DNA of 64,000 nt from Peredibacter starrii (GTDB lineage: Bacteria; Bdellovibrionota; Bacteriovoracia; Bacteriovoracales; Bacteriovoracaceae). Below are positions 1-64,000 of the stretch, piece after piece. The first letter of the stretch is position 1. Each line of letters opens with the position of its first letter. Where the stretch lies: the NCBI RefSeq assembly GCF_034259205.1, contig NZ_CP139487.1, forward strand, positions 930,001-994,000. The letters are read 5' to 3'. Made by a program: the position numbers and the translations under genes. The notes beneath the pieces were generated by a model that did no database searches, had not been told where the DNA came from, and saw only the letters and a list, made by a program, of their open reading frames with translations.

Positions 1-17
1 AAAGTTGATTTCAAACT

Positions 18-1754
18 ATGAGAAAAACCACTATTGTGCTGGCCGTTCTGGTTGCTGGCTTTGCATTCCTAACTGTTTGGACCTGGAAGAAATTAAATTT
101 CTCTCCCATTTCAGAAACAAGCCTAAGGTTATCGCTTGATAACGTAGTAGAGAGTCTAGATCCCGCCAAGGCCTATAGTGATGACTCACTTCTGGTTTCT
201 GCGCAGGTGCTGGAACCATTGTATCAATATCACTATTTGAAACGACCTTATGAGATCCAACCTCTCGTGGCGGATGGACTTCCGCAAATCCTGAATAAGG
301 GAAAACTCCTTCAGATTAAAATTAAGAAAGGCATTTTTTATCATCCGCATGCGGCCTTTTCTAAACCTCGGGAGCTTGAAGCAAAAGATTTTGTTATTCA
401 ATTTAAACGTATGGCCTTGGATGATTTGAAAAGCCCAGGACGTGGACTCTTCAATGGACTGATTGAAGGTTTTGAAGGCTACAACAAACTTGTTGGTGGG
501 GATTGGACCAGGATTGAATCCACACCTCTGGCGGGAATTGAAGTTAAGGACAAGTATACGCTGGTGATTAATCTCACTAAGACTGAACCCAATATGATCT
601 ATTACCTTGCACTGAATTTCTTGAGTCCAGTGCCTTGGGAACTCGTTCAGCATTCAAAGAATAATCTTGATCACGTTTTGATTGGAACCGGCCCTTATCA
701 TTTCAAAGGGTATAACGGACAATATTTTGATCTGGAAAGATTCAGAGGTTATCGTGAGGATTTTTATCCGACCTCTGGCGACCGTTACGCCAACGTTCAA
801 AATCTTTTGAATTCTTCCAAAGAGAAAATTCCTTTCATTGATAATGTGAGATTTTTCATCACGACGGCCGAGAACGATACCTGGCAAAAATTTTTTAACC
901 ATGAGATCGATCTTTTAACTGTGCCAAAGACCTTCATTCCTAGACTTTATGATACCAATGGCGAACTAAATCCTGAGATTAAGAAAAATGGGGTAGAACT
1001 GAAACACTTCCCAATTCTCGCCAATCGCTGGCTTGCCTTTAACATGAAGGACCCTTTAGTCGGGAAAAATGAATTTCTCCGCAGGGCCATTGCTTATTCA
1101 ATTAACTACGAAGATTACATTCAGGTCATTTCTCAGAACACCAACCTAAGAGCAAACTCGATTCTGGTACCTGGCATCGCAGGTTACCTTCCCGCAAAAG
1201 ATTTCCGCTTTAAGCATGATCCTGCTCTCGCAAAAGAATATTTGAAAATGGCGGGTTTTACTGAGAAGAACATGCCGACGATTGTTTACTCAACCAGGGG
1301 CAACCAGGGCATCAATATTCTTGAGGCCGATTTCATTAAATCTCAGTTGGAGAAAGTTGGACTCAAAGTAGAGGTTCAAGTGCTTCCTTTCTCTGACTTC
1401 CTTAGAAAGGGCAGAGCAGGAGAACTCATGTTCTTTACTGATAACTGGTTATTCGATTACCCAGATGCAGAAAACATTCTTCAACTTTTGGTTTCGACGA
1501 ATTTCCCTGGGGTAAACAAATCGGCCTACAACAATCCAGAGATTGATGATCTTTATCAGCGATTGAAAGAAACGATGAACCCGGATCAGAAAGACAAAAT
1601 CGTTCACCAAATGGAAGAGATTATTTTCCAGGATCTTCCATGGATTCCCATGATGTATGAGAGTTCATTTGTACTTCAGTACCCGGAAATTAAAAACTTT
1701 CGTAAATCTTCAATTATCAGGAACTATGTTAAATATCTAAAAATTGAGAAGTAA
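18..1754 (+). CDS. Extracytoplasmic peptide/oligopeptide-binding protein (SBP_bac_5 family)
   Basis: This 578-residue protein matches the solute-binding proteins of Dpp/Opp ABC transporters (SBP_bac_5), which capture peptides outside the inner membrane. Family features seen are the early 'VESLDPAKAY' motif, 'GTGPYHFKGY' in the first lobe, 'FLRRAIAYSINYEDY' in the middle, and a C-terminal 'DLPWIPMMYE'. The length is typical. Residues 5-22 form one hydrophobic segment with no lipobox cysteine, so it is either a cleaved signal or a membrane anchor. No transporter permease lies in the window. There is no clear Shine-Dalgarno site before the ATG, but only 17 bases are visible, so coupling to an upstream gene is possible. 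The aldehyde dehydrogenase gene starts one base after its stop, so the two are probably co-transcribed. The ligand cannot be read from the sequence. Confidence 0.88.
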   Translation: MRKTTIVLAVLVAGFAFLTVWTWKKLNFSPISETSLRLSLDNVVESLDPAKAYSDDSLLVSAQVLEPLYQYHYLKRPYEIQPLVADGLPQILNKGKLLQIKIKKGIFYHPHAAFSKPRELEAKDFVIQFKRMALDDLKSPGRGLFNGLIEGFEGYNKLVGGDWTRIESTPLAGIEVKDKYTLVINLTKTEPNMIYYLALNFLSPVPWELVQHSKNNLDHVLIGTGPYHFKGYNGQYFDLERFRGYREDFYPTSGDRYANVQNLLNSSKEKIPFIDNVRFFITTAENDTWQKFFNHEIDLLTVPKTFIPRLYDTNGELNPEIKKNGVELKHFPILANRWLAFNMKDPLVGKNEFLRRAIAYSINYEDYIQVISQNTNLRANSILVPGIAGYLPAKDFRFKHDPALAKEYLKMAGFTEKNMPTIVYSTRGNQGINILEADFIKSQLEKVGLKVEVQVLPFSDFLRKGRAGELMFFTDNWLFDYPDAENILQLLVSTNFPGVNKSAYNNPEIDDLYQRLKETMNPDQKDKIVHQMEEIIFQDLPWIPMMYESSFVLQYPEIKNFRKSSIIRNYVKYLKIEK

Positions 1755-1755
1755 T

Positions 1756-3081
1756 ATGAAAATCTCCATCCCGTCGATAGAAGAAAGAAAACTCAAACTC
1801 GAAAGACTTAGAAAAATAATTTTGAGGAAAGAGGTTCTGATCAATAAGGCCTTGATGGACGATTTAGGGAAATCTCATTTTGAAACTTATTTAACCGAAG
1901 TCGGTTTCGTCATCGAGGAAATTAACTTTGTCGTAAAAAATCTGGAAAGCTGGGCGAAACCAAAAAAAGTTTCAACTCCTATGAATCTTTTTCCGGCCTC
2001 TAGTTATATTCATCCTTCGCCCTATGGTGAAGTTTTAATTATGTCTCCTTGGAACTATCCATTCCAGCTCTGTATAGCACCCATGATTGGAGCTCTGGCC
2101 GCGGGAAATAGAGTGGTGCTGAAGCCCTCGGAACTTGCTCCCAATACGGCAAAGGTCCTTCGTGAGATAATTGAAGAGGCCTATAAACCGAATGAAGTCA
2201 GGATTGTTGAAGGCGGAGTTGCAGAGACACAAGAGCTCTTGAAACAAAAATTCGATTATATTTTCTTCACTGGAAGTACTGCGGTTGGGAAAATAGTGAT
2301 GAAGGCCGCCGCTGAACATCTCACTCCTGTTACTCTGGAACTTGGTGGGAAAAGTCCTTGTATCATTGATGAGACCGCCGATATCGATCTTGCCGCCAAG
2401 AGAATTGCCTGGGGGAAATTTTTGAATGCAGGACAAACCTGTGTAGCCCCGGATTACGTTTTAGTTCCTAAAAAGTATCAGCATGAATTTTTGGAACGTC
2501 TGAACTTTCATTTGAAAAACTTCTATGGAGATAGTCCGGCAGGATCTCCGGATTTTCCTCGTATTATTAACGAGAAGCACTTTGATCGCTTAGAAGAACT
2601 CTTAATTCCGGAAAAAATAGCGGTGGGTGGAGAGAAGAGTCGTGTGAATAAGTTTATCTCGCCCACAGTGATGAAAGATATTTCATGGTCAGATAAAATC
2701 ATGGAAGACGAAATCTTTGGTCCAATTCTTCCCGTTCTTCCTTATGAAGATTTGAATGAGGCGCTTGAAGAAGTGGCCAAGCGTTCGAGACCCCTGGCCT
2801 TTTACGTCTTCAGTGAAGACTCAAAAAAAGCAAAAGCGATTATGCGTGAAATGTCTTTTGGGGGCGGTTGTATCAATGACACCCTCATGCATCTAGCGAA
2901 TCCGAATCTTCCGTTTGGGGGAATTGGTGGTAGTGGGATGGGTAGTTACCATGGGAAGAAAAGCTTCGAGACCTTCTCCCACATGAAGTCAGTTCTGATC
3001 CAAAAAACAAAGGTGGATATCCCATTGAGATACCCACCTTATAATGGAAAACTAAGTTGGCTTAAACTGTTTTTGCGTTAA
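1756..3081 (+). CDS. Aldehyde dehydrogenase, class 3-like
   Basis: A 441-residue NAD(P)-dependent aldehyde dehydrogenase oxidising aldehydes to acids. The short length, without the extra N-terminal segment of class 1/2 enzymes, fits the class 3/fatty-aldehyde group. Visible motifs: 'SPWNYPFQL' in the cofactor domain, 'FTGSTAVGK' dinucleotide loop, general-base Glu in 'LELGGKSP' (about residue 195), catalytic Cys in 'GQTCVAPD' (about 229), and 'EEIFGPILPV' followed by 'LPFGGIGGSGMG'. I chose the ATG at 1756 because it is preceded by GAGAAG and follows the upstream stop by one base; a TTG at 1744 lies inside the upstream gene. Substrate is unknown; aldehydes from lipid breakdown are a reasonable guess only. 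Confidence 0.9.
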   Translation: MKISIPSIEERKLKLERLRKIILRKEVLINKALMDDLGKSHFETYLTEVGFVIEEINFVVKNLESWAKPKKVSTPMNLFPASSYIHPSPYGEVLIMSPWNYPFQLCIAPMIGALAAGNRVVLKPSELAPNTAKVLREIIEEAYKPNEVRIVEGGVAETQELLKQKFDYIFFTGSTAVGKIVMKAAAEHLTPVTLELGGKSPCIIDETADIDLAAKRIAWGKFLNAGQTCVAPDYVLVPKKYQHEFLERLNFHLKNFYGDSPAGSPDFPRIINEKHFDRLEELLIPEKIAVGGEKSRVNKFISPTVMKDISWSDKIMEDEIFGPILPVLPYEDLNEALEEVAKRSRPLAFYVFSEDSKKAKAIMREMSFGGGCINDTLMHLANPNLPFGGIGGSGMGSYHGKKSFETFSHMKSVLIQKTKVDIPLRYPPYNGKLSWLKLFLR

Positions 3082-3245
3082 AGCTTATAGCTCGCATCGT
3101 ACCAAGGTGCTGGGGCAGGTTTTGACCAGCTGGCAATTTCACGTGATGGCGTCGGTGACTTCATGTAGGCATGATGAACCGCCAGGAAAGAGCAGAAAGC
3201 AAAAACGAAGGCCCAAGTACAGAAGTCTGTGAATTTCCAAGACAT
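3078..3245 (-). CDS. Small single-span membrane protein
   Basis: A 55-residue protein of no recognised family. The start chosen is the ATG at 3245, which has AAGGGG six bases upstream; an ATG at 3263 would add six residues. Residues about 8-25 are hydrophobic (a probable membrane helix), followed by a Pro/Ser/Lys-rich tail 'SPTPSREIASWSKPAPAP'. It converges on the aldehyde dehydrogenase gene, and the two stop codons share the tetranucleotide TTAA. Good ribosome site and transmembrane character support a real gene, but there is no homology evidence. Confidence 0.5.
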   Translation of the reverse strand: MSWKFTDFCTWAFVFAFCSFLAVHHAYMKSPTPSREIASWSKPAPAPWYDASYKL

Positions 3246-3355
3246 AAGTGACCCCTTTGTCATAGTCCCTATCTTCTTCGGAATAAACTTCTGAAAAGTT
3301 GAGTAGCCGTTCCGATTATTACTTTAAAATTAGCAAGTTAGGAGTTTAATCCCTG

Positions 3356-3385
3356 TTGCTAGAAAGGGCAGTGCTAGATTATGAT
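3356..3385 (+). promoter_or_regulatory. Candidate sigma-70 promoter of the glutamate-ligase-like operon
   Basis: TTGCTA at 3356-3361 and TATGAT at 3380-3385 are separated by 18 bases, about 30 bases before the GTG start at 3419. It is the best match in the 155-base gap. Position and hexamers are suggestive only. Confidence 0.4.
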
Positions 3386-3418
3386 TAGGCTTCAAACGCT
3401 TTAAAAAGGTTCTCCTCA

Positions 3419-3901
3419 GTGAAAGTGATTTTTCTCTTTCTGTTCTTTACTCTGGGATTCGTTCCGGGTGCCTACTCTCAACTTTTAAAAGAAAAAGTCC
3501 TGATTGGCCGAATTGAATGGGTCGAATTGCCAGATCTGAAAGTAAAACACAAAGCGCGCATCGATACCGGTGCAAAGACAACATCACTCCATGCAGTGAA
3601 CATTGAAGAAGTTGAACAAAGAGGGGAGCTCTTTGTGAAATTTCAAACCGTGGACTCAGAAGGGAAAACTGTCGACCTTCTTCGCAAAGTTGATTCTACT
3701 CAAAAAGTTTCCAATACATCAGGCTTCATCACTAAACGTTACGTTATCAAAGAAAAAATCAAGATGGGTAACATTGAAAGAGAAGTGTCGGTCAACTTAA
3801 ACGACCGATCTAAGATGGATTATAAATTCCTGGTAGGAAGAAATTTGCTCTTGGGACGCTTCATTGTTGATGTGGCCCGCTCACACGTCCTAGGTGATTA
3901 A
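3419..3901 (+). CDS. Exported retropepsin-like 'ATP-dependent zinc protease' family protein (PF05618)
   Basis: A 160-residue protein with an N-terminal signal peptide (about residues 1-20, ending near 'GAYSQ') and one domain of the family historically called ATP-dependent zinc protease (PF05618, RimB/RloA-like). The signature 'ARIDTGAKTTSLHA' holds the DTGA motif typical of retropepsin-like aspartyl proteases, and 'LVGRNLLLGRFIVDV' is the family's C-terminal motif. Translation starts at GTG 3419, preceded by AAAAAGG. It is first in a conserved trio: protease-like protein, 7-TM protein with inactive transglutaminase, and RimK-related ligase. In related bacteria such trios have been linked to osmotic stress and envelope maintenance. 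Substrate and catalytic activity are unproven. Confidence 0.85.
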   Translation: MKVIFLFLFFTLGFVPGAYSQLLKEKVLIGRIEWVELPDLKVKHKARIDTGAKTTSLHAVNIEEVEQRGELFVKFQTVDSEGKTVDLLRKVDSTQKVSNTSGFITKRYVIKEKIKMGNIEREVSVNLNDRSKMDYKFLVGRNLLLGRFIVDVARSHVLGD

Positions 3902-3905
3902 TCCA

Positions 3906-5519
3906 ATGAAAAAATTCGTCGTCTTTATTACGGCCTTCCTTATTATTTTCCCTCTTGGCGTTCTGTTTTATAAGTCTCAGGTGCTGAACCTTTCACTTAT
4001 TCCTCAGATGGTTGATGATGTGTGGAACTTCCACATGACAATCAAACCTAAGGGCGATGCTACTTCTTTCTCTTTCCCGATTCCAAAGTCAGGACCAGGG
4101 ATGAAAATCTCGGATGAGAAAGTTCGTTCTAAAGACCTTGGTATATTCATTGATAGTCAGTCTGATTCAAATCTTGCCACTTGGACCGCAAAAGATTCAG
4201 TTAAAAGACGAGTGTCTTATTCGGCGCGAGTAGATCTAAAGCCACTTAAGTATAAGAACATTCCGAAAGACTACACTGAGACTTATCCTAAGGGCCTTGA
4301 GAAATATTTAAGAGTCCCTGAGCTACTTCCTGAAGATGAAGCGGCGATCGCAACTTTAGAAACTGCGATTCTTGAAGGGAGTGAAGATAAGACGAGTTTG
4401 GTACGTAAGATTTACTATTACGTAGAAGAAGAAATTCAGCGCAACACTGACATCAAAACAATCCACGAAACGCTTAACACTGGTAAAGGTTCTCCGCTAA
4501 TCAAAGCACGCCTCTTCAACGTAATGGTGAAGCGTAAGGGCGTTCCTGCTCGTATCGTTGTGATGATAAAAATGCCTGAGATGAAGCAGAAGGTTGAAGA
4601 GACCAAGCTTCGTTTTACTTTCGCTAACGAAGTGTTCCTGGCAAACAAGTGGATTCCGATTGATACAAACCGTGGCTACTTTGGTGAGCGTCCGGACAAT
4701 TTCCTGGTTCTTCACCATAACTACGAAGAAATCGAGAAAATCGTAAACAAGCGTAAAATCAGTTATTCAATTCAGGCCGAGCGTGCTCGTATCAACCGTT
4801 TCAATAAAGCTGAGTTTAAAAAAGAAGTGATCCGTTCAGATTCGATTTTCTCTAAAATCAGTCTTTACCGTCTTCCACTACCAGTTCAGACCATGTTTAC
4901 AACGATCCTTTTGATCCCGATTGGAACTTTGGTTCTGGCCCTGGCGAGAAACATTATTGGTATTCCGACTTTTGGTATTTTCACTCCGATTCTTCTGACT
5001 CTCTTCTTCAAAGAGACTTCATTTACTTTTGGACTATTGTTCTTCTTCTCAGTTGTAGTAGTAGGGATTGGAGAGCGTTACATTCTGGATAAGTTCTATC
5101 TTCTGGCAGTGCCGAGACTTTCGATTATCCTGACCCTCATAATTATGCTGATGATCTGGTACGCATTCTTCAGTGTTGATATGACTAATGCGAGTCAAAA
5201 ACATCTGGCCTTCTTCCCAATCGTAATTGTGACAACCATCATCGAACGATTGTCGATCATGATTACCGAAGACGGAATTGTGAATACACTTAAGACCCTT
5301 CTGGGAACACTGGTTATCGTGATCCTGGTTTACTCATTGTTCTTTATCCCGACTCTGGAAATGTTCATGTTCACGAACCCTGAACTTCTTCTTTCTGTGA
5401 TCGGTGTGCAGATTCTGATTGGTAAATATAAGGGTTATAGAATTTCTGAGTTCCTGCGTTTCCGCGATCTAGTTCGTCAGAAGAAAAGATTGGAGAGTGC
5501 TTCGCATGATCTTCCGTAA
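3906..5519 (+). CDS. 7-TM membrane protein fused to an inactive transglutaminase domain
   Basis: A 537-residue protein matching the architecture 'inactive transglutaminase fused to seven transmembrane helices' (PF14400/PF14402, named from memory). An N-terminal membrane segment (about 4-22) precedes a periplasmic region to about residue 320 containing a transglutaminase-like core ('TSLVRKIYYYVEEEIQRN', 'KGVPARIVVMI'). Multiple helices follow from about 330 to 510 and a short charged tail ends the protein. The start is the ATG at 3906 with AGGTGA eight bases upstream; a GTG at 3894 overlaps the previous gene and is less likely. The next gene begins inside its 3' end. It probably links a periplasmic sensing or protease step to the cytoplasmic ligase. 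Confidence 0.85.
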   Translation: MKKFVVFITAFLIIFPLGVLFYKSQVLNLSLIPQMVDDVWNFHMTIKPKGDATSFSFPIPKSGPGMKISDEKVRSKDLGIFIDSQSDSNLATWTAKDSVKRRVSYSARVDLKPLKYKNIPKDYTETYPKGLEKYLRVPELLPEDEAAIATLETAILEGSEDKTSLVRKIYYYVEEEIQRNTDIKTIHETLNTGKGSPLIKARLFNVMVKRKGVPARIVVMIKMPEMKQKVEETKLRFTFANEVFLANKWIPIDTNRGYFGERPDNFLVLHHNYEEIEKIVNKRKISYSIQAERARINRFNKAEFKKEVIRSDSIFSKISLYRLPLPVQTMFTTILLIPIGTLVLALARNIIGIPTFGIFTPILLTLFFKETSFTFGLLFFFSVVVVGIGERYILDKFYLLAVPRLSIILTLIIMLMIWYAFFSVDMTNASQKHLAFFPIVIVTTIIERLSIMITEDGIVNTLKTLLGTLVIVILVYSLFFIPTLEMFMFTNPELLLSVIGVQILIGKYKGYRISEFLRFRDLVRQKKRLESASHDLP

Positions 5520-6459
5520 TCTGAAGGAAATGGGCATCCTCGGAATCAATAACCGAGTTGGCCGTTACATTCTGAGACATAATCCCCGTAAGAACTATCC
5601 TCTAGTGGATAATAAAGTTCTGACTGCTCAGAGAGCAGAGGCATGGGGGATAGCGACACCTGAGAACTACATGGTGGTGGAGAATTACGGTTCTTTAAAG
5701 AATCTTCATCTCAAACTTCAGCAATACGAGTCTTTCGTTATCAAACCGGCCAATGGTTCGCAGGGTAATGGAATTATCGTTTTCAAAGAGATCGTTAAAG
5801 AAGAGAAAAACGGCGAGACACACATTTATTGTCGTCGTTCAAATGATAAGCTCATGGACATTGAAGAGGTGAAGCACCATATTTCTGGGATTCTCTCTGG
5901 TCTATATTCTCTTTCTGGTCATAGTGATACGGCCATCATTCAAGCGAAGATTGATAAACATCCAATCTTTGATCAATATTCTTACGGCGGTATCCCTGAT
6001 ATTCGTGTAATTGTATTCGAAGGTTTTCCTGTGATGAGTATGGTTCGTCTTCCGACTAAATCGTCAGATGGTAAAGCAAACCTTCACCAAGGTGCAATTG
6101 GTGCAGGTTTAAATCTATCGAATGGTTGGACTAATAATGCGGTTATTAGAAACCAAGTTGTGGATACTCACCCTGATACTGGTCATCAATTGATGGGACT
6201 AAAACTTCCATTCTGGCCTGAAATTCTCGAACTCGCGGCCCGTTGTTATGACATGGTAGAGTTGGGATATCTTGGTGCTGATATTGTTCTTACTCCCGAT
6301 CGTGGTCCAATTCTTTTAGAGCTCAATGCTCGTCCTGGCCTGGGAATTCAGATCGCAAATCTTGCGGGCCTTGTTCCTCGTTTAGAGAAAATTCGTTTAG
6401 AAGCTCCCAAAAATCTGCTAGCTAAGGAGCGGGCGGAATTTTCAATGAAGCATTTCTAA
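5506..6459 (+). CDS. Alpha-L-glutamate ligase-like ATP-grasp protein (RimK-related)
   Basis: A 317-residue ATP-grasp protein of the RimK-related 'alpha-L-glutamate ligase-like' group. Landmarks are 'GINNRVGRYILRHNPRKNYP' at the N terminus, the ATP-binding 'FVIKPANGSQGNGI', 'GGIPDIRVIVFEGFPVMSMVRLPT', and metal-binding 'ILLELNARPGLGIQIAN' near the end. The start used is ATG 5506 with GGAG ten bases upstream, overlapping the 7-TM gene by 14 bases, which implies coupling; GTG 5497 is too close to that site. True RimK adds glutamates to ribosomal protein S6; this subgroup sits with membrane partners and its acceptor is unknown. Nothing in the sequence identifies the acceptor. Confidence 0.85.
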   Translation: MIFRNLKEMGILGINNRVGRYILRHNPRKNYPLVDNKVLTAQRAEAWGIATPENYMVVENYGSLKNLHLKLQQYESFVIKPANGSQGNGIIVFKEIVKEEKNGETHIYCRRSNDKLMDIEEVKHHISGILSGLYSLSGHSDTAIIQAKIDKHPIFDQYSYGGIPDIRVIVFEGFPVMSMVRLPTKSSDGKANLHQGAIGAGLNLSNGWTNNAVIRNQVVDTHPDTGHQLMGLKLPFWPEILELAARCYDMVELGYLGADIVLTPDRGPILLELNARPGLGIQIANLAGLVPRLEKIRLEAPKNLLAKERAEFSMKHF

Positions 6460-6505
6460 GCTTAAGATTCTTCAAAAATAACCCACTCATTTCAGTCAGT
6501 TATCA

Positions 6506-6531
6506 CTTTAATCAAATTGATTTGATTAAAG
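6506..6531. promoter_or_regulatory. Perfect 11-bp inverted repeat, possible operator
   Basis: CTTTAATCAAA at 6506-6516 is followed after TTGA by its exact reverse complement at 6521-6531. It is AT-rich and has no T-run, so it is a poor terminator. It lies just upstream of the sigma-28-like promoter at 6543 and could bind a dimeric regulator. Confidence 0.45.
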
Positions 6532-6542
6532 CGTCCTTAATC

Positions 6543-6570
6543 TAAATTATCTTCCTTAATAATCCGATAA
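6543..6570 (+). promoter_or_regulatory. Sigma-28 (FliA)-type promoter of the linker protein gene
   Basis: TAAA at 6543-6546, 16 bases, then TCCGATAA at 6563-6570. The E. coli FliA consensus is TAAA-N15-GCCGATAA. The same arrangement occurs before other genes of this island (8827, 15434, 19161 and, weaker, 12088). The predicted transcript would have a leader of about 125 bases. Confidence 0.6.
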
Positions 6571-6587
6571 GTCCTTCAGGAATTCAG

Positions 6588-6710
6588 ATGGATAACGAGC
6601 TTATCATTATGAAGATAATGAAGATTATTTTAAAAACTCTCTCCAGTCATCGCATGGAACAGCGATCTGCTGACTCGTTCTTTTTTTATAAAGGAATGAA
6701 CCATGCTTAA
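6588..6710 (+). CDS. Possible 40-codon leader ORF overlapping the next start
   Basis: An ATG at 6588, six bases after AGGA, opens a 40-codon frame ending at TAA 6708-6710, eight bases into the following gene in another frame. The predicted peptide is Ile/Lys-rich at first and has no recognisable motif. The leader is AT-rich, so an ORF this long could arise by chance. If the sigma-28-like promoter is the only one, the AGGA sits at the very 5' end of the message, which weakens the case. Confidence 0.25.
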   Translation: MDNELIIMKIMKIILKTLSSHRMEQRSADSFFFYKGMNHA

Positions 6711-8775
6711 GAATTCACTCTACGTTGGTGTAGCACTTATGGCGGCCTTTCTCATTCGAGTGGCCTCGGTTCAATTGTCAGCAGACAAGCCAGCAGTAGA
6801 AGAAGATGAAGTAGAAGTTCAAATCACTCCAAGAAAAATCAAAAAACGTAGGCCTGCTTCAGTTGATGTGCCAAAACCAAGAATGCAACCTCAACGTGAA
6901 AGAGCAGATCGCGCTCCTCGTATGATGCAAACTTTCGAACCCCGTGCGGAAGAGCCAGTAGATGAAGAGAGAATGGCAGTCGGTGGAGGACAAGAAGAAG
7001 CTCCAATGCCGATGTCCGTTGGATCATACAGTGCTGATGCGACTTATGTACCTAGTAGTAATAGTGGTGGAGGAAGCCGAAGTGTTGCTTCTGGTTCAAG
7101 AGTAGGAAGTGTTTCGAATGCACCTACGACTTCGACATCAGGATCTAAAACAACTGGTTCATCTCAATTTGGTGGTATCACTGGTAGCTTAGGTGGTGGC
7201 GGTGGTCTTGCATTTGGTAACGTAGGATTTACGACTGGATCGTCGTCTTCAACAACCGGATCATCAAGTTCAGGTAGCAGTTCTACAACAGGATCGACGA
7301 CATCAGGAACAACTGGTTCAACAACTTCTGGTACTACAGGGTCTACAACGAGTTCAACTTCGAGTGGTTCGTCGTCATCTGGATCTTCGTCTGGAACTTC
7401 GTCGTCTGGTACGACAACTTCAGGGACATCTACCGGTAGTACGACTTCGGGTACAACAACTTCCGGTACAACAACTTCCGGTACAACAACTTCTGGAACT
7501 ACTACTTCCGGTACAACAACTTCTGGAACTACTACTTCGGGCACAACTACATCAGGTACGACAAGTGGTACTGGTGGTACAACGACATCAGGAACTACAA
7601 CTTCCGGTGGAGGTTGGGTGACTGTGGCCGGGGCTTCTTCAGGATCTACTTCAGGTTCAACTTCCGGAACGACTACATCAACTACTACTAGTGGTGCAGG
7701 TGGATCTACTACATCTACAACAACAAGCGGAACAGGTGGAACAACTACCTCGGGAACTACAACAAGTGGTACTGGTGGAACAACTACTTCTGGTACAACA
7801 ACAAGCGGAACTGGCGGAACAACAACCTCTGGTACAACCACCAGTGGTACGGGTGGTACAACATCTGGTACACCAGCTACACCTCCAACTTGTTCGGCAA
7901 CGCCTTCAACAGGTGCCTACAGTAGTTCAGTGTCAGTAACCATTACTTGTGATGCTCCATCTAATATCTTCTATTGTGTTAGCAATGCCGCTTGTTCTTC
8001 AGGAACAGCGTGTGACCCTGAAGCCTCAGGAATTGCATATTCTTCACCAGTAACAATTGGTGCAGTTGATGGTGCATACTGCTTGAGCTTTTACGGTACA
8101 GCAACATCATCAGGACTTGATTCAACAATTACTGATTTAAGTTATGACATCAATAGTGCACTTCCTCACTTAGAAGTGACGAACACAAAAACATATTTCC
8201 AAACGACAGAACTTTACGGAAGAGATGACAATATTCCATCGAACATCTGGACATCAATAGTGAGTGACGACTTCGCTCCAACTGGAATCTCTGTAGGTAT
8301 GGTGAACCTAAAAACTCACGATCCTGCGGCCACTACTTGTGAAGATGTCGTGACAAACTATGTGAGCTACCCAGCTCCGACTCCAGATCCTTTCTTTGAA
8401 TGGATCACAGGAGTTGATCCCGAAACTGGATCTTTAAGTCCATCATCACAAATTGATTTACCATTGGTTCTCGCGAAACTTGAATACGGCGATAACTTCA
8501 TCGTAACGTGGATTAGAAACTCATCTTACTCACCGGCAACCTATTCTTGTTCAACTACGAAAGTGCACTTGGAAGATTTTGATTACTTCCAGGCCGATAG
8601 CTCTCACGGTGAAACGGGAACTCAGTATGTAAGAGAGTTTTCAGGTGGATTTACTGCTTACGGTTTCTTTGAACCTACAATCGATAATCCTCCATCAAGA
8701 GGTCCAGCAGGGGAGAGTGCTGAAGACAAATCAGGTGAAAGATTAGAAAGTGGTCTGTTCAGTATCTTCTACTAA
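6703..8775 (+). CDS. Surface protein with long Gly/Thr/Ser linker and chitobiase C-like domain
   Basis: A 690-residue exported protein. Residues 1-25 are hydrophobic (signal or anchor), 30-110 are charged and Pro/Arg-rich, and about 175-395 are a low-complexity Gly/Thr/Ser linker containing pentapeptide GTTTS repeats and a 13-residue [13 protein letters not shown] unit. Residues about 398-485 ('[20 protein letters not shown]') resemble the CHB_HEX_C/FN3-like domain often attached to extracellular proteins and carry cysteines that may form disulfides. The final 200 residues match nothing I recognise. ATG 6703 has AAGGA seven bases upstream. It shares a sigma-28-type promoter with the fibre genes that follow, suggesting co-expression. 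A display stalk or adhesin role is inferred from architecture only. Confidence 0.75.
7231..7877 (+). repeat. Intragenic tandem repeats encoding the Gly/Thr/Ser linker
   Basis: Coding minisatellite. A 15-base unit encoding GTTTS is repeated about eight times around 7438-7566, with near-identical copies at 7450-7493. A 39-base unit encoding [13 protein letters not shown] occurs about three and a half times around 7732-7870. Units are multiples of three, so copy-number change would alter linker length without breaking the frame. Confidence 0.85.
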
Positions 8776-8826
8776 TTTTTTGATGGCCCAAGACATTCTA
8801 AATCTTATTCAATTGCGGATTAAAAT

Positions 8827-8854
8827 TAAAAAGATTTTTTTAATATCCCGATAA
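8827..8854 (+). promoter_or_regulatory. Sigma-28 (FliA)-type promoter of fibre gene A
   Basis: TAAA at 8827-8830, a 16-base spacer, and CCCGATAA at 8847-8854. The transcript would begin near 8861, leaving a very short leader. Spacing is the same as at 6543 and 19161. Confidence 0.65.
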
Positions 8855-8870
8855 GTCTTAAAGAATATCA

Positions 8871-11800
8871 ATGGGATATAAATTGAAATTACGGAACTCT
8901 CACTCCAAATTTCTTAAGACTCTTTGTGCTGCATTCGCAGTCATCAATATTTTTTCTTATGCATATGCAGAATCGTTAAGCTATTCCGGAAGACTTGTTA
9001 ACACAAACGGCTCACCAGTTGTGGGTCCGGTAAATTTAAAATTTGATCTCGCTAGCACGGCCGATACATCAACCATTCTTTGTACTCAGCAAATTTCTAA
9101 CGTTGCTCTGACAAATGGCGTGTTCCATGTGAAGCTTGATTTAAATTGTGGAGCACAAACTTTATCTCAAGTACTCGCTACTATACCATCTCCAGATACG
9201 GCCGCTATTCGAGTAACCAATGAAAGTGCAAGTAAAGCATATTCATTTCAATCTCTTCATGCAGTTCCATCAGCACAAATTGCTCATGGACTCGCAAAGC
9301 TAAATGCTAATAACAATGAAGTTCTAACTTGGACAGGTTCTCAATGGGAACCAAAAGCAATTGTGGGCGCGACAGGTGGAACTGTTACATCAATTGTTGC
9401 TGGATCCGGTTTATCAGGTGGAACAATTACAAACTCGGGAACGATTGCCATTTCAAATAGTGGAGTAACTGATTCTCATCTCGCTGGTGGAATCACACGA
9501 AGTAAAATGGCCAATGGTACTGCCAATTATGTTCTGGTGAATGATGCTTCAGGAGTAATGGGTGAAGTTGCACAGCTTCCTCTGACTAGTGGTGGTACCG
9601 GATCAAATACGGCCGCTGGAGCTCGAACTAATCTTGGTCTTGGTACAGCGGCCGTGGCCAATATTGGTGATGGACCAGGAAATGTAATGTCTGCCTCAGC
9701 AGTTCCTAATTGCTTGGCGAGTGAAAAACTTCAAATGAGTGTTGGTCCGGTTTATTCTTGGACCTGTGTTCAGGATAATGATTCACTCGATGGAACTAAA
9801 CTTCCTCTCGGTGGCGGTACGATGAGTGGTGCCATTGCCATGGGGAACAATCAAATTACAGGTCTTGCGGCTCCTGCACTCGGAACAGATGCTGCTACCA
9901 AAGATTATGTAGATACTAAAGTTGGTGCGGCCCCTGGAGATAATCTTGGTAACCACACCGCCACGACAAACTTGTCACTGGGAACTAATAGAATTTTTGT
10001 AGGTGATGGTGCTTGGAATACTCCATCAATTTCTTTCACGAGTAGTACTAATACTGGTATTGCTCAGAATGGTGGTAATATGACATTCACTTCTAGTGGC
10101 AGTCTTGCAATGACTCTTTCTGGAAGTTCACTTAATCTCAATGGTTCTTTTTCTCCATACATGAGGTTGGGAGGGGGAGTTTTTGATTCTTCAAATCCTG
10201 CCTATTCTTTCGGCGGCGATCCAGACACAGGGATGTTTAACTTATCTACGAACATTCTTGGTTTCACCACTGGTGGTGTGGAGAAAATGAGAATTCTCTC
10301 CACCGGTGAAGTGGCCATCGGTAAATCAACAGCAGCTGGCAAAGTTGATGTCGCTGGTGATATTGCCCTCGACGGAAAATTGAGAGTTAAATCGGACTCT
10401 GCAAATTATGTTGAATTCAGAGCTCCGGCGAGCCTTGGGGCAACTACAACCTATACGTTTCCTGCTACTGCAGGGACTTCAGGTTATGCTCTCACCACAA
10501 ATGGTTCAGGTATATTGTCGTGGTCACCAGTTGCAACAACCGCTTCAACGATTGGTGGAGATCTTTCAGGAACAATTGCCAACGCTCAGTTAGTTGCTAA
10601 TTCAGTTGGTACTTCTGAGATCGCAGATGCTTCGGTCACATATTCTAAACTTAGTTTAACTGATGGAGATATTCCTCAAGCGAAAGTCGCCAATCTTGTA
10701 AATGATTTGGCCGGGAAGCAACCGCTTATTGCTGCTGGAACAATGGCACAATATTGGAGAGGAGACAAAACCTGGCAGACGCTAAACACATCAGTTGTGC
10801 CTGAAGGAACAAATCTCTATTTCTTGGATTCAAGAGTTCGCACGGCCCTCATGAGTGGTTATGCAGTTGGATCTGCAGTACCACTTGATGCTACAGATAC
10901 TTTAATTGAAGCACTTGGAAAGCTTGAGGCGCAAATCATCGCCAATGATGCTGCCTTTGATAGTTCTGGAATCTGGAGTAAAAACTCATCAAATGTTTAC
11001 TATACTAGTGGATATGTCGGAGTAGGAACGAGTACTCCCATCTCTCCTTTGAATGTCGAAAAAACCTACACTGTGAATTCGACCGATGAAGAGTATGGAA
11101 TGTATGTTAAGACAGCATTTCAAGAGAACAGCACGAATTGGAAGGCCGGAATACGTGCCAATACATATCCAGCTCATGCAAGTGGCTCACTTACAAAAAT
11201 CATTGGTATGCAGTCTTTAATCCAAGGTGGAGTAAGCGGAGGAACGACGACAGATGCTAGTGCAGTTTGGAGTCGAGTTGATACAGTGACAGGACAAACC
11301 ATCACAAATGCATATGGTTTTTATGTGGAAAACGGAGCGGGAACAGGTTCGCCAATCAACCAGTTCGGTCTATATGTTCAGGCCCTAACAAAAGGCTCTG
11401 CGGATAATTTTGCGATTTATACCAGTGGTGGCACTAAAAGTTATTTTGGAGGTAATGTTGGTATTGGAACAACTGCTCCTCAAGCTGCCTTGGATGTAAA
11501 TGGTGGTATCAAACTCGGATCGATGACAACTTGCGGGGCCGCTCAAGAAGGTTCTCAGCGTTATAATTCTACTCTTAAAATCATGGAGTTTTGTAATGGC
11601 ACTGTTTGGGGAGCCATTGGAGCTCCGGCCATTCCAACCGGTGCAATCATGGCCTTTGATTTAACTTCTTGTCCATCAGGTTGGAGTGAATACACAGTTG
11701 CTCGCGGACGCTTCCTTCGCGGTATCGACAATGGTGCTGGACAAGATCCAAGTGGTACACGAGCTCCTGGTAGCTATCAAGCTGATGCTGTTCAAGATCA

Positions 11801-12005
11801 CACTCACCATGTAACTGGTGAAGGTGGGGGTTATAACAACGTGGTTGCTTTCCAAGATACCAACCCTGATTCAACCTACGGCTCAGGTGGAAACCCTGGA
11901 AGCCGTGGTGATGTTTATATTGGTGTTGGTCCAATGAGAACAGGTAACACCGCCGTTGAGACTCGTCCTCGAAACGTGGCCGTTCTCTATTGTCGAAAGA
12001 ATTAA
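8871..12005 (+). CDS. MAT-like fibre/adhesin protein A with tail-collar-like C terminus
   Basis: A 1044-residue secreted protein. The signal peptide ends near 'AYAYA' style residues 28-33; then comes the island's shared N-terminal module (34 to about 260: '[19 protein letters not shown]', 'LTNGVFHVKLDLNCG', 'LTWTG.QWEPK', '[18 protein letters not shown]'). Central modules resemble phage tail fibres ('GGTMSGAIAMGNNQITGL', 'QYWRGDKTW', 'VGIGTTAP'). Residues about 922-1044 resemble a phage tail-collar/fibre tip ('PSGWSEY', 'RGRFLRGID', 'HTHHVTG', 'ETRPRNVAVLYC'). There is no S74 domain. Start is uncertain: ATG 8871 has a weak site, while TTG 8883 is six bases after GGGA in a leader shared with the gene at 19219. 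Trimerisation and prey or surface binding are inferred from MAT and phage fibre relatives. Confidence 0.85.
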   Translation: MGYKLKLRNSHSKFLKTLCAAFAVINIFSYAYAESLSYSGRLVNTNGSPVVGPVNLKFDLASTADTSTILCTQQISNVALTNGVFHVKLDLNCGAQTLSQVLATIPSPDTAAIRVTNESASKAYSFQSLHAVPSAQIAHGLAKLNANNNEVLTWTGSQWEPKAIVGATGGTVTSIVAGSGLSGGTITNSGTIAISNSGVTDSHLAGGITRSKMANGTANYVLVNDASGVMGEVAQLPLTSGGTGSNTAAGARTNLGLGTAAVANIGDGPGNVMSASAVPNCLASEKLQMSVGPVYSWTCVQDNDSLDGTKLPLGGGTMSGAIAMGNNQITGLAAPALGTDAATKDYVDTKVGAAPGDNLGNHTATTNLSLGTNRIFVGDGAWNTPSISFTSSTNTGIAQNGGNMTFTSSGSLAMTLSGSSLNLNGSFSPYMRLGGGVFDSSNPAYSFGGDPDTGMFNLSTNILGFTTGGVEKMRILSTGEVAIGKSTAAGKVDVAGDIALDGKLRVKSDSANYVEFRAPASLGATTTYTFPATAGTSGYALTTNGSGILSWSPVATTASTIGGDLSGTIANAQLVANSVGTSEIADASVTYSKLSLTDGDIPQAKVANLVNDLAGKQPLIAAGTMAQYWRGDKTWQTLNTSVVPEGTNLYFLDSRVRTALMSGYAVGSAVPLDATDTLIEALGKLEAQIIANDAAFDSSGIWSKNSSNVYYTSGYVGVGTSTPISPLNVEKTYTVNSTDEEYGMYVKTAFQENSTNWKAGIRANTYPAHASGSLTKIIGMQSLIQGGVSGGTTTDASAVWSRVDTVTGQTITNAYGFYVENGAGTGSPINQFGLYVQALTKGSADNFAIYTSGGTKSYFGGNVGIGTTAPQAALDVNGGIKLGSMTTCGAAQEGSQRYNSTLKIMEFCNGTVWGAIGAPAIPTGAIMAFDLTSCPSGWSEYTVARGRFLRGIDNGAGQDPSGTRAPGSYQADAVQDHTHHVTGEGGGYNNVVAFQDTNPDSTYGSGGNPGSRGDVYIGVGPMRTGNTAVETRPRNVAVLYCRKN

Positions 12006-12087
12006 TTTGTTAAGTGTGATGACATTGCACTCATCCTCAATTTTAAAATTCCGCTTGTCATAATATGCTAATTTGTAAAATTTTCTT

Positions 12088-12115
12088 TAAAAAATTCCAA
12101 ACTTTCAGTCGATAT
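12088..12115 (+). promoter_or_regulatory. Weak sigma-28-like promoter of fibre gene B
   Basis: TAAA at 12088-12091, 16 bases, then GTCGATAT at 12108-12115. It has the island's spacing but two mismatches in the -10 element. The predicted leader is about 32 bases. Confidence 0.4.
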
Positions 12116-12153
12116 ATCTTCTGAATTTTAAACCGTCTCAAGGAATGCCTGAA

Positions 12154-15100
12154 ATGGGCGCTAGATATCAACTGGGAATTTTCTTTTTTCTCATTTCAAC
12201 TGCGCAGGCAGGAGATTCTCTTAGCTACTCTGGCCGAATTGTGAATACAAATGGTTCTCCTGTTGTCGGTCCGGTAAATTTAAAATTTGAACTCGCCAAC
12301 TCTGTTGATTCAACTAATATTCTCTGCTCTCAGCAAATCACTAACGTTTCCCTAACAAACGGTGTGTTTCACGTAAAGTTAGATTTAAATTGTGGGGCCT
12401 CCACTCTGAATCAAGTGCTGAGCGCCATTCCTTCGACTGAAACTCCGATCATTCGTGTAACAAATGAAACTGCAGGGAAAACATATTCCTTTCAGGCGCT
12501 GCACTCAGTTCCTTCTGCTCAAATTGCTCATGGACTTGCAAAATTAAATGCAAACAATAATGAAGTTCTTACCTGGACAGGTGCGAAGTGGGAACCTAAA
12601 CCAGTTAGTGGTGCCGCTGGCGGAACAGTCACAGAAATCATTGCCGGCTCCGGTCTCTCAGGTGGGACAATCACAAACTCTGGAACTATCTCAATTGCAT
12701 CTGGTGGGGTAGCGAATTCTCATCTTGCTGGGGGAATTGTTCGTTCCAAACTTGTAAGTGGAACCGCTAATTATGTGTTAATCAATGACGGGTCTGGGAA
12801 CATAAGTGAAGTGGCACAACTTCCTCTCTCACAAGGTGGTACAGGTGCTAATACCGCCGCGAATGCTCGAACAAATTTAGGATTAGGTTCTGCTGCAACG
12901 GCAACTATTGGCTATGCGGCCGGAAATGTTTTGCCTTCGGATAATATTCCGGTTTGTCTCCCAACTCAGAAACTACAGTTTACAGGATTAGGTCCAACTT
13001 ATTGGGGATGTGCCGCCGATGTAGATACGACATCTGATCCAACTAAGTTACCACTCGCAGGTGGTGTAATGACCGGTGAAATTAATATGGGAGTGAATAA
13101 GATTATTAATCTTGGAGCACCGATTAATCTTACTGATGCCGCCACAAAGGCCTATGTCGATAACCAAGTTGGAAGTGTTAGCAGTGGAGTGACTGGAGCA
13201 TGGGTGAGCGTGCCTCTTTCTGATACTGATGAATATGACCTTAATTGCCGTTATCAGTTTACTATCTCAGGTAGTGTTATCGTGGCAAACGTGGTGCGAA
13301 CCAATGCGATTCAACATATCTTCAATACGATGAATAGTAATACTACAATGACGTATTATTCTGTGCCTAACACTAACAAAGCGACTGCTCAATATCATCA
13401 GGACAACTGGTCGAACAATCAAATCTCCGCAAACATGACTGTAACTAGTGTGATGAAAAACTGCGGACCTACCACTCCGGTTCCGAACTCGATTGTTGAT
13501 GCTGATACCGGCACTCGAATCCAGGTAGAAGCCTCATCGAATGAAAACAGTATCCGTTTTGATACGGACGGAACGCAGAAGATGATCATCAACGCTACCG
13601 GAGAAGTGGGGATTGGAACTACGACTCCTGTCGATAAATTAGATGTGGTAGGAAACGTTGCTCTTACAGGTAAACTAAGACTAAAATCAACTACCGCCAA
13701 CTTTGTAGAACTTAAAGCTCCAAACGCGTTGGCCGCGACTTTGATTTTTAATCTACCTGGAGTGGCCGGAACTTCAGGGCAGGCCCTCGTTACTGATGGC
13801 GCAGGAAATTTATCATGGGCGACAGTTGCAACCAGTGCCACTGCCGTGGGTGGCGATCTCTCTGGAACAGTATCAAATGCGCAGATTCTTGCTGGCTCAA
13901 TAGTGGATGCGGACATTTCTGCCAGCGCCGCCATTGCTCAGTCTAAAATCAGTGGTCTTGCCTCCTCTCTTTCAGGAAAAGAGCCAACCATTACTGCTGG
14001 TACAGCGGCCCAGTATTGGAGAGGAGATAAGTCCTGGCAGACACTAAATGGTGTTGCTGTTGGAAATACGGCGGTCGGAAATATTGCGGCCACAAATGTG
14101 CAGGCGGCAATCAACGAATTAGATTCTGAAAAGCAACCTCTCATTATTGCAGGAACCACTGCTCAGTACTATCGCGGTGACAAAACCTGGAGTTCATTAC
14201 AAAGTGATGTCCAAGCTTTAGTCATGAATGGATTTGCAGTAGGAACGAATACTGCGCTTTCGAGTAGTGATACTCTTTCTGGGGCCCTCGGAAAACTTCA
14301 AGCTCAGATCAGTGCAAACCTCACAGCTTTTAATAATACCGCACAATGGAGTGAAAACGGAACCAGCGCTTATTACAATACTGGGAACGTAGGGATAGGA
14401 ACATCGGCTCCCGCTCAAAAGCTTCACATTAATAGTGGTAACATTCGAGTTGATAATGGCTCAAATGCGACTATCTTCAACAGCGGTGGTATGTACTTTA
14501 GTGGGGTGCCTGGAGCAGGAACTCATACTAATTATGTATTTCGTCCAGGTTGGGGAAGTGGTGCCAATACTCTTGCAACAATAACAGTTCAGAATGCAAA
14601 TACATCAGGTGGATATAACAACTGTGTTCATTTATCGAGTTATGGACCTTCATACTTCAGTTGTGGCGCCGTAGGTATAGGAACTGCCAGTCCTCAATCT
14701 GACTTAGATGTGAATGGAAGAATTCGAGTATCAGGCTCATCGCAACCAACTATGGAAATATATAATTCTGGAGCACCTGCAAACCAACGCTGGACTGAAT
14801 TGTTTAGTGGTACTGACGGAGTCGTTGTTTTAAGGACAATGAATGATGCATACACGTCCGGTGCTACGATTTTTCATTCACACAGAAATGCCGGAACACA
14901 TACCATTGATTATACTGTATTGGATGGAGATGTCGGAATTGGTTTTCGGCCTAGTTACAAATTTCACGCAAACGGTGTCGTCGCCGGAGTAGGTGCTTAC
15001 GTTAATGCTTCAGACAGAAGATTAAAGAAAAATATCAAACCGATTTCTGATGCAGAAAAATTACTAACTTTGCAAGGTGTATACTTTGATTGGCGACAGG

Positions 15101-15396
15101 ACGAATTCCCAAAAATGAATTTTGAGCAGGCCAATGATATGGGAGTAATCGCTCAAGAAGTGGAAAAAGTTTTTCCTGAAGCAGTAAAGACAGATAAGCA
15201 GGGTTACAAATCGGTAGCGTATTCCAAGCTCATTGCTCCTCTGATTGAAGTCACGAAAAATGAGCATCAAAAGATCAAGTCCCTTGAGCAAAAAGTTAGC
15301 TCTCTCTCAACTGCTAACGAACAACTTAGAAAAGAAAATGCCCTCATCAAAGGATATATTTGCTCTAAAGATCCTAAAGCGCTTTTGTGTAAATGA
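12154..15396 (+). CDS. MAT-like fibre/adhesin protein B with Peptidase_S74 chaperone domain
   Basis: A 1080-residue secreted fibre protein. The signal peptide (about 1-20, ending 'STAQA') is followed by the shared N-terminal module ('SLSYSGRIVNTNGSPVVGP') to about residue 250. A segment around 350-450 is unique to this copy ('TDEYDLNCRYQFTISGS') and resembles a small beta domain. Further on are modules shared with protein D ('LRLKSTTAN.VELKAP', 'SIVDADISASAAIAQ', 'QYWRGDKSWQTLN') and phage-like 'VGIGT.AP' repeats. A C-terminal Peptidase_S74 intramolecular chaperone domain starts near 951 ('SDRRLKKNIKPI', 'MGVIAQEVEKVFPEAV') and ends in a coiled coil and a two-Cys tail. ATG 12154 was preferred because AAGGA lies nine bases upstream; ATG 12145 abuts it. 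S74 domains fold fibres as trimers and may be cleaved off at the conserved Ser. Confidence 0.87.
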   Translation: MGARYQLGIFFFLISTAQAGDSLSYSGRIVNTNGSPVVGPVNLKFELANSVDSTNILCSQQITNVSLTNGVFHVKLDLNCGASTLNQVLSAIPSTETPIIRVTNETAGKTYSFQALHSVPSAQIAHGLAKLNANNNEVLTWTGAKWEPKPVSGAAGGTVTEIIAGSGLSGGTITNSGTISIASGGVANSHLAGGIVRSKLVSGTANYVLINDGSGNISEVAQLPLSQGGTGANTAANARTNLGLGSAATATIGYAAGNVLPSDNIPVCLPTQKLQFTGLGPTYWGCAADVDTTSDPTKLPLAGGVMTGEINMGVNKIINLGAPINLTDAATKAYVDNQVGSVSSGVTGAWVSVPLSDTDEYDLNCRYQFTISGSVIVANVVRTNAIQHIFNTMNSNTTMTYYSVPNTNKATAQYHQDNWSNNQISANMTVTSVMKNCGPTTPVPNSIVDADTGTRIQVEASSNENSIRFDTDGTQKMIINATGEVGIGTTTPVDKLDVVGNVALTGKLRLKSTTANFVELKAPNALAATLIFNLPGVAGTSGQALVTDGAGNLSWATVATSATAVGGDLSGTVSNAQILAGSIVDADISASAAIAQSKISGLASSLSGKEPTITAGTAAQYWRGDKSWQTLNGVAVGNTAVGNIAATNVQAAINELDSEKQPLIIAGTTAQYYRGDKTWSSLQSDVQALVMNGFAVGTNTALSSSDTLSGALGKLQAQISANLTAFNNTAQWSENGTSAYYNTGNVGIGTSAPAQKLHINSGNIRVDNGSNATIFNSGGMYFSGVPGAGTHTNYVFRPGWGSGANTLATITVQNANTSGGYNNCVHLSSYGPSYFSCGAVGIGTASPQSDLDVNGRIRVSGSSQPTMEIYNSGAPANQRWTELFSGTDGVVVLRTMNDAYTSGATIFHSHRNAGTHTIDYTVLDGDVGIGFRPSYKFHANGVVAGVGAYVNASDRRLKKNIKPISDAEKLLTLQGVYFDWRQDEFPKMNFEQANDMGVIAQEVEKVFPEAVKTDKQGYKSVAYSKLIAPLIEVTKNEHQKIKSLEQKVSSLSTANEQLRKENALIKGYICSKDPKALLCK

Positions 15397-15433
15397 TTGA
15401 TTTTACAAAGAGTGAACACTGTTAAACACTTCT

Positions 15434-15460
15434 TAATTTATTCCTTGGAAATCCCGATAA
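15434..15460 (+). promoter_or_regulatory. Sigma-28 (FliA)-type promoter of fibre gene C
   Basis: TAAT at 15434-15437, 15 bases, then CCCGATAA at 15453-15460. The transcript would start near 15467, after the TTG at 15465, which argues for the downstream ATG at 15495. Confidence 0.6.
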
Positions 15461-15494
15461 GACTTTGAGAAATCAAAGGATTAGACCCAAAAAA

Positions 15495-18400
15495 ATGGGA
15501 AAACTCTCACGCGTCTTTTATCATTTCTTATGTGGCTCTCTCATCGCCATCATCTCCGCTGCCTATGCGGAGTCGTTAAGTTATTCCGGCCGTCTGGTTA
15601 ACACAAATGGTTCACCAGTTATGGGCCCTGTAGATTTGAAATTTGATCTCGCAAGCACGGCAAATACATCGACTATTCTTTGTACTCAACAAATCACAAA
15701 CGTTTCACTTACTAATGGTGTCTTCCATGTGAAATTAGATTTGAATTGTGGTGCTCAAACTCTTTCTCAAGTGTTGGGTTCAATTATTTCACCGGATGCT
15801 GCCGCCATTAGAGTGACGAATGAAACTGCAAGTAAATCATATTCATTTCAGTCGCTACATTCAGTTCCATCGGCGGAAATCGCTCATGGTCTTTCAAAGT
15901 TAAATGCGAATAACAATGAAGTACTCACTTGGACTGGTTCTAAATGGGAACCAAAACCTATCGTTGGCGCGACTGGTGGTACGGTTACTGACATTACTGC
16001 AGGAACAGGATTATCAGGTGGAACGATTACGAACTCAGGTACTATAGCCATTGCAAATGGCGGAGTAACTGATACACATCTTGCCGGAAATATTTCTCGC
16101 TCTAAACTCGCTGCCGGGACCGCCAACTCAGTAGTTGTAACGAATGGTTCAGGAGTGATGACTGAAGTTTCACAACTTCCAGTTTCAAATGGTGGTACGG
16201 GCTCTTCAACTGCGGCCGGTGCGCGTACGAATTTAGGATTGGGTGATGCTGCTGTTGCGACGATTGGTTACGGTGCTGGTCAAGTTATGCCAGGCGAAGT
16301 TCCCATGTGTCTTTCTCATCAAAAACTTCAGATGAATTTAGGGCCAACGTTTTGGTCATGTGTGAATGATAATGATTCTCTGGATGCTACTAAACTTCCT
16401 CTTACTGGTGGAACAATGAGTGGCGCCATTGCGATGGGGAACAATCAAATCACAGGACTTGCGGCCCCGACGCTTGGAACCGATGCTGCGACTAAAGACT
16501 ATGTTGATACGAAAGTCTCTACTGCTCCTGGAGATAATCTCGGTAACCACACAGCAACAACTAATCTCGCTCTTGGATCTAACAACATTACTGGTGTTGG
16601 CACAATTTCTATTGCTAATGGTGCATGGAATTCGCCAAGCATCAACTTTACAAGTTCACCTTCAACAGGTTTCTTCAATAATGGTGGAATCATAGGATTT
16701 TCTGCTAACGGAAGTCTTTCTATGAATCTTTCATCGTCAACCCTGATTATGAATGGTTCATTTGCTCCTTACCTGCGTCTTGGTGGTGGAACTTTTAATG
16801 CTTCAAATCCAACTTATGCATTTAATGGAGATCCCGATACAGGGATATTCAATCTTTCGACTGACATTCTTGGCTTCACAACTGGTGGAGTCGAAAAAAT
16901 GCGTATTCTCGCTACCGGTGAAGTTGCGATTGGTAAATCAACAGCAGCAGGAAAACTTGATGTTGCCGGAGATGTTGCCCTGGAAGGTGCAGTAAGATTT
17001 AAGTCTGATAACGCAAACTATGTAACACTGAAAGCTCCAGCATCTCTGGGTGCTACTTTCAATTATACTCTTCCATTGACGGCTCCAACTGCGGGCCAAG
17101 TTCTTTCATCAAGTGCTGCTGGTGTTATGTCCTGGATCACACCAACTTCTTCTCCGATTACGACTGTCTTCGGAAGGACAGGGGCGGTGACTGCTACGGC
17201 CGGTGATTACTCTGGTGCTCTTATTACAAATACTCCAGCAGGAACAATTGCTGCCTCTACTGTACAAGGTGCAATTGATGAACTGGCGGCCGAAAAGCAA
17301 GCGGCAGATGCCACGCTGACTTCACTCGCTGCCTATAATACGAATGGAATCTTAGTTCAAACTGCAGCTGATACTTTCGCTGGCAGAAGTATTTCTGGTG
17401 TCGCAAATAGAACGTCAGTAACAAATGGTAATGGAGTTTCAGGTAACCCAACAGTAGACATTGATACTAATCTTCTTCCTTCACCTGCTGGTGGAGACGC
17501 TGGAAAATTTTTAAAAGCTTCTGGTGCCAATGCTTCTGCGTGGACCGCTCTGGCGGCCTTAGATATTACAAGTGCTCTGGGATTCACACCTGTTAATAAA
17601 GCAGGGGACACTTTAAGTTCCGGTACTTTCAGTTTTGGTGGGACAAGCCTTCTTCAAGTCACAAATAATCCCGTCAACGCTACTGATGTAACCAACAAAC
17701 AGTATGTGGATGGACAAATTTCAGGAGCAGGAAACCAATGGGGTCTTGCAAGTGGTAATGTTTATCGAAGCACAGGTAACGTAGGGATTGGAACTTCAAC
17801 TCCGGGTGCTCAGATTGAAGTGAGTGCAGTCAATTTGAGTCCTCGAGTAAAAGTCGTAAATACTTCAAGTTCAGGTGTAAGGTATCCAGGTTTTTCTGGA
17901 GTTAACTTCACTGGCGGTACTGCAGGATTTCCTGTTTTGGATTTATTAAACTCTCGCGGTACTGAGGCAGCTCCACTTCCAATCGTATTGGGTGACCCAT
18001 TAGGGGCAGTGACAGCAATGGGAAACCAGAATTCTGGAAGTACGGCCTTCACGAATGCCGCTCAGATTTATTTTTCGGCGGATGGAAACTTTTCCGCAAC
18101 AAGCACACCTGCAAATATCTACTTCCGAACGACTCCGGCCGGAGCAGTCAATAACGTAAACCGAATGACGATTACCTCGGGGGGCCTGGTCGGAATTGGT
18201 AACTCATCTCCAAATGCTTTACTTTCGTTAGGTGATGGCACCAGTGGTGATAAATTACTTAGAATAAATGAAACCTCTGCCACTCACAAACGCGCCTCTA
18301 TGATGCTTGGACAATGGGAGATTGGACAGGATTCTCAACCTAACAATACACGCGATTTTTTTATTTTTGATGGCTTTCAATCTCAGCAACGTCTCGTCAT

Positions 18401-19121
18401 TGGAAGTTCTGGGAATGTCGGTTTAGGCGTTAATAACCCTTCATATAAACTTCATGTCGGTCCAGGTAACTTCTTTCTAGAAAGTGGTCACCTTTTTGTT
18501 CGTCATAACAGTAATGAAGGTGGTGCGGTTCGTATTCAAAACATGCAGAAAACCGGAGCGCTTGTTAATGATTGGGTCATATATAACATGACGGGTGGAT
18601 ATAATAATGGACTTGCATTTTGGAGATACGCGGCCGATGGAACAAATCTAGGTCCTTCGATGAACTTACATGATAATGGAAACGTAGGTATCGGTACCAG
18701 TGCTCCTTCTGAAAGACTTGAAGTCATGGGTAACGTAAAAGGTGTGGCATTTCTCAATACATCAGACCGTCGCTTAAAAAGAGATATCGCGAGCATTCAA
18801 GATCCAATTGAAAAGATCAAACAACTTCATGGTGTAACTTATAAATGGAAGGAGAGTGGTGAGAAGTCAGTGGGCTTCATCGCTCAAGAAGTAGAAAAAG
18901 TATTTCCAGAATTGGTAAGAACAGACAAAGTAACTGGCATGAAATCAGTCCAATACTCAAACCTTGTGGCGGTGTTAGTTGAAGGTTTTAAAAAGCAATA
19001 CGATCAAGGTGAGAAAGAAAAAGCAGAGCTTAAAAAAGAAATCGATCGCCTTAAGGCCGAAAACGAAGAGACCAATCGTAGACTAGATAGAATTGAAAAG
19101 GCCCTCCAGAAACACCCATAA
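15495..19121 (+). CDS. MAT-like fibre/adhesin protein C with Peptidase_S74 chaperone domain
   Basis: A 1208-residue secreted fibre protein: signal peptide (about 1-25, ending 'SAAYA'), shared N-terminal module, then modules shared with A ('MGNNQITGLAAP', 'FTTGGVEKMRIL') and, after about residue 550, a long block shared with E ('VFGRTGAV', '[19 protein letters not shown]', 'ALGFTPVNKAGDT'). Several 'VGIGT' repeats precede a copy-specific tip region (about 775-1080). A Peptidase_S74 domain begins near 1088 ('SDRRLKRDIASI', 'VGFIAQEVEKVFPELV') and ends in a heptad-rich coiled coil ('KKEIDRLKAENEETNRRL'). ATG 15495 was chosen because the sigma-28 start site falls after TTG 15465; AAAGGA is 14 bases away, longer than ideal. 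Function is inferred as for protein A. Confidence 0.86.
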   Translation: MGKLSRVFYHFLCGSLIAIISAAYAESLSYSGRLVNTNGSPVMGPVDLKFDLASTANTSTILCTQQITNVSLTNGVFHVKLDLNCGAQTLSQVLGSIISPDAAAIRVTNETASKSYSFQSLHSVPSAEIAHGLSKLNANNNEVLTWTGSKWEPKPIVGATGGTVTDITAGTGLSGGTITNSGTIAIANGGVTDTHLAGNISRSKLAAGTANSVVVTNGSGVMTEVSQLPVSNGGTGSSTAAGARTNLGLGDAAVATIGYGAGQVMPGEVPMCLSHQKLQMNLGPTFWSCVNDNDSLDATKLPLTGGTMSGAIAMGNNQITGLAAPTLGTDAATKDYVDTKVSTAPGDNLGNHTATTNLALGSNNITGVGTISIANGAWNSPSINFTSSPSTGFFNNGGIIGFSANGSLSMNLSSSTLIMNGSFAPYLRLGGGTFNASNPTYAFNGDPDTGIFNLSTDILGFTTGGVEKMRILATGEVAIGKSTAAGKLDVAGDVALEGAVRFKSDNANYVTLKAPASLGATFNYTLPLTAPTAGQVLSSSAAGVMSWITPTSSPITTVFGRTGAVTATAGDYSGALITNTPAGTIAASTVQGAIDELAAEKQAADATLTSLAAYNTNGILVQTAADTFAGRSISGVANRTSVTNGNGVSGNPTVDIDTNLLPSPAGGDAGKFLKASGANASAWTALAALDITSALGFTPVNKAGDTLSSGTFSFGGTSLLQVTNNPVNATDVTNKQYVDGQISGAGNQWGLASGNVYRSTGNVGIGTSTPGAQIEVSAVNLSPRVKVVNTSSSGVRYPGFSGVNFTGGTAGFPVLDLLNSRGTEAAPLPIVLGDPLGAVTAMGNQNSGSTAFTNAAQIYFSADGNFSATSTPANIYFRTTPAGAVNNVNRMTITSGGLVGIGNSSPNALLSLGDGTSGDKLLRINETSATHKRASMMLGQWEIGQDSQPNNTRDFFIFDGFQSQQRLVIGSSGNVGLGVNNPSYKLHVGPGNFFLESGHLFVRHNSNEGGAVRIQNMQKTGALVNDWVIYNMTGGYNNGLAFWRYAADGTNLGPSMNLHDNGNVGIGTSAPSERLEVMGNVKGVAFLNTSDRRLKRDIASIQDPIEKIKQLHGVTYKWKESGEKSVGFIAQEVEKVFPELVRTDKVTGMKSVQYSNLVAVLVEGFKKQYDQGEKEKAELKKEIDRLKAENEETNRRLDRIEKALQKHP

Positions 19122-19160
19122 ATCCAATAACTTACAATGGTTATTAAGCCGTTCTTTAAT

Positions 19161-19188
19161 TAAATAACTTTCTTTAAAATGCCGATAA
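19161..19188 (+). promoter_or_regulatory. Sigma-28 (FliA)-type promoter of fibre gene D, perfect -10
   Basis: TAAA at 19161-19164, 16 bases, then GCCGATAA at 19181-19188, identical to the E. coli FliA -10 consensus. This is the best example in the island. Confidence 0.72.
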
Positions 19189-19218
19189 GACTTCTGAAAT
19201 ATCAATGGGATATAACCG

Positions 19219-22200
19219 ATGTCTGTGCGGTCTAAATTAACCTCAAAATTCTTAGTGATCACCGCCATCACATTCATTTCTTATGCATATGCTGATTCAT
19301 TAAGTTACTCAGGTCGATTGGTGAATGCTAACGGCTCGCCGGTTGTGGGTCCTGTGAATTTGAAGTTCGATCTTTCGAGTACTGCCGATACTTCAACTGT
19401 TCTTTGCTCTCAGCAAATTTCAAGTGTAGCACTCACGAATGGTGTGTTCCATGTGAAATTAGATTTAAATTGTGGAGCTTCAACACTCTCACAAGTATTG
19501 GGCTCGATTGTTTCACCTGACTCGGCCGCCATTCGTGTAACGAATGAAACGGCCAGTAAGACATATTCATTTCAATCTCTGCACTCAGTTCCTTCAGCAC
19601 AGATTGCTCATGGTCTTTCAAAATTAAATGCGAACAACAATGAAGTTCTGACTTGGACGGGTTCGAAGTGGGAACCAAAACCTGTTACGGGTGCAACTGG
19701 TGGAACCGTCACTGATATCACTGCTGGTACAGGTTTATCAGGTGGAACAATCACTAACTCTGGAACAATTGCCATCGCAAATGGTGGAGTTACCGATACA
19801 CATCTTGCCGGAAATATTTCTCGCTCAAAGTTAGCAGCGGGAACTGCTAACTCAGTGGTCATCACCAACGGGGCAGGAGTAATGACGGAAGTCGGACAAC
19901 TTCCAGTTTCAAATGGTGGTACAGGTTCTTCAACTGCGGCAGGTGCTCGCACGAATTTAGGACTAGGTTCAGCTTCCGTGGCCAACCTTGGCTATGCCTC
20001 TGGGAACGCTCTTCCTGCGGATAATATTCCTGTTTGTCTTCCGGCCTTCAAACTTCATTTCACCGGTGTGGGACCAACTTATTGGTCATGTGAAGCTGAC
20101 AACGATACAAATTTAGATGCAACTAAATTACCACTTGCTGGTGGAACAATGACCGGCTCAATTGATATGGGTACTAAATCCATTATCAATCTCGCAAATC
20201 CTGTTGATCCTGCTGATGCTGTTAACAAGGCCTATGTTGATGCTCAGGTCGGTGGTTCATCTTCTTGGACTAAAAGTGGATCTGATATTTACAACAACAA
20301 CTCAGGAATGGTGGGAGTTGGGCTTTCTTCTTTTTATCCTGATATGAAATTTCAAATTGAGACTCGCCCAATCAATGCAAACGGAAGAGCAATCAATGCG
20401 GATTTAAGACAGCATACTACGACCAATGGTACCTACGGCCTGCTAGGTGGTGTTTTCAAGGGGCAAACAACGATCGCAAGTGGTGTTACCAATGCCGGAA
20501 ATTTAACTGGTACCTGGTCTGTGGCCTTTAGAAATAATCTTCCCGGAACTTTGGATAATGGAACACTTGCGGGTATCAAAGGCGATTACATTCAGTATGG
20601 ACATTATAATAGCGAAGCCGCTTCAACTCCATTAACGACTGACGTCTATGGATTGTACTTATCTCCACATTATAAAACCGGAACGATCTCTAATCTCTAC
20701 GATATTTATGTTCACTCGGGATCAGGTGGTGGATCGGTCTCTAACTATTATGGCTTGTACCTGCCTGGTTCGGCCAAGAAGAACTACTTTGAAGGTAATT
20801 TGGGTATCAATGTTTCTTCGCCAACAGAAAAGCTTGATGTGGATGGTAATATTGCGGCGACTGGAAAGCTTCGTCTAAAATCAACAACAGCAAACTATGT
20901 CGAGTTAAAAGCTCCTGATGCCCTCGCTTCTACTCTTACATTTAATCTTCCTGGCACAAACGGAACTTCTGGACAGGCCCTCATTACAGACGGTTCTGGA
21001 AATTTATCTTGGTCAACAATTTCAGCTTCTGGAACTTCAGTCGGTGGGGATTTAACCGGAACAGTTTCAAATGCTCAAATTGCGGCAGGAGCGATTGTTG
21101 ATGCTGACATTTCTGCAAGTGCTGCCATTGCTCAAACAAAGATTAGTGGGCTTGCGGCTTCATTCACGGCCAAGCAAGATTTTATCACGGCCGGAACAAC
21201 AGCTCAGTATTGGAGAGGGGACAAGTCTTGGCAGACTCTCAATACAACCGCAGTTGCAGAAGGAACAAACTTATACTTCTTAGATTCACGTGTGCGTGCA
21301 GCGCTTATGGCGACTTATGCAACTGGTTCCGCTCTGCCAGTAAGTACATCGGATACTCTTCTTCAAGCACTTGGAAAATTAGAAGGTCAAATCGTTGCCA
21401 ACAAAGCAGCCTTTGATGGCTCTGGGGTGTGGAGTAAAAACTCTACAAATGTTTATTACAACGGCGGGAATGTTGGGATCGGGACGAATACCCCTGTCCA
21501 GGCACTGGATGTGAGAGGTTCGATCTCTGCCCTAGGACGAATCTATGACGACACAGGGGCCTCTCTAGAATTAGGTATCTCAGGAAAAGCAACTTCTATC
21601 AACGATGGTGAGCTTCAAATTTCTTCTTCAGGATATGTTGGTGTAGGTACTACGAATCCTCAAGCTCGTTTAGATGTGGACGGTTCTCTACAATTAGGCC
21701 GCGCAGTTGATAATAGCACCTCTCGCTATTTAAATATTCAAACCGGTACTGATACCAATAATGCTGGTAATGGATTCGCAAATGGGGATTCTGTTATCAG
21801 GTTAGATGGAGGTGCCAACTCTGGAACGAACACTCTACATCTTTTTGGGAATGGATCTCGAGTTCTTAATCTGGATCTGTTTGATGGTAGCTTGTTTGTT
21901 GCAAATAAATTAGGAATCGGAACAGCGGCCCCATCAGGACGTCTCACTGTCTCGAGCCAAGGTAACACTCTTACAGATTATACGGCCCGTTTTCAGAGTA
22001 GCGGGACAGTAGCTGGAGCTGGTGGTATTTTATTTGATCAAAATTCAGCTTATTCATTCAAGCTTCATACAGAGGGGACTTCTGCCACTTCTGGTCGAAT
22101 GGTTTTCAGTTACATCAATCCAACAGATGGAACTGTTACAAATGACAACATACTGACCTTAGGGCGCGGTTTTGTGGGGATTGGAACAAACGTGCCAGTT

Positions 22201-23082
22201 ACGTTGCTTTCAAATATCCCGAACACCGATTCGTGGAGCAACGTAGGAGATGTGAACGGCACCGGACAAAATACTCAGTCATTCAGCTGGAAAACAAGTG
22301 CTGCAGGCTATTCTGCGGCGATCATCAATACCAATTCTGGCGTCACAGGTAATGGTCTTCAAGTAAGAACGACAGGCACATCTTCCGGTCATAATATTTT
22401 CACTGCGGGTACTGGAGTCGCTTCAGGAGCTAATACGGATATTTTCAGCGTAAGAGGTAATGGTACTGTCGGTATCAATATGATTACTCCACAGGCCGCA
22501 CTCGATGTGAATGGATATTCTGCTTCTCCAGGTGTCGGGACCATGAGAATTAGAAACTCCTATAACTCAGGTGGATCTCGATACTGGCAAATTGGGCCAG
22601 ACGGAAATGGTAGCGGAAACTTTGTGGTTTACACTGATGGTCTTGCTGGCGCCTATATCGTTTATGGTCAGACGGCCTGGAGTTCAAGTTCAGATAGACG
22701 TCTTAAAAAGGAAATCGAGCCAATTGAAGACTCGCTTTCAAAAATCATGCAACTCAATGGTGTGACCTATAAATACAAGAAGGACAAAGAGTCTGATCCA
22801 AGAAAGGCAGGTGTGATTGCCCAGGAATTGAAAAAGGTTCTACCTGAAGCAGTGACGGAGGCCGATGGTTACTTATCAGTTAAATATACCGAGATCATTC
22901 CACTTCTTATCGAAGGTATCAAAGATCTCTTCAAAGAGAATAAGCGTGAGATAGCTTCTGTCAAAGCTGAGACAGATGCACGAATAAAAAAATTAGAAGC
23001 AGAGAACGCCGCTCTCAAAAAACAAAATGCTGAAATGAATGCTCGCCTTGATCGAATCGAAAAGTCCTTAAACCGTCCTTAA
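19219..23082 (+). CDS. MAT-like fibre/adhesin protein D with Peptidase_S74 chaperone domain
   Basis: The largest of the set, 1287 residues. The signal peptide ends near residue 25 ('SYAYA'); the shared N-terminal module follows ('[19 protein letters not shown]'). Residues about 350-530 are a copy-specific region ('MKFQIETRPINANGRAIN', 'YGLYLPGSAKKNYF') of a kind common in bacterial S74 proteins. Next come modules shared with B ('LRLKSTTANYVELKAP') and with A ('EGTNLYFLDSRVRAALM'), several 'VGIGTN.P' repeats, and a Peptidase_S74 domain from about 1154 ('SDRRLKKEIEPI', 'AGVIAQELKKVLPEAV') with a coiled-coil end. ATG 19219 has GGGA eight bases upstream. An ATG at 19204 opens only a short out-of-frame peptide. 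Promoter and leader resemble those of gene A. Confidence 0.87.
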   Translation: MSVRSKLTSKFLVITAITFISYAYADSLSYSGRLVNANGSPVVGPVNLKFDLSSTADTSTVLCSQQISSVALTNGVFHVKLDLNCGASTLSQVLGSIVSPDSAAIRVTNETASKTYSFQSLHSVPSAQIAHGLSKLNANNNEVLTWTGSKWEPKPVTGATGGTVTDITAGTGLSGGTITNSGTIAIANGGVTDTHLAGNISRSKLAAGTANSVVITNGAGVMTEVGQLPVSNGGTGSSTAAGARTNLGLGSASVANLGYASGNALPADNIPVCLPAFKLHFTGVGPTYWSCEADNDTNLDATKLPLAGGTMTGSIDMGTKSIINLANPVDPADAVNKAYVDAQVGGSSSWTKSGSDIYNNNSGMVGVGLSSFYPDMKFQIETRPINANGRAINADLRQHTTTNGTYGLLGGVFKGQTTIASGVTNAGNLTGTWSVAFRNNLPGTLDNGTLAGIKGDYIQYGHYNSEAASTPLTTDVYGLYLSPHYKTGTISNLYDIYVHSGSGGGSVSNYYGLYLPGSAKKNYFEGNLGINVSSPTEKLDVDGNIAATGKLRLKSTTANYVELKAPDALASTLTFNLPGTNGTSGQALITDGSGNLSWSTISASGTSVGGDLTGTVSNAQIAAGAIVDADISASAAIAQTKISGLAASFTAKQDFITAGTTAQYWRGDKSWQTLNTTAVAEGTNLYFLDSRVRAALMATYATGSALPVSTSDTLLQALGKLEGQIVANKAAFDGSGVWSKNSTNVYYNGGNVGIGTNTPVQALDVRGSISALGRIYDDTGASLELGISGKATSINDGELQISSSGYVGVGTTNPQARLDVDGSLQLGRAVDNSTSRYLNIQTGTDTNNAGNGFANGDSVIRLDGGANSGTNTLHLFGNGSRVLNLDLFDGSLFVANKLGIGTAAPSGRLTVSSQGNTLTDYTARFQSSGTVAGAGGILFDQNSAYSFKLHTEGTSATSGRMVFSYINPTDGTVTNDNILTLGRGFVGIGTNVPVTLLSNIPNTDSWSNVGDVNGTGQNTQSFSWKTSAAGYSAAIINTNSGVTGNGLQVRTTGTSSGHNIFTAGTGVASGANTDIFSVRGNGTVGINMITPQAALDVNGYSASPGVGTMRIRNSYNSGGSRYWQIGPDGNGSGNFVVYTDGLAGAYIVYGQTAWSSSSDRRLKKEIEPIEDSLSKIMQLNGVTYKYKKDKESDPRKAGVIAQELKKVLPEAVTEADGYLSVKYTEIIPLLIEGIKDLFKENKREIASVKAETDARIKKLEAENAALKKQNAEMNARLDRIEKSLNRP

Positions 23083-23129
23083 GTTTACCTCCGCTTTGTC
23101 TTCAATAAAGCACAATCTTTAACAACTCG

Positions 23130-23157
23130 TTAATAATTTTCTGTGCTGCCTTATACT
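23130..23157 (+). promoter_or_regulatory. Possible sigma-70 promoter of fibre gene E
   Basis: TTAATA at 23130-23135, 16 bases, then TATACT at 23152-23157. Unlike the other fibre genes, no CCGATAA element is visible here. Weak prediction. Confidence 0.3.
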
Positions 23158-23187
23158 TATTCAGGGACGAATAAGAAGAGGTAGTTC

Positions 23188-26088
23188 TTGAAAAAAACTA
23201 AACGGCTTAATAATGCATTTTTTTGTGTTGTGGCCTTGTTAATTTCCGGTCATGCGAGTGCAGAATCGTTAAGTTACTCAGGACGATTGGTGAACTCTGA
23301 TGGGTCACCAGTGACCGGACCGGTAGATTTAAAATTTGAAGTTGCTTACTCCGGTTCCACCGGTACTATTCGATGTACCTCCGATGTAAATGCTGTCTCA
23401 CTCACGAATGGAGTTTTTCACGCAAAACTCGCATTCATTTGTCCGACCTCTTCCTTATATGAAGTATTAAGTAGCGTTCCTGCAGGAGAGGACGCGGTTA
23501 TGCGTGTGACGAATGAAACGGCCGATCCCGATAGAGTTTATTCTTTTCAGACCATCAACGCTGTTCCTGTCGCTCAAATGGCCCATCAACTTCCTAAAAT
23601 GGATGCAACTAATGATCAGGTTCTTACTTGGACAGGATCCAAGTGGGAACCGAAATCCGTCACAGGTGCTACTGGCGGAACTGTGACTTCTGTCGCAACA
23701 GGTTCCGGATTAACAGGTGGACCATTTACTACGACCGGAACGATTTCAATCGCCACTGCCGGAGTATTGGATTCACATCTGGCTTTCGGAATTGCGAGAG
23801 CAAAACTTGCAGGTGGAACTCCTAATTATGTTTTAGTAAACGATGGAAGTGGTGCTTTAACTGAAGTAGCACAACTTCCTCTCACCCAAGGTGGAACTGG
23901 CGCCAACACTGCTGCACTTGCTCGAACAAACTTAGGACTGGGGAACGCGGCTGAATCCAACATTGGATATTCCTCTGGAAATGTGATGCCAGGTGATGGT
24001 GTGCCTGTCTGTTTGTCCTTTCAGAAATTGCAATTCACCGGAACTGGGCCGACTTATTGGTCATGTGCCGTGGATAATGATTCGGCAGATGCATCGAAAT
24101 TACCATTGGCCGGTGGAACGATGGCCGGTGCCATCAATATGAATAATAATTTTATTACAGGTGTTCGCTCTCCATCTGATCCTGGTGATGCTGTTAATAA
24201 GGCCTACGTAGATGCACAGGTGAGTGGCTCATCATTTTGGACATCGAATGCTTCAAATTTGTCTTACGGATCAGGAAATGTTGGAATCGGAAATTCTTCT
24301 CCCGCCGAAAAACTTGATGTTACCGGGAACATTGCTCTAACGGGTGGATTAAAACTTCAATCGAGCAGTACCAATTATGTCACGTTAGCAGCACCAGCTG
24401 CCTTAAGTGCCAACATTACTTACACTTTACCATTAACGGCCCCGAGCAATGGACAGATTCTTTCTTCGTCAGCTGCTGGAGTCATGAGTTGGATTACTCC
24501 AGCAAGTGCTATCACAAATGTCTTTGGTAGAACAGGTGCTGTGTCTGCGGCATCAGGTGATTACAATGCTTCACTTATCACGAACTCACCATCGGGAACT
24601 ATTTCAGGAACTACAGTTCAAGCGGCGTTAAACGAACTCGATACTGAGAAGCAAGCGGTGGATGCCACACTCACAGCACTCGCGGGCTACAATACAAATG
24701 GAATTCTTGTTCAGACCGCCGCTGATACATTTGCGGGAAGGAGTATTGTAGGGGTCACGAATAGAACGAATATTACCAATGGAAATGGTGTTTCAGGAAA
24801 CCCTACAATAGATATCGACACGACCTTATTACCTTCGCCGAATGCAGGCGATATTGGGCGATTTTTAAAGACCACTGCCGCCAACACTTCGGTATGGAGC
24901 TCACTTGCTTCCGGCGATATCACTACCGCTTTGGGTTTTACTCCAATTAATAAGGCAGGGGACACCATTGCTTCTGGGACTCTGGAATTTAATTCAGCAG
25001 GGATTTTAAAACTTTCGAATCCCCCAGTGAATCTAACAGATGCCGTGAATAAACAATATGTGGACAATCAGATCACTGGTGCAAGCAACCAATGGTCTTC
25101 CTCAAGTGGAAACTTGTATCGTGCTACTGGAAATATAGGTATTGGAACGACCTCGCCAACTGTTCCTCTGGCAATTGGTGGAAGTTTATTTGCAAATACC
25201 TCAAATCAAATTCACATCGTTAATACAGGAACATTTAGTAGAATTGCTTTTGGTGAAGACCTCAATAATTATGGTGAAATGATCTGGAGTGATATCAGTG
25301 ATCACATCTCGTTTAATACCAAAAGGGCAGGTTCAAGTTTTTCGAATGCGTTGGTTGTCAGAGATGACAAGGTCGGTATCGGAACTGCTACACCAGGAAG
25401 TGCTCTGGATATTACCAAAACAGATCCTATTGTTAGAGTTAAAAACATCGGTGGTGATATTGGCGGTATGTTTTTAATGAATTCTGTAAATGCTGGGTGG
25501 CTAGGAATGTTTAACCCTAATTCTTCCACGACTTTTGGAGTCATTCCTACTTTAACATCTAAGACATATCTGGCCTGGGATAATTCGGGAAAAATTGGAT
25601 CGGTCTCGAATACATTCACGACTGGGAATCCAGGATCACCTGTTTATCGAAACTTGCTGGATGACGGTTCTGGAAAAATGGGAATTGGAACCTCTTCTCC
25701 TACCGAAAAACTTGATGTGAGTGGTACTGCCACTATGAACGCTTCCACTGAGGGCATATCAACTTACGCGACCTCAGGAACCACATATACGATTTTGGAT
25801 TCTTCACTAAATATTCGGCGTATTACCTTGAATGCAAATGCGACCATCAATTTACCTGCTTTTGCTTCAATGTGGCCCAAGGTTTACACACTCACCGTTT
25901 TCTTGAAGCAGGATGCAGTTGGATCACGGACCGTTAATTTTAATGGTAATGGTGGGGATACAGTGAAGTGGGATAGTGGGGCCGCCCCTTCAATCTCACT
26001 GACTGCGAATAAGATAACTATCGTACAATTCACAAAACCTTCAGATGAAACTGTATGGTATGGATCTAAGGTATGGCAGGAAGACTAA
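23188..26088 (+). CDS. MAT-like fibre/adhesin protein E with unrecognised C-terminal beta domain
   Basis: A 966-residue secreted fibre protein that starts at TTG 23188, six bases after AAGAGGT. The signal peptide ends near residue 25 ('SGHASA'). The shared N-terminal module is more divergent here ('[20 protein letters not shown]'). The middle carries the long block shared with C ('[10 protein letters not shown]', '[15 protein letters not shown]', '[11 protein letters not shown]', '[11 protein letters not shown]'-like) and 'IGIGT.SP' repeats. There is no S74 domain; residues about 865-966 ('[16 protein letters not shown]', '[15 protein letters not shown]', '[12 protein letters not shown]') look like a small all-beta domain of the type found at phage fibre ends. 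The BspA-like gene starts inside its last 16 bases, so both are probably one transcript. Confidence 0.85.
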
Positions 26089-27821
26089 GTTTATTTATCT
26101 TTGCCGTCTTAATTTTTCTTCTCTTCTTTGAGAGTGTGCACGCTTTTACGGGCACTCGCATGCGCAGACCTCAAAATGCAGATATACCGATGATCATGAT
26201 CTGGAAAACTGACAATCCTGGTACTACAGCGAGTAATCAGATTCAATTACCTCTGGCCGTAGGTGCTACCTATAATTTTACTGTTGAATGGGGAGATGGA
26301 ACGACGACGATCATTACGGCTTACAACCTTACCGCTGCTACTCACACTTATGCTACGCCCGGAACTTATACTGTTAAATTGAAAGGAATTTTTACAAGAC
26401 TTCGATTTAATAACGGAGGCGATCGCGAAAAGCTCTTAGATATCACTCAGTGGGGATCGAATCGCTGGACCAGTATGGCCGAGGCCTTCTATGGTTGCAC
26501 CAATTTACAGATTAGTGCTGTCGATGCCCCCGTATTTAAAGTACCGGTAAGCATGGCAAGTATGCTTCGAAAAACGACGAATTTTAATAGTTCAATCGGT
26601 CACTGGGACACAAGCAAAGTAACCAGCATGTTCTATATGTTTGGTGATGCTGCCAACTTCAATCAGAATATTAGCTCTTGGGATACGTCAGCTGTCAATG
26701 ATATGGGTGGTATGTTTGCAGCAGCTTATGCTTTCAATCAACCTATCGGCACTTGGGATACTTCGTCCGTCATTAGCTTTGTATCAATGTTTAGTAATGC
26801 AACAGCTTTTAATCAAGATATCGGTGCATGGAATACTTCTTCCGCTACAAATATGAGCGCAATGTTTTTTCTCGCTTCAGCGTTTAATAAAAATATTGGT
26901 TCATGGAACACTTCTGCTGTTACGAATATGTCCAATATGTTCAATGGAGCTTTAGCATTTAATCAAAATATTAGTTCTTGGAATACGGCCGCTGTTATCT
27001 ATATGAATGGGATGTTCCAAGTCGCCATGTCCTTTAACCAACCAATAGGTTCATGGAACACTTCTAGTGTTACAAACATGTCTTCTATGTTTAGTAGGGC
27101 CTATGCTTTTAACCAACCACTCAATACATGGAACACATCTGCTGTTACTAATATGAGTGGAATGTTTTATACAGCATTGGCCTTCAATCAATCCCTTAAT
27201 TCTTGGGTCACGAGCAGTGTAACAAATTTAAGCGCAATGTTTCAGAATGCCTCTGCTTTTAATGGATCAATTGGTAATTGGAATGTGTCCGCAGTTACGA
27301 ACATGAACTCGATGTTCAGTGGAGCTTTAGCGTTTAATCAACCCATTGGTACATGGAACACTTCAGCTGTCACAGATATGAATTCAATGTTCAGTGGGGC
27401 ATCCGCTTTCAATCAACCAATTGGAACTTGGAATACTTCTTCTGTACAATTTTTTCAGTCAATGTTTAGAACTGCGACTTCATTTAACCAGGACATTTCG
27501 ACTTGGAATACCTCTTCGGCCCTCGTTTTGAATTCGATGTTCCAAGGTGCCACGTCCTTCAACCAACCAATCGGTTCTTGGAATACATCAAGTGTCACGA
27601 ACTTTGGATTTATGTTCACAGGAGCGTCAGCTTTTAATCAACCTCTTGCTGCATGGAACACTTCTTCTGGAACGACCATGAGTTCAATGTTTCAAAATGC
27701 CACGGCCTACAATCAAAACTTAACCGGATGGACAGTAAATCCTAATGTGACTACTTGTAGTAGTTTTGAAAATTCCGCTGCCTGGACGCAAATCCCTGCC
27801 TTCGCAAATTGTACGCCATAA
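26073..27821 (+). CDS. BspA-like repeat surface protein (DUF285) with PKD-like domain
   Basis: A 582-residue exported protein: signal peptide 1-24 ('SVHA'), a PKD-like beta domain at about 42-110 ('[15 protein letters not shown]', '[13 protein letters not shown]'), then from residue 171 fifteen consecutive 25-residue repeats of the DUF285/BspA type ('[20 protein letters not shown]') and a partial sixteenth. Two Cys in the C-terminal cap ('[10 protein letters not shown]', 'FANC') may form a disulfide. BspA-like repeats are found in adhesins of bacteria and protists. The gene overlaps the fibre gene upstream by 16 bases. The ribosome site is poor (AAGG touches the ATG), so translation probably relies on coupling. 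Binding partner unknown. Confidence 0.87.
26583..27707 (+). repeat. Fifteen 75-base coding repeats (BspA/DUF285 units)
   Basis: Each unit encodes 25 residues with conserved FNQ, a Trp at position 8, T/S-S at 10-11 and MF at 19-20. DNA copies differ by many synonymous changes, so the array is old rather than freshly expanded. A degenerate sixteenth unit follows to about 27782. Confidence 0.85.
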
Positions 27822-27823
27822 TC

Positions 27824-28795
27824 TTATTTTAAATTTTCGATGATGGAATAAAACTCAGGAACAGTTTGAGAAAGCATCAAGCTTCTTCTCAATGGCTCTG
27901 CACCTTCGATTCCTTCCAGCATGAATCTCGAAACAGACTTACTTTGCTTTAAAAGCCCACGGACAGAAATGTTCTCAGACTCCAGGAGAGTCCTATATTC
28001 ATGGAAGAAGTGTTTGATCTTGGCGAAGGTCTCTTCTTTAGTTGGTTCAAAATAACCACGGCGATAATCTTGAGCAATCCATGGAGCTTTAAGAGCACCA
28101 CGAGCAATCATAACACCGTGACAGCCGGTTTCTTTCAGCATGCGATCGATATCTGTTGTTTTCCAAATATCACCATTACCAATGATTGGAACTTGAGAAA
28201 GCTCAACAGCACGTTTGATAAATTCCCAACGAGCAGGGGCCTTGTACATATCATCACGAGTGCGTCCGTGAACGGTGATCATCTCGACACCTTCATCATT
28301 TAGCATCTTGATAGAATCTTCAAAGCCATTGGTATCGTTATAACCAATTCTGATTTTACAGGTAAAGCGACCAGTATAGTTCTGACGAACTGAACGAACC
28401 AGACCTCTGAGCGAAACAAGATCAGTCAAAAGAAACGATCCACCACGGTTTTTACAAACTGTAGGAGAAGGACAACCAATATTCATGTCCATCCAAGGAA
28501 TCTGAAGTTCTTCCACTTGCTTCACCATCTCAACCGTGAAGGCCTTATGAGAGGTGAGGATCTGAAACATGGTCTTATCTTGAATCCAAGGGATCTCAAA
28601 AATATCTTTCCCGAAATGCTTAATGAGATGCTTATTAGGATATTTACCCGCAGACGGAACTCGCAAGAAGTCACAGGCAAGCACGTCCCACTCAGGATAA
28701 AGCTTCTGTATGGTCTTACGAAATGAATCGTCCGTAATGCCTTCCATCGGCGCGAAGAATAGAGAACCGTAGGGAACGGGAGCTAATTTTCTCAT
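27824..28795 (-). CDS. tRNA-dihydrouridine synthase (Dus family)
   Basis: A 323-residue FMN- and NADPH-dependent enzyme that reduces uridines in tRNA D-loops. Visible features: N-terminal 'FFAPMEGITDDSFRK' FMN-binding start of the TIM barrel, active-site 'MDMNIGCPSPTVCKNRGGS' with the conserved Cys, 'KIRIGYND', 'MITVHGRTRDDMY', and 'IIGNGDIW...TGCHGVMIARGAL' phosphate-binding end. The pattern around GCPS is nearest DusC-like members, but the target uridine cannot be assigned. I chose ATG 28795, which overlaps the upstream membrane-protein stop as ATGA and has AGAGGA upstream; the longer frame would begin with TTG 28816. Its end lies two bases from the convergent BspA-like gene. Confidence 0.9.
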   Translation of the reverse strand: MRKLAPVPYGSLFFAPMEGITDDSFRKTIQKLYPEWDVLACDFLRVPSAGKYPNKHLIKHFGKDIFEIPWIQDKTMFQILTSHKAFTVEMVKQVEELQIPWMDMNIGCPSPTVCKNRGGSFLLTDLVSLRGLVRSVRQNYTGRFTCKIRIGYNDTNGFEDSIKMLNDEGVEMITVHGRTRDDMYKAPARWEFIKRAVELSQVPIIGNGDIWKTTDIDRMLKETGCHGVMIARGALKAPWIAQDYRRGYFEPTKEETFAKIKHFFHEYRTLLESENISVRGLLKQSKSVSRFMLEGIEGAEPLRRSLMLSQTVPEFYSIIENLK

Positions 28796-29289
28796 CGCCA
28801 CTCTTCCTCTTTCCAAATGCCATAACCCAACATCACAGTCAGAAGAACTAATTTGAAAACATCAGTACCAATATAGAGCTTGTGATAAAACTGGTGGGCC
28901 TGTTGAAGATCAGGATATTCAGCAACACCTGTGAGACCCATAAGATCAGCGGTCTTCCAAAGTTCTGTAACGTGAGTCAGCTTCGGTGTGAGGAACGCGA
29001 AGTAAGTCATCGCGATCAACCACGCTACGATACTCATCACTAGAAGTGGAAGGGCCTTTTTATTTTTTGTCACTTGATAGGCAAGGAGAGCAACTAAAAT
29101 GGAACTAACAAAAACTTCCAAATTGTTCAGCTTAGAGAAAACAGCAATACCTAAATCGCCGGCCTTAAAAAAGATATCAATCGTTCTGAAAACAGTGGGG
29201 ATAACAAAGATATCGACTAATACCGTCCAACCCCACCACATAGCTGTGAGGACTAAAAACTTAGCGTAAATGAGACGGCGAATGGTCAT
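28792..29289 (-). CDS. Four-helix integral membrane protein, DUF4149-like
   Basis: A 165-residue protein with four predicted membrane helices (about 8-30, 55-75, 82-103, 140-158) and a polar loop 'DLQQAHQFYHKLY' before the last. Length, topology and the early 'DIFVIPTVFRTI' are reminiscent of DUF4149/TMEM205-like proteins, but I am not sure of the family. Its stop overlaps the start of the dihydrouridine synthase gene by four bases, so they are co-translated. Function unknown. Confidence 0.65.
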   Translation of the reverse strand: MTIRRLIYAKFLVLTAMWWGWTVLVDIFVIPTVFRTIDIFFKAGDLGIAVFSKLNNLEVFVSSILVALLAYQVTKNKKALPLLVMSIVAWLIAMTYFAFLTPKLTHVTELWKTADLMGLTGVAEYPDLQQAHQFYHKLYIGTDVFKLVLLTVMLGYGIWKEEEWR

Positions 29290-29306
29290 GACATGGGAGT
29301 ATCAAA

Positions 29307-29717
29307 CTAACTTAAAACCGTCATCACCAACTTACGAGGCGTGGCATTCTTTCTAAACTCGCAGAGGTAAATTCCCTGCCAAGTTCCAAGGTTAAGCTTT
29401 CCATTGGTAATAGGGATTGTGACCGAACTACCAACTAACAAAGACTTAATATGGGCGGGCATATCGTCTGGACCTTCTACCGTGTGCTGGTAGAAAGGTT
29501 GATTTTCGGGGGCAAGTTCATCAAAGCTTCGGTCCATATCATGTCGAACGGTTTGGTCGGCATTTTCATTGACCGCTAATCCGGCCGAGGTATGCAGGAT
29601 GAACACGTGAAGAAGTCCGGCATCTGGGAGAGTTCCCACAGCTTTTAGGACCTCGTCAGTGATGATGTGGAAACCTTTTTTAAATACAGGAAGAGTAAGA
29701 AAGAATTGTTTGGTCAT
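29307..29717 (-). CDS. yjbQ: YjbQ/UPF0047 family protein
   Basis: A 136-residue member of the YjbQ (UPF0047) family, small trimeric beta proteins annotated as secondary thiamine-phosphate synthases because E. coli YjbQ has weak activity. Motifs: 'VFILHTSAGLAVNENADQTV' with the conserved His, 'HTVEGPDDMPAHIKSLL', and 'LGTWQGIYLCEFR' at the end. Full length. Its AGGGG ribosome site lies in the 3' arm of the bacterioferritin terminator hairpin, whose T-run touches the ATG. Translation may therefore depend on where transcription starts. The next gene follows after 17 bases. Confidence 0.9.
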   Translation of the reverse strand: MTKQFFLTLPVFKKGFHIITDEVLKAVGTLPDAGLLHVFILHTSAGLAVNENADQTVRHDMDRSFDELAPENQPFYQHTVEGPDDMPAHIKSLLVGSSVTIPITNGKLNLGTWQGIYLCEFRKNATPRKLVMTVLS

Positions 29718-29745
29718 AAAAAAAAAGGCCCCTTATAGGGGCCTT
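29718..29745 (-). terminator. Rho-independent terminator after bfr
   Basis: Read on the minus strand, a 9-bp perfect stem (AAGGCCCCT with AGGGGCCTT, three-base loop) is followed by nine Ts. It lies seven bases after the bacterioferritin stop. The 3' arm contains the AGGGG that serves yjbQ. Confidence 0.85.
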
Positions 29746-29771
29746 ATCGGAATTATTCGTCAGCACCTTTA
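29744..29771 (-). promoter_or_regulatory. Sigma-28-like promoter for yjbQ inside the end of bfr
   Basis: On the minus strand TAAA (29771-29768), 16 bases, then TCCGATAA (29751-29744): the same spacing as the surface-protein island. The predicted start falls inside the terminator stem, so such a transcript would lack the 5' arm and leave the yjbQ ribosome site free. May be coincidental, since TAAA lies in bfr coding sequence. Confidence 0.35.
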
Positions 29772-30241
29772 TCTGGATCCATTTGAGACTGCATATAATT
29801 CTGAACGCCAACGGCCTTAATCAGGTCACGCTGAGTTTCAAGCCAGTCAATGTGGTGTTCTTCAGACTTAAGGATTGAAAGGAAAAGATCACGAGTAGCG
29901 TAGTCGTGTTCAGACTCGGCTTGCTGGATACATTTTTTTAGATGAGGAACTGCTTCGTATTCAACCTCAAGGTCAGCAGCGATCACTTCAGTGATGTCAG
30001 TACCAACGCGAAGTTTGTTAAGCTTTTGAAGGTTAGGAAGACCTTCTAAGAATAGAATACGCTTAATCACCATATCAGCGTGCTTCATCTCATCGATTGA
30101 AGCTGCATATTCTAATTTCCCGATTCTCTCGAGGCCCCAGTTTTGAAGCATACGAGCGTGTAGAAAATATTGGTTAATAGCAGTTAGTTCTTTTGTGAGA
30201 ACAGAATTTAGAGCGTCGATAATTGCAGGAGAGCCTTTCAT
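29753..30241 (-). CDS. bfr: Bacterioferritin
   Basis: A 162-residue iron-storage protein forming 24-subunit shells with a diiron ferroxidase centre per subunit and haem between pairs. Seen: ferroxidase ligands Glu in 'LTKELTAINQYFLHAR', Glu/His in 'DEMKHADMVIKR' (the Met here is the haem ligand), and 'SEEHHIDWLETQ' near residue 125-135. Full length. I chose the ATG at 30241, with AGGTGA just upstream, over the in-frame GTG two codons earlier. It lies downstream of the bacterioferritin-associated ferredoxin gene, its usual redox partner for iron release, and is followed by a strong terminator. Confidence 0.95.
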   Translation of the reverse strand: MKGSPAIIDALNSVLTKELTAINQYFLHARMLQNWGLERIGKLEYAASIDEMKHADMVIKRILFLEGLPNLQKLNKLRVGTDITEVIAADLEVEYEAVPHLKKCIQQAESEHDYATRDLFLSILKSEEHHIDWLETQRDLIKAVGVQNYMQSQMDPDKGADE

Positions 30242-30297
30242 ATTCACCTCGAGAAGTTGTAATTGAATTAATTGTAGAAGAGGTGAAATGAAGAATC

Positions 30298-30332
30298 AAA
30301 AAAGTTCAACAGACCTAAGATTTGTTTGAACT
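30298..30332 (-). terminator. Weak intrinsic terminator between bfd and bfr
   Basis: On the minus strand AGTTCAA pairs with TTGAACT, extendable by CA/TG around a bulged A, followed by six Ts. The 5' arm covers the last bfd codons. It could lower read-through from bfd into bfr. Confidence 0.5.
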
Positions 30333-30521
30333 GTCTTTCATTTCGTAGGGTGATTTAGCGCTGTGTTCGAGTAGGGTAGAAACAGCATCTTCAACGCATG
30401 TACCGCAATCTGAGCCAACACCAAGGGCCTTCAAAATCTCTTTGGGATTATTTGAGTTCCGAGACGTAATTGCGTCTTGGATTTGTTTTTCAGTGATGCC
30501 TTTACAGATACAAACGTACAT
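30315..30521 (-). CDS. bfd: Bacterioferritin-associated ferredoxin
   Basis: A 68-residue [2Fe-2S] protein of the Bfd/BFD-like Fer2_BFD type. The four ligands are visible: 'MYVCICKGIT' supplies two Cys (CxC) and 'GSDCGTCVED' two more (CxxC). Bfd binds bacterioferritin and reduces its core iron through the haem. The C-terminal 20 residues are polar and extend past the core fold. It has a near-consensus sigma-70 promoter and AGGAAGG before the ATG, and lies upstream of bfr, matching the usual gene pair. No Fur-like palindrome was evident. Confidence 0.93.
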   Translation of the reverse strand: MYVCICKGITEKQIQDAITSRNSNNPKEILKALGVGSDCGTCVEDAVSTLLEHSAKSPYEMKDSSNKS

Positions 30522-30547
30522 AATGCGTGCGCCTTCCTATTGACCGC

Positions 30548-30576
30548 AGTATACACATGTTCGGCATATCTAACAA
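30548..30576 (-). promoter_or_regulatory. Sigma-70 promoter of bfd
   Basis: On the minus strand TTGTTA (30576-30571), a 17-base spacer, then TATACT (30553-30548), about 27 bases before the bfd ATG. Spacing and -10 are near consensus. Confidence 0.65.
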
Positions 30577-30628
30577 TTGTATTAGTAAATATTTATTCGT
30601 TTGAAGGTTTAAACGTAATTTCGCAGGG

Positions 30629-31141
30629 TTACTGGCCCGAGCGAAGCCTTTCGATCAGGCGAAACATACCCAAGGTCGACATAGACCACTTAAGTTTATC
30701 CGTCATGATGGCCTCATGAAGCTCATCCAGGGTGTATTCCTTAAGGCCCATAATAGTGTCCTCACCATCTGGGTTCGGTAGCTTTGAGTGGATCAAATTG
30801 CGGGCGATAAAGAAGTGTTGAGCGTGATTAATCGTGCCTGAACCATGAAGAGTCATCAATGGTTCAAGAATGCCGGCCTTATAACCAATCTCTTCCTGCA
30901 TTTCACGCTGAGCATTTTCTTCTGGGGTTCCTTTGTGGTGCTCAAGAATTCCTGAAACGGGCTTGATTCTGAAGGGTGGATTCTCGTGAGGACGCTTTTC
31001 TTCAATCAAAATGATTTTACCGTCCTCAGTAATGGGAAAAACAATCACTCCATGAGGGAAGTAGGCGCGCTCCCACACGATGCCGTTGATTTTTTCTTCG
31101 GTGACTCGAATGATCTGACCCTTATAAACTTCTTTTTCCAT
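30629..31141 (-). CDS. Nudix hydrolase, ADP-ribose pyrophosphatase-like
   Basis: A 170-residue Nudix protein, which cleaves nucleoside diphosphates linked to another group; the overall layout ('HGVIVFPITEDGKIILIEEKR', then Nudix helix) resembles ADP-ribose pyrophosphatases. The Nudix helix 'REMQEEIGYKAG' keeps the metal-binding glutamates, but the preceding loop ('GILEHHKGTPEENAQ') is one residue longer than Gx5Ex7 and lacks the usual Glu, so substrate binding may differ. ATG 31141 was chosen for the GGAG five bases upstream; it overlaps the upstream esterase by 20 bases. The longer frame starts at 31213 within that gene. Confidence 0.85.
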   Translation of the reverse strand: MEKEVYKGQIIRVTEEKINGIVWERAYFPHGVIVFPITEDGKIILIEEKRPHENPPFRIKPVSGILEHHKGTPEENAQREMQEEIGYKAGILEPLMTLHGSGTINHAQHFFIARNLIHSKLPNPDGEDTIMGLKEYTLDELHEAIMTDKLKWSMSTLGMFRLIERLRSGQ

Positions 31142-31823
31142 ATTTCTCCAGGAGTGTTTCAACTGCTTTTCCGATAGAGGAAGTGATCTCGTGTTCAGCA
31201 TCTTCCACTTCATTCCATCCTACATGAATGCCATTCTGTTTTAACTTTTCAATTTCACTGATGGCACTTTTTGCTGTGACGATTTCATCTTTCATTCCGT
31301 GAATAGCTTCCATTGGAAAAGGCAGTGGTTCATAAATCAATGTCGTTCTGAATTCACAACTAAGACCAATCACTAATTCTGTTTCTTTAATTTCTTTTCC
31401 GACGAGAGGAGCGAGATAACCGCCCTGAGAAAAACCAATGATAGTGAGTGGAAGTTTATTTGGATTCTCGATTTCCAATAAATCTCGCAGCCAAAATTTA
31501 GCGAGGTCCTGATTCAAAAAATACTTCTGTTCAAACTTATCGTAGAAGTACCAGGAATGGCCGTAGCTCACACGACCTTCCTTTACTCGAGGTAGAGGAA
31601 ATGGACCATTTGGGGCGATTACCATGGAGTTTTGAGGCAAGTAGGGAAGTAACTTGCGGAAAATACGCTTTCCGCGCTCTTGAAGTCCGTGCAATAACAG
31701 GAAAACCTGGGTGGGGTTATCCACTCGTCTTACCACTCCATCCATCTGGGCGAAGGAGGTAAATTGCCAGCGTTGTTCTGAAGTTTCCTGTAAATTTTTC
31801 AAAAAGTTACCCTTAAAATCCAA
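31122..31823 (-). CDS. Alpha/beta hydrolase, phospholipase/carboxylesterase-like
   Basis: A 233-residue cytosolic alpha/beta hydrolase. The nucleophile elbow is 'GFSQGGYLAP' (Ser about residue 143), the oxyanion region 'LLHGLQERG', the acid probably in 'HGMKDEIV', and the catalytic His in 'DAEHEI'. Together these resemble the LysoPLA/YpfH-like carboxylesterase group. The start is uncertain: TTG 31823 is the longest frame, while a TTG at 31802 has AAGGG eight bases upstream. It is the first gene of a pair with the overlapping Nudix gene and diverges from the gene at 31872. Substrate unknown. Confidence 0.83.
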   Translation of the reverse strand: MDFKGNFLKNLQETSEQRWQFTSFAQMDGVVRRVDNPTQVFLLLHGLQERGKRIFRKLLPYLPQNSMVIAPNGPFPLPRVKEGRVSYGHSWYFYDKFEQKYFLNQDLAKFWLRDLLEIENPNKLPLTIIGFSQGGYLAPLVGKEIKETELVIGLSCEFRTTLIYEPLPFPMEAIHGMKDEIVTAKSAISEIEKLKQNGIHVGWNEVEDAEHEITSSIGKAVETLLEKYGKRSL

Positions 31824-31871
31824 AGCTCTTTAATCCACTATAAAATAGCTTCATTGGTTTAAGGAGTCTCT

Positions 31872-32150
31872 ATGAAGTTTCAAAAGTTCACAATCTTTCC
31901 TACGAAGCCTGCACAAGGTCAGGAGTCAGAAGAGATTGAAGTGTTATTTAATCTTGATCATATCATTTCGATCAAACCCATTCGCATCTCAAGACCTGAT
32001 AAAATCTTGAATGGCTTCTGGATCAGAACGACAAACGGCAAGAAATACCGTGCTTCAAAGATCCCGAGTGATCTATTGAGCGTTATCGGAGAGAAGTACC
32101 AAGGTCCAGTAAACCTCATGGTAGATTCTGACGAGCAGCCTTTTCAATAA
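31872..32150 (+). CDS. Hypothetical small soluble protein
   Basis: A 92-residue protein with AAGGAG six bases before the ATG, so clearly set up for translation. It has no signal peptide or membrane segment. It reads as a small mostly-beta protein ('IDHIISIKPIRISRPD'-like region, 'GFWIRTTNGKKYRASKIP'). No family recognised. It is divergent from the esterase gene and precedes, by 55 bases, a gene for a protease-like protein. Confidence 0.6.
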   Translation: MKFQKFTIFPTKPAQGQESEEIEVLFNLDHIISIKPIRISRPDKILNGFWIRTTNGKKYRASKIPSDLLSVIGEKYQGPVNLMVDSDEQPFQ

Positions 32151-32166
32151 ATAATTCTACAGTGGC

Positions 32167-32201
32167 TTTACCTCTTACCGAAAAGACAGGTGAGAGGTAA
32201 A
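32167..32201 (+). promoter_or_regulatory. 13-bp hairpin covering the ribosome site of the next gene
   Basis: Arms 32167-32179 and 32189-32201 pair over 13 positions with one G-U wobble, around a nine-base loop. The AGAGGT ribosome site of the gene at 32206 lies in the 3' arm. No T-run follows, so it is not a standard terminator. Confidence 0.6.
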
Positions 32202-32205
32202 CGTC

Positions 32206-32736
32206 ATGATGAATTTGATTCAAAAATTTTTTAGTACTGATCGCTCGAACAAAGCACAAATCCGCAAAAACTTCACAACCTATTTTTATTCGCTCCCTGA
32301 ACATCAGTGGATCCTTGAATCTGAATGTCGTGACCACTTCGATAAACTCTTCTCACTTTTGCCTTCAGGCATCCTTGAAGCGATGATGACGAAGTATCCA
32401 GTGGAGTTCATTCCAAGTTATGCCATGAAAGAGCATCACCGTAAGGGGATGGTTCTTGCAAATACGATTGTGGTCTTTCCTGAATTTCAAAAGCTATTAA
32501 GAAGTAATAAACGTGCAGCAGTTGCATACCTTGCCCATGAAGTTGCCTTCGTGCTTTATGAGCATGAAGGGAATAAGGACCATGATCCTCTTATGGCCGA
32601 AGTAGAGGCGGATAAGTTTGTTTGTGATTTGGGTCTTACTTTTGAATTGGAAGATCTGCTTCTTATGCTGGATGAAACTATTGAAAAACGTCTTCGTCTT
32701 ACTTACCTCACGATCAATCACTTCAAAGATAACTAG
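32206..32736 (+). CDS. Protein with degenerate HExxH-like zinc-protease motif
   Basis: A 176-residue soluble protein. The segment 'AYLAHEVAFVLYEHEG' followed by 'DPLMAEVEADKFV' has the layout of small M48/gluzincin-type peptidases (HExxH, then ExxAD), but the second His of HExxH is Phe (HEVAF), so the metal site would be incomplete unless a nearby His substitutes (residues 'YEHE' or 'DHDP'). It therefore looks like a pseudopeptidase or a diverged relative. ATG 32206 has AGAGGT seven bases upstream, within a hairpin. It converges with an outer-membrane protein gene and their stops share CTAG. Function unknown. Confidence 0.6.
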   Translation: MMNLIQKFFSTDRSNKAQIRKNFTTYFYSLPEHQWILESECRDHFDKLFSLLPSGILEAMMTKYPVEFIPSYAMKEHHRKGMVLANTIVVFPEFQKLLRSNKRAAVAYLAHEVAFVLYEHEGNKDHDPLMAEVEADKFVCDLGLTFELEDLLLMLDETIEKRLRLTYLTINHFKDN

Positions 32737-33374
32737 AACAATAAATCGAAGCGGACTGGGATAATCGTCAAACCCAGTCCGTATTTCACGTCCTGATCAT
32801 TAAAATCTTTTCCATGTGTTTTATAGAAAAGTCGAATCTGTGGTGAGAATGACAGGTTATCAAATCCCATCATTACAATAGGTATCCGTTTTCCAAATAG
32901 AAATTCATAAGTTTGATTTGTATCATCTAGCTCGATGGGGGCTTTACCTTCCGCATCTGTAAAATCATGTGAGATTTCTTCCTCGTGACTAGTGTTACTA
33001 GCACTCATACCAATGTAATAAGCATCGTGAATATCGTTACTGAAATTATAAAGTAGAAAAATCCCCAAAGTGTTCTCTTCAACTTCCTGTTGTGATTCAC
33101 CTCCACCCTTGCGGCTAAATTTATATTCTGAATGATAACCTTCATAGAAAGCACCAATTTGAAATCGAGGATAGAGTCTATATGCATAATTAACGGCAAG
33201 GTCACTAAGAAGGCGATCAACCCTTTTAAAAGGGGAGGAGGAACTTGTTTGCATTCGCTCACCTGATCCCATCCAACCCAAACCCTGGGAACCAAAAGTT
33301 ATCATATGACGAGACTCTCGAGCATATAAGATTGATGAAAGGAGCGTCATAGCGAGCAGGAGCAACATCTTCAT
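32733..33374 (-). CDS. Predicted outer-membrane beta-barrel protein
   Basis: A 213-residue exported protein. The signal peptide covers about residues 1-18 ('LLSSILYA'). The rest shows alternating hydrophobic beta strands with aromatic girdles ('LAVNYAYRLYPRFQIGAFYEGY', 'NTLGIFLLYNF', 'YGLGLTIIPVRFDLLF'), and ends with Phe, as outer-membrane barrels do. About eight strands fit an OmpA/OmpW-sized barrel. ATG 33374 has AAGGA five bases upstream; the longer frame begins at TTG 33398. No specific family recognised. Confidence 0.68.
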   Translation of the reverse strand: MKMLLLLAMTLLSSILYARESRHMITFGSQGLGWMGSGERMQTSSSSPFKRVDRLLSDLAVNYAYRLYPRFQIGAFYEGYHSEYKFSRKGGGESQQEVEENTLGIFLLYNFSNDIHDAYYIGMSASNTSHEEEISHDFTDAEGKAPIELDDTNQTYEFLFGKRIPIVMMGFDNLSFSPQIRLFYKTHGKDFNDQDVKYGLGLTIIPVRFDLLF

Positions 33375-33488
33375 AAAGTTCCTTTGCCTAGAAACCAATA
33401 GATGTTTTCCTTGTGAAAGTAATTCTGTAGGGCTTAAAAAATTTGCGAAGCGGAAAAGTCAGGAAAGAAACTCTTAAGAAATTTCCAG

Positions 33489-33516
33489 TTGAACTAAATT
33501 TGCAACCTTGGATAAT
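33489..33516 (+). promoter_or_regulatory. Candidate sigma-70 promoter of the DUF3015 gene
   Basis: TTGAAC at 33489-33494, 16 bases, then GATAAT at 33511-33516, giving a leader of about 50 bases. Moderate match. Confidence 0.45.
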
Positions 33517-33570
33517 GGATTAGATTGATTATTGTTTTTTACAACTAACCTTTAACAACGGAGTGAAGGA

Positions 33571-34032
33571 ATGAAAAAATTATTAGTTGTTGTTGCAGTT
33601 GCTCTTATGACTTCTTCTGCTTTTGCTGCTAAATACGGCTCAGCTGGTTGTGGTCTTGGTTCTATGATTTTCGAAGGCGACCAGACTTGGTGGAAACAAG
33701 TTCTAGCTGCTACTACAAACGGTACAGGTGTACAAACTATCGGTATCACTCTTGGTACTTCTAACTGTGATTCTCCAGCTCCTCTAAAAGTTGGCCAAGC
33801 AGAAGCTTATGTTGAAGCTAACAAAGTTGCTCTTGCTAACGATATCGCTCGTGGTAACGGTGAAACAATCGTAGGTCTTTCTAAAGTTTACGGTTGTACA
33901 AATGCAGCTCAGTTCGGCCAAGCTCTGAAGTCTAACTATTCTACAATCTTTACTTCAGCTAACTCGACTTCTTCTGAAATCACTCACAACATCAACGGTG
34001 TTGCTGCAACTACTTGTAATACTCAGATCTAA
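33571..34032 (+). CDS. Abundant exported DUF3015 protein
   Basis: A 153-residue exported protein of the DUF3015 family. The signal peptide is residues 1-19 ('MTSSAFA'). The mature part keeps family features 'YGSAGCGLGSMIFEGDQTWWKQVLAATTNGT' split across the N terminus, 'FGITLGTSNC'-like middle, and paired cysteines. Codon choice is strongly biased to GCT, TCT, GGT and ACT compared with neighbours, and AAGGA lies just before the ATG, so it is probably highly expressed. A hairpin follows. The family's function is not known; a periplasmic or surface location is inferred. Confidence 0.88.
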   Translation: MKKLLVVVAVALMTSSAFAAKYGSAGCGLGSMIFEGDQTWWKQVLAATTNGTGVQTIGITLGTSNCDSPAPLKVGQAEAYVEANKVALANDIARGNGETIVGLSKVYGCTNAAQFGQALKSNYSTIFTSANSTSSEITHNINGVAATTCNTQI

Positions 34033-34040
34033 TTTCTATA

Positions 34041-34070
34041 ATGGGACCTGCACTTAAAAGCAGGTCCCAT
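34041..34070 (+). terminator. 11-bp hairpin after the DUF3015 gene, containing the next start
   Basis: Arms 34041-34051 and 34060-34070 are perfectly complementary (ATGGGACCTGC), with an eight-base loop. There is no T-run after it. The 3' arm contains the AGG ribosome site and the first two bases of the ATG of the DUF4105 gene. It may protect or end the abundant upstream message while limiting translation of the next gene. Confidence 0.6.
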
Positions 34071-35946
34071 GTATTTCATTCTTCCTCTTTTATTCTCGTT
34101 TTCTCTTATCGCAGCTTCTACACCTAAAGAACTGTCCGAAACCAAAAAATGGCATCGACTTCTGCATTATAAGAAGACCTGGACGGGTTCTTATGAAAGT
34201 GAGGCCGATGGCGCGAAGTTCTTTTTGCATAAAGAAGGTAAATCTAATCCTCAAAAGGAACTAGAGACCACAATTGAACTCTTTAGTGCTCCTGGTGCGC
34301 TTAATGATGATCATCCGATTTGTCGTTTTCCGCTTCGTTATAAATGGTTGAATCAGCAACTAGGGATGCCGTGGAAAGCGGACCTCATGCAATGTAAGAA
34401 GTATGTCGATTTCTTTTCAAAGCTTGCCGCGAAACGTGCTTCGGTGGTGTTTTCATCTTATTACCTAGGAAGTCCAAACTCTGCCTTCGGTCATACTTTG
34501 CTTCGTTTAAGTCGCTACGATAACCCACGTGAAACTGAGATGCTGGATTATGGAATTAACTATTCGGCGGTGGCCAATGAGAAGAATCCGTTCTTGTATG
34601 CCGTGAAAGGTCTCTTTGGAGGATTTGAAGGGAAGTTTGCTGCGATTCCTTACTATTACAAGATCCGCGAGTACACCAACGTTGAGTTTCGTGACCTTTG
34701 GGCCTATGACTTAAAACTCACTATGCCTGAAGTTCTAGAAATGGTTGATCACGTATGGGAACTTGGTGATACGTACTTTGATTATTTCTATTTCCATGAA
34801 AATTGCTCTTACCACCTTTTGAGTATCATCGAGGCCGCTAAGCCCGATGCTAATCTCACGGATCAGTTTAACTGGTACACGATTCCGGCCGACACTGTTC
34901 GCATGCTGAAGAAAGAGGGACTGATTGAAGAAGGGCAGAGACGTGAATCAACCTATTCAAAGCTCACAAGACTGTCTTCAAATTTAAGTGACAAGAACTT
35001 AGAGCTTTCAAAAGACATTGCTTCAAAACCAGAAGAAACTCAAACACTCGTTGCGGGCATGGATGATAAGAAGGCCGCTGATGTGTTGGATGTTTCGATT
35101 GAGGCCTTCGATTACTATAATTTTGAAAAGATTCTTCAAGACGATGCAAAGACTAAAGCGAAGAAAGAACATATTTTATCTGCTCGCGCAAAAAATCCTA
35201 TCATCACACATGATGAAATTGATCCATCTCTTACTCGCAAGGATGATCCTGCCCTCAGCCATTCACCGACCCGTTTATCACTGGCGGAAGGTTATACAGA
35301 TCAGGTAGGGAAGTACACGCGGTTTGAATTCCGCGCGGCCCTTCATGATGTGCTGGATCCGATTCCCGGAACCATGAATACATCTCAAATTGAGATGGGT
35401 AAGGTGAACTTTAAACTTCAGGACCGGTACTATAAGAGTCCTAAGTTTATCTTCCAGGATTTCACGATCTTCAATATTAAGAACTATCCTGAGCAAAATT
35501 TCTGGGCCTCTCCAACTTCTTGGGAAGTAGATGTAGGTGCTAAGCAGTTACACCGCGTTCAGTGTTTCGATTGTCCGGCCGCTTATGTGATGGGTTCAAT
35601 TGGTAACAGTCTTCAGATTGCACGCGATCGACTTTTCATGTCGGTCCTTGTTAACGGTGAAGTTGATATTCAAAACCAATTCACGAACAATTACCGCTTT
35701 GGAATTGGGCCAAAATTATTTTCTCGATATCGTGCTTCTGATGCATGGTTAGTAGGGCTCACGAGTTATTATCATTTCAATACCTATGAGCATAAAAAGA
35801 TGTTCCAGGATTATGGGTGGTATAACGAATTGGAACTTCGTCATCATCTGAGTGAGTCAGTATCTCTAAGCTTAAAAGGCAACGGCTACGAGCAGGAGCG
35901 AGTATGGGTGACTGGTGGAGAGTTGGGCTTGCTGTATTTCTACTAA
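34069..35946 (+). CDS. DUF4105/Lnb-type periplasmic protein with C-terminal barrel-like region
   Basis: A 625-residue exported protein; residues 1-17 are the signal peptide. The DUF4105 (Lnb N-terminal) domain spans about 120-300, with 'SSYYLGSPNSAFGHTLLRLS', 'LDYGINYSA' and 'FYFHENCSYHLLSIIE'. This carries the His (GHT) and Cys (ENCSY) expected of a papain/NlpC-like thiol enzyme. A charged helical region follows, then about 390-625 is beta-rich and resembles a barrel ('TRFEFRAALHDV', 'SLSLKGNGYEQERVWVTGGELGLLYFY'). Its start codon lies in a hairpin after the DUF3015 gene. The dipeptidase gene begins inside its 3' end. An envelope-processing role is likely; a Lnb-like lipoprotein acyl-transfer role is speculative. 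Confidence 0.82.
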   Translation: MYFILPLLFSFSLIAASTPKELSETKKWHRLLHYKKTWTGSYESEADGAKFFLHKEGKSNPQKELETTIELFSAPGALNDDHPICRFPLRYKWLNQQLGMPWKADLMQCKKYVDFFSKLAAKRASVVFSSYYLGSPNSAFGHTLLRLSRYDNPRETEMLDYGINYSAVANEKNPFLYAVKGLFGGFEGKFAAIPYYYKIREYTNVEFRDLWAYDLKLTMPEVLEMVDHVWELGDTYFDYFYFHENCSYHLLSIIEAAKPDANLTDQFNWYTIPADTVRMLKKEGLIEEGQRRESTYSKLTRLSSNLSDKNLELSKDIASKPEETQTLVAGMDDKKAADVLDVSIEAFDYYNFEKILQDDAKTKAKKEHILSARAKNPIITHDEIDPSLTRKDDPALSHSPTRLSLAEGYTDQVGKYTRFEFRAALHDVLDPIPGTMNTSQIEMGKVNFKLQDRYYKSPKFIFQDFTIFNIKNYPEQNFWASPTSWEVDVGAKQLHRVQCFDCPAAYVMGSIGNSLQIARDRLFMSVLVNGEVDIQNQFTNNYRFGIGPKLFSRYRASDAWLVGLTSYYHFNTYEHKKMFQDYGWYNELELRHHLSESVSLSLKGNGYEQERVWVTGGELGLLYFY

Positions 35947-36587
35947 TTGTGGAGACTAGTTCCGTTATGGCCAAAATTCCTTCTGAATTCATCTCACTTT
36001 CTGAAACCTGTCCGAATATTATTATTCAGAGTGATTACTCGACGGTGAAGAATTTCACGGGCGAGATCGTTCGTGGTTATAAGAAGACTGCTGCCTATAT
36101 GGCGAAAGCACCCGCCAAGGCCTTAGGCGAAGTTCAAAAAGTGGCGCTCTCTCGCGGGTATAATCTTAAAATCTTCGATGGTTACCGTCCTGTAAAGGCG
36201 GTGGAGTTTTTCCAGGAATGGGCAAAACGTCCGGAAACCAATCCTGAGATTAAGGCCCATTACTATCCAACCTTTTCTCGCTTAGATCTCTTTGAGCAGG
36301 GTTTTATCGCTAAACAATCCAGCCACTCACGTGGGGCGGCAGTTGATTTGACCCTGGTGGATCTAAAAACCGGTAAAGAACTCGATATGGGGTCCCACTT
36401 TGATTTCTTTGATGAGCGATCTAATACCGATAGTAAGAGCATCACGGAAGAGCAGAAAAAGAATCGTATGTTATTGAAAGAACTGATGGAAGGTAAGGGC
36501 TTTAAGAACTTTTCACAGGAATGGTGGCACTACTCGTTTAAACCTGAACCTCATCCGGATCAGGCATTTAACTTCGACGTCGAGTAA
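35904..36587 (+). CDS. D-alanyl-D-alanine dipeptidase (VanX/DdpX-like, M15D)
   Basis: A 227-residue exported zinc peptidase. The signal peptide is about residues 1-23 ('ETSSVMA'). Zinc and catalytic motifs of the M15D family are present: 'DGYRPVKAVEFF' (Arg), 'SSHSRGAAVDLTLVD' (SxHxxGxAxD with His and Asp ligands), and 'EWWHYSF' (Glu base and third ligand His). Such enzymes hydrolyse D-Ala-D-Ala, here presumably in the periplasm, either to recycle peptidoglycan fragments or, in a predator, to use those of prey (inference). The gene overlaps the DUF4105 gene by 43 bases, so they are coupled. Its stop abuts the convergent 40-residue ORF. Confidence 0.9.
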   Translation: MGDWWRVGLAVFLLIVETSSVMAKIPSEFISLSETCPNIIIQSDYSTVKNFTGEIVRGYKKTAAYMAKAPAKALGEVQKVALSRGYNLKIFDGYRPVKAVEFFQEWAKRPETNPEIKAHYYPTFSRLDLFEQGFIAKQSSHSRGAAVDLTLVDLKTGKELDMGSHFDFFDERSNTDSKSITEEQKKNRMLLKELMEGKGFKNFSQEWWHYSFKPEPHPDQAFNFDVE

Positions 36588-36710
36588 TTACTCGTAATTT
36601 AGCTCGTAGTTAGCGTGAAGATTTCCCAGCTTCTTATACGAGTTTCTCCAGTAGACAACTACCAGATAAGGGCTGATGAGAACTAAACTCAAGCGAGCGA
36701 GAATTTTCAT
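36588..36710 (-). CDS. Small 40-residue membrane peptide
   Basis: A 40-codon frame with AAGGAAAG before its ATG. The peptide begins 'MKILARLSLVLISPYLVVVYW', one hydrophobic helix, and has a polar tail 'KLGNLHANYELNYE'. It fits exactly between the dipeptidase stop and the next gene, which supports a real gene, but there is no homology evidence. Confidence 0.45.
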   Translation of the reverse strand: MKILARLSLVLISPYLVVVYWRNSYKKLGNLHANYELNYE

Positions 36711-36802
36711 AAACTTTCCTTTGCGTTCATTATGCCTGAGAATAAGTAAGAGAAATTTTCGGGTTAAGTTAACTTAGTTAAGATTTGATGAAGAGAGAAA
36801 CT

Positions 36803-37639
36803 ATGCGCGCTTGTATTTTTTTCTTAGCACTTTTATTCCTTCAGAGTTGTTCTCATGTTTTCTATCAGCCGTCACCACAACACTTTGTAGACCCGGCCCA
36901 ATTTAAACTTAAGTACGAAGACGTTTACTTCAAAGCAAGTGATGGAACCAAACTTCATGGTTGGTTCTTCCCGGCCAAAACAAATAAAACCAAGGGAACT
37001 ATTGTTCAGTTTCATGGGAACGCTCAGAACATCTCGACCCATTTTTTCAGTCTTATCTGGGTGATAGACCATGGTTACAACCTTTTCACCTTCGATTACC
37101 GTGGTTACGCGAAGTCAGAAGGGAAGTCTTCCCAGGCAGGAATTTATAAGGATGCCCTGGCGGCTTTTGAAAAGGCGCGTGAGTTTAACCAGAAGCATGG
37201 CAATGGAAAGTTTGTCATCTATGGCCAAAGCACTGGCGGCGCAATCTCACTTCGCGCGATCCCAGACTATAAGCACTATGATGATATTTCTCTCATCGTC
37301 ATGGACTCGGCGTTCTCTTCTTATCAAGACATTGCATTTGATAAACTAACCGATCATTGGTTCTTATATCCTATTAGTCCTTTGGCCTACGTGTTGGTTT
37401 CTGATGCTTATGCGGCCGATAAAGTCTTCGATAAGATTACGAAACCCACACTCGTCATCGTTGGGATGAAAGACAAGGTAGTGCCACCAAAATTTGGTAA
37501 GACCATTTTTAAAGGCATCGCGGCCAAAGAGAAGTGGCTCTGGAAAATGCCAAATGGGACGCACATCGATGCTTATCATCATGATGGGAATATTTATCGC
37601 CAGAAGTTTTTGGACTTAGTTGATAGTGTTCCTCGGTGA
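36803..37639 (+). CDS. Alpha/beta hydrolase lipoprotein (BEM46/YfhR-like)
   Basis: A 278-residue lipoprotein: signal 'LLFLQSC' gives a lipobox Cys at about residue 16. The fold is the alpha/beta hydrolase of the BEM46/YfhR/'phospholipase' group: 'GTIVQFHGNAQN' oxyanion region, 'FTFDYRGYAKSEG', nucleophile 'YGQSTGGAIS', acid in 'VGMKDKVVPP', and His in 'NGTHIDAY'. ATG 36803 was chosen because AAGAGAG lies five bases upstream; ATG 36788 would add five residues. It is predicted to be membrane-anchored in the periplasm. Substrate unknown. Confidence 0.87.
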   Translation: MRACIFFLALLFLQSCSHVFYQPSPQHFVDPAQFKLKYEDVYFKASDGTKLHGWFFPAKTNKTKGTIVQFHGNAQNISTHFFSLIWVIDHGYNLFTFDYRGYAKSEGKSSQAGIYKDALAAFEKAREFNQKHGNGKFVIYGQSTGGAISLRAIPDYKHYDDISLIVMDSAFSSYQDIAFDKLTDHWFLYPISPLAYVLVSDAYAADKVFDKITKPTLVIVGMKDKVVPPKFGKTIFKGIAAKEKWLWKMPNGTHIDAYHHDGNIYRQKFLDLVDSVPR

Positions 37640-37670
37640 TTAGCACTATTTGCCTAGTTCACACATTTTT

Positions 37671-37699
37671 TTGTCAAGCTTTGATATAGGTCCTATAAT
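37671..37699 (+). promoter_or_regulatory. Sigma-70 promoter of the SelO-like gene
   Basis: TTGTCA at 37671-37676, exactly 17 bases, then a perfect TATAAT at 37694-37699. It gives a leader of about 40 bases that includes a 6-bp hairpin (37725-37743) with GAGGA in the loop. Confidence 0.72.
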
Positions 37700-37748
37700 T
37701 TACATAAGATTTTTGTTTAGGAACTTTATCGAGGATTGATAAAACCAA

Positions 37749-39584
37749 ATGAACCAAGTCAAGAAGAGCCCGACAGATGAAGTCGGTAAACGAGCTTACT
37801 CATCGTTCGGACGTATTAATGGTCAACATCCTTTCAAGGATCAGGTTCCTGGCGGACGAGTAGAATATAAGGCCCGTTATAAGAAAGGTGGCAAAGTCAC
37901 TTTCTTCAATTTCGACCTCGCTAAAGAAATGGGACTTCTCCCAAAGACTCACGAAACAAAATTAAATCCTGAATTAGAAAAAGAAATCCTCGAAACCTTC
38001 AGTCTTGTGATCATCAATGAATATGATGAGATGAACAAGATCAAGTTCCCGCAAGATGAGATTCATCCTCATACTTATATGGCCACTCGTTATCTGCAGT
38101 TGCAACATCCGGATAAGACTGGACGCACTTCAGGAGATGGTCGTTCGATTTGGAACGGAACTTTCCGCGGTAATGGTACAACTTGGGACGTTTCAAGTTG
38201 TGGTACTGGTGCTACGAAACTTTCTCCAGCATGTAACATCAATAAGATCTTCTATCAGACGGGTGATCCGTCAATTTCATATGGTTGTGGTCTATCAGAA
38301 GTAGGAGAGGGTCTCGAGACGCTTTTCTTTTCTGAGGTCTTAGGGAAGAACGGCTTTAAAACTGAGCGCGTGCTTGCGATCATTGAGTTTGATAAGGGTC
38401 TCGCGATTAACGTTCGCGCTAATCCAAATCTTATGCGTCCAAGTCACTTTTTTGGACATTTAAAGCAAGGTAATCTCACAACACTTAAACAAGTTGCTGA
38501 TTACTATATCGAGCGCCAGATTGAAAATAAGGCCTGGGCGCAAACGACGTTTAAGAACAATAAAGAGAAGTATTTCTATCTCGCTAATCAAGTGGCCCGT
38601 GACTTTGCTGCAGTATCAGCTAAGTTTGAGGATGAGTATATTTTTTGTTGGCTTGATTGGGACGGCGATAACATCCTGATGGATGGCGGGATCATTGACT
38701 ACGGTTCGATCCGTCAGTTCGGTCTGTTCCATGCTGAATACCGCTATGATGACGTTCAAAGATATTCAACTACAATTTTAGAGCAGAAGCAGAAGGCCCG
38801 TTATATCGTTCAGTGTTTCGCGCAAATTGCGGACTTCCTGACGACTGGTAAGAAGCGCTCTCTCTCTGAATTTAGAAACCATGATGTGCTTAAGACTTTT
38901 GATAAGCATTTCCATGAGTGTAAAGATCGTAATCTTGTTCAGAAGATTGGATTTAAAAAGAATCATCAGGACTTCCTGATGAAGAACCATAGACATCTGG
39001 TGACGAAGTTCCGTAAGCCGTTTAGCTACTTCGAGAGATCGAAGTCTAAACGTGGAATGTACAAAGTTCCAGATGGGATTAACCGCGATGCTCTTTTCTG
39101 TATGAGAGATATCCTGCGTGAGATGCCTCAGTTGTATCTGACAAAAGAGGGAATGCTCAGGGATGAAGATTTTATTGAAGTGATTAAGTCTTCATACGCA
39201 AAGAAGAGTGATTTAAAGCTTACTGAAGTACGTAGAAAACAAATAAGTAAATTCCAGAACACGTATATGGCCCTGCTCGCCGCCGTGGAGAAAGAGACCG
39301 GTATGACTCGCGCTCAGCTTCTTTTAGAACTGACGATGCGCTCATCTGTTATTAATAAATATGACAGAGTGACTGGTGACTCGATTACATTCATTGTCCA
39401 AAAAGTTCAAAAGCTCCGTCCAAAACTAGGTGCGGAAGAGTTATATCAGCTTGCACAGCAATTCTCTTCTTATCAGAACCTGGACCCGGATCAAAAAACC
39501 GTTTCCAATGAAATTCCCCCACGACACAAGAACATTATGCAGGGTTTATACTCTATTGTTCGAGAGTGTCGTGAGGGGCTATGA
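37749..39584 (+). CDS. Divergent SelO-like (UPF0061) protein, putative pseudokinase AMPylase relative
   Basis: A 611-residue cytosolic protein I place tentatively in a distant branch of SelO, pseudokinases that transfer AMP to proteins. Matching landmarks in order: 'GDGR' (129-132), 'CGTGATKLSP' (151-160, where SelO has KGAGxTPYSR), 'SEVGEGLETLFFSEVL...TERVLAI' (SelO: REYLxSEAM..TTRAL), 'HFFGHLKQGNLTTLKQVADYYIE', and 'DGDNILMDGGIIDYG' (305-319), where N and D have the same nine-residue spacing as SelO's metal-binding NTDN...IDYG. The Lys and Arg that bind ATP phosphates seem replaced (K to C; GDGRA to GDPSI), so activity may be altered. GAGGA is 13 bases from the ATG, an unusual spacing. Strong promoter; the S51 peptidase gene overlaps its stop. 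Confidence 0.65.
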   Translation: MNQVKKSPTDEVGKRAYSSFGRINGQHPFKDQVPGGRVEYKARYKKGGKVTFFNFDLAKEMGLLPKTHETKLNPELEKEILETFSLVIINEYDEMNKIKFPQDEIHPHTYMATRYLQLQHPDKTGRTSGDGRSIWNGTFRGNGTTWDVSSCGTGATKLSPACNINKIFYQTGDPSISYGCGLSEVGEGLETLFFSEVLGKNGFKTERVLAIIEFDKGLAINVRANPNLMRPSHFFGHLKQGNLTTLKQVADYYIERQIENKAWAQTTFKNNKEKYFYLANQVARDFAAVSAKFEDEYIFCWLDWDGDNILMDGGIIDYGSIRQFGLFHAEYRYDDVQRYSTTILEQKQKARYIVQCFAQIADFLTTGKKRSLSEFRNHDVLKTFDKHFHECKDRNLVQKIGFKKNHQDFLMKNHRHLVTKFRKPFSYFERSKSKRGMYKVPDGINRDALFCMRDILREMPQLYLTKEGMLRDEDFIEVIKSSYAKKSDLKLTEVRRKQISKFQNTYMALLAAVEKETGMTRAQLLLELTMRSSVINKYDRVTGDSITFIVQKVQKLRPKLGAEELYQLAQQFSSYQNLDPDQKTVSNEIPPRHKNIMQGLYSIVRECREGL

Positions 39585-40243
39585 AGCTTGTCTTCTATAG
39601 CGGCGGAGACGATAAAGACAATCGCCAGTTAGATAAGGATTTCGTTCAGCTGATCGGAAAGAAAAATCCGGTGGTGACTTTTATTCCTTCGTCTTCATAT
39701 CTGTCTGAACAAGAGTTTAAGGTCTTCGTTAAACACTATTCAAAGTTTAAGATCTCGCGCTTTATTCACTTTCCGGTGGATGTGCCCTTCGACAAGATCA
39801 TGCTTCAAGAAGTTCTTCGCAGTGATGCCATTCATATGGCGGGTGGAAATACGTTCTATTTCTTAAATAGCCTTCGTAAGGCCAAGATGCTGCCGAGACT
39901 TCGCGAGTTTGTGGAGAGAGGTGGGGTGCTGACCGGTCTTTCGGCCGGGGCGATTATGATGACGGAAACGATTAATATGGCGGCCTATCCGGAATTTGAT
40001 CGTGATGAGAATAGTGTGAAGATTAAGAACCTATCGTCGATGGGATTGGTTGATTTCTATTTCTTTCCGCATTTTAAAAATTCTTCTCGCTACGATGTAG
40101 CATTCAAAAAGTATTCAAAGAATCACAAAAAAGTCATCTACGCTTGTCCCGATGGGGCAGGTATTGTGGTGGATGGGAATGAGATCAGATTTGTTGGGAA
40201 ATGTTATGCCTATTCAGAAGGGCATAAGTTTGTGATCAATTAA
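39581..40243 (+). CDS. Peptidase S51 family protein (peptidase E-like)
   Basis: A 220-residue cytosolic protein of the S51 family (peptidase E, cyanophycinase). The nucleophile motif 'GLSAGAIMM' is intact (Ser about residue 123), the glycine-rich 'MAGGNTFYFL' lies at about 86-95, and the His is in 'FFPHFKNSS'. Peptidase E cleaves Asp-X dipeptides; the true substrate is not shown. The start overlaps the SelO-like stop as ATGA with GAGGGG upstream, so the two proteins are made together and may act in one pathway. The convergent gene's stop shares TTAA with this one. Confidence 0.87.
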   Translation: MKLVFYSGGDDKDNRQLDKDFVQLIGKKNPVVTFIPSSSYLSEQEFKVFVKHYSKFKISRFIHFPVDVPFDKIMLQEVLRSDAIHMAGGNTFYFLNSLRKAKMLPRLREFVERGGVLTGLSAGAIMMTETINMAAYPEFDRDENSVKIKNLSSMGLVDFYFFPHFKNSSRYDVAFKKYSKNHKKVIYACPDGAGIVVDGNEIRFVGKCYAYSEGHKFVIN

Positions 40244-40581
40244 GTGTAATCAATTACTGCCAGACAAATAACTCCTAAAGAGAAAGAAGCTACCAAGAAA
40301 ATCTGTGGAATCAGATTGGGATGATTTATGTAGGCGGGAATGATCATGATGTGACCTACGACAAAGACCACTGCCGCAGTTTTAAGTTTTCCCTTAACAA
40401 GATTTTTTTCGTCTTTTTGATGCTGCTTAAGCTTCTTCTCCCGTCTTTCGGTAGGAGAGGGCTCATGTTTTTTTGTTTCGATATGTGAAATGCGGATCTG
40501 CTTTTCTTTGCGTTCTTCAATTTTCTTGAATTGGTCATCGACATTTTTAACGATGTCTTCGAAACGGTTTTTTTGGGTCAT
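40240..40581 (-). CDS. Hypothetical coiled-coil protein with two C-terminal membrane helices
   Basis: A 113-residue protein: residues 1-65 are highly charged and helical (Lys/Glu/Gln-rich, e.g. 'KKIEERKEKQIRISH'), followed by two hydrophobic helices (about 68-85 and 93-111). No family recognised and no clear ribosome site. It lies between the S51 gene and the oxidase operon and has a separate leader. Confidence 0.5.
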   Translation of the reverse strand: MTQKNRFEDIVKNVDDQFKKIEERKEKQIRISHIETKKHEPSPTERREKKLKQHQKDEKNLVKGKLKTAAVVFVVGHIMIIPAYINHPNLIPQIFLVASFSLGVICLAVIDYT

Positions 40582-40642
40582 GTGAGGATGTCGGCATTAT
40601 TGAAGGTGAAGTTTAAGTTCTTAAGAAATCTTAGATAAGAAC

Positions 40643-40906
40643 TTAGTTTCTAAATACCAAGTCATCCATAACAAACACCACAATCAACAATATCCCAAAC
40701 AGCGCCATGTAGAAATACACCTTTGAAATGATGTGTTCCTTAGTAAGGCTCATAAAAACGATGAGAATAATAAGCGCCTTAAGTGTGGCAAACCCATAAG
40801 CAAGTAACTCATTCCCAAATCCCAGCTCAAGATACGACATCGATACTGTCATCGCGAGTAAAGCAAGTAATCCAAAATAAGCTAGATGAACTGACTTATT
40901 TTCCAT
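40643..40906 (-). CDS. coxD: Cytochrome c oxidase subunit IV-like protein
   Basis: An 87-residue membrane protein with three helices (about 8-27, 34-54, 64-82), matching prokaryotic cytochrome c oxidase subunit IV (COX4_pro). It includes 'GFATLKALIILIVFMSLTKE', the family's central helix. It is the last gene of the oxidase operon and helps stabilise the subunit I/III complex. ATG 40906 overlaps subunit III by 11 bases; a TTG at 40918 is the longer option. Confidence 0.83.
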   Translation of the reverse strand: MENKSVHLAYFGLLALLAMTVSMSYLELGFGNELLAYGFATLKALIILIVFMSLTKEHIISKVYFYMALFGILLIVVFVMDDLVFRN

Positions 40907-41447
40907 AATTTCGTCCAATGAGATAGAAAAGAGGATAAATAAAGACCCATACTAAATCTACGAAGTGCCAATAGAGTCCAGCATTATGAGGAAGATTTTT
41001 TTCCTTTGGATTGTAGTAAAGGAACCAGGCTGCACCCAACAGAAGAATTCCTACAGACACATGGAGAAGGTGTAAAAATGTGAGGAAGCCATAGTAGGTA
41101 AAGAAAAGAGTCTCGGCACTTGAAAGGTCTTTGAAGTTTAAAGGAAACTTTCCTTCTTGAGTTAGGTCATAATACTCAAAGCCCTTGATTGAAATAAAAA
41201 CCACTCCTAAGATCATTGCTAGAATGAGAAACAATCGATTTTTCTTCACATCACTTAAGGCCACAAAATAACTCGAAGTAAGAAGAATTACCGTATTCAC
41301 AGTTCCATGGATGAAGTGAAGATCATGAGAAGCCATTCGAAACTCATTCAGATTCTGATTCATGGCCACTTGATAGAGGAATATTAAAACCCCAAAGATC
41401 ATCATCTCAGAAGCGAGGAATATCCACATTCCCATATGATTTTTCAT
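40896..41447 (-). CDS. coxC: Cytochrome c oxidase subunit III
   Basis: A 183-residue membrane protein with five helices, the short form of subunit III common in caa3 oxidases (the first two helices of the mitochondrial form are absent). Features: 'GMWIFLASEMMIFGVLI' with the conserved Glu at the start, 'HGTVNTVILLTSS', and 'HNAGLYWHFVDLVWVFIYPLFYL', which is the family's diagnostic C-terminal motif. A perfect AGGAGG site precedes the ATG, which overlaps the subunit I stop as ATGA. Confidence 0.93.
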   Translation of the reverse strand: MKNHMGMWIFLASEMMIFGVLIFLYQVAMNQNLNEFRMASHDLHFIHGTVNTVILLTSSYFVALSDVKKNRLFLILAMILGVVFISIKGFEYYDLTQEGKFPLNFKDLSSAETLFFTYYGFLTFLHLLHVSVGILLLGAAWFLYYNPKEKNLPHNAGLYWHFVDLVWVFIYPLFYLIGRNYGK

Positions 41448-43042
41448 GAAACACCTCCTAGATCAGGCAGGCGCTCATAATCATACACATCAGGAACGGT
41501 CGCCGGAAGCTCGTGAAAGTTCTCATGAGGTGGAGGGGATTCCGTCAACCACTCAAGTCCGGCGGCATTCCAATAATTCGCTCCCACAGTTTTCTTATCA
41601 AAAAGCGACATCGTTAAATAAACAATCGGGAAGAAGTAACCAATCCCCAAAAGAAAAAGTCCAACTGTTGATACCTGATTGAGATATTCGTAGACCTCTG
41701 GATAAGAATGATACCGTCTCGGCATTCCCAGATAACCGAGAATGAATTGCGGGAAGAACGTGAGGTTAAATCCCAAGATAATAATGACGGCCGAAAAGCG
41801 CCCCCATTTTTCGTTATAAGTCTTTCCTGAGATTTTAGGCCACCAGAAGTGAATACCTCCAAGAAATCCCATCACCGCTCCTCCCACCATGATGTAATGG
41901 AAGTGGGCCACAACAAAGTAGGTGTCGTGCACGTGAAGGTCGATTGCTAGGGAAGCGAGAAAGAGTCCTGTGAGACCACCCACTAAAAAAAGTGAGATAA
42001 AGCCCAGGATATAAATCATTGGTGTCCTTAGATAAATCTTGGCGCGATAAAGCGTTGCGGTCCAACTGAACACTTTCACCGCACTAGGAACGGCCACTAA
42101 GAAACTTAGGAATGAGAATACGGTATTTGCGAAGGTCGACTGTCCACTCACGAACATATGGTGACCCCATACTAGGAAACCGAACAGAGCAATTGCGAGA
42201 CTCGAGTAAGCGATAAATTTATAACCAAAGACGCGTCTTCGAGAAAAACAAGAGAGAACCTCACTCACAACTCCCATGGCAGGTAAAATCATGATGTACA
42301 CCGCAGGATGGGAGTAAAACCAGAAGATATGCTGGAAGAGGAGTGGATCTCCTCCAAGAGCTGGATCAAAAATACCGAGCCCAAATATTCTCTCAAGCCC
42401 AATCAGAAGAACGGCGGTAGCTAGAACGGGAGTCGCGAGCACCATTATAATACTTGTGGCATACATGGCCCAGACAAAGAGTGGCATCTTAAACCAATTC
42501 ATGTCCTTATGACGAAGTTGGTGAATGGTCGCGATGAAGTTCACCCCTGTCATGATGGAAGAAAAACCCGTCACGAAAACCCCAAGTGCAGCCAAAACCA
42601 CATGGGAATTAGAAAACATGGTGCTGTAGGGAGTATAGAAGGTCCATCCAGTGTCAACCCCACCGTCTATCGTTGCCCACAATGTAAAAAGACCGCCTAT
42701 CATGAAGACATACCAGCTCATGAGATTCAGACGTGGATAAACCAAGTCTTTAGCACCTATCATGAGGGGTAATAAAAAGTTTCCAAGCACTGATGGAATT
42801 GAAGGAACGAGGAAAAAGAAAATCATCACGATGCCGTGAATACTAAAGAGACGGTTGTAAACATCAGGAGAAACAATATTTCCATGAGCGGTAAAGAGCT
42901 CAATTCTCATGAGAAGGGCGGCGAAGGCCCCAATAATGAAGAAGAAGGTGATACTGACTAAATAGAGCCATGCGATCTTCTTGTGATCGGTCGTTATGAG
43001 CCAACTTAGAACACCACGAGGAGAATCAAAGTAATTTTTCAT
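41444..43042 (-). CDS. coxA: Cytochrome c oxidase subunit I, type A2 haem-copper oxidase
   Basis: A 532-residue subunit with twelve helices carrying the two haems and CuB. Ligands visible: 'SIHGIVMIFF' (low-spin haem His), 'YSHPAVYIMILP' (CuB His cross-linked to Tyr), 'WGHHMFVSG' (two CuB His), and 'HDTYFVVAHFHYIM' (haem His residues). The 'YSHPAVY' motif replaces the Glu of 'HPEVY', marking the A2 subtype typical of caa3 oxidases. It reduces O2 to water while pumping protons. ATG 43042 has GAGGAAG upstream and overlaps subunit II by 17 bases. Confidence 0.96.
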   Translation of the reverse strand: MKNYFDSPRGVLSWLITTDHKKIAWLYLVSITFFFIIGAFAALLMRIELFTAHGNIVSPDVYNRLFSIHGIVMIFFFLVPSIPSVLGNFLLPLMIGAKDLVYPRLNLMSWYVFMIGGLFTLWATIDGGVDTGWTFYTPYSTMFSNSHVVLAALGVFVTGFSSIMTGVNFIATIHQLRHKDMNWFKMPLFVWAMYATSIIMVLATPVLATAVLLIGLERIFGLGIFDPALGGDPLLFQHIFWFYSHPAVYIMILPAMGVVSEVLSCFSRRRVFGYKFIAYSSLAIALFGFLVWGHHMFVSGQSTFANTVFSFLSFLVAVPSAVKVFSWTATLYRAKIYLRTPMIYILGFISLFLVGGLTGLFLASLAIDLHVHDTYFVVAHFHYIMVGGAVMGFLGGIHFWWPKISGKTYNEKWGRFSAVIIILGFNLTFFPQFILGYLGMPRRYHSYPEVYEYLNQVSTVGLFLLGIGYFFPIVYLTMSLFDKKTVGANYWNAAGLEWLTESPPPHENFHELPATVPDVYDYERLPDLGGVS

Positions 43043-43898
43043 CAATCTTCCTCATACTTTTAATGTATTGAATAAGAGTGTGCACATCGCTTTCGCTCAG
43101 GGTCTCTTTATAAGAAGGCATGACCGCTTCATACCCTTTAACCTTCTCGGTTTGAGGGTAAAGGATTGAGCGACGGAGTTCTTCATCAGTTCGCTGCAAG
43201 TTAACTAGACTCGGTGCCAGTGTCGAACCGTCGTGGTGACAGGTAAGACAGTTGTTCTTCACAAATAGGTCTCGTCCAGATGATCCGGTAGGATTATGAA
43301 TGAGCCGCTCATAATCTTCGTGTTCGATGATATTGATGGAACCCTTCATGAGAGCGTGATCAGTTCCACAGTATTCCGTACAAAAAAGTGGATAAGTCCC
43401 AAGTTTTAATGGGTGGATAAACATAGTGGTATAAACTTCGGGCACAAGATCCTGTTTCACTCGAAAATTAGGTAGAAATAGACTGTGGATCACATCTTCT
43501 GAAATCATCACAAAGTTAATTTTTTTATCTTTCGGCAGATGAAGATTATTAACTTCTGTAAAACCATTGGGGTGATGAAACTTCCACATCCATTGTTTTG
43601 CGTAAACAAAGATTTCGTAGTCGGCTTTTTGTGGTTTTACCTTTTCCTGGTAAAGATCAGTGGCCCGATAAAAGAAATACATAAAGAAACCGAGAGTAAA
43701 TAGAATAAGCACGGTCTCTAGAGTTCTATTCGTGAGGGCCTTTACTTCATTGGTGACTTTAGAAGCATGATATTTGAAGCAAAATAGGGCGATGATAAAA
43801 AGAATAATAACGGTAACGCCACCACAAACCACTGTGATGAACAGCATGTACTGATCAAGGCTCGTTGAGAATGCTGAAACGTCACTTGGCCACTTCAT
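43026..43898 (-). CDS. coxB: Cytochrome c oxidase subunit II with fused cytochrome c (caa3 type)
   Basis: A 290-residue subunit: two N-terminal membrane helices (about 15-40, 58-78), then a periplasmic cupredoxin domain with the CuA ligands 'HSLFLPNFRVKQD' (His) and 'CTEYCGTDHALM' (two Cys, His and Met). A C-terminal monohaem cytochrome c follows ('NNCLTCHHDGS', distal Met in 'YEAVMPSY'). This fusion defines caa3 oxidases, which accept electrons directly from a partner complex, here alternative complex III. The start overlaps the Sco stop as ATGA. Confidence 0.95.
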   Translation of the reverse strand: MKWPSDVSAFSTSLDQYMLFITVVCGGVTVIILFIIALFCFKYHASKVTNEVKALTNRTLETVLILFTLGFFMYFFYRATDLYQEKVKPQKADYEIFVYAKQWMWKFHHPNGFTEVNNLHLPKDKKINFVMISEDVIHSLFLPNFRVKQDLVPEVYTTMFIHPLKLGTYPLFCTEYCGTDHALMKGSINIIEHEDYERLIHNPTGSSGRDLFVKNNCLTCHHDGSTLAPSLVNLQRTDEELRRSILYPQTEKVKGYEAVMPSYKETLSESDVHTLIQYIKSMRKIDEKLL

Positions 43899-44572
43899 AT
43901 CGTTTTGCGCCTCAAATAATTAAACCAAAACACCAGAACTCCAACAAAGGCCACACTCAGGAGAGACAGGCCATTAATGACATACACGCCATACTTGGAT
44001 TTTCTGGGATCGAATTCTGAACAAAACCTCTTGATGTGATCCAATACTGTCGCTTTCGATTCGAAAAGATTCTCACTGATATTTAGATCAGTGATTTTGT
44101 TAATGATCTGATTGTTTTCCACGGTATAAAAAGCGATCTCATGAGTGATAACGTCGCTTACTGGATCTCGCTTCATTTCAAAAGGTAAGGCCTTGGCCAA
44201 TTTTTCGATGCTTTCTTTATCTGTAGTAAGAAAGGTCCAATGATACTTGGCCGATCCCACAATCCGCTTTTTTAATTTAAGAGCGTCTCTTGGACCTTCT
44301 TTCTCATCAATGCCAAAGAACACCACATGGGGGTAGTGCTTAAATTGAGCAAGATCCTGGGAAAGATTTTTAACCATGAAGTCACAGATATGCTTACAGT
44401 TATAAAAACCCATCACGAGTAAACTTCTCTCTTTTAAATGAGTTGAAAGTGGAGAAGTGACTCCAAACTCATTTGTGACCGGAATGTCGGGTAGCGATGC
44501 CCGTGACTCGCTACTTAAGATCGCGCAGATAATAATCAAAGGCGCGATTAATAGGCATTTGAATATAGCCAT
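43895..44572 (-). CDS. sco: SCO1/SenC-type copper chaperone
   Basis: A 225-residue protein in the SCO family, which delivers copper to CuA of subunit II. It has an N-terminal signal/anchor (about 1-25), a thioredoxin-like domain with the copper-binding 'FYNCKHICDFM' (CxxxC) and the third ligand His in 'VITHEIAFYTV', and a C-terminal helix (about 197-217) as in operon-borne SCO proteins. ATG 44572 was chosen for the AAGGGG upstream. It overlaps the previous gene by 62 bases and coxB by four. Confidence 0.88.
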   Translation of the reverse strand: MAIFKCLLIAPLIIICAILSSESRASLPDIPVTNEFGVTSPLSTHLKERSLLVMGFYNCKHICDFMVKNLSQDLAQFKHYPHVVFFGIDEKEGPRDALKLKKRIVGSAKYHWTFLTTDKESIEKLAKALPFEMKRDPVSDVITHEIAFYTVENNQIINKITDLNISENLFESKATVLDHIKRFCSEFDPRKSKYGVYVINGLSLLSVAFVGVLVFWFNYLRRKTI

Positions 44573-44783
44573 CTTTCCCCTTGGCCCATGTCTTGAGACT
44601 CTTTTTCTGAATCTTTTCAATTTGAAGTCGTTCTTTTCTTAAATAGGGATAACTCTTTCCTTCAATTTCTTTCCGATAGTCCTTCCTCGCATGGTGAAGA
44701 CCCTTATCCATCTGCCAAACCAGAACATGTGAGAGAGCTAAAAGAATGATGAGAAGGAGAGTGTTGAAATATAATCGACTCAT
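44511..44783 (-). CDS. Small membrane protein of the ACIII/oxidase operon
   Basis: A 90-residue protein with one N-terminal membrane helix (about 5-22) and a helical, charged periplasmic part. Its C-terminal 'WAKGKDGYIQMPINRAFDY' resembles the 'W.D...G..RIPI.RAM' motif I recall in short proteins encoded next to sco in oxidase operons of many bacteria. Function is not established; an assembly role is plausible. Overlaps actF by four bases. Confidence 0.7.
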   Translation of the reverse strand: MSRLYFNTLLLIILLALSHVLVWQMDKGLHHARKDYRKEIEGKSYPYLRKERLQIEKIQKKSLKTWAKGKDGYIQMPINRAFDYYLRDLK

Positions 44784-45583
44784 ACTCCTCCCTTAATTGA
44801 TGGCCAAATGAACCAAACCATCTCTAACACCAGGCCCAATAAAGATATCCACATACAAATGTTGATAAGTGTCTCTTTGGCCTTTAATTTTGGAGAGCAG
44901 GCGAGAACAATACCTGGCATGAGTTTTAAAATTGGTACCGCTATGAAAAGTACTAACATTGTTCCTTGTGTGCGCACCACGTACCAGGAGACTTCTCGGG
45001 GAAGATTGCCCATCCAGACGATCAAAAATTGGCAGAACTCTAAATAAAACCAGAAAAGGCTGATCGCTACATATAAATTCACCAGATCTCTTCTTTCATG
45101 TTCGAGAGGTGCAATGGGCGTGAGAAGCATGACGCTCAAAGCTCCCAGAGATCCACTGGCGAGATAAATAAATCCGTAGAGGTTTGAGAACCATTTCGTT
45201 TCAAGACTCAAGGCCCAGTCATAAGAGAAGAAAGTCCCAACTACAAAATAGATATAGAGTGAGATCCATGGTTTGGTTCTCAAAAAATGGTATGCGACGA
45301 AGAGGGCTGCGATATAGATGACTTGTCTTGCGAGGAGATAGTAAATTGAAAAGTAGGTCGCTTTATGCCCGTGGAAGCCGTCCCAAGGATAGAGATGAGT
45401 CGCCATTAAGATAAGTGCGATGAGGGGAATAAACCACAACATGGTGATCCACTTCCAACCAGGGATGAAGCATCTCAAAAACTTTGTCCATTCCCCTTTG
45501 AAGTGTCCGGCAACGGCGAGAATAATTCCTCCGCCGAAGAAGGTGCTCATGAGTAAATGAAAGAGGATCAAATAGATCTTCAT
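44780..45583 (-). CDS. actF: Alternative complex III membrane subunit ActF (short form)
   Basis: A 267-residue membrane protein with about seven helices. The central 'FFSYDWALSLETKWFSNLYGFIYLASG' matches the ActF hallmark (DW.MSLEP.W.S...G), so it is the second NrfD-like quinol-binding or scaffold subunit. ActF is usually near 400 residues with ten helices, so this copy lacks the N-terminal helices. The start overlaps actE as ATGA with AAGGAG upstream. Confidence 0.83.
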   Translation of the reverse strand: MKIYLILFHLLMSTFFGGGIILAVAGHFKGEWTKFLRCFIPGWKWITMLWFIPLIALILMATHLYPWDGFHGHKATYFSIYYLLARQVIYIAALFVAYHFLRTKPWISLYIYFVVGTFFSYDWALSLETKWFSNLYGFIYLASGSLGALSVMLLTPIAPLEHERRDLVNLYVAISLFWFYLEFCQFLIVWMGNLPREVSWYVVRTQGTMLVLFIAVPILKLMPGIVLACSPKLKAKETLINICMWISLLGLVLEMVWFIWPSIKGGV

Positions 45584-46038
45584 TTCACTTTCTCCTTGTC
45601 CCTCTCATCGAGTTTTTCCATAGGAAAGCGACGAGAAAGTCTTAGCGCTTCAACATAGGCAACCACCATTTGTCTCTCATTAGGAGTGAGCTTTCTTTTA
45701 AATGCCGGCATTTTTCCAACGCCATTGGTAATCACATCATAAAGATTAGGAAGTTCCTTTTCATAGAGAGGATCGGATTTCGTTAACCCTCGTCTCACAG
45801 GCAGGCTATCTCCACTTCCATCAAGGCCGTGGCATATGGCACAGTTTCGATTATAGAGAGTTTGCCCTACGTAAAGACGTCGCTTGGTAATCCTAAGCGG
45901 TTTTACTTCTTCCTTGATCGCAATCGTTCCTTCCACCGGCATCATAGGCCTCTCATGAAACCGAAGTGACGGTTGTACGCGATGGTTATTACAACCACTA
46001 ATGAAGAGTAAGATTAAAACGCTTGATGGCTTTATCAA
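45580..46038 (-). CDS. actE: Alternative complex III monohaem cytochrome c lipoprotein ActE
   Basis: A 152-residue lipoprotein (lipobox 'LFISGC' at about residue 16) with one c-type haem, 'CAICHGLDGSGD', and Met ligand in 'KMPAFKRKL'. It passes electrons from ActA towards the oxidase. It begins with TTG 46038, but that codon is six bases after GAGGAGG, an excellent site, inside the end of actD. Confidence 0.92.
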   Translation of the reverse strand: MIKPSSVLILLFISGCNNHRVQPSLRFHERPMMPVEGTIAIKEEVKPLRITKRRLYVGQTLYNRNCAICHGLDGSGDSLPVRRGLTKSDPLYEKELPNLYDVITNGVGKMPAFKRKLTPNERQMVVAYVEALRLSRRFPMEKLDERDKEKVK

Positions 46039-46489
46039 GGGTCACCTCCTCAGTTGTGGTAAGAAAGAAATGGCGATCTCGTCTTTCATTAAAATCAGGC
46101 AAATCAAAAAGCGAATGATCAAAACGCGGATAGCGATTCAAAATAAAAATAGATGCGAATATTCCGAGAGCTGAAAATAGAATGGTGAGCTCGAAACAAA
46201 TAATCATAAAAGCGGGCCAGCTGTTGAGTGGTCGCCCTCCCACGTTGATCGGGAAATGATAGACGTTGGAATAATATTGAAGAGCAAATCCTGTAATGAA
46301 TCCGAGAAATCCACCAATGACAGCATAAACGATCACAAGATTAGTACCTTTTGATCGGAATTTCATGATGTCATCTTCTGGTACAGGAGTGTACGCGCGA
46401 AAGGTAAGTCCCTTCGCTTCGATCTGAAGAAGGGCCTCTCTAAATTCTTCATGAGAATCAAATTCGTAAACTAGAAGTCTTCTTTGCAT
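45998..46489 (-). CDS. actD: Alternative complex III subunit ActD (DUF3341)
   Basis: A 163-residue protein of the DUF3341 family. It has the family pattern: an N-terminal alpha/beta domain ('LVYEFDSHEEFREAL'), the loop 'FRAYTPVPEDDI', then two helices (about 51-70 and 91-114) joined by 'YYSNVYHFPINVGGRPLNSWPAF', and 'DRHFFLTT' near the end. It is a structural membrane subunit. Overlaps actC by 19 bases and actE by 41. Confidence 0.93.
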   Translation of the reverse strand: MQRRLLVYEFDSHEEFREALLQIEAKGLTFRAYTPVPEDDIMKFRSKGTNLVIVYAVIGGFLGFITGFALQYYSNVYHFPINVGGRPLNSWPAFMIICFELTILFSALGIFASIFILNRYPRFDHSLFDLPDFNERRDRHFFLTTTEEVTLDKAIKRFNLTLH

Positions 46490-47772
46490 TCTTTAACCTC
46501 AGTAATCGGAATAAATGGCAAGAAGCGAATCACAAAAAGCATTCCAAAACCAAAAAGACCAAAGGTACCCAGATAAAGAAGCCAGTCCCAGATTGTTGGA
46601 GAGTAATTTCCTGCTCCTGAAGGTAAGTACGAATCCATGAGGCTGGTAATCACGATTACGTATCTCTCCATCCACATGCCAATGAGGACAAAAATGCATA
46701 CGACGAAAAGAAGTTTTTCGTTTCTTCTGAACTTGGGAATCCAGAGAAGTTGAATGGCGATCGAGTTACAAAACAGCATGGTCCAGAATGCCCAGGCCTT
46801 TTCTCCTGTCGCTCGATGAACAAGGTTTACGATCTCGTAATATTCCTCACCAAACCAGGCCATGAAAAACTCGGTGATATAAAAGAAGGTCACGAGAGTA
46901 CCACTCATAAGTAACAGCTTGGCACTTCGTTCGATATGCCTTTCAGTAATTAGATCTTCGATTTTAAATTTATGTCGAAGAAGAATAAGCATACAGATAA
47001 CCATGGCAAAACCAGAATAGATGGCGCCGATTACGAAGAAGGGCGGAAAGATGGCCGAGTGCCAGCCAGAAACTCCGGCCGAAGCAAAGTCTAACGACAC
47101 CACCGTGTGAACCGAAACTACGAGAGGTGTGGCTATCAAAGCAAGTAGGAGACTGGCCTTCTTAAAGATTAGCCACTCGCGTGCCTCACCACTAAAGCCC
47201 AAACTTAAAACTCCAAATATGATCTGCTTTGCTTTCGAGTTGGTTTTTTCCCTCGCGATGGCAAAGTCTGGAATGAGACCCACATACCAAAAGATCACTG
47301 AGACCGTTAGATAAGTGGTTACGGCAAAAGCGTCCCAAACCAGAGGACTTCGATATTGAGGGATAAGTGTCATGTCGTTTGGATAGGGAAGAAGCCAATA
47401 AGCAAACCAAGGTCGACCCATATGAAGCAGAGGAAATATTCCGGCACAAGCGACAGCAAACAAAGTCATTGACTCAGCAAGACGGTTGATTGAGCTTCGC
47501 CATTCCTGGCGGGCAAGAAGAAGAACGGCAGAAATAAAAGTTCCTGCGTGTCCAATTCCAACCCACCAGACAAAATTAATAATCGCAAATCCCCATGCCA
47601 CAGGAATATTAATTCCCCAAACAACTGTTCCTTTTAGAAGTAGGTAAGTGATAGCGATAAGGAGCACCATCAAAAGCAGGAGCATAGGAATGAAGAGTTT
47701 AAAAATGAGCGCAGATTTTGTGACCCCGAGTTCACTCAATCTCTCACTTAAATCGTGCATCTCAGGCTTCAT
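46471..47772 (-). CDS. actC: Alternative complex III quinol-binding subunit ActC (NrfD-like)
   Basis: A 433-residue NrfD/PsrC-type membrane protein with about ten helices. Family signature: 'NFVWWVGIGHAGTFISAVL', 'FPLLHMGRPWFAYWLLPYPN', 'IYSGFAMVICML', and 'YYEIVNLVHRATGEKAWAFW'. It is expected to oxidise menaquinol and pass electrons to ActB. The start overlaps the actB stop by 11 bases. Confidence 0.94.
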   Translation of the reverse strand: MKPEMHDLSERLSELGVTKSALIFKLFIPMLLLLMVLLIAITYLLLKGTVVWGINIPVAWGFAIINFVWWVGIGHAGTFISAVLLLARQEWRSSINRLAESMTLFAVACAGIFPLLHMGRPWFAYWLLPYPNDMTLIPQYRSPLVWDAFAVTTYLTVSVIFWYVGLIPDFAIAREKTNSKAKQIIFGVLSLGFSGEAREWLIFKKASLLLALIATPLVVSVHTVVSLDFASAGVSGWHSAIFPPFFVIGAIYSGFAMVICMLILLRHKFKIEDLITERHIERSAKLLLMSGTLVTFFYITEFFMAWFGEEYYEIVNLVHRATGEKAWAFWTMLFCNSIAIQLLWIPKFRRNEKLLFVVCIFVLIGMWMERYVIVITSLMDSYLPSGAGNYSPTIWDWLLYLGTFGLFGFGMLFVIRFLPFIPITEVKECKEDF

Positions 47773-50374
47773 AACGAATGACCTTTAAGTAAGAGGTTCG
47801 AGGCACGGTTCCTTCATCTTCCAGAAGGTCATAATTATGAGAAAGATTCTTTTTGCGTGTTACTAATGAAGTATCGTCTTTAATATCACCAAAAGTAATT
47901 GCTTCAGTTGGACAGGCCACCTGACAGGCCGTTTTACCTTCTCCTTTGATTTGTCTTTGAATACAGAAGGTGCATTTTTCCATCACACCTCTTTCGCGAA
48001 CACTTACATCAGGATTAAAACCCATATTCCATGGCTTCTTCATGACTGAATAAGCTTTAAAATTAAAGCGTCTCACCTTATAGGGACAATTGTTAGAGCA
48101 GTAACGGGTTCCCACACAGCGGTTGTAAATCATTTCATTGAGACCACTATTCCCGTGAACAGTCGCATTTACCGGGCAAACAACTTCACAGGGGGCCTTC
48201 TCACAATGCATACATGGAATAGGTTGAAAAACTGCTTGTCCATTATTGAAGTAAGTATCGACTCTTAACCAATGAAGAATTCGGTCCTGTCTAACTTGAT
48301 CTTCTCCAACAAAAGGAACATTATTTTCAACCTGACATGCGCTCACGCAGCTTTGGCAGCCTATGCAAGTTGTGAGATCAATTGTCATGCCCCATTGAGG
48401 ACCTTTTTCCTGAATGGGAATTGGATGTTCAGGATAAAGACTTGCGACTTTAATTTTGGGCTCCTTCTCTCCAAGGGGAAGTCGACCATGCTTCACTGGT
48501 GAGTGTTTCTCGGGAAGCATCTGAAAACCATGTGTCGAGGCGAGATCAATGTATCCACTAGTCTTCTCAAGAGTAATGGCCTCGTCTTGTTCGAAGGCAT
48601 AAGCACTGTAGCCACGTTTTTTGGCGACAAATGTTCCATTCTGCTGGCCGTAACCATAAGTTGCAATGATTGTCTCTCTCGCTACACCTGGAAGAACCCA
48701 CACTGGTCCTTTTATTCCCACTTTCTTAGATTTTACCTTGATGACATCACCCGTTTTTAATTTCATTACCTCTGCATCTTCAGGTGAAATATAAAACGCA
48801 TTACTCCAGGTAAGTTTTGAAAACGGCTTGGGCAGTTCTTGCATGATGGGATTGTTGGCAAATTCCCCGTATCCAACAGTTGGATCAGGAACTAATTTGA
48901 TATTGAAGCCATCGGTGAGTTTTCTTTTTGGGAATTGATTTAAAGGGGCGAGGATTGAATTTGTTTCTCCTGCCATCCAACCTTTTTGCAGACCTTCTTC
49001 CCAGCGTGATTGATACGTCTCTTTAAGGAGAGTCAAGGGTGTCTTCGTCTCTCCCAAAATTCCTAGCAAAACTTGAGGAAGAGAGAGCGAAGTGTAGATA
49101 GGTTCTATCAATGGTTGTTGAATTGTAATGGAACCATCGATTGCCCTTAAGTCCCCCCAGGACTCTAAGGGATGAGACTGAGCAATCTTAATGGTTGCGA
49201 GATCATGGCTCTCATTAGGAAATAGGGACAATGAAATCTTCTCTGGAACTCCCTCTATTAAAGAGCGCAAACTTTGGTTCCAATACACTGGATCTGATTC
49301 AAGGATAAAGAGAGTTTTAATTTTTTTATTCTTCAGTAACTTAACAAAATCCGCTTCCATATGTGTTTCAGGAACTTCAAAGGCCAAGTACTGGTAATCA
49401 ACCTTTAACAATTGATTTATGGTTTGCTCAAGATTTTTTGCCTCTGGATCTAAACTGTTATTTAAAAAGACGATGGCCCTTCTTCCTTTGATACGAGAAT
49501 AGAGCTTCTGCATCCTCTCGTTCATAACAGGATTCCCTGCAATGATATTCATGAGATCAACGGCGTCATTCCATATCTCTTCTCTTGTGATATTTACCCG
49601 AGAATCGGCCTTGGCGCCCATGAGAGTAGGTGATGACTCATAAACATAGAGTTCGTTCATCGCCTCTTTGTTGTTGGAAGTGATGGCCCTTTCACGCCTT
49701 TTCATAAACTCACGGGACAACTTTATAGCGTCTGGACGATGAAAGAAGGCGTCTTCATCAAACGAAATCACCACATCCTGATTTAATTCTGTAATGAGGT
49801 TCCAGGCAGTTTGTTTATAAGGAGACAAGCTTATCCATTTAGATTCGGGGTACTTCTCTTGAATTTTATCAATGAGCTGATTTACAAACGGCGAGTGCTG
49901 GGCGGGGAAAATAAAACCAACTTCTTCTCCCTTGCCCCAACGAGAAGTCATATCCTTCATGAGATCAGGGAATTCGCTTAGTTTCTTTTCCTTTCCACGC
50001 CACTGAATCTTTTGATTTCTTCCGGGATGATAGAGATCATAAAGTAAGGCCTGTGCCTGGGCAGTCGTAGCTCCGAATGAGTATGGATGATTTTCATTTC
50101 CTTCGATCTTAATTGGGCGGCCCTGAAAGCATTTAACCTTGATCCCTTGGCTGAATCCGTTTGAGGAAAATGCACTTGTATAAAACTCATAACTTCTGGT
50201 TGAGTACTCTTCAATTTCACGGGGCATGGGAAGGATATTTTGCGCCGGTCGAGTACAATTTGAAAGAAAGGTCATGGTCGAGAATAGACCCATGTACTTT
50301 AAGAAGTCCCGACGATCCATATCTGAGAGATGAGCAGGACCTTCAAATTCTTTATTTGGTTCTATCTGTGACAT
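47762..50374 (-). CDS. actB: Alternative complex III iron-sulphur subunit ActB
   Basis: An 870-residue fusion. Residues 1-640 or so form a molybdopterin-oxidoreductase-like domain that in ActB lacks the cofactor; the C-terminal 230 residues hold four iron-sulphur clusters ('CIGCQSCVSAC', 'CMHCEKAPCEVVC', 'RCVGTRYCSNNC', 'CTFCIQRQ...CQVAC'). An N-terminal 'DRRDFLKYMG' twin-arginine-like signal and Cys in 'SNCTRP' suggest Tat export and lipid anchoring. ATG 50374 was chosen over TTG 50383 and lies inside the end of actA. It shuttles electrons between ActC and the haem subunits. Confidence 0.95.
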   Translation of the reverse strand: MSQIEPNKEFEGPAHLSDMDRRDFLKYMGLFSTMTFLSNCTRPAQNILPMPREIEEYSTRSYEFYTSAFSSNGFSQGIKVKCFQGRPIKIEGNENHPYSFGATTAQAQALLYDLYHPGRNQKIQWRGKEKKLSEFPDLMKDMTSRWGKGEEVGFIFPAQHSPFVNQLIDKIQEKYPESKWISLSPYKQTAWNLITELNQDVVISFDEDAFFHRPDAIKLSREFMKRRERAITSNNKEAMNELYVYESSPTLMGAKADSRVNITREEIWNDAVDLMNIIAGNPVMNERMQKLYSRIKGRRAIVFLNNSLDPEAKNLEQTINQLLKVDYQYLAFEVPETHMEADFVKLLKNKKIKTLFILESDPVYWNQSLRSLIEGVPEKISLSLFPNESHDLATIKIAQSHPLESWGDLRAIDGSITIQQPLIEPIYTSLSLPQVLLGILGETKTPLTLLKETYQSRWEEGLQKGWMAGETNSILAPLNQFPKRKLTDGFNIKLVPDPTVGYGEFANNPIMQELPKPFSKLTWSNAFYISPEDAEVMKLKTGDVIKVKSKKVGIKGPVWVLPGVARETIIATYGYGQQNGTFVAKKRGYSAYAFEQDEAITLEKTSGYIDLASTHGFQMLPEKHSPVKHGRLPLGEKEPKIKVASLYPEHPIPIQEKGPQWGMTIDLTTCIGCQSCVSACQVENNVPFVGEDQVRQDRILHWLRVDTYFNNGQAVFQPIPCMHCEKAPCEVVCPVNATVHGNSGLNEMIYNRCVGTRYCSNNCPYKVRRFNFKAYSVMKKPWNMGFNPDVSVRERGVMEKCTFCIQRQIKGEGKTACQVACPTEAITFGDIKDDTSLVTRKKNLSHNYDLLEDEGTVPRTSYLKVIRYEA

Positions 50375-50940
50375 GTATAACAACCTTTAAGATCACGATT
50401 GATAACGTCTTCAGCTTTCTCATTTTCATGATAGGTACGGTGACAACTTAGGCACCACTGCATAGTGAAGTCATGGGCCGCAGTCATCTTTGGCATTTGA
50501 GTCACGTCACCATGACAAGTTTCACAGCTGATATTTCTTTTTAGGTGCTTCGAGTGATTGAAGTAAACGTGGTTTGCCAGAAGATTAACTCTGTTCCACT
50601 TGATGACATCGTTTTTCTGATAAGCACTTCGGACGGGATCAAGATAGGCCGTTGTTTTAAGAACGTCCTGATGACATCCGTAACAGGTTTCAGTTGTAGG
50701 GAGATCTGATTGTGGAGATTTTTCTGGCTGTGTATGACAGTAGATGCAATCAATTCCCACATCATGAGTATGAGTTCGATGAGAGAAGGCGAGGGGCTGT
50801 TCTTTAAAATGTCCCCTGTCTGTTACGTAAGATGATTGGCCAAAGATAAGAGCAAGACAAACAAATGAACCGAGCAAAACCACTGAAAGAACAATCAGCT
50901 GCTTTAAGAGCCTGTTTTTCTCCTTAGAAAGTTTAAACAT
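50362..50940 (-). CDS. actA: Alternative complex III pentahaem cytochrome ActA
   Basis: A 192-residue membrane-anchored cytochrome. One N-terminal helix (about 14-35) precedes five CxxCH sites: CIYCH, CYGCH, CETCH, CLSCH and CYTCH, the last at the very end. 'LAFSHRTHTHDVGIDC' and 'FNHSKHLKR' supply distal His ligands. It is the first gene of the twelve-gene respiratory operon; no ribosome site is obvious before the ATG and the promoter was not identified. Confidence 0.95.
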   Translation of the reverse strand: MFKLSKEKNRLLKQLIVLSVVLLGSFVCLALIFGQSSYVTDRGHFKEQPLAFSHRTHTHDVGIDCIYCHTQPEKSPQSDLPTTETCYGCHQDVLKTTAYLDPVRSAYQKNDVIKWNRVNLLANHVYFNHSKHLKRNISCETCHGDVTQMPKMTAAHDFTMQWCLSCHRTYHENEKAEDVINRDLKGCYTCHR

Positions 50941-51017
50941 GGGTTTTGGGCTTTCGGAAAAAAAGAATCAGGACACTTTCTTAAAACAAGCTTTATACGT
51001 CAAACTGCGCTGGGTGA

Positions 51018-52121
51018 TTATTTTGCGTATCTTAAATACTTCCATCCCCATAAGATAGCTGCGGCACTGAGAATCAGAGCACTATAGCCAAGATGACGTT
51101 GATAGCTCTCTTCCAGTAGGTAAGCCGACACTCTAGTGACAGAAGAAATAAACACCAAACCGGTAACTACAAAAAGTAGTTTTTCATTCTCAAGTTCTTT
51201 CTTTTTTGGACCATGCGACTGAAGGACTCGTGTCGCGATTAAAAAACTTAGAAGCGCAATACCATTGATAAAAAATGAGTGAGAAGCATGAATCCCTGCA
51301 TCAGTCCAAAGGGCGCGTAAGAAAAAGCTTAATGTAATTAGCCAAGCTGAAAACCAAATACACCAAGTAAGAGCGGTTTTATCTTTTGGAGCTAAGTAGA
51401 GTTTCCAATAGGTGAATGAGATAACGCCGACAACAACGAGTCTAATCCAGTTTCCAATGTCCTCCTGGGCGAAGTAACTTCCAACGAAGGCCGCAATTAA
51501 AAAGAAGAAATGGATTGGAACAGTTTTGAAAATAGGAATCGGTCTTTCATATTGGCTTCTTTGTGCCGCCACGATTTCCACATGTCCCAAAATACCAGGT
51601 ATCAGTCGACTGCCGACACCCAAAATAATAGCAGCAATAGCACCTTCATAATGAAGTCTCATTAATGCATCCGATTCAATAAAGATGCCTAAGATACTTG
51701 AGAGGGCCCAAAGAATAAGGCCTACGAAAATAAAGACAAAGCTGTAAGGTGGATTTTGTTTTCTTTTAGTAATTCGTCTTAATAAAAAAGCAAGAATGGT
51801 AATGGGCTGAAGGGCCGAAGCAACTTTAAGACATGCTTCATGTCCCATGTGCCCTGACACCAGAGCAAGCATTACAACCGCAAAGAAGGCACCAACTTCA
51901 ATGGGCTTTGCTTCTTCCGTTTGAGAAAACTTCGGGACCGCCGTCATAAGAAAGCCACCAATAAAACTTGCAGTAAATCCATTTAGCATCAGCGCACGGT
52001 GAAGGAGAACAGGATATTCACCTGAATTAAAGAGCTGAGGTATCCAGAGAAGGATCCCGCAAAGAAAGAGTAGGGTTCCAAGGGGAAAGAAAACTCGGTA
52101 TGGCTCATTGATGTATTTCAT
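51018..52121 (-). CDS. NnrS-like multi-span membrane protein
   Basis: A 367-residue membrane protein with about twelve helices. 'EPYRVFFPLGTLLFL', 'HRALMLNGFTASFIGGFLMTAVPKF' and 'SHSFFINGIALLSFLIATRVLQSHG' match NnrS, a haem-copper membrane protein linked to nitric oxide tolerance. His residues in those helices are probable metal ligands. It lies 77 bases upstream of actA on the same strand and could be co-regulated with respiration. Role here is inferred. Confidence 0.82.
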   Translation of the reverse strand: MKYINEPYRVFFPLGTLLFLCGILLWIPQLFNSGEYPVLLHRALMLNGFTASFIGGFLMTAVPKFSQTEEAKPIEVGAFFAVVMLALVSGHMGHEACLKVASALQPITILAFLLRRITKRKQNPPYSFVFIFVGLILWALSSILGIFIESDALMRLHYEGAIAAIILGVGSRLIPGILGHVEIVAAQRSQYERPIPIFKTVPIHFFFLIAAFVGSYFAQEDIGNWIRLVVVGVISFTYWKLYLAPKDKTALTWCIWFSAWLITLSFFLRALWTDAGIHASHSFFINGIALLSFLIATRVLQSHGPKKKELENEKLLFVVTGLVFISSVTRVSAYLLEESYQRHLGYSALILSAAAILWGWKYLRYAK

Positions 52122-52165
52122 AGTTCTATTCTAAAGCTGAGATCACCTCAAATGCATGACATAAA

Positions 52166-52840
52166 TCAGGATTTCTTTGATTTAGGTCGGGACAATTGGC
52201 CTAGTTTATAAGTTCCCACCCTTAAATATTGGAGATACCCTCGCGGAACAATATTGAAATCGTTTTTAAAGGCCGAAAATCTTAATGCTTCCTGATCAAC
52301 TTCTGGCCGTTCCACCAGTCGTAAGATGGCAATGACTTGAGTACCCTTTGTTTCTTGATCTTCTTCAATCAATTCAAGTGATGCGCCTTGAAGATAATCG
52401 TGTTCTAACTTTTGTTTCCTTGAACCATGAGTCTTATCAGCTCGCTTGGGATTGATCTTATATTTAACAATTCTTCCGCCTCTTTGAAAAAAGCCCACTC
52501 CGTAATAAGTATTTCCAAAATAGTCTTTGAAGTTAGTGATAAAGGGCGAGATGAGAAGAAGGAGAGGTGAAGAAAAACTTGCAAACAACAGGTCTTGTTC
52601 TTTTTGGTCTTGATGGAAACGTATTGAAATACCCAAAGCATCGGGCCATTCTTTCTTTTTCCACCAGCCACTTGAGAATCTTACCAGCGCCTTGTTAGGC
52701 AAAACTTTCGAATCAACCTCTGCTCCAAAAACAATGCCTCTTGGGTGGAACATGCGTGATGATCTTAGAAAACTAATGAGCCCTGTAAAAATGCCCAAGA
52801 TGTAACCATGAATAAGACCCATCTTTTCCATGAATGTCAT
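52166..52840 (-). CDS. Hypothetical protein, catalase-like fold suspected
   Basis: A 224-residue protein I cannot place firmly. 'FHPRGIVFGAEV', 'ALVRFSSGWWKKKEWPDALGISIRF' recalls the haem-catalase core (V.RFS...PD..G.A.KF) seen in small catalase-related proteins, but the expected distal His was not seen at the usual place. Residues about 85-105 are hydrophobic. The start is unsure (ATG 52840, or ATG 52822 behind GGAAAAG). It diverges from the SGNH hydrolase gene. Confidence 0.5.
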   Translation of the reverse strand: MTFMEKMGLIHGYILGIFTGLISFLRSSRMFHPRGIVFGAEVDSKVLPNKALVRFSSGWWKKKEWPDALGISIRFHQDQKEQDLLFASFSSPLLLLISPFITNFKDYFGNTYYGVGFFQRGGRIVKYKINPKRADKTHGSRKQKLEHDYLQGASLELIEEDQETKGTQVIAILRLVERPEVDQEALRFSAFKNDFNIVPRGYLQYLRVGTYKLGQLSRPKSKKS

Positions 52841-52922
52841 AGGTTATAACTTAGAGAGAATGCATGGCAGCCGCCAAGTTTAAATCCTTGCTTTGACTCT
52901 GGTGCTTTGCTAAATTGCCGCC

Positions 52923-53558
52923 ATGTTAAAGCTTCTTTTTCTATTCATTATCTCTCTGCCGCCGAGTGTTTTTAGTTCGACACTATTAGTTGTAGGTGAT
53001 TCCCATACAGTTGGCCCATTTGGCCGTAGGTTGGATGAGAATCTTAGAAAAGAGGGACATAAGGTTTCTACTTTTGCTAGTTGCGGATCAATTGCTGGAT
53101 GGTGGTATACAGGTAAGAAAACAACATGTGGTTACTTATCTATTGATGAGTCCGGCAAATTGAGTGAGGCCACTCAACACACGACCCCACTAATTGAAAA
53201 CCTTCTTTCTGAAATTCGTCCTGATATCGTTCTTGTGGCATTCGGTTCTAATTATGTGAAGACTCCGAGTGATGAGTTCGTGAAGAAAGACCTTCAAAAA
53301 CTTCTTACAAGTATCAACGCTTCAGGTGCGAAATGCTTCTGGATTACTCCGCCTGATATGCGATTATATCGGAAAGAAATTCCTCGTATTAAAAAGCTTA
53401 TTGAAGAAACTGTTCACTGCGCTCTATTCGATAGCGAGACCGTGACAAAGTATCCTGAGACTGGTGGTGACGGAGTTCATTACTGGTCCGCAAAAGGCAC
53501 ACCGATTGCGAAAGCGTGGGCAGATGCTGTTGTACAATCATTAATGACTCGCCCGTAA
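52923..53558 (+). CDS. Exported SGNH/GDSL-like hydrolase
   Basis: A 211-residue exported protein with signal peptide about 1-18 ('PSVFSS'). SGNH block I is 'VVGDSHTVGPFG' with the nucleophile Ser, Gly in 'CGSIAGWW', Asn in 'AFGSNYV', and block V is 'DGVHYWSAKG' (Asp and His). The substrate may be an O-acetylated glycan or lipid of the envelope; not determinable. Two further Cys may pair. Single gene with no close partner. Confidence 0.85.
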   Translation: MLKLLFLFIISLPPSVFSSTLLVVGDSHTVGPFGRRLDENLRKEGHKVSTFASCGSIAGWWYTGKKTTCGYLSIDESGKLSEATQHTTPLIENLLSEIRPDIVLVAFGSNYVKTPSDEFVKKDLQKLLTSINASGAKCFWITPPDMRLYRKEIPRIKKLIEETVHCALFDSETVTKYPETGGDGVHYWSAKGTPIAKAWADAVVQSLMTRP

Positions 53559-53603
53559 CTCTTATCAAACTGTTTTTTTTCAAGTTCCTCACTTCGCGAC
53601 TTT

Positions 53604-53627
53604 GATAGGCATTCAAAAGCGCCTATC
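53604..53627. promoter_or_regulatory. Inverted repeat upstream of the P-type ATPase
   Basis: GATAGGC (53604-53610) and GCCTATC (53621-53627) are perfect complements ten bases apart, ending 21 bases before the ATPase ATG. It could be an operator or a weak hairpin. Confidence 0.4.
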
Positions 53628-53648
53628 TTGTTGCTATCAGGAGTGATA

Positions 53649-54080
53649 ATGGAAAGAGAATTACTAGCTCCGCATAATTTTTCGCAGAATGAAATTTTAA
53701 AGCTTCTTTCCACCTCAACTGACGGTCTGTCGGATGAGGAAGTCAAATCCAGAATTGAAGCCTTTGGGCCCAATATATTTCCTGTTGCTCAATCACCGGG
53801 AATGATAAAAATATTCTTCAAACAATTCTTGAGCCCACTTATCTATGTGCTTTTTGCAGCTGCCGCATTATCTGTTTTCCTCGGTGATCTAACAGACGCC
53901 TTTTTTATATTTATTGTTCTCATTATTAATGCATTGATCGGGACGACTCAAGAGTACAGCGCAGAAAAAAGTGCAGAGGCCCTTAAGCAATTGAGCGCCC
54001 AGCATGCTTTGGTGATAAGAAATGGTCAACAAAAAAAATCCTATCTGAAGAGCTGGTCCCCGGCGATATGGTTTTATTAG
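53649..54080 (+). CDS. P-type cation ATPase, 5' part (frameshifted)
   Basis: A 143-residue frame encoding the N-terminal domain ('LSDEEVKSRIEAFGPN', the cation ATPase N-terminal module), the first two membrane helices ('FKQFLSPLIYVLFAAAALSVFLGD', 'FFIFIVLIINALIGTTQEYSAEKS'), and the start of the actuator domain. After 'VIRNGQQKK' the frame departs from family sequence and stops at 54080, because the downstream gene continues in the -1 frame. The switch coincides with eight As at 54031-54038; one more A would restore a continuous 'QQKKILSEELVPGDMV'. ATG 53649 has AGGAG upstream. Alone, this product is not a functional pump. Confidence 0.8.
   Translation: MERELLAPHNFSQNEILKLLSTSTDGLSDEEVKSRIEAFGPNIFPVAQSPGMIKIFFKQFLSPLIYVLFAAAALSVFLGDLTDAFFIFIVLIINALIGTTQEYSAEKSAEALKQLSAQHALVIRNGQQKKSYLKSWSPAIWFY
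54031..54038 (+). other. A8 slippery run at the ATPase frame switch
   Basis: In the upstream frame the run reads CAA CAA AAA AAA TCC, a canonical A-AAA-AAA slippery heptamer, and a -1 shift here enters the correct downstream frame. It may be a programmed or transcriptional slippage site, a true mutation, or a sequencing error in a homopolymer. Confidence 0.6.
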
Positions 54081-56269
54081 AGTCAGGCTCAAAAGTTCCC
54101 GCCGATCTCAGATTAATCAATTCTCATTCATTAGAAATCGATGAATCTTTATTAACTGGAGAATCTATCTCCATTGGTAAAAATGATGATCTTGTTCTGG
54201 ATAAAGATGTGGTTTTAGCTGATAGGCTTAATATGGCCTTCACCGGTTCTTTAGTGATGAAGGGAAGGGCCGAAGGAGTTGTGACTTCAACGGGACTTCA
54301 AACTGAATTAGGTCGGATTGCAAAAGGATTGGAAGAAGAGAGTCCCGCTCGAGCGCCGCTCATAATTAGAATGGAAGGATTGACCAAAAAAATTTCTTAT
54401 CTTCTGATTTTCGTCTCCATCGTTTTAGCGTCTTATTTATTGTGGGAAGGTCAGAGTTTAACAAATGTCTTTATATTTGTTGTTGCCCTTGCAGTTTCGG
54501 CCATTCCAGAAGGTTTACCTGTCGCTTTAACGGTTGCCTTGTCCATCGCCGCCAAAAAGATGGCCAAGAGGCACGTTGTAGTTAGGAGTTTACCTGCTGT
54601 GGAGGCCCTCGGGTCTTGTACTTTTATTGCCACTGATAAAACCGGGACACTAACCATCAATAAGTTGACCATAAAAAAAATACTATTAAGTGAAGGCAGG
54701 GATAGCGAAATAAATGAGTTGAATCCTGGAAATGCGAACATCTCTAAAGGGGACTTAAAACTAAAAAAATTTATCGTTGCCTCTATCCTCTGTAATGAGG
54801 CCCGACAGGAGGGGGAGAGTTTTTATGGCGATTCCGTCGATGTTGCATTTTTGGTCTTTTCTCGGGAGATGGAAGTTTCTCACGAAGAAGTAAGAAATGA
54901 GTTTCAACTTGTTCAAGTCATTCCTTACGAGCCAGTCAATAAATACGCCGCCGTCCTTCATCAGAAAAATGGTGAAGGGTTTATTTCTGTGAAGGGCGCG
55001 CTGGAAGTTATATTACCTTGGTGTAGATCCGTTGATCGTTCGAAAATTTTGAGAGATGGTGAACGGTTGGCACGATCCGGACTAAGAGTTCTGGCAGTTG
55101 CCCAGAAAAATGTTTCGGACTGTATCATCCCATTGCAAGAACAACTACATGAATTAGATTTTCTAGGAGTTGTTGGAATGATCGATCCTTTAAGACCCGA
55201 GGCCTTCGATGCCGTAAAACTTTGTGAGAAAGCAGGTATAGAGGTCGCCATGGTAACGGGTGATCATCCTGAGACTGCTCTCACAATTGCAAATGAACTT
55301 GGTCTGACAAAAAGATTTCAGACCGTTGTGACTGGAGAAGATTTAAAGAATGTAAATGATACTTCAAAAAAAAACTTGATATTGTCTTCAAGGGTCTTTG
55401 CCCGAGTAGAACCACGTCAGAAGCTGGAAATTGTAAATGCACTCATCCAGAATGGAAAGTTTGTTGCTGTAACCGGTGATGGAGCAAATGATGCTCCTGC
55501 TTTAAAGGCGGCTCATGTAGGAATTGCCATGGGGGAAAGCGGAACTGACTTGGCCAAAGAAACTGCAGAACTCATTTTAACGGATGATAGATTTGCCTCC
55601 ATTGTATCAGGAATCGAAGAAGGAAGAATAGCCTACAATAATGTGAGAAAGGTTGTGTATTTATCTATTTCAACCGGGATCGCTGAAATTTTGCTTTTTA
55701 TTCTAAGTATGATCTTTAAAACGCCCATGCCATTAACTGCTATTCAATTGTTATGGCTGAATTTAGTCACTAATGGAATTCAAGATGTTGCCCTCGCTTT
55801 TGAACCGGGTGAAGGTGATGAATTACAAAGACCGCCTCGAAGACCAAATGAACCTATTTTAAATCGGAGTATGCTTGAAAGAGTGATCATTTCCTCCACT
55901 GTCATGGGCGGCGTCTGCTTTTGGCATTTCAATTTTTTCATTAAAAGCGGCCTGGAGCTTGAGTCGGCACGAAATTTAACACTTCTATTATTGGTTTTAT
56001 TTGAAAACATTATGGTTGGGAATTGTCGTTCTGAAGTCAGATCGGTTTTTACGTTGAAACCGTTACGAAATCCTTTTTTGTTGATTGGAACTTTAGGGGC
56101 CCAAATTTTACATATTCTTGCCTTGTACATTCCTGGTTTAAATGATGCCTTAGGTATCAGACCTGTATCATTTGAAAGTTGGTTGTACTTATTGGCAGTC
56201 TCATTAACAGTATTGCTCGCGATTGAGACCTATAAATTCTGGAGAAGGTTTTATCCTCTTAAGTCCTAG
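54068..56269 (+). CDS. P-type cation ATPase, 3' part (P2/Ca2+-pump-like)
   Basis: A 733-residue frame with most of a P2-type ATPase: actuator loop 'SLLTGESISI', helix M4 'VSAIPEGLPVALT', phosphorylation site 'ATDKTGTLT' (Asp 190 of this frame), nucleotide domain ('FISVKGALEVIL'), hinge 'MVTGDHPETA', 'TGDGANDAPALKAA', and six C-terminal helices. It resembles SERCA/PMR1-type pumps; the M6 motif 'NLVTNGIQDVAL' has Asn where SERCA has a Ca2+-binding Asp, so the ion is uncertain. The frame truly begins near 54040; ATG 54068 is only the first Met. Convergent with the next gene, sharing CTAG at the stops. Confidence 0.87.
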   Translation: MVLLESGSKVPADLRLINSHSLEIDESLLTGESISIGKNDDLVLDKDVVLADRLNMAFTGSLVMKGRAEGVVTSTGLQTELGRIAKGLEEESPARAPLIIRMEGLTKKISYLLIFVSIVLASYLLWEGQSLTNVFIFVVALAVSAIPEGLPVALTVALSIAAKKMAKRHVVVRSLPAVEALGSCTFIATDKTGTLTINKLTIKKILLSEGRDSEINELNPGNANISKGDLKLKKFIVASILCNEARQEGESFYGDSVDVAFLVFSREMEVSHEEVRNEFQLVQVIPYEPVNKYAAVLHQKNGEGFISVKGALEVILPWCRSVDRSKILRDGERLARSGLRVLAVAQKNVSDCIIPLQEQLHELDFLGVVGMIDPLRPEAFDAVKLCEKAGIEVAMVTGDHPETALTIANELGLTKRFQTVVTGEDLKNVNDTSKKNLILSSRVFARVEPRQKLEIVNALIQNGKFVAVTGDGANDAPALKAAHVGIAMGESGTDLAKETAELILTDDRFASIVSGIEEGRIAYNNVRKVVYLSISTGIAEILLFILSMIFKTPMPLTAIQLLWLNLVTNGIQDVALAFEPGEGDELQRPPRRPNEPILNRSMLERVIISSTVMGGVCFWHFNFFIKSGLELESARNLTLLLLVLFENIMVGNCRSEVRSVFTLKPLRNPFLLIGTLGAQILHILALYIPGLNDALGIRPVSFESWLYLLAVSLTVLLAIETYKFWRRFYPLKS

Positions 56270-57009
56270 TCAGGTAAATCAATCTCTACATACAACGGCA
56301 AATGATCTGAAAGATTTTTCCAATGACTGTCCGTCAATGCCATTGCTGTAATTGGAGTCAATCCATGCACAAAAAATCTATCAAGAGACAATGTAGGTAA
56401 GAATGAAGGGAAGGTCAGAGGATATTTCCCATGAAGGGATTTGAAGACTTCCTTCGCACCCAAATGTTGCTCAATCTTCGGAGATATTTTCTTGTTCCAG
56501 TCGTTGAAGTCACCCACTAGAATCCAAGGTATGCCTTCGTCCGGCTTCATATGCTTAATAATCATTTCTGCCTGAAGATCTCGGCCACCTTGCAGAAGAT
56601 TCAAGTGTGCATTGGCGAGTACAATTTCCTGGCCAGTGGCGGGGATTTGAACTTTCGCCTTCAAAAGCCCTCGATGCTCCATACGATTGGTCGAGATCAC
56701 GTGATTGGTCCAATCCATGATAGGAAATTTACTTAGAATGGCGTTCCCGTGGTGACCTTCCGGATAGACGGCATTTTTACCGTAAGCAAAATGTGACCAC
56801 ACAGTATCGGCCAGATATTCAAATTGAATGGCGGTCTTCCAATCAGGGATTCGACATTTTTTGTCCTGGTGATCACCCAGTACTTCTTGCAAAAATAGAA
56901 TGTCAGCATTGGTCTCACGAAGGGCCAGTCGGATTTGCTCCAAAATAAAATCACGATTACCAATCGTGAAGCCTTTGTGAATGTTGTAAGAAAGAACCCT
57001 AAGTTTCAT
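56266..57009 (-). CDS. Endonuclease/exonuclease/phosphatase family protein (YbhP-like)
   Basis: A 247-residue metal-dependent phosphodiesterase of the EEP superfamily. Motifs: 'SYNIHKG', 'LFLQEVLGD' (metal Glu), 'LANAHLNL', 'WILVGDFNDWN', and 'SDHLPLYVEI' (catalytic Asp-His). It sits three bases after a ClsB-like gene, the same partnership as clsB and ybhP in E. coli, so a phospholipid-related role is likely (inference). No signal peptide. Confidence 0.88.
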   Translation of the reverse strand: MKLRVLSYNIHKGFTIGNRDFILEQIRLALRETNADILFLQEVLGDHQDKKCRIPDWKTAIQFEYLADTVWSHFAYGKNAVYPEGHHGNAILSKFPIMDWTNHVISTNRMEHRGLLKAKVQIPATGQEIVLANAHLNLLQGGRDLQAEMIIKHMKPDEGIPWILVGDFNDWNKKISPKIEQHLGAKEVFKSLHGKYPLTFPSFLPTLSLDRFFVHGLTPITAMALTDSHWKNLSDHLPLYVEIDLPD

Positions 57010-57012
57010 TTT

Positions 57013-58155
57013 TTAAAACCAATATTTAAAGAGGAAGAACAGTCTTGAAAGAGCGCGGTCCCATAGGGGCCTTTGTTTTAATCCTTCAAGGGTAATGTCT
57101 TTTTGGTCCACTAAAGAGGAGAGGAAATGTTCCTCTACCAGTTTTTTATTTTCCGGATCTTGTACTACAAGATCCACTTCCAAATCATGAATGAAACTCC
57201 GATGATTCAAGTTAGTTGATCCAATCGTCATCCAGTCATCAATAATGTAATTTTTGGCATGGAGTACTGAGTCTGTATACTGATAAACCTTCACGCCTTT
57301 ATTAATCAAATAAGCATAGTAAAAATATTGAAGCCAACGGAAAAACTCAACATCCGTTCGAGACGATATCAGAATCCGTACATCCACACCTCGACGTGCG
57401 GCCTTCCCTAGGGCGCGAATAAGCCTTCTCTTAGGGATGAAATACGGAGTCATAAGCCAAATGCGATTTTGGGACTTATGAATTTTCTGAAGGAAATTTT
57501 TATAGAAGTAGCGCTTCATGAAAAGCGTGTGATTCAGTCTGAGAGGCGACTGTCGCCAATTAATATTAAGCGTCCGCTTCAATTGCTTTTTATAACGGAA
57601 ATAATCTCTCAACTTCCAGTTCTTTTTGAAATTAAGAACTGCAAATCGAACATTATCTCCAGTCACCCTCATCCCCATGTCCTTCCAGGGTTTATCTGTG
57701 TGATACTTAGTATGCTCTGCCGTGACATTGAAACTACCGGTGTACATAATGGTGTTATCAATCGTAACGATCTTTCGGTGATTGCGCTTATTCAGTCTCA
57801 CGAGTCTTACTGACATGATTTGAAGTTTTCGAATAAAGTTCAACTTGCCATAGTAAGGGTGATAGAAGGGGAGAGGATTATACATCTTGACCAGAATGCC
57901 TTTCTTCTGAAAGATGCCGTGAAGCTTATCAAAGAACAGGTAACTCCCAACTCCATCAACAATAATTTGAACTTTCACACCACGTTGGTGAGCATTGATA
58001 AGATGGGCGACAATCTTTTTTCCCAACATATCATCATTGAAGATATACATCTCCATGGTGATATAGTGTTGGGCCTGATCGATGTCCTTCATGAGACGAT
58101 CGAAATATTCATCCCCATCAAAAAAAACTTCTTCCGTTTTCCAGTATCGTGACAT
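57013..58155 (-). CDS. clsB: Cardiolipin synthase/phospholipase D family protein (ClsB-like)
   Basis: A 380-residue enzyme with two HKD sites: 'NHRKIVTIDNTIMYTGSFN' (HxKxxxxD) and 'LHAKNYIIDDWMTIGSTNLN', the arrangement of cardiolipin synthases that exchange head groups between phospholipids. No long N-terminal membrane helices, as in ClsB. ATG 58155 is preceded by AAAGGAT. Followed at three bases by the YbhP-like gene. The gene diverges from pilT. Confidence 0.88.
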   Translation of the reverse strand: MSRYWKTEEVFFDGDEYFDRLMKDIDQAQHYITMEMYIFNDDMLGKKIVAHLINAHQRGVKVQIIVDGVGSYLFFDKLHGIFQKKGILVKMYNPLPFYHPYYGKLNFIRKLQIMSVRLVRLNKRNHRKIVTIDNTIMYTGSFNVTAEHTKYHTDKPWKDMGMRVTGDNVRFAVLNFKKNWKLRDYFRYKKQLKRTLNINWRQSPLRLNHTLFMKRYFYKNFLQKIHKSQNRIWLMTPYFIPKRRLIRALGKAARRGVDVRILISSRTDVEFFRWLQYFYYAYLINKGVKVYQYTDSVLHAKNYIIDDWMTIGSTNLNHRSFIHDLEVDLVVQDPENKKLVEEHFLSSLVDQKDITLEGLKQRPLWDRALSRLFFLFKYWF

Positions 58156-58221
58156 GGATATCCTTTCGGATTTTCAAATAATTAGTAAAGTAGAGCGTGT
58201 CGCTCGGATATGTTTCAGGGC

Positions 58222-58248
58222 TAAGGTTCTTCCACGAGATTTCGATAA
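58222..58248 (+). promoter_or_regulatory. Sigma-28-like promoter of pilT
   Basis: TAAGGTTC at 58222-58229, 11 bases, then TTCGATAA at 58241-58248. It matches six of eight bases in each FliA element (TAAAGTTT-N11-GCCGATAA) at exact spacing, about 33 bases before the pilT ATG. Confidence 0.5.
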
Positions 58249-58280
58249 GTTTGCATACATTTCGATTAAACGGAAGAATC

Positions 58281-59381
58281 ATGGCACTGACCAAAGAAGC
58301 GTTCCTCAGTATTATTAAATCTGCTGCTGCAAGTGGAGTAAGTGATATTCACCTACGAACAGATGAGAAACCTTGTTTCCGCCTAAGAGGCGATCTGGTT
58401 CAAGTGAAGTATGATCCACTCACGAATGACGATCTCAAACTTGTTTGCAGTATCATGATCAAAGATAGTGAGATTTTAAAAGGTCTCGATAAAATTAAGG
58501 AACATGACGGATCTTTTTCTGTCCCAGGTGTATGTCGTGTTCGTTACAATCTTATGCGCTACCAAGGCAAGATTGGACTAATTCTTCGTCTTATTTCTGA
58601 TAAAGTTCCAACGACGGAAGATCTAAAACTTCCGGTTGTGATTAATAAAATTGCAGGTGCTAACGCTGGTCTCGTACTCGTAACGGGTGCCACCGGTTCC
58701 GGTAAAAGTTCGACTTTGGCGGCGATGATTAATTTCATTAACAAAACTTCGGCCGTTCACGTCCTGACTCTGGAAGATCCTGTTGAGTATGTGCACACTC
58801 CGATTAAGGCCCGCATTACTCAACGTGAGATTGGCCAAGATACTTCTGATTTCAACTCGGCACTTCGCTCGGCCCTTCGACAGGATCCGGACATTATTCT
58901 GATTGGTGAGATGCGAGACGCTGAGACAATTTCGATTGCCATTAAGGCCGCGGAAACTGGCCACTTAGTTTTTGGTACAGTTCACACGACTGATGCGCTT
59001 AGTACGATTGGACGACTAATTTCGATGTTCCCGCCTGAAGAACAAAACGTTGTAAGAACTCGTCTTGCTGATAACTTACATGCCACTATTTCTCAGCGGC
59101 TCCTAAAAACTCAAGACGGTAAAGGGCGTGTTGCTGCTCAGGAAATCATGATCAACAATCCTGGTATCCGTGAGGCGATCATGGAGCCTTCAAAAACCAA
59201 AGACATTTACACTTACATTGAAAAAGGTCGTAATACTTCTGGAGCTCAAAGTTTTGACCAACACATTACATCACTCTATAAAGAGGGACGTATTACGTTG
59301 GAAGAAGCTAAGGCAAATGCTACGAAGCCAGAAGATTTCGAGAGAAACTTGATGTTTGGTGATTCTCAAGGGGACGACTGA
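58281..59381 (+). CDS. pilT: Type IV pilus retraction ATPase PilT
   Basis: A 366-residue hexameric ATPase that depolymerises type IV pili, driving twitching and prey contact. Seen: N-terminal 'SDIHLRTDEKPCFR', Walker A 'GATGSGKSS' at about 136-144, Asp box 'VLTLEDPVEYVH', Walker B 'PDIILIGEMRDAETI', His box 'GHLVFGTVHTTDA', and the C-terminal 'TISQRLLK' and 'AAQEIMINNPGIREAI'. ATG 58281 has GGAAGA upstream and matches the family start; the longer frame from 58197 does not. The next gene follows after 30 bases. Confidence 0.95.
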   Translation: MALTKEAFLSIIKSAAASGVSDIHLRTDEKPCFRLRGDLVQVKYDPLTNDDLKLVCSIMIKDSEILKGLDKIKEHDGSFSVPGVCRVRYNLMRYQGKIGLILRLISDKVPTTEDLKLPVVINKIAGANAGLVLVTGATGSGKSSTLAAMINFINKTSAVHVLTLEDPVEYVHTPIKARITQREIGQDTSDFNSALRSALRQDPDIILIGEMRDAETISIAIKAAETGHLVFGTVHTTDALSTIGRLISMFPPEEQNVVRTRLADNLHATISQRLLKTQDGKGRVAAQEIMINNPGIREAIMEPSKTKDIYTYIEKGRNTSGAQSFDQHITSLYKEGRITLEEAKANATKPEDFERNLMFGDSQGDD

Positions 59382-59385
59382 TTGA

Positions 59386-59409
59386 TATGATCCTCTAACT
59401 GAGGTCATA
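59386..59409 (+). promoter_or_regulatory. Hairpin covering the ribosome site of the LTA-synthase-like gene
   Basis: TATGA-CCTC (with one bulged T) pairs with GAGGTCATA over nine positions. The GAGG ribosome site of the gene at 59412 is in the 3' arm. Confidence 0.5.
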
Positions 59410-59411
59410 TT

Positions 59412-61478
59412 ATGAATCTTTCTTTCAGGCACTACTACTGGCGCTGGCTTAAAAATCTTGTTTTCCTATTCGTTCTTTTTGCCATCCTCATGACATTGGC
59501 GCGAACTACATTCGCTTTATTCTTTGGCGATTGGGACACTTTGATGGCAAACCTCGCTGGAATTAAGCAGGCGATGTTTCTCGGTCTTCGTTATGATCTC
59601 ATGCCACTTTCCTACATCAATCTTATTCCATTTCTCATTTTAAACGTTGCTTACTTCCTTCCGGGGAAAAAAGTCATTAAGACCACGCGCTTTCTGATGG
59701 TGACCACGCTTTGTCTTGGTTACTTCGCTCTTTGCTGGTTATACGTTTGTGATTATGGATTTTACTCTTACTTTCAAGAGCATTTGAATATTCTGTTCTT
59801 TGGTTTCTTTGAAGACGATACGCAGGCCCTAATCGTTACTATCTGGAAGAACTATCCGGTTCCTCTTTGGGGGACGATTCTTTTCTTTGTTCATTATGGG
59901 CTTTATCGCTTCATTAAATTTCTCTTCTCACCATTTGAGTTTGATCTAAAGGCCAAGAAAAATGATTTCAAAGTCCCAATTACATTACTCATGGGACTTG
60001 TCGTGATCGCTTTCTTGGGACGTGGTAATTTTTCTCGTCTGCCGCTTTCAGTAGAAGATTCATTCATTAGCGATAACGAGTTCGTGAATGAGATTGCCCT
60101 CAATGGTGCTTTAACGCTAAATCGCGCCATTAAGATTCGCAAAACCTTTGGTAAGGATCAGTACAACTATTTAAAAAACTATGGTTTTGGAACTTGGGAA
60201 GATGCTTACAAGGCGGCCTGGAACGTGGCCCCGACTTCCTCAGATATTCAACCAGCATTGACTGTTAAAACTCCTGCCAATCCATTCTTAAAAAAGAATC
60301 CACCTCACGTTGTTATGATAGTCATGGAGAGTTTCGGAAGTTACTGGAACGAAAAAGACTCTGAGAATTTCGAACTCTTGGGAGAACTGAAGCAGCATTT
60401 TGCCGAAGGTTTACTCTTCAAGAATTTTCTTCCGGCCGAAAATGGCACGATTGGCAGTATTGTTTCGGTAGCGACTTCACAGGTCATCCGTCCAGGTGCT
60501 CGCTTTTTATCTGAGTCAGAGTTCATGCAGACCGCACTTAAATCTGCTGGAAATATTCCCTTCAAAGAAAGCGGTTATGAAACTCATTTTGTGTATGGGG
60601 GAAAACTAGGTTGGAGAAACCTGGGAAAATACCTCAGCACGCAAAAGTATGATCGCCTTTGGGGTGCCGATGAAATTAAAGAGGCCATGCCTGAACTTAA
60701 TAATTTTTCTGCCCGTGATCTAGGAAACGAGTGGGGCATTTTTGATGAGTACCTTTATACTTTCATCGACGAACAAATCAGAACCGCAACAAAGCCTCAG
60801 TTCTTTTTGATTCTTACGACTTCAAATCATCCACCTTTCGAGTTTCCATCTTCGTATACTCCGAAGACTTTAACTCTTAGTCCGGAAGTAATGGAGACAA
60901 TTACCGTAGATGAAAATCTCGCGAGTAAAAGATTTCTAGGTTTCCAATACTCTAATCAAAAGACCGGCGAATTCATCACTCGTATCAAAGGATCGGCCGC
61001 AGGAGATAAAGTCATTGTGGCCCTGACCGGAGATCATAGCTTCTGGATCGCTAAAGGTGTAGAGCAAGATCAGGAATTCCGTCGTTATGCAGTTCCTTTC
61101 TTTATCTCTGTTCCAGAGGCCTATAAACCGGTGAATATCGATTTAACTAAATTTGGCTCTCACGAAGATATTTTCCCGACGCTTTATCATTTAGCTCTCT
61201 CTAACCAGAGTTACATAAAGCTTGGTGAAAACCTTTTAAGCGATGAATCTCACGCCATTAACAGCACAGGAATTTTTGCCAACAAAGAGGGCGCTTACCA
61301 CCACGGAAAATTCTGGAAGTGGAAAGACCTTGATAAGCAAATCCTTGGGCCAGCTGAAGAAACAGAAGCACTTCATGCTCTAAAGCAGCACGGACTTGGA
61401 CTAATTGGTATTACCGATTCCTATCTTAAGGCAGAAAAGAAGAGTACGCAGCCTGACGGAGGTAATGGTCGGCCATAA
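59412..61478 (+). CDS. LTA synthase/sulfatase-family phosphoglycerol transferase-like membrane enzyme
   Basis: A 688-residue protein: five N-terminal membrane helices (to about residue 210) and an extracytoplasmic sulfatase-type domain from about 300. Metal/active site features: 'VVMIVMESFGSYW' (metal Glu), nucleophile region 'AENGTIGSIVSVA' (Thr), 'TSNHPPFEFP', 'ALTGDHSFW' and 'SHEDIFPTLYHL'. In LtaS/OpgB/MdoB relatives this transfers phosphoglycerol to glycans or lipids. A Gram-negative predator probably uses it for envelope glycan or lipid modification. The antisense aroC gene overlaps its last 53 bases. Confidence 0.87.
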   Translation: MNLSFRHYYWRWLKNLVFLFVLFAILMTLARTTFALFFGDWDTLMANLAGIKQAMFLGLRYDLMPLSYINLIPFLILNVAYFLPGKKVIKTTRFLMVTTLCLGYFALCWLYVCDYGFYSYFQEHLNILFFGFFEDDTQALIVTIWKNYPVPLWGTILFFVHYGLYRFIKFLFSPFEFDLKAKKNDFKVPITLLMGLVVIAFLGRGNFSRLPLSVEDSFISDNEFVNEIALNGALTLNRAIKIRKTFGKDQYNYLKNYGFGTWEDAYKAAWNVAPTSSDIQPALTVKTPANPFLKKNPPHVVMIVMESFGSYWNEKDSENFELLGELKQHFAEGLLFKNFLPAENGTIGSIVSVATSQVIRPGARFLSESEFMQTALKSAGNIPFKESGYETHFVYGGKLGWRNLGKYLSTQKYDRLWGADEIKEAMPELNNFSARDLGNEWGIFDEYLYTFIDEQIRTATKPQFFLILTTSNHPPFEFPSSYTPKTLTLSPEVMETITVDENLASKRFLGFQYSNQKTGEFITRIKGSAAGDKVIVALTGDHSFWIAKGVEQDQEFRRYAVPFFISVPEAYKPVNIDLTKFGSHEDIFPTLYHLALSNQSYIKLGENLLSDESHAINSTGIFANKEGAYHHGKFWKWKDLDKQILGPAEETEALHALKQHGLGLIGITDSYLKAEKKSTQPDGGNGRP

Positions 61479-62427
61479 CGATTTTTGCCATCGCTTCAAC
61501 CACTGGAACAACCCGCGGAAGAATGCATGGATCGTGTCGACCAGCTTTGGCCTTATCACCAATAGTTGATGGGGCCTTGAAGGCAAGTTTCAAAACAATC
61601 TCTTCGCCGTTAGAAATTCCACCTTCCATTCCGGCAAAGTTCTTTGAGTCTTTTGAAATTTCAGATCCAGGCTTAAGTGCCAATTCAAATCCATCTCCAA
61701 CACTCATTCCAATACAGGCAGGAAGTGAAAGCATAGCTTTGGCAAAGTCAGCTTTAAGTTTATCGAAGACGGGTTCACCTAACCCTGTAGGTGAGCCTTG
61801 AATTGAAAGAGCAACGATTCCACCGGCCGATTCACCCTTTGTTTTGCATTCACTTAGGAAGGCAATTACCTCATCTGACATCTTCTTCTCAGGAATGTTG
61901 ATCTCGCCACGAGAAACCGAATGATCAGCAGGCTTAGAGCTTAGTTTAAATTGTCCTACTTGTTCAATATAAGCGTAGAAAGAGGCCTTCGGAAGAATGA
62001 GTCCCGCGAAGTAACCACCAATTACACGAGCAAGAGTTTCACGACCTGAAGCACGTCCGCCACCGCGATGATCACGGTAACCGTATTTCATCATGGTCGT
62101 TTTATCCGCGTGTCCTGGGCGATATGAATCTTTTAGAGGTTCATAGTCTGCACTTCGCTGATTGGTATTTCTTACGATAACCGTAATAGGAGTTCCGAGA
62201 GTTTTTCCCTCAAACACACCTGAAAGAATTTCAGGAACATCATCTTCTTTACGAGAAGTATGAACCGCATGTTGCCCGGGAGCACGACGAAGAAGTTCTT
62301 TTTTAAGATCATCCAGGTTCACAGTAAGACCTGCTGGCATGCCGTCGATAATCACACCAAGTGCTTCACCATGAGACTCACCAAAGGTGGTCACGCGAAA
62401 CAATTGACCGAAGCTATTGCCACTCAT
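61426..62427 (-). CDS. aroC: Chorismate synthase
   Basis: A 333-residue FMN-dependent enzyme making chorismate from EPSP in the aromatic pathway. Signatures: 'FGESHGEALGVIIDGMPAG', 'RRAPGQH', 'SYRPGHADKTTMMKYGYRDHRGGGRASGRE', and 'GMEGGISNGEEI' with 'RHDPCILPR' near the end. Slightly shorter than E. coli AroC. Its 3' end overlaps the convergent LTA-synthase-like gene by 53 bases; its start overlaps lipB by 14 bases. Confidence 0.96.
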   Translation of the reverse strand: MSGNSFGQLFRVTTFGESHGEALGVIIDGMPAGLTVNLDDLKKELLRRAPGQHAVHTSRKEDDVPEILSGVFEGKTLGTPITVIVRNTNQRSADYEPLKDSYRPGHADKTTMMKYGYRDHRGGGRASGRETLARVIGGYFAGLILPKASFYAYIEQVGQFKLSSKPADHSVSRGEINIPEKKMSDEVIAFLSECKTKGESAGGIVALSIQGSPTGLGEPVFDKLKADFAKAMLSLPACIGMSVGDGFELALKPGSEISKDSKNFAGMEGGISNGEEIVLKLAFKAPSTIGDKAKAGRHDPCILPRVVPVVEAMAKIVMADHYLRQAAYSSFLP

Positions 62428-63151
62428 GTTTGATCCTTTTCAAAAATTCTTCCCGAAACTTCTCGAGCGGGTTCTCGGGTAGAGTAGTAAGTTCTTCTAC
62501 CGAAATATATGTTTCTGGATTAAGGCCACAAGGATTGAGATTTCTTAAAGCAGAGACCATGTTCTTACTATGTTTAATATTGAGGGCCATGCCATGAAAG
62601 GTCACAAGCTTTTCAATGGCGATTCCCATTGAAGCAAGTTTTCTCTCTCCATGCCATAGACCTAGATATTTATGCGTGTGATGAACGTCCTTAACACCCC
62701 AGTCATTCAAGACCTCAATTGAAAAATCAAAAATCTGATCCATCATATGAGACAGCGAAAGTGTCTGTGGATTAAGTTTCACGATGGGATAGAAAATAAA
62801 TTGTCCCGGATGGTGAAAGGTCAGACCTCCGCCGCGTTCAATCTGTTGAAGCGGAAAAGGAAGGTTTGGATAGTTCTCTGGTTTAAATTCTACCAGTTCC
62901 AGAACTTCACCTTTACGAGGTTTCTGAAGACCACGACCATTAGTCAGAACTTCCGGATGGCTCGTGCAAATGAGAATACGAAGGCCCTGGCCTTCTTGTA
63001 CTTTTGCTAAAGCGAGACGCTGAAACTTATGGGCCTGAGAGTATTCCCAGTTCCATTTCGTAACAACGATTGTTCTTTCATTAAGAGTGGTAAGGTCACT
63101 CTCTTTTAAATCCAAAGATGCTAGTTCAGCGGATGAAAAGAGAGTGTTCAT
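62414..63151 (-). CDS. lipB: Lipoyl(octanoyl) transferase
   Basis: A 245-residue LipB, which moves octanoate from acyl carrier protein to lipoyl domains. Motifs: 'GGGLTFHHPGQFIFYPIVKL', catalytic Lys in 'KLASMGIAIEKLVTFHGMALN', and catalytic Cys in 'LNPCGLNPE'. Starts two bases after the lipA stop, so lipA-lipB-aroC form one transcript. The N-terminal 30 residues are longer than the core. Confidence 0.95.
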   Translation of the reverse strand: MNTLFSSAELASLDLKESDLTTLNERTIVVTKWNWEYSQAHKFQRLALAKVQEGQGLRILICTSHPEVLTNGRGLQKPRKGEVLELVEFKPENYPNLPFPLQQIERGGGLTFHHPGQFIFYPIVKLNPQTLSLSHMMDQIFDFSIEVLNDWGVKDVHHTHKYLGLWHGERKLASMGIAIEKLVTFHGMALNIKHSKNMVSALRNLNPCGLNPETYISVEELTTLPENPLEKFREEFLKRIKHEWQ

Positions 63152-63153
63152 GA

Positions 63154-64000
63154 TTAGGCTTTAGTAGTCTCTACGTAATCCAGGAAGTCTGAAGCTTTAT
63201 ATGAACTTCTGACAAGCGGACCAGAGGCCACGAATTTGAAACCCATTTTAAGGGCCATACGTTTTAGTTCTTCAAACTCTTCAGGAGTGTAGAACTTCTT
63301 CACATCAAGGTGACGCTTACTTGGTTGAAGATACTGACCGAAAGTCACGATATCAACTCCATGAGCGCGGATATCTTCTAGCGCTTCTTGGATTTCTGCC
63401 CAAGTTTCACCCAGACCCACCATAAGTGAAGTCTTCGTTTGAATGTGCGGATAATTAGTTTTGTAGAACTTAAGACAGTTAAGGGTCTTCTCGTAACCTG
63501 CACGTGGATCACGAACCGGGTGAGTAAGACGTTTTACTGTTTCAAGGTTTTGCGCAATCACAAATGGATTCGATTTCGCAAGCTTGTGCATATACTCTTC
63601 GATGCCAGCGAAGTCTGGAATCAGAACTTCAACTTTTGTTTCAGGATGATCAAGGTGAACGCGATCAACAACTGCAGCGAAATGTCCTGAACCGTGGTCA
63701 GCAACATCATCACGATCCACAGAAGTGATGACAACGTAACGAAGAGACATCATGCCCACCATCTTAGAGGTGTTCTCGATTTCTTCGTGATTGATGAAGC
63801 CCTTCGGATTTCCGGTCTTCACGTGACAGAACTTACAAGCACGTGTGCATGTATCTCCAAGGATCATCACAGTTGCAGTACGAGCACTCCAACATTCAGA
63901 AATGTTCGGGCACTTCGCTTCTTCGCAAACAGTAGAAAGACCCTTCTCGCGAAGGTTGTTGCGGATATCTTTGAAGTCATCCCCTTGTGGAAGTTTTACT
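63154..64000 (-). CDS. lipA: Lipoyl synthase, 5' end beyond the window
   Basis: A radical SAM enzyme inserting two sulphurs into octanoyl groups. The visible 281 or so codons run off the window end, so the start is missing; the GTG at 63870 is internal. Upstream of it the frame reads 'CEEAKCPNISECW' (auxiliary cluster Cys), then 'GDTCTRACKFC' (radical SAM CxxxCxxC), 'YVVITSVDRDDVADHG' and the C-terminal 'VASGPLVRSSYKA' with the Ser ligand. First gene of a lipA-lipB-aroC operon within the window. Confidence 0.96.
   Translation of the reverse strand, partial: VKLPQGDDFKDIRNNLREKGLSTVCEEAKCPNISECWSARTATVMILGDTCTRACKFCHVKTGNPKGFINHEEIENTSKMVGMMSLRYVVITSVDRDDVADHGSGHFAAVVDRVHLDHPETKVEVLIPDFAGIEEYMHKLAKSNPFVIAQNLETVKRLTHPVRDPRAGYEKTLNCLKFYKTNYPHIQTKTSLMVGLGETWAEIQEALEDIRAHGVDIVTFGQYLQPSKRHLDVKKFYTPEEFEELKRMALKMGFKFVASGPLVRSSYKASDFLDYVETTKA

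Follow-up and report, generated by a model that had tools for sequence, protein, structure and literature searches.

The boxes upstream of a tandem array of surface-fibre genes in a Bacteriovoracaceae-like bacterium are best read as sigma-28 (FliA) promoters of three of five MAT-type genes and of the adjacent gene 6703, with the fibres probably carried on swimming cells; we give this reading a probability of about 0.83. The placement of sigma-28 promoters before these four genes is well supported by the motif, its spacing, its enrichment, the fliA operon and the published consensus. The host genome is a single contig of 4,153,408 bases with 42.5% GC, of which the window, the whole 64,000-nucleotide stretch analysed here, covers bases 930001-994000; the rest was covered by pattern searches and sampled sections. 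Since the closest named relatives of the fibre proteins come from Bacteriovoracaceae metagenome genomes, the host appears to be a Bacteriovoracaceae-like relative of Bdellovibrio, and its lifestyle is, by this placement, presumably predatory.

Fibre genes and predicted sigma-28 sites in the window

The features considered are as follows.

6543-6571, +, predicted sigma-28 promoter of 6703 (exact TAAA-N17-CCGATAAG, model score 22.4)
6703-8775, +, Ser/Thr/Gly-rich repeat surface protein, 690 aa
8827-8855, +, predicted sigma-28 promoter of 8871 (exact match, model score 20.8)
8871-12005, +, MAT-like fibre protein without S74 (NS74 type)
12090-12118, +, candidate decayed sigma-28 promoter of 12154 (TCGATATA, about 12111; model score 7.9)
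12154-15396, +, MAT-like fibre protein with C-terminal S74 chaperone (Peptidase_S74, 2.8e-15)
15433-15461, +, predicted sigma-28 promoter of 15495 (exact match, model score 22.4)
15495-19121, +, MAT-like fibre protein with S74 (Peptidase_S74, 1.1e-18)
19161-19189, +, predicted sigma-28 promoter of 19219 (exact match, model score 22.2)
19219-23082, +, MAT-like fibre protein with S74 (Peptidase_S74, 2.2e-20)
23130-23157, +, sigma-70-like hexamer pair TTAATA-16-TATACT, upstream of 23188
23188-26088, +, MAT-like fibre protein without S74
29743-29771, -, fifth sigma-28 site (exact match), upstream of a UPF0047 gene (29717-29307)

Genes 8871 to 23188 form five tandem fibre genes related to the mosaic adhesive trimer (MAT) family, whose N-terminal regions are 58-87% identical to that of the first protein. 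All five proteins matched the NCBIfam model Bdello_MAT_N weakly and at the same place, with E values of 1e-5 to 1e-3 (1.2e-5 for gene 12154) and scores of 18-25 bits, below the cut-off of 60, and three of the five carry Peptidase_S74 at the C-terminus. The protein of gene 6703 had no match in Pfam or NCBIfam. Comparison with the leader of 19219 suggests that the true start of 8871 may be TTG 8883, while TTG 15465 lies approximately at the predicted transcription start, so that ATG 15495 is the likely start of its gene. The last MAT gene shares its final 16 nt with the gene for a DUF285/PKD repeat protein (26073-27821), and the two may be translated jointly.

We then examined the boxes. As a result, the pattern TWA-N18-CCGATAAG was found to have five exact matches in the window against 0.06 expected from dinucleotide shuffles, an approximately 80-fold excess that none of 100 shuffles reached, and a sigma-28 signal in at least four of the six upstream regions has P ~1e-14 under a Markov background. 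The five exact sites were also the top five (20.8-22.4; next best, 15.3) of a promoter model of the -35 box and spacing, for which 32 training sites had been taken from outside both the window and the MAT genes; with the -10 kept constant as CCGATAAG, the independent test is confined to the -35 and the spacing. The original prediction had placed TAAA-like boxes before 6703, 8871, 15495 and 19219, and these are real; the fifth exact site had escaped it. Its near-constant spacing also held, and indeed proved stricter, as the -10 always follows TWA by 18 at all four genes; the four plus-strand sites can be read alternatively as TAAA/TTAA-N16-nCCGATAA. The perfect -10 that it had reported is GCCGATAA at 19181-19188, in the promoter of 19219.

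The weaker site proposed before 12154 did not rise above chance, since about 0.3 (0.31) matches of its score would be expected in 350 nt, although TCGATATA occupies the homologous place. Gene 23188, the last of the array, has no sigma-28 site upstream. Control of the island by sigma-28 is therefore upheld for four genes, but not for 12154, where the site is at best decayed, nor for 23188.

The E. coli spacing, TAAA-N15-CCGATAA, gave only two matches, the same as its control, indicating that the spacer is longer in this host. Looser motifs (CCGATAAG with one mismatch, or TWA-N18-CCGATAAG with two) were at chance level in the window. Transcription of 6703 is predicted to start at ~6577, leaving a leader of roughly 125 nt, which holds a possible 33-codon ORF (MKIMKIILKTLSSH...; 6608-6714) overlapping the start of 6703. 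A possible hairpin in the 8871 leader (ATATCCC...GGGATAT) is disrupted in the 19219 leader and was dropped. The fifth site directly follows a ferritin-like gene and overlaps a terminator-like hairpin, GGCCCCTATAAGGGGCC, with a T run (region 29771-29707, minus strand), as though promoter and terminator had merged.

The proposed genome-wide regulon and its candidate sigma factor

The genome-wide scan against a background, which had been proposed as a check, favoured the motif: TWA-N16..18-CCGATAAG gave 57 raw matches, which collapse to 49 distinct sites, whereas the reversed pattern gave 3. At approximately 40 of the 49, a plausible start codon lies no more than ~60 nt away, in many cases that of a gene for a secreted protein. 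Among the genes so preceded are two for CheY-like receivers, two for histidine kinases, one for a sigma-54 activator carrying a GAF domain and one for an FHA-GGDEF cyclase with the domain pair of DgcB. Others encode peptidases (M48 and M35), lipases (patatin and PLD), an amidase-like and an HU-like protein, and numerous secreted proteins without assigned function. Furthermore, the flp pilin gene, named from its sequence, is preceded by TAAAG-N16-TCGATAAG with a score of 18.9; TCGATAAG itself was not clearly enriched genome-wide (29 raw matches versus 16).

The best FliA-family sigma factor, at 3710220, scored 272 bits with TIGR02479, over the cut-off, and adjoins a MinD-like (FlhG-type) protein, FlhF, FlhA, FlhB and FliM. 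The proposed tie of the adhesins to the flagellar regulon is indirect, as the flagellin genes mostly lack the motif: among six stand-alone flagellins, one has a near match, TCGATAAG (14.8), one has CCGAATAG (14.2), and the rest have weak sites or none, and the chemoreceptor genes mostly have none or weak variants. "Attack-phase FliA regulon" is therefore a better description than "flagellar regulon", and the targets, taken together, look closer to the attack-phase programme published for B. bacteriovorus than to a regulon of flagellar genes only. Short hairpins (GAGCATGAAGCTC, TTAAGCACGGAAGCTTA and GAGCATGGTTGCTC) in the leaders of three flagellin genes are a possible element of post-transcriptional control.

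The genome contains 12 MAT genes, of which four have CCGATAAG, three have TCGATAAG with a good -35, one has the decayed site (12154), and three have none; the MAT gene at 3053778 is apparently co-transcribed with its neighbour. Four of the genes preceded by CCGATAAG or TCGATAAG lie outside the island. A second cluster (3049466-3067343, minus strand) holds three MAT genes, and at a gene adjoining it (site 3067343) CCGATAAG is followed by a MAT-like leader. In the MAT genes of relatives, CCGATA-type sites occur in several genomes and are absent in others, and in more distant relatives such sites are missing from many MAT genes.

We thus propose that FliA, encoded in the flagellar export/motor operon, would direct RNA polymerase to TWAA-N17-CCGATAAG and transcribe each of four genes separately, namely three of the five MAT-type genes of the array and the Ser-rich gene beside it, with predicted start sites ~6-7 nt after CCGATAAG. 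As the attack phase of Bdellovibrio is governed by FliA, cells that swim in search of prey would then probably be the ones that display the fibres; this timing is taken by analogy from B. bacteriovorus.

Since the genome encodes two FliA-like sigma factors, the sites might instead be read by the second, at 2021790 (179 bits, below the cut-off), in an adhesin regulon parallel to the flagellar one. The lack of the CCGATAAG form at most flagellin and chemoreceptor genes, a few of which carry CGAAAAG/CGAGAAG-like variants, would suit such a division. However, these variants were not enriched in a 304-kb sample, where CCGAAAAG and CCGAGAAG were considered as a second class and rejected, the flp pilin, a proven FliA target in Bdellovibrio, has the motif too, and the published consensus was assigned to FliA (PMC3627812). 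We therefore regard the use of the second paralogue as unlikely, while still giving it some weight.

The boxes could also be an inherited leader, copied with the duplicated MAT N-terminal module and devoid of promoter function. Indeed, the MAT promoters share CTTnnGAAT after the -10, which most other sites lack, so that duplication probably took in the promoter along with the N-terminal module and the likeness of the MAT promoters partly reflects common descent. Nevertheless, the same boxes and spacing occur at ~40 unrelated genes, the non-MAT gene 6703 has a box as well, and within the MAT leaders conservation is highest at the -10 and -35, which makes a functionless copy very improbable. Least probable of all is transcription of the island from sigma-70 promoters with sigma-28 matches arising by chance: the upstream regions are AT-rich and a sigma-70-like match does precede 23188, but such matches in the region fall below shuffles (23 versus 36), none lies on the plus strand upstream of 6703, 8871, 15495 or 19219, and the sigma-28 excess over chance is hard to reconcile with coincidence.

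Distance from the -10 to the start codon

We also analysed where the start codons lie relative to the motif. Across the 49 sites, an ATG is found most often 6 nt from CCGATAAG, and at 21 of them it lies 4-8 nt after CCGATAAG, against a background of 4.75 per 5-nt bin (P ~1e-9); examples include genome sites 55522, 217275, 649568, 1345935, 2972892 and 3358656. As sigma-28 transcription would start at approximately this position, the spacing implies leaderless mRNAs. In 59 genomes of the phylum, the 4-8 nt spacing had 284 matches against 84 at the control spacing of 10-14 nt, where TTA/TAA matches overlapping at one site were counted twice in both sets alike, and the excess was seen in 41 genomes and the reverse in 8 (P ~2e-6).

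In a 366-kb sample that includes the window, a comparable peak was seen for sigma-70-like -10 hexamers, which lie at -13/-12 relative to the start codon in 20 of 322 genes, versus about one per position, and hence leaderless genes would not be confined to sigma-28. Some of the relatives' MAT genes without a sigma-28 site have TATAAT-like boxes a few bases before the ATG, a position that again suggests leaderless mRNAs. On balance, we favour the view that much of the Bdellovibrionota FliA attack-phase regulon is leaderless, with transcription beginning on the AUG or no more than a few bases from it, and with the MAT genes keeping short leaders. A literature search, with most subscription journals outside its reach, turned up no account of such mRNAs in Bdellovibrio, and the feature is possibly unreported so far. 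If this reading is true, the hunting-stage proteome would lean heavily on leaderless translation, and predatory bacteria would make it possible to test how a single sigma factor is coupled to leaderless translation when the life cycle switches.

Comparison with known FliA regulons and MAT fibres

The circuit is already known from Bdellovibrio, and what is added here is its extension to the host lineage and the leaderless pattern. The results suggest that a Bacteriovoracaceae-like predator shares the FliA attack-phase programme and has its prey-binding fibres under it, in which case a common switch could control motility and the display of fibres. Like the class 3 FliA promoters of E. coli and Salmonella, the host promoters have a CCGATAA -10 and a TAAA-like -35, whereas the host targets are mostly not flagellar. 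The spacer of the E. coli FliA consensus is one base shorter than that of the host.

Closer to the host is B. bacteriovorus, in which TTAAG-N16-CCGATA was found in 92 of 140 attack-phase promoters and read as FliA sites, and mapping identified FliA as the global regulator of this phase, with targets including cell-surface anchors (PMC3627812); MAT proteins were annotated "cell wall anchor". The flp/TAD pilin promoter responds to FliA in both B. bacteriovorus and B. exovorus (PMC5430801), and DgcB, with its FHA and GGDEF domains, governs prey invasion in Bdellovibrio (PMC6733907). The HD100 FliA regulon and that of the host are alike in -35 and -10, in spacing, which equals the published Bdellovibrio spacing, and in surface anchors, proteases, flp pilus and fliA (PMC3627812, PMC5430801). 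They differ in that the host belongs to another family (Bacteriovoracaceae-like) and its regulon is a predicted one, its flagellin genes mostly lack a perfect motif, and many of its sites abut the start codon. As for the fibres, those of B. bacteriovorus likewise have a signal peptide, a conserved N-terminal domain, long repeats and a C-terminal S74 chaperone (present in three of five in the host array) and are encoded by many genes, 21 in HD100 against 12 in the host (PMC10769870), whereas the host proteins match the N-terminal model below its cut-off and five of their genes stand in one tandem array.

Follow-up and report, generated by a model that had tools for sequence, protein, structure and literature searches.

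Genes and features of the locus

The window, that is, the whole 64,000-nt stretch analysed here (G000:C1:930001-994000), comes from the 4.15-Mb, single-contig genome of Peredibacter starrii, and all positions are counted within it. Five successive plus-strand open reading frames (ORFs) of 966-1287 aa each, at 8871-26088, encode what are almost certainly MAT-type fibre proteins (MAT 1 to MAT 5). The array and its immediate neighbours comprise the following features.

6703-8775, + strand: candidate presentation partner of the MATs, 690 aa; hydrophobic anchor at the N-terminus, RRPAS at residue 49, Ser/Thr/Gly linker of low complexity, C-domain at residues 396-690
7426-7862, + strand: tandem repeats coding for the partner linker, periods 15-78 bp (TRF)
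7888-8772, + strand: partner C-domain with conserved cysteines (family alignment A4)
8871-12005, + strand: MAT 1, 1044 aa; tail-collar-like tip (phrog_523), no S74
12145-15396, + strand: MAT 2, 1083 aa; S74 tip, SDRRLK at residue 956
15465-19121, + strand: MAT 3, 1218 aa, start TTG; S74 tip, residue 1100
19219-23082, + strand: MAT 4, 1287 aa; S74 tip, residue 1158; shaft in common with a lipoprotein fibre
23188-26088, + strand: MAT 5, 966 aa, start TTG; other phage-like tip, no S74
26073-27821, + strand: secreted DUF285/PARCEL-repeat protein with a PKD-like stretch

A gap of 95 bp separates the partner gene from MAT 1, the gaps between successive MAT genes are 139, 68, 97, and 105 bp, and the end of MAT 5 overlaps the downstream gene by 16 bp. 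No terminator was found in the gaps between the array genes, and a promoter scan of the array gave no excess over shuffled sequence. All five proteins begin with a Sec-type signal peptide, as read from the sequence, directly followed by a MAT-type N-terminal beta domain of ~110-130 aa. The first ~330 residues constitute a common module that is 56-82% identical among the five proteins, far above chance, and after this module each protein continues into a phage-fibre-like shaft and then a tip. Many PHROG tail-fibre families are matched by the shafts and tips, and a beta-helix capping-loop motif (V-G-x-x-...-P-x-x-x-L type; a pattern composed for this analysis) occurs in two to four copies per MAT. 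Pfam Peptidase_S74 (PF13884) ends MAT 2-4 with 57-73 bits (curated cut-off, 22) and is absent from MAT 1 and MAT 5 in the same type of scan. The first-pass annotation had described five consecutive genes for secreted fibre proteins with a shared N-terminal module and centres resembling phage tail fibres; the ORFs, signal peptides, and module identity bear out the former point, and the PHROG matches the latter.

Just before the partner gene, a small cluster of Zn_protease-like, 7TM-transglutaminase-like, and sugar-transfer ATP-grasp genes is located at 3419-6459. The protein that follows the array had been called BspA-like; the gene is indeed there, and its product is identified instead as a DUF285/PARCEL-repeat protein with a PKD-like stretch. 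Whether this protein is part of the MAT system is uncertain, and a homologue adjoins a MAT in another neighbourhood (L080).

The many PHROG tail-fibre matches could be taken to mean that the array is a remnant of the tail-fibre module of a prophage or tailocin. However, the fibres carry signal peptides and the MAT N-terminal domain, housekeeping genes flank the array on both sides, and base composition is flat over the window, with no break. Prophage structural genes beside the array, which the first-pass annotation had named as evidence that would speak against it, were looked for and none was found. A prophage origin was rejected on the basis of neighbours and composition, and we give the remnant explanation practically no credence.

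Relationship to the MAT superfamily

The first-pass annotation had noted a resemblance to the MAT proteins of Bdellovibrio, and this resemblance proved to be true homology, as supported by the N-terminal profile match, the matches to the curated family below its cut-off, the SDxxxK motif, and the capping loops. In profile-profile comparison, the window-type and Bdellovibrio-type N-terminal domains aligned from end to end (98.7%, E 4e-16; inputs, A2 with 16 relatives and A3 with nine sequences, eight from genus g51 and one from family f24). NCBIfam NF053851 (Bdello_MAT_N) matches all five MATs at 18.5-25.2 bits, so that the curated family threshold of 60 is not reached. Because the domain homology is clear yet the Bdello_MAT_N scores are 18-25 bits versus 60, the window proteins are placed, on these profiles, in a divergent branch within the MAT superfamily and outside the curated Bdello_MAT_N family. 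Structures 8ojn, 8onb, 8onc, and 8okw ("cell wall surface anchor family protein") are taken by us to be the MAT tips of PMC10769870. Genus g51 is treated as Bdellovibrio-type on two grounds: these solved structures are matched by two of its proteins (one 8ojn/8onb/8onc, the other 8okw), and many others score far over the Bdello_MAT_N cut-off.

The MAT N-terminal domain was modelled with a pLDDT of 72. The model had no match in the PDB at E <= 0.001, in agreement with the report for Bdellovibrio (PMC10769870), and no significant match among viral structures. A scan of a genome-contig collection with the N-terminal alignment returned one match only, in a distant Bacteroidetes MAG.

Five MATs in tandem are ordinary for this group. 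The Peredibacter starrii genome has 12 MAT N-terminal domains in total, with further arrays besides the one in the window; three sister genomes (G082, G087, and G081) carry long MAT arrays, and arrays of more than five genes occur among sister genomes. Bdellovibrio-type genomes contain runs of MATs ~4 kb apart (e.g., G139:C1:3172320, 3176067, and 3180359). The array had been proposed as a novelty for the lineage, and the sister-genome arrays together with the Bdellovibrio runs rule out its uniqueness.

Other fibre bases and shaft mosaicism

In the same genome, S74-type fibres are built on three N-termini: MAT, lipoprotein, and type IV pilin-like. The lipoprotein fibres (eight copies) begin with a lipoprotein signal, have a conserved N-terminal domain other than that of the MATs, and mostly end in S74 tips. 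Some of their genes (loci L061, L062, L063, L064, L068, and L069) form arrays, and some are interspersed with MATs (3.046-3.067 Mb); this fibre type is widespread in family f1. The pilin-like S74 proteins number five, and Pfam N_methyl was matched in one of the four that were scanned. Three of them are encoded by tandem genes, each pilin-like with a C-terminal S74, directly after ftsA- and ftsZ-like genes (L067:3043-7768; G000:C1:349043-353768), and two more lie at ~913 kb and ~507 kb. Matches in the search for this third class are probably mainly to pilin-like N-termini in general and have little bearing on pilin-S74 fusions.

The N-terminal domains of MATs and lipoprotein fibres have no similarity, whereas shaft modules are common to both. 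Residues 307-725 of MAT 4 are 50% identical to lipoprotein fibre II_1819 (E 1e-113), the best match of MAT 1 residues 321-430 among all fibres of the genome is lipoprotein fibre II_3954, and the best match of MAT 3 changes several times along its length. Because the DNA identity of shared modules is mostly 65-80%, the exchange of shaft modules is mostly old. Recent gene conversion between shafts is unsupported, given this identity and the shortness of exact runs.

Anatomy of the upstream partner

The gene before the array had been annotated as a linker protein. A gene is indeed present at that position, and it is really a member of a conserved, MAT-linked, and previously undescribed family. 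Among the 35 partner copies that have an N-terminal part, 31 are strongly hydrophobic over a stretch close to the N-terminus, and 30 carry R-x-P[A/S]-S within residues 40-78; the frequency of this motif among other ORFs of at least 250 aa is 0.8%. A polar linker follows, mostly of 105-165 aa (342 aa in the window copy), and then a Cys-containing C-domain of ~290 aa. Three copies start with a lipobox-like signal instead and have almost no linker. The two designs may mean that the C-domain has to act at the outer membrane: in one, a long linker would span the distance from the inner membrane, and in the other, a lipid would anchor the protein on the spot. The linker repeats at 7426-7862 could differ in length among strains.

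No Pfam family matches the window C-domain above cut-off, and no NCBIfam family matches the partner protein, which also has no match to known chaperone families or to the TonB family. CHB_HEX_C_1 shows a weak resemblance in 8/17 family members. The partner profile found nothing meaningful in the PDB and no solved relative, and AlphaFold prediction of the C-domain from one sequence gave no usable model (pLDDT 36).

Distribution of the partner and linkage to MATs

We searched 293 genomes of the phylum with completeness of at least 85%, using a partner profile built from MAT-adjacent copies, and found the partner in 25 genomes of family f1, among them all 23 with a window-type MAT; one genome outside f1 had a weak partial match. 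Co-occurrence of partner and MAT gave a Fisher P of 3e-32, a value that overstates independence as the genomes are related. Within the fibre-bearing f1 genomes, the partner was present in 23/23 with a window-type MAT versus 0/29 with lipoprotein fibres only, and in 0/3 of those with a Bdellovibrio-type MAT but without a window-type MAT. Presence and absence of partner and MAT co-vary within genera g1, g4, g11, g17, and g43, and therefore the association is not one inherited block.

No more than 2.5 kb separates most partner copies (27/37, across 22 genomes) from a MAT domain; of these copies, 15 are upstream and co-directional, and 12 are divergent. The other 10 are away from MATs, including four orphan copies (L180, L181, L182, and L184) that share one neighbourhood beside an aroA-like gene in four sister genomes of one clade. 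Two genomes have a partner without a window-type MAT: G009 retains only a decayed remnant of the partner C-terminal end (L189:8283-8566), and G097, a fragmented genome, has a lipoprotein-type copy. A lipoprotein-type partner also adjoins a minimal MAT of 305 aa in G025 (L193:5554-6471), in which the N-terminal domain is followed almost at once by an S74-like domain (SDKRKKK). In genomes of genus g16, inferred to be Halobacteriovorax-like, one partner adjoins one detected MAT. A partner counterpart was also sought in the sampled neighbourhoods of Bdellovibrio-type MATs, and none was found. As Bdellovibrio-type MATs lack the partner, it is not a general requirement of MATs.

Proposed model and alternatives

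We propose, with a probability of roughly 50%, that the locus is an operon-like array of five divergent MAT-type surface fibres headed by a dedicated presentation partner that serves in export and/or anchoring. In this model, the Sec pathway would carry the fibres into the periplasm, with the conserved ~110-aa N-terminal beta domain as the docking end, a modular shaft, and a swapped tip; in MAT 2-4, the S74 chaperone may fold the tip into a trimer before releasing it. The partner, fixed in the membrane by its N-terminal helix (or, in three relatives, by a lipobox), would reach outward via its disordered linker, and its Cys-containing C-domain would act on the MAT N-terminal domain by physical contact, so that the fibres are exported across the outer membrane and/or held there. 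The partner is a candidate for MAT presentation because of the 23/23 versus 0/29 split, the linkage of 27/37 copies, the co-variation within genera, and its anatomy; the remnant in the MAT-less G009 is also counted in its favour. The 10 copies apart from MATs and the lack of a partner for Bdellovibrio-type MATs count against it. A broader version we hold somewhat more tentatively: the partner family would be the export and anchoring apparatus for the whole MAT branch, acting as a tether on the N-terminal domain, and S74-type fibres would stand on three bases, with shaft modules exchanged between partner-linked MATs and lipoprotein fibres.

In the closest rival explanation, the product of the upstream gene would be a separate surface or periplasmic protein, such as an adhesin or envelope protein, which is co-regulated with the MATs without contacting them. 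The orphan copies away from MATs are compatible with such a protein, as is the weak CHB_HEX_C_1 resemblance, which fits a carbohydrate-related or structural beta domain. Co-regulation by itself, however, hardly explains why the partner follows fibre type so strictly among the f1 genomes, or why it occurs in two different gene layouts, and we consider it less likely than our model. Less probable again is a periplasmic folding or quality-control factor for MATs (a chaperone or disulphide-related protein) that neither exports nor anchors them. Conserved cysteines in the C-domain and large, beta-rich clients are what such a factor would have, but the partner does not match known chaperones, fixation in a membrane combined with a long linker is rather what one expects of a tether, and lipoprotein fibres bear the same S74 tips and manage without it.

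As for what the presented fibres do, they are most likely surface fibres with different binding tips, predicted to be exported or anchored by the partner. The tips may bind other cells, perhaps prey: Bdellovibrio displays its MATs on the cell surface, and prey-type glycans are bound by one of the tips (PMC10769870); by this homology prey recognition by the window MATs is a plausible prediction. The genome has both HMG-CoA reductase and DHBP synthase, a combination that does not decide between lifestyles. General attachment to surfaces, biofilm, kin, or a host, rather than prey recognition, would be consistent with the wide spread of lipoprotein-type S74 fibres in family f1 and with the small effects of single MAT deletions on predation in Bdellovibrio (PMC10769870); the display and glycan binding of the studied predator's MATs argue against it, and we judge it the less probable function.

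Significance

What is new here is the MAT-linked partner family; the fibres themselves are of a known kind, and tandem arrays of them are common. Among open-licence papers, term searches of two comparative studies of predatory Bdellovibrionota turned up no description of such fibres or of a partner-like gene. Identification of the surface element bound by the MAT N-terminal domain is still awaited (PMC10769870, discussion), and the partner family offers a specific, testable candidate for this question of surface attachment, because in our sample it occurs in every genome with this MAT branch and never with lipoprotein fibres alone. Genus g16, with its one partner and one detected MAT, is the simplest setting for the partner role. 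Shaft modules common to differently anchored fibres illustrate a way in which a lineage can fit its surface fibres with new parts.

Comparison with known systems

TonB-type inner-membrane tethers consist of a membrane helix, a long flexible linker, and a folded C-terminal domain. The partner resembles them in predicted layout, and differs in having no match to the TonB family and, in some copies, in being a lipoprotein whose linker is short. The downstream gene has the repeats of PARCEL-repeat surface proteins (TIGR02167, DUF285) and, unlike these, adjoins a MAT array and contains a PKD-like stretch. With phage S74 tail fibres and tailspikes (PF13884), the window fibres share the C-terminal S74 with SDxxxK and shafts resembling PHROG tail fibres, whereas they are bacterial proteins that carry signal peptides for secretion, and their genes have no phage genes nearby. 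Compared with the MAT superfamily of Bdellovibrio bacteriovorus (Caulton et al. 2024, PMC10769870), their N-terminal domain is divergent in its Bdello_MAT_N score, and the window has a linked partner gene where none was found in the Bdellovibrio-type genus; in common with that superfamily they have a Sec signal peptide, a homologous N-terminal beta domain, a modular shaft with capping-loop motifs, both S74 and non-S74 tips, and many copies per genome.
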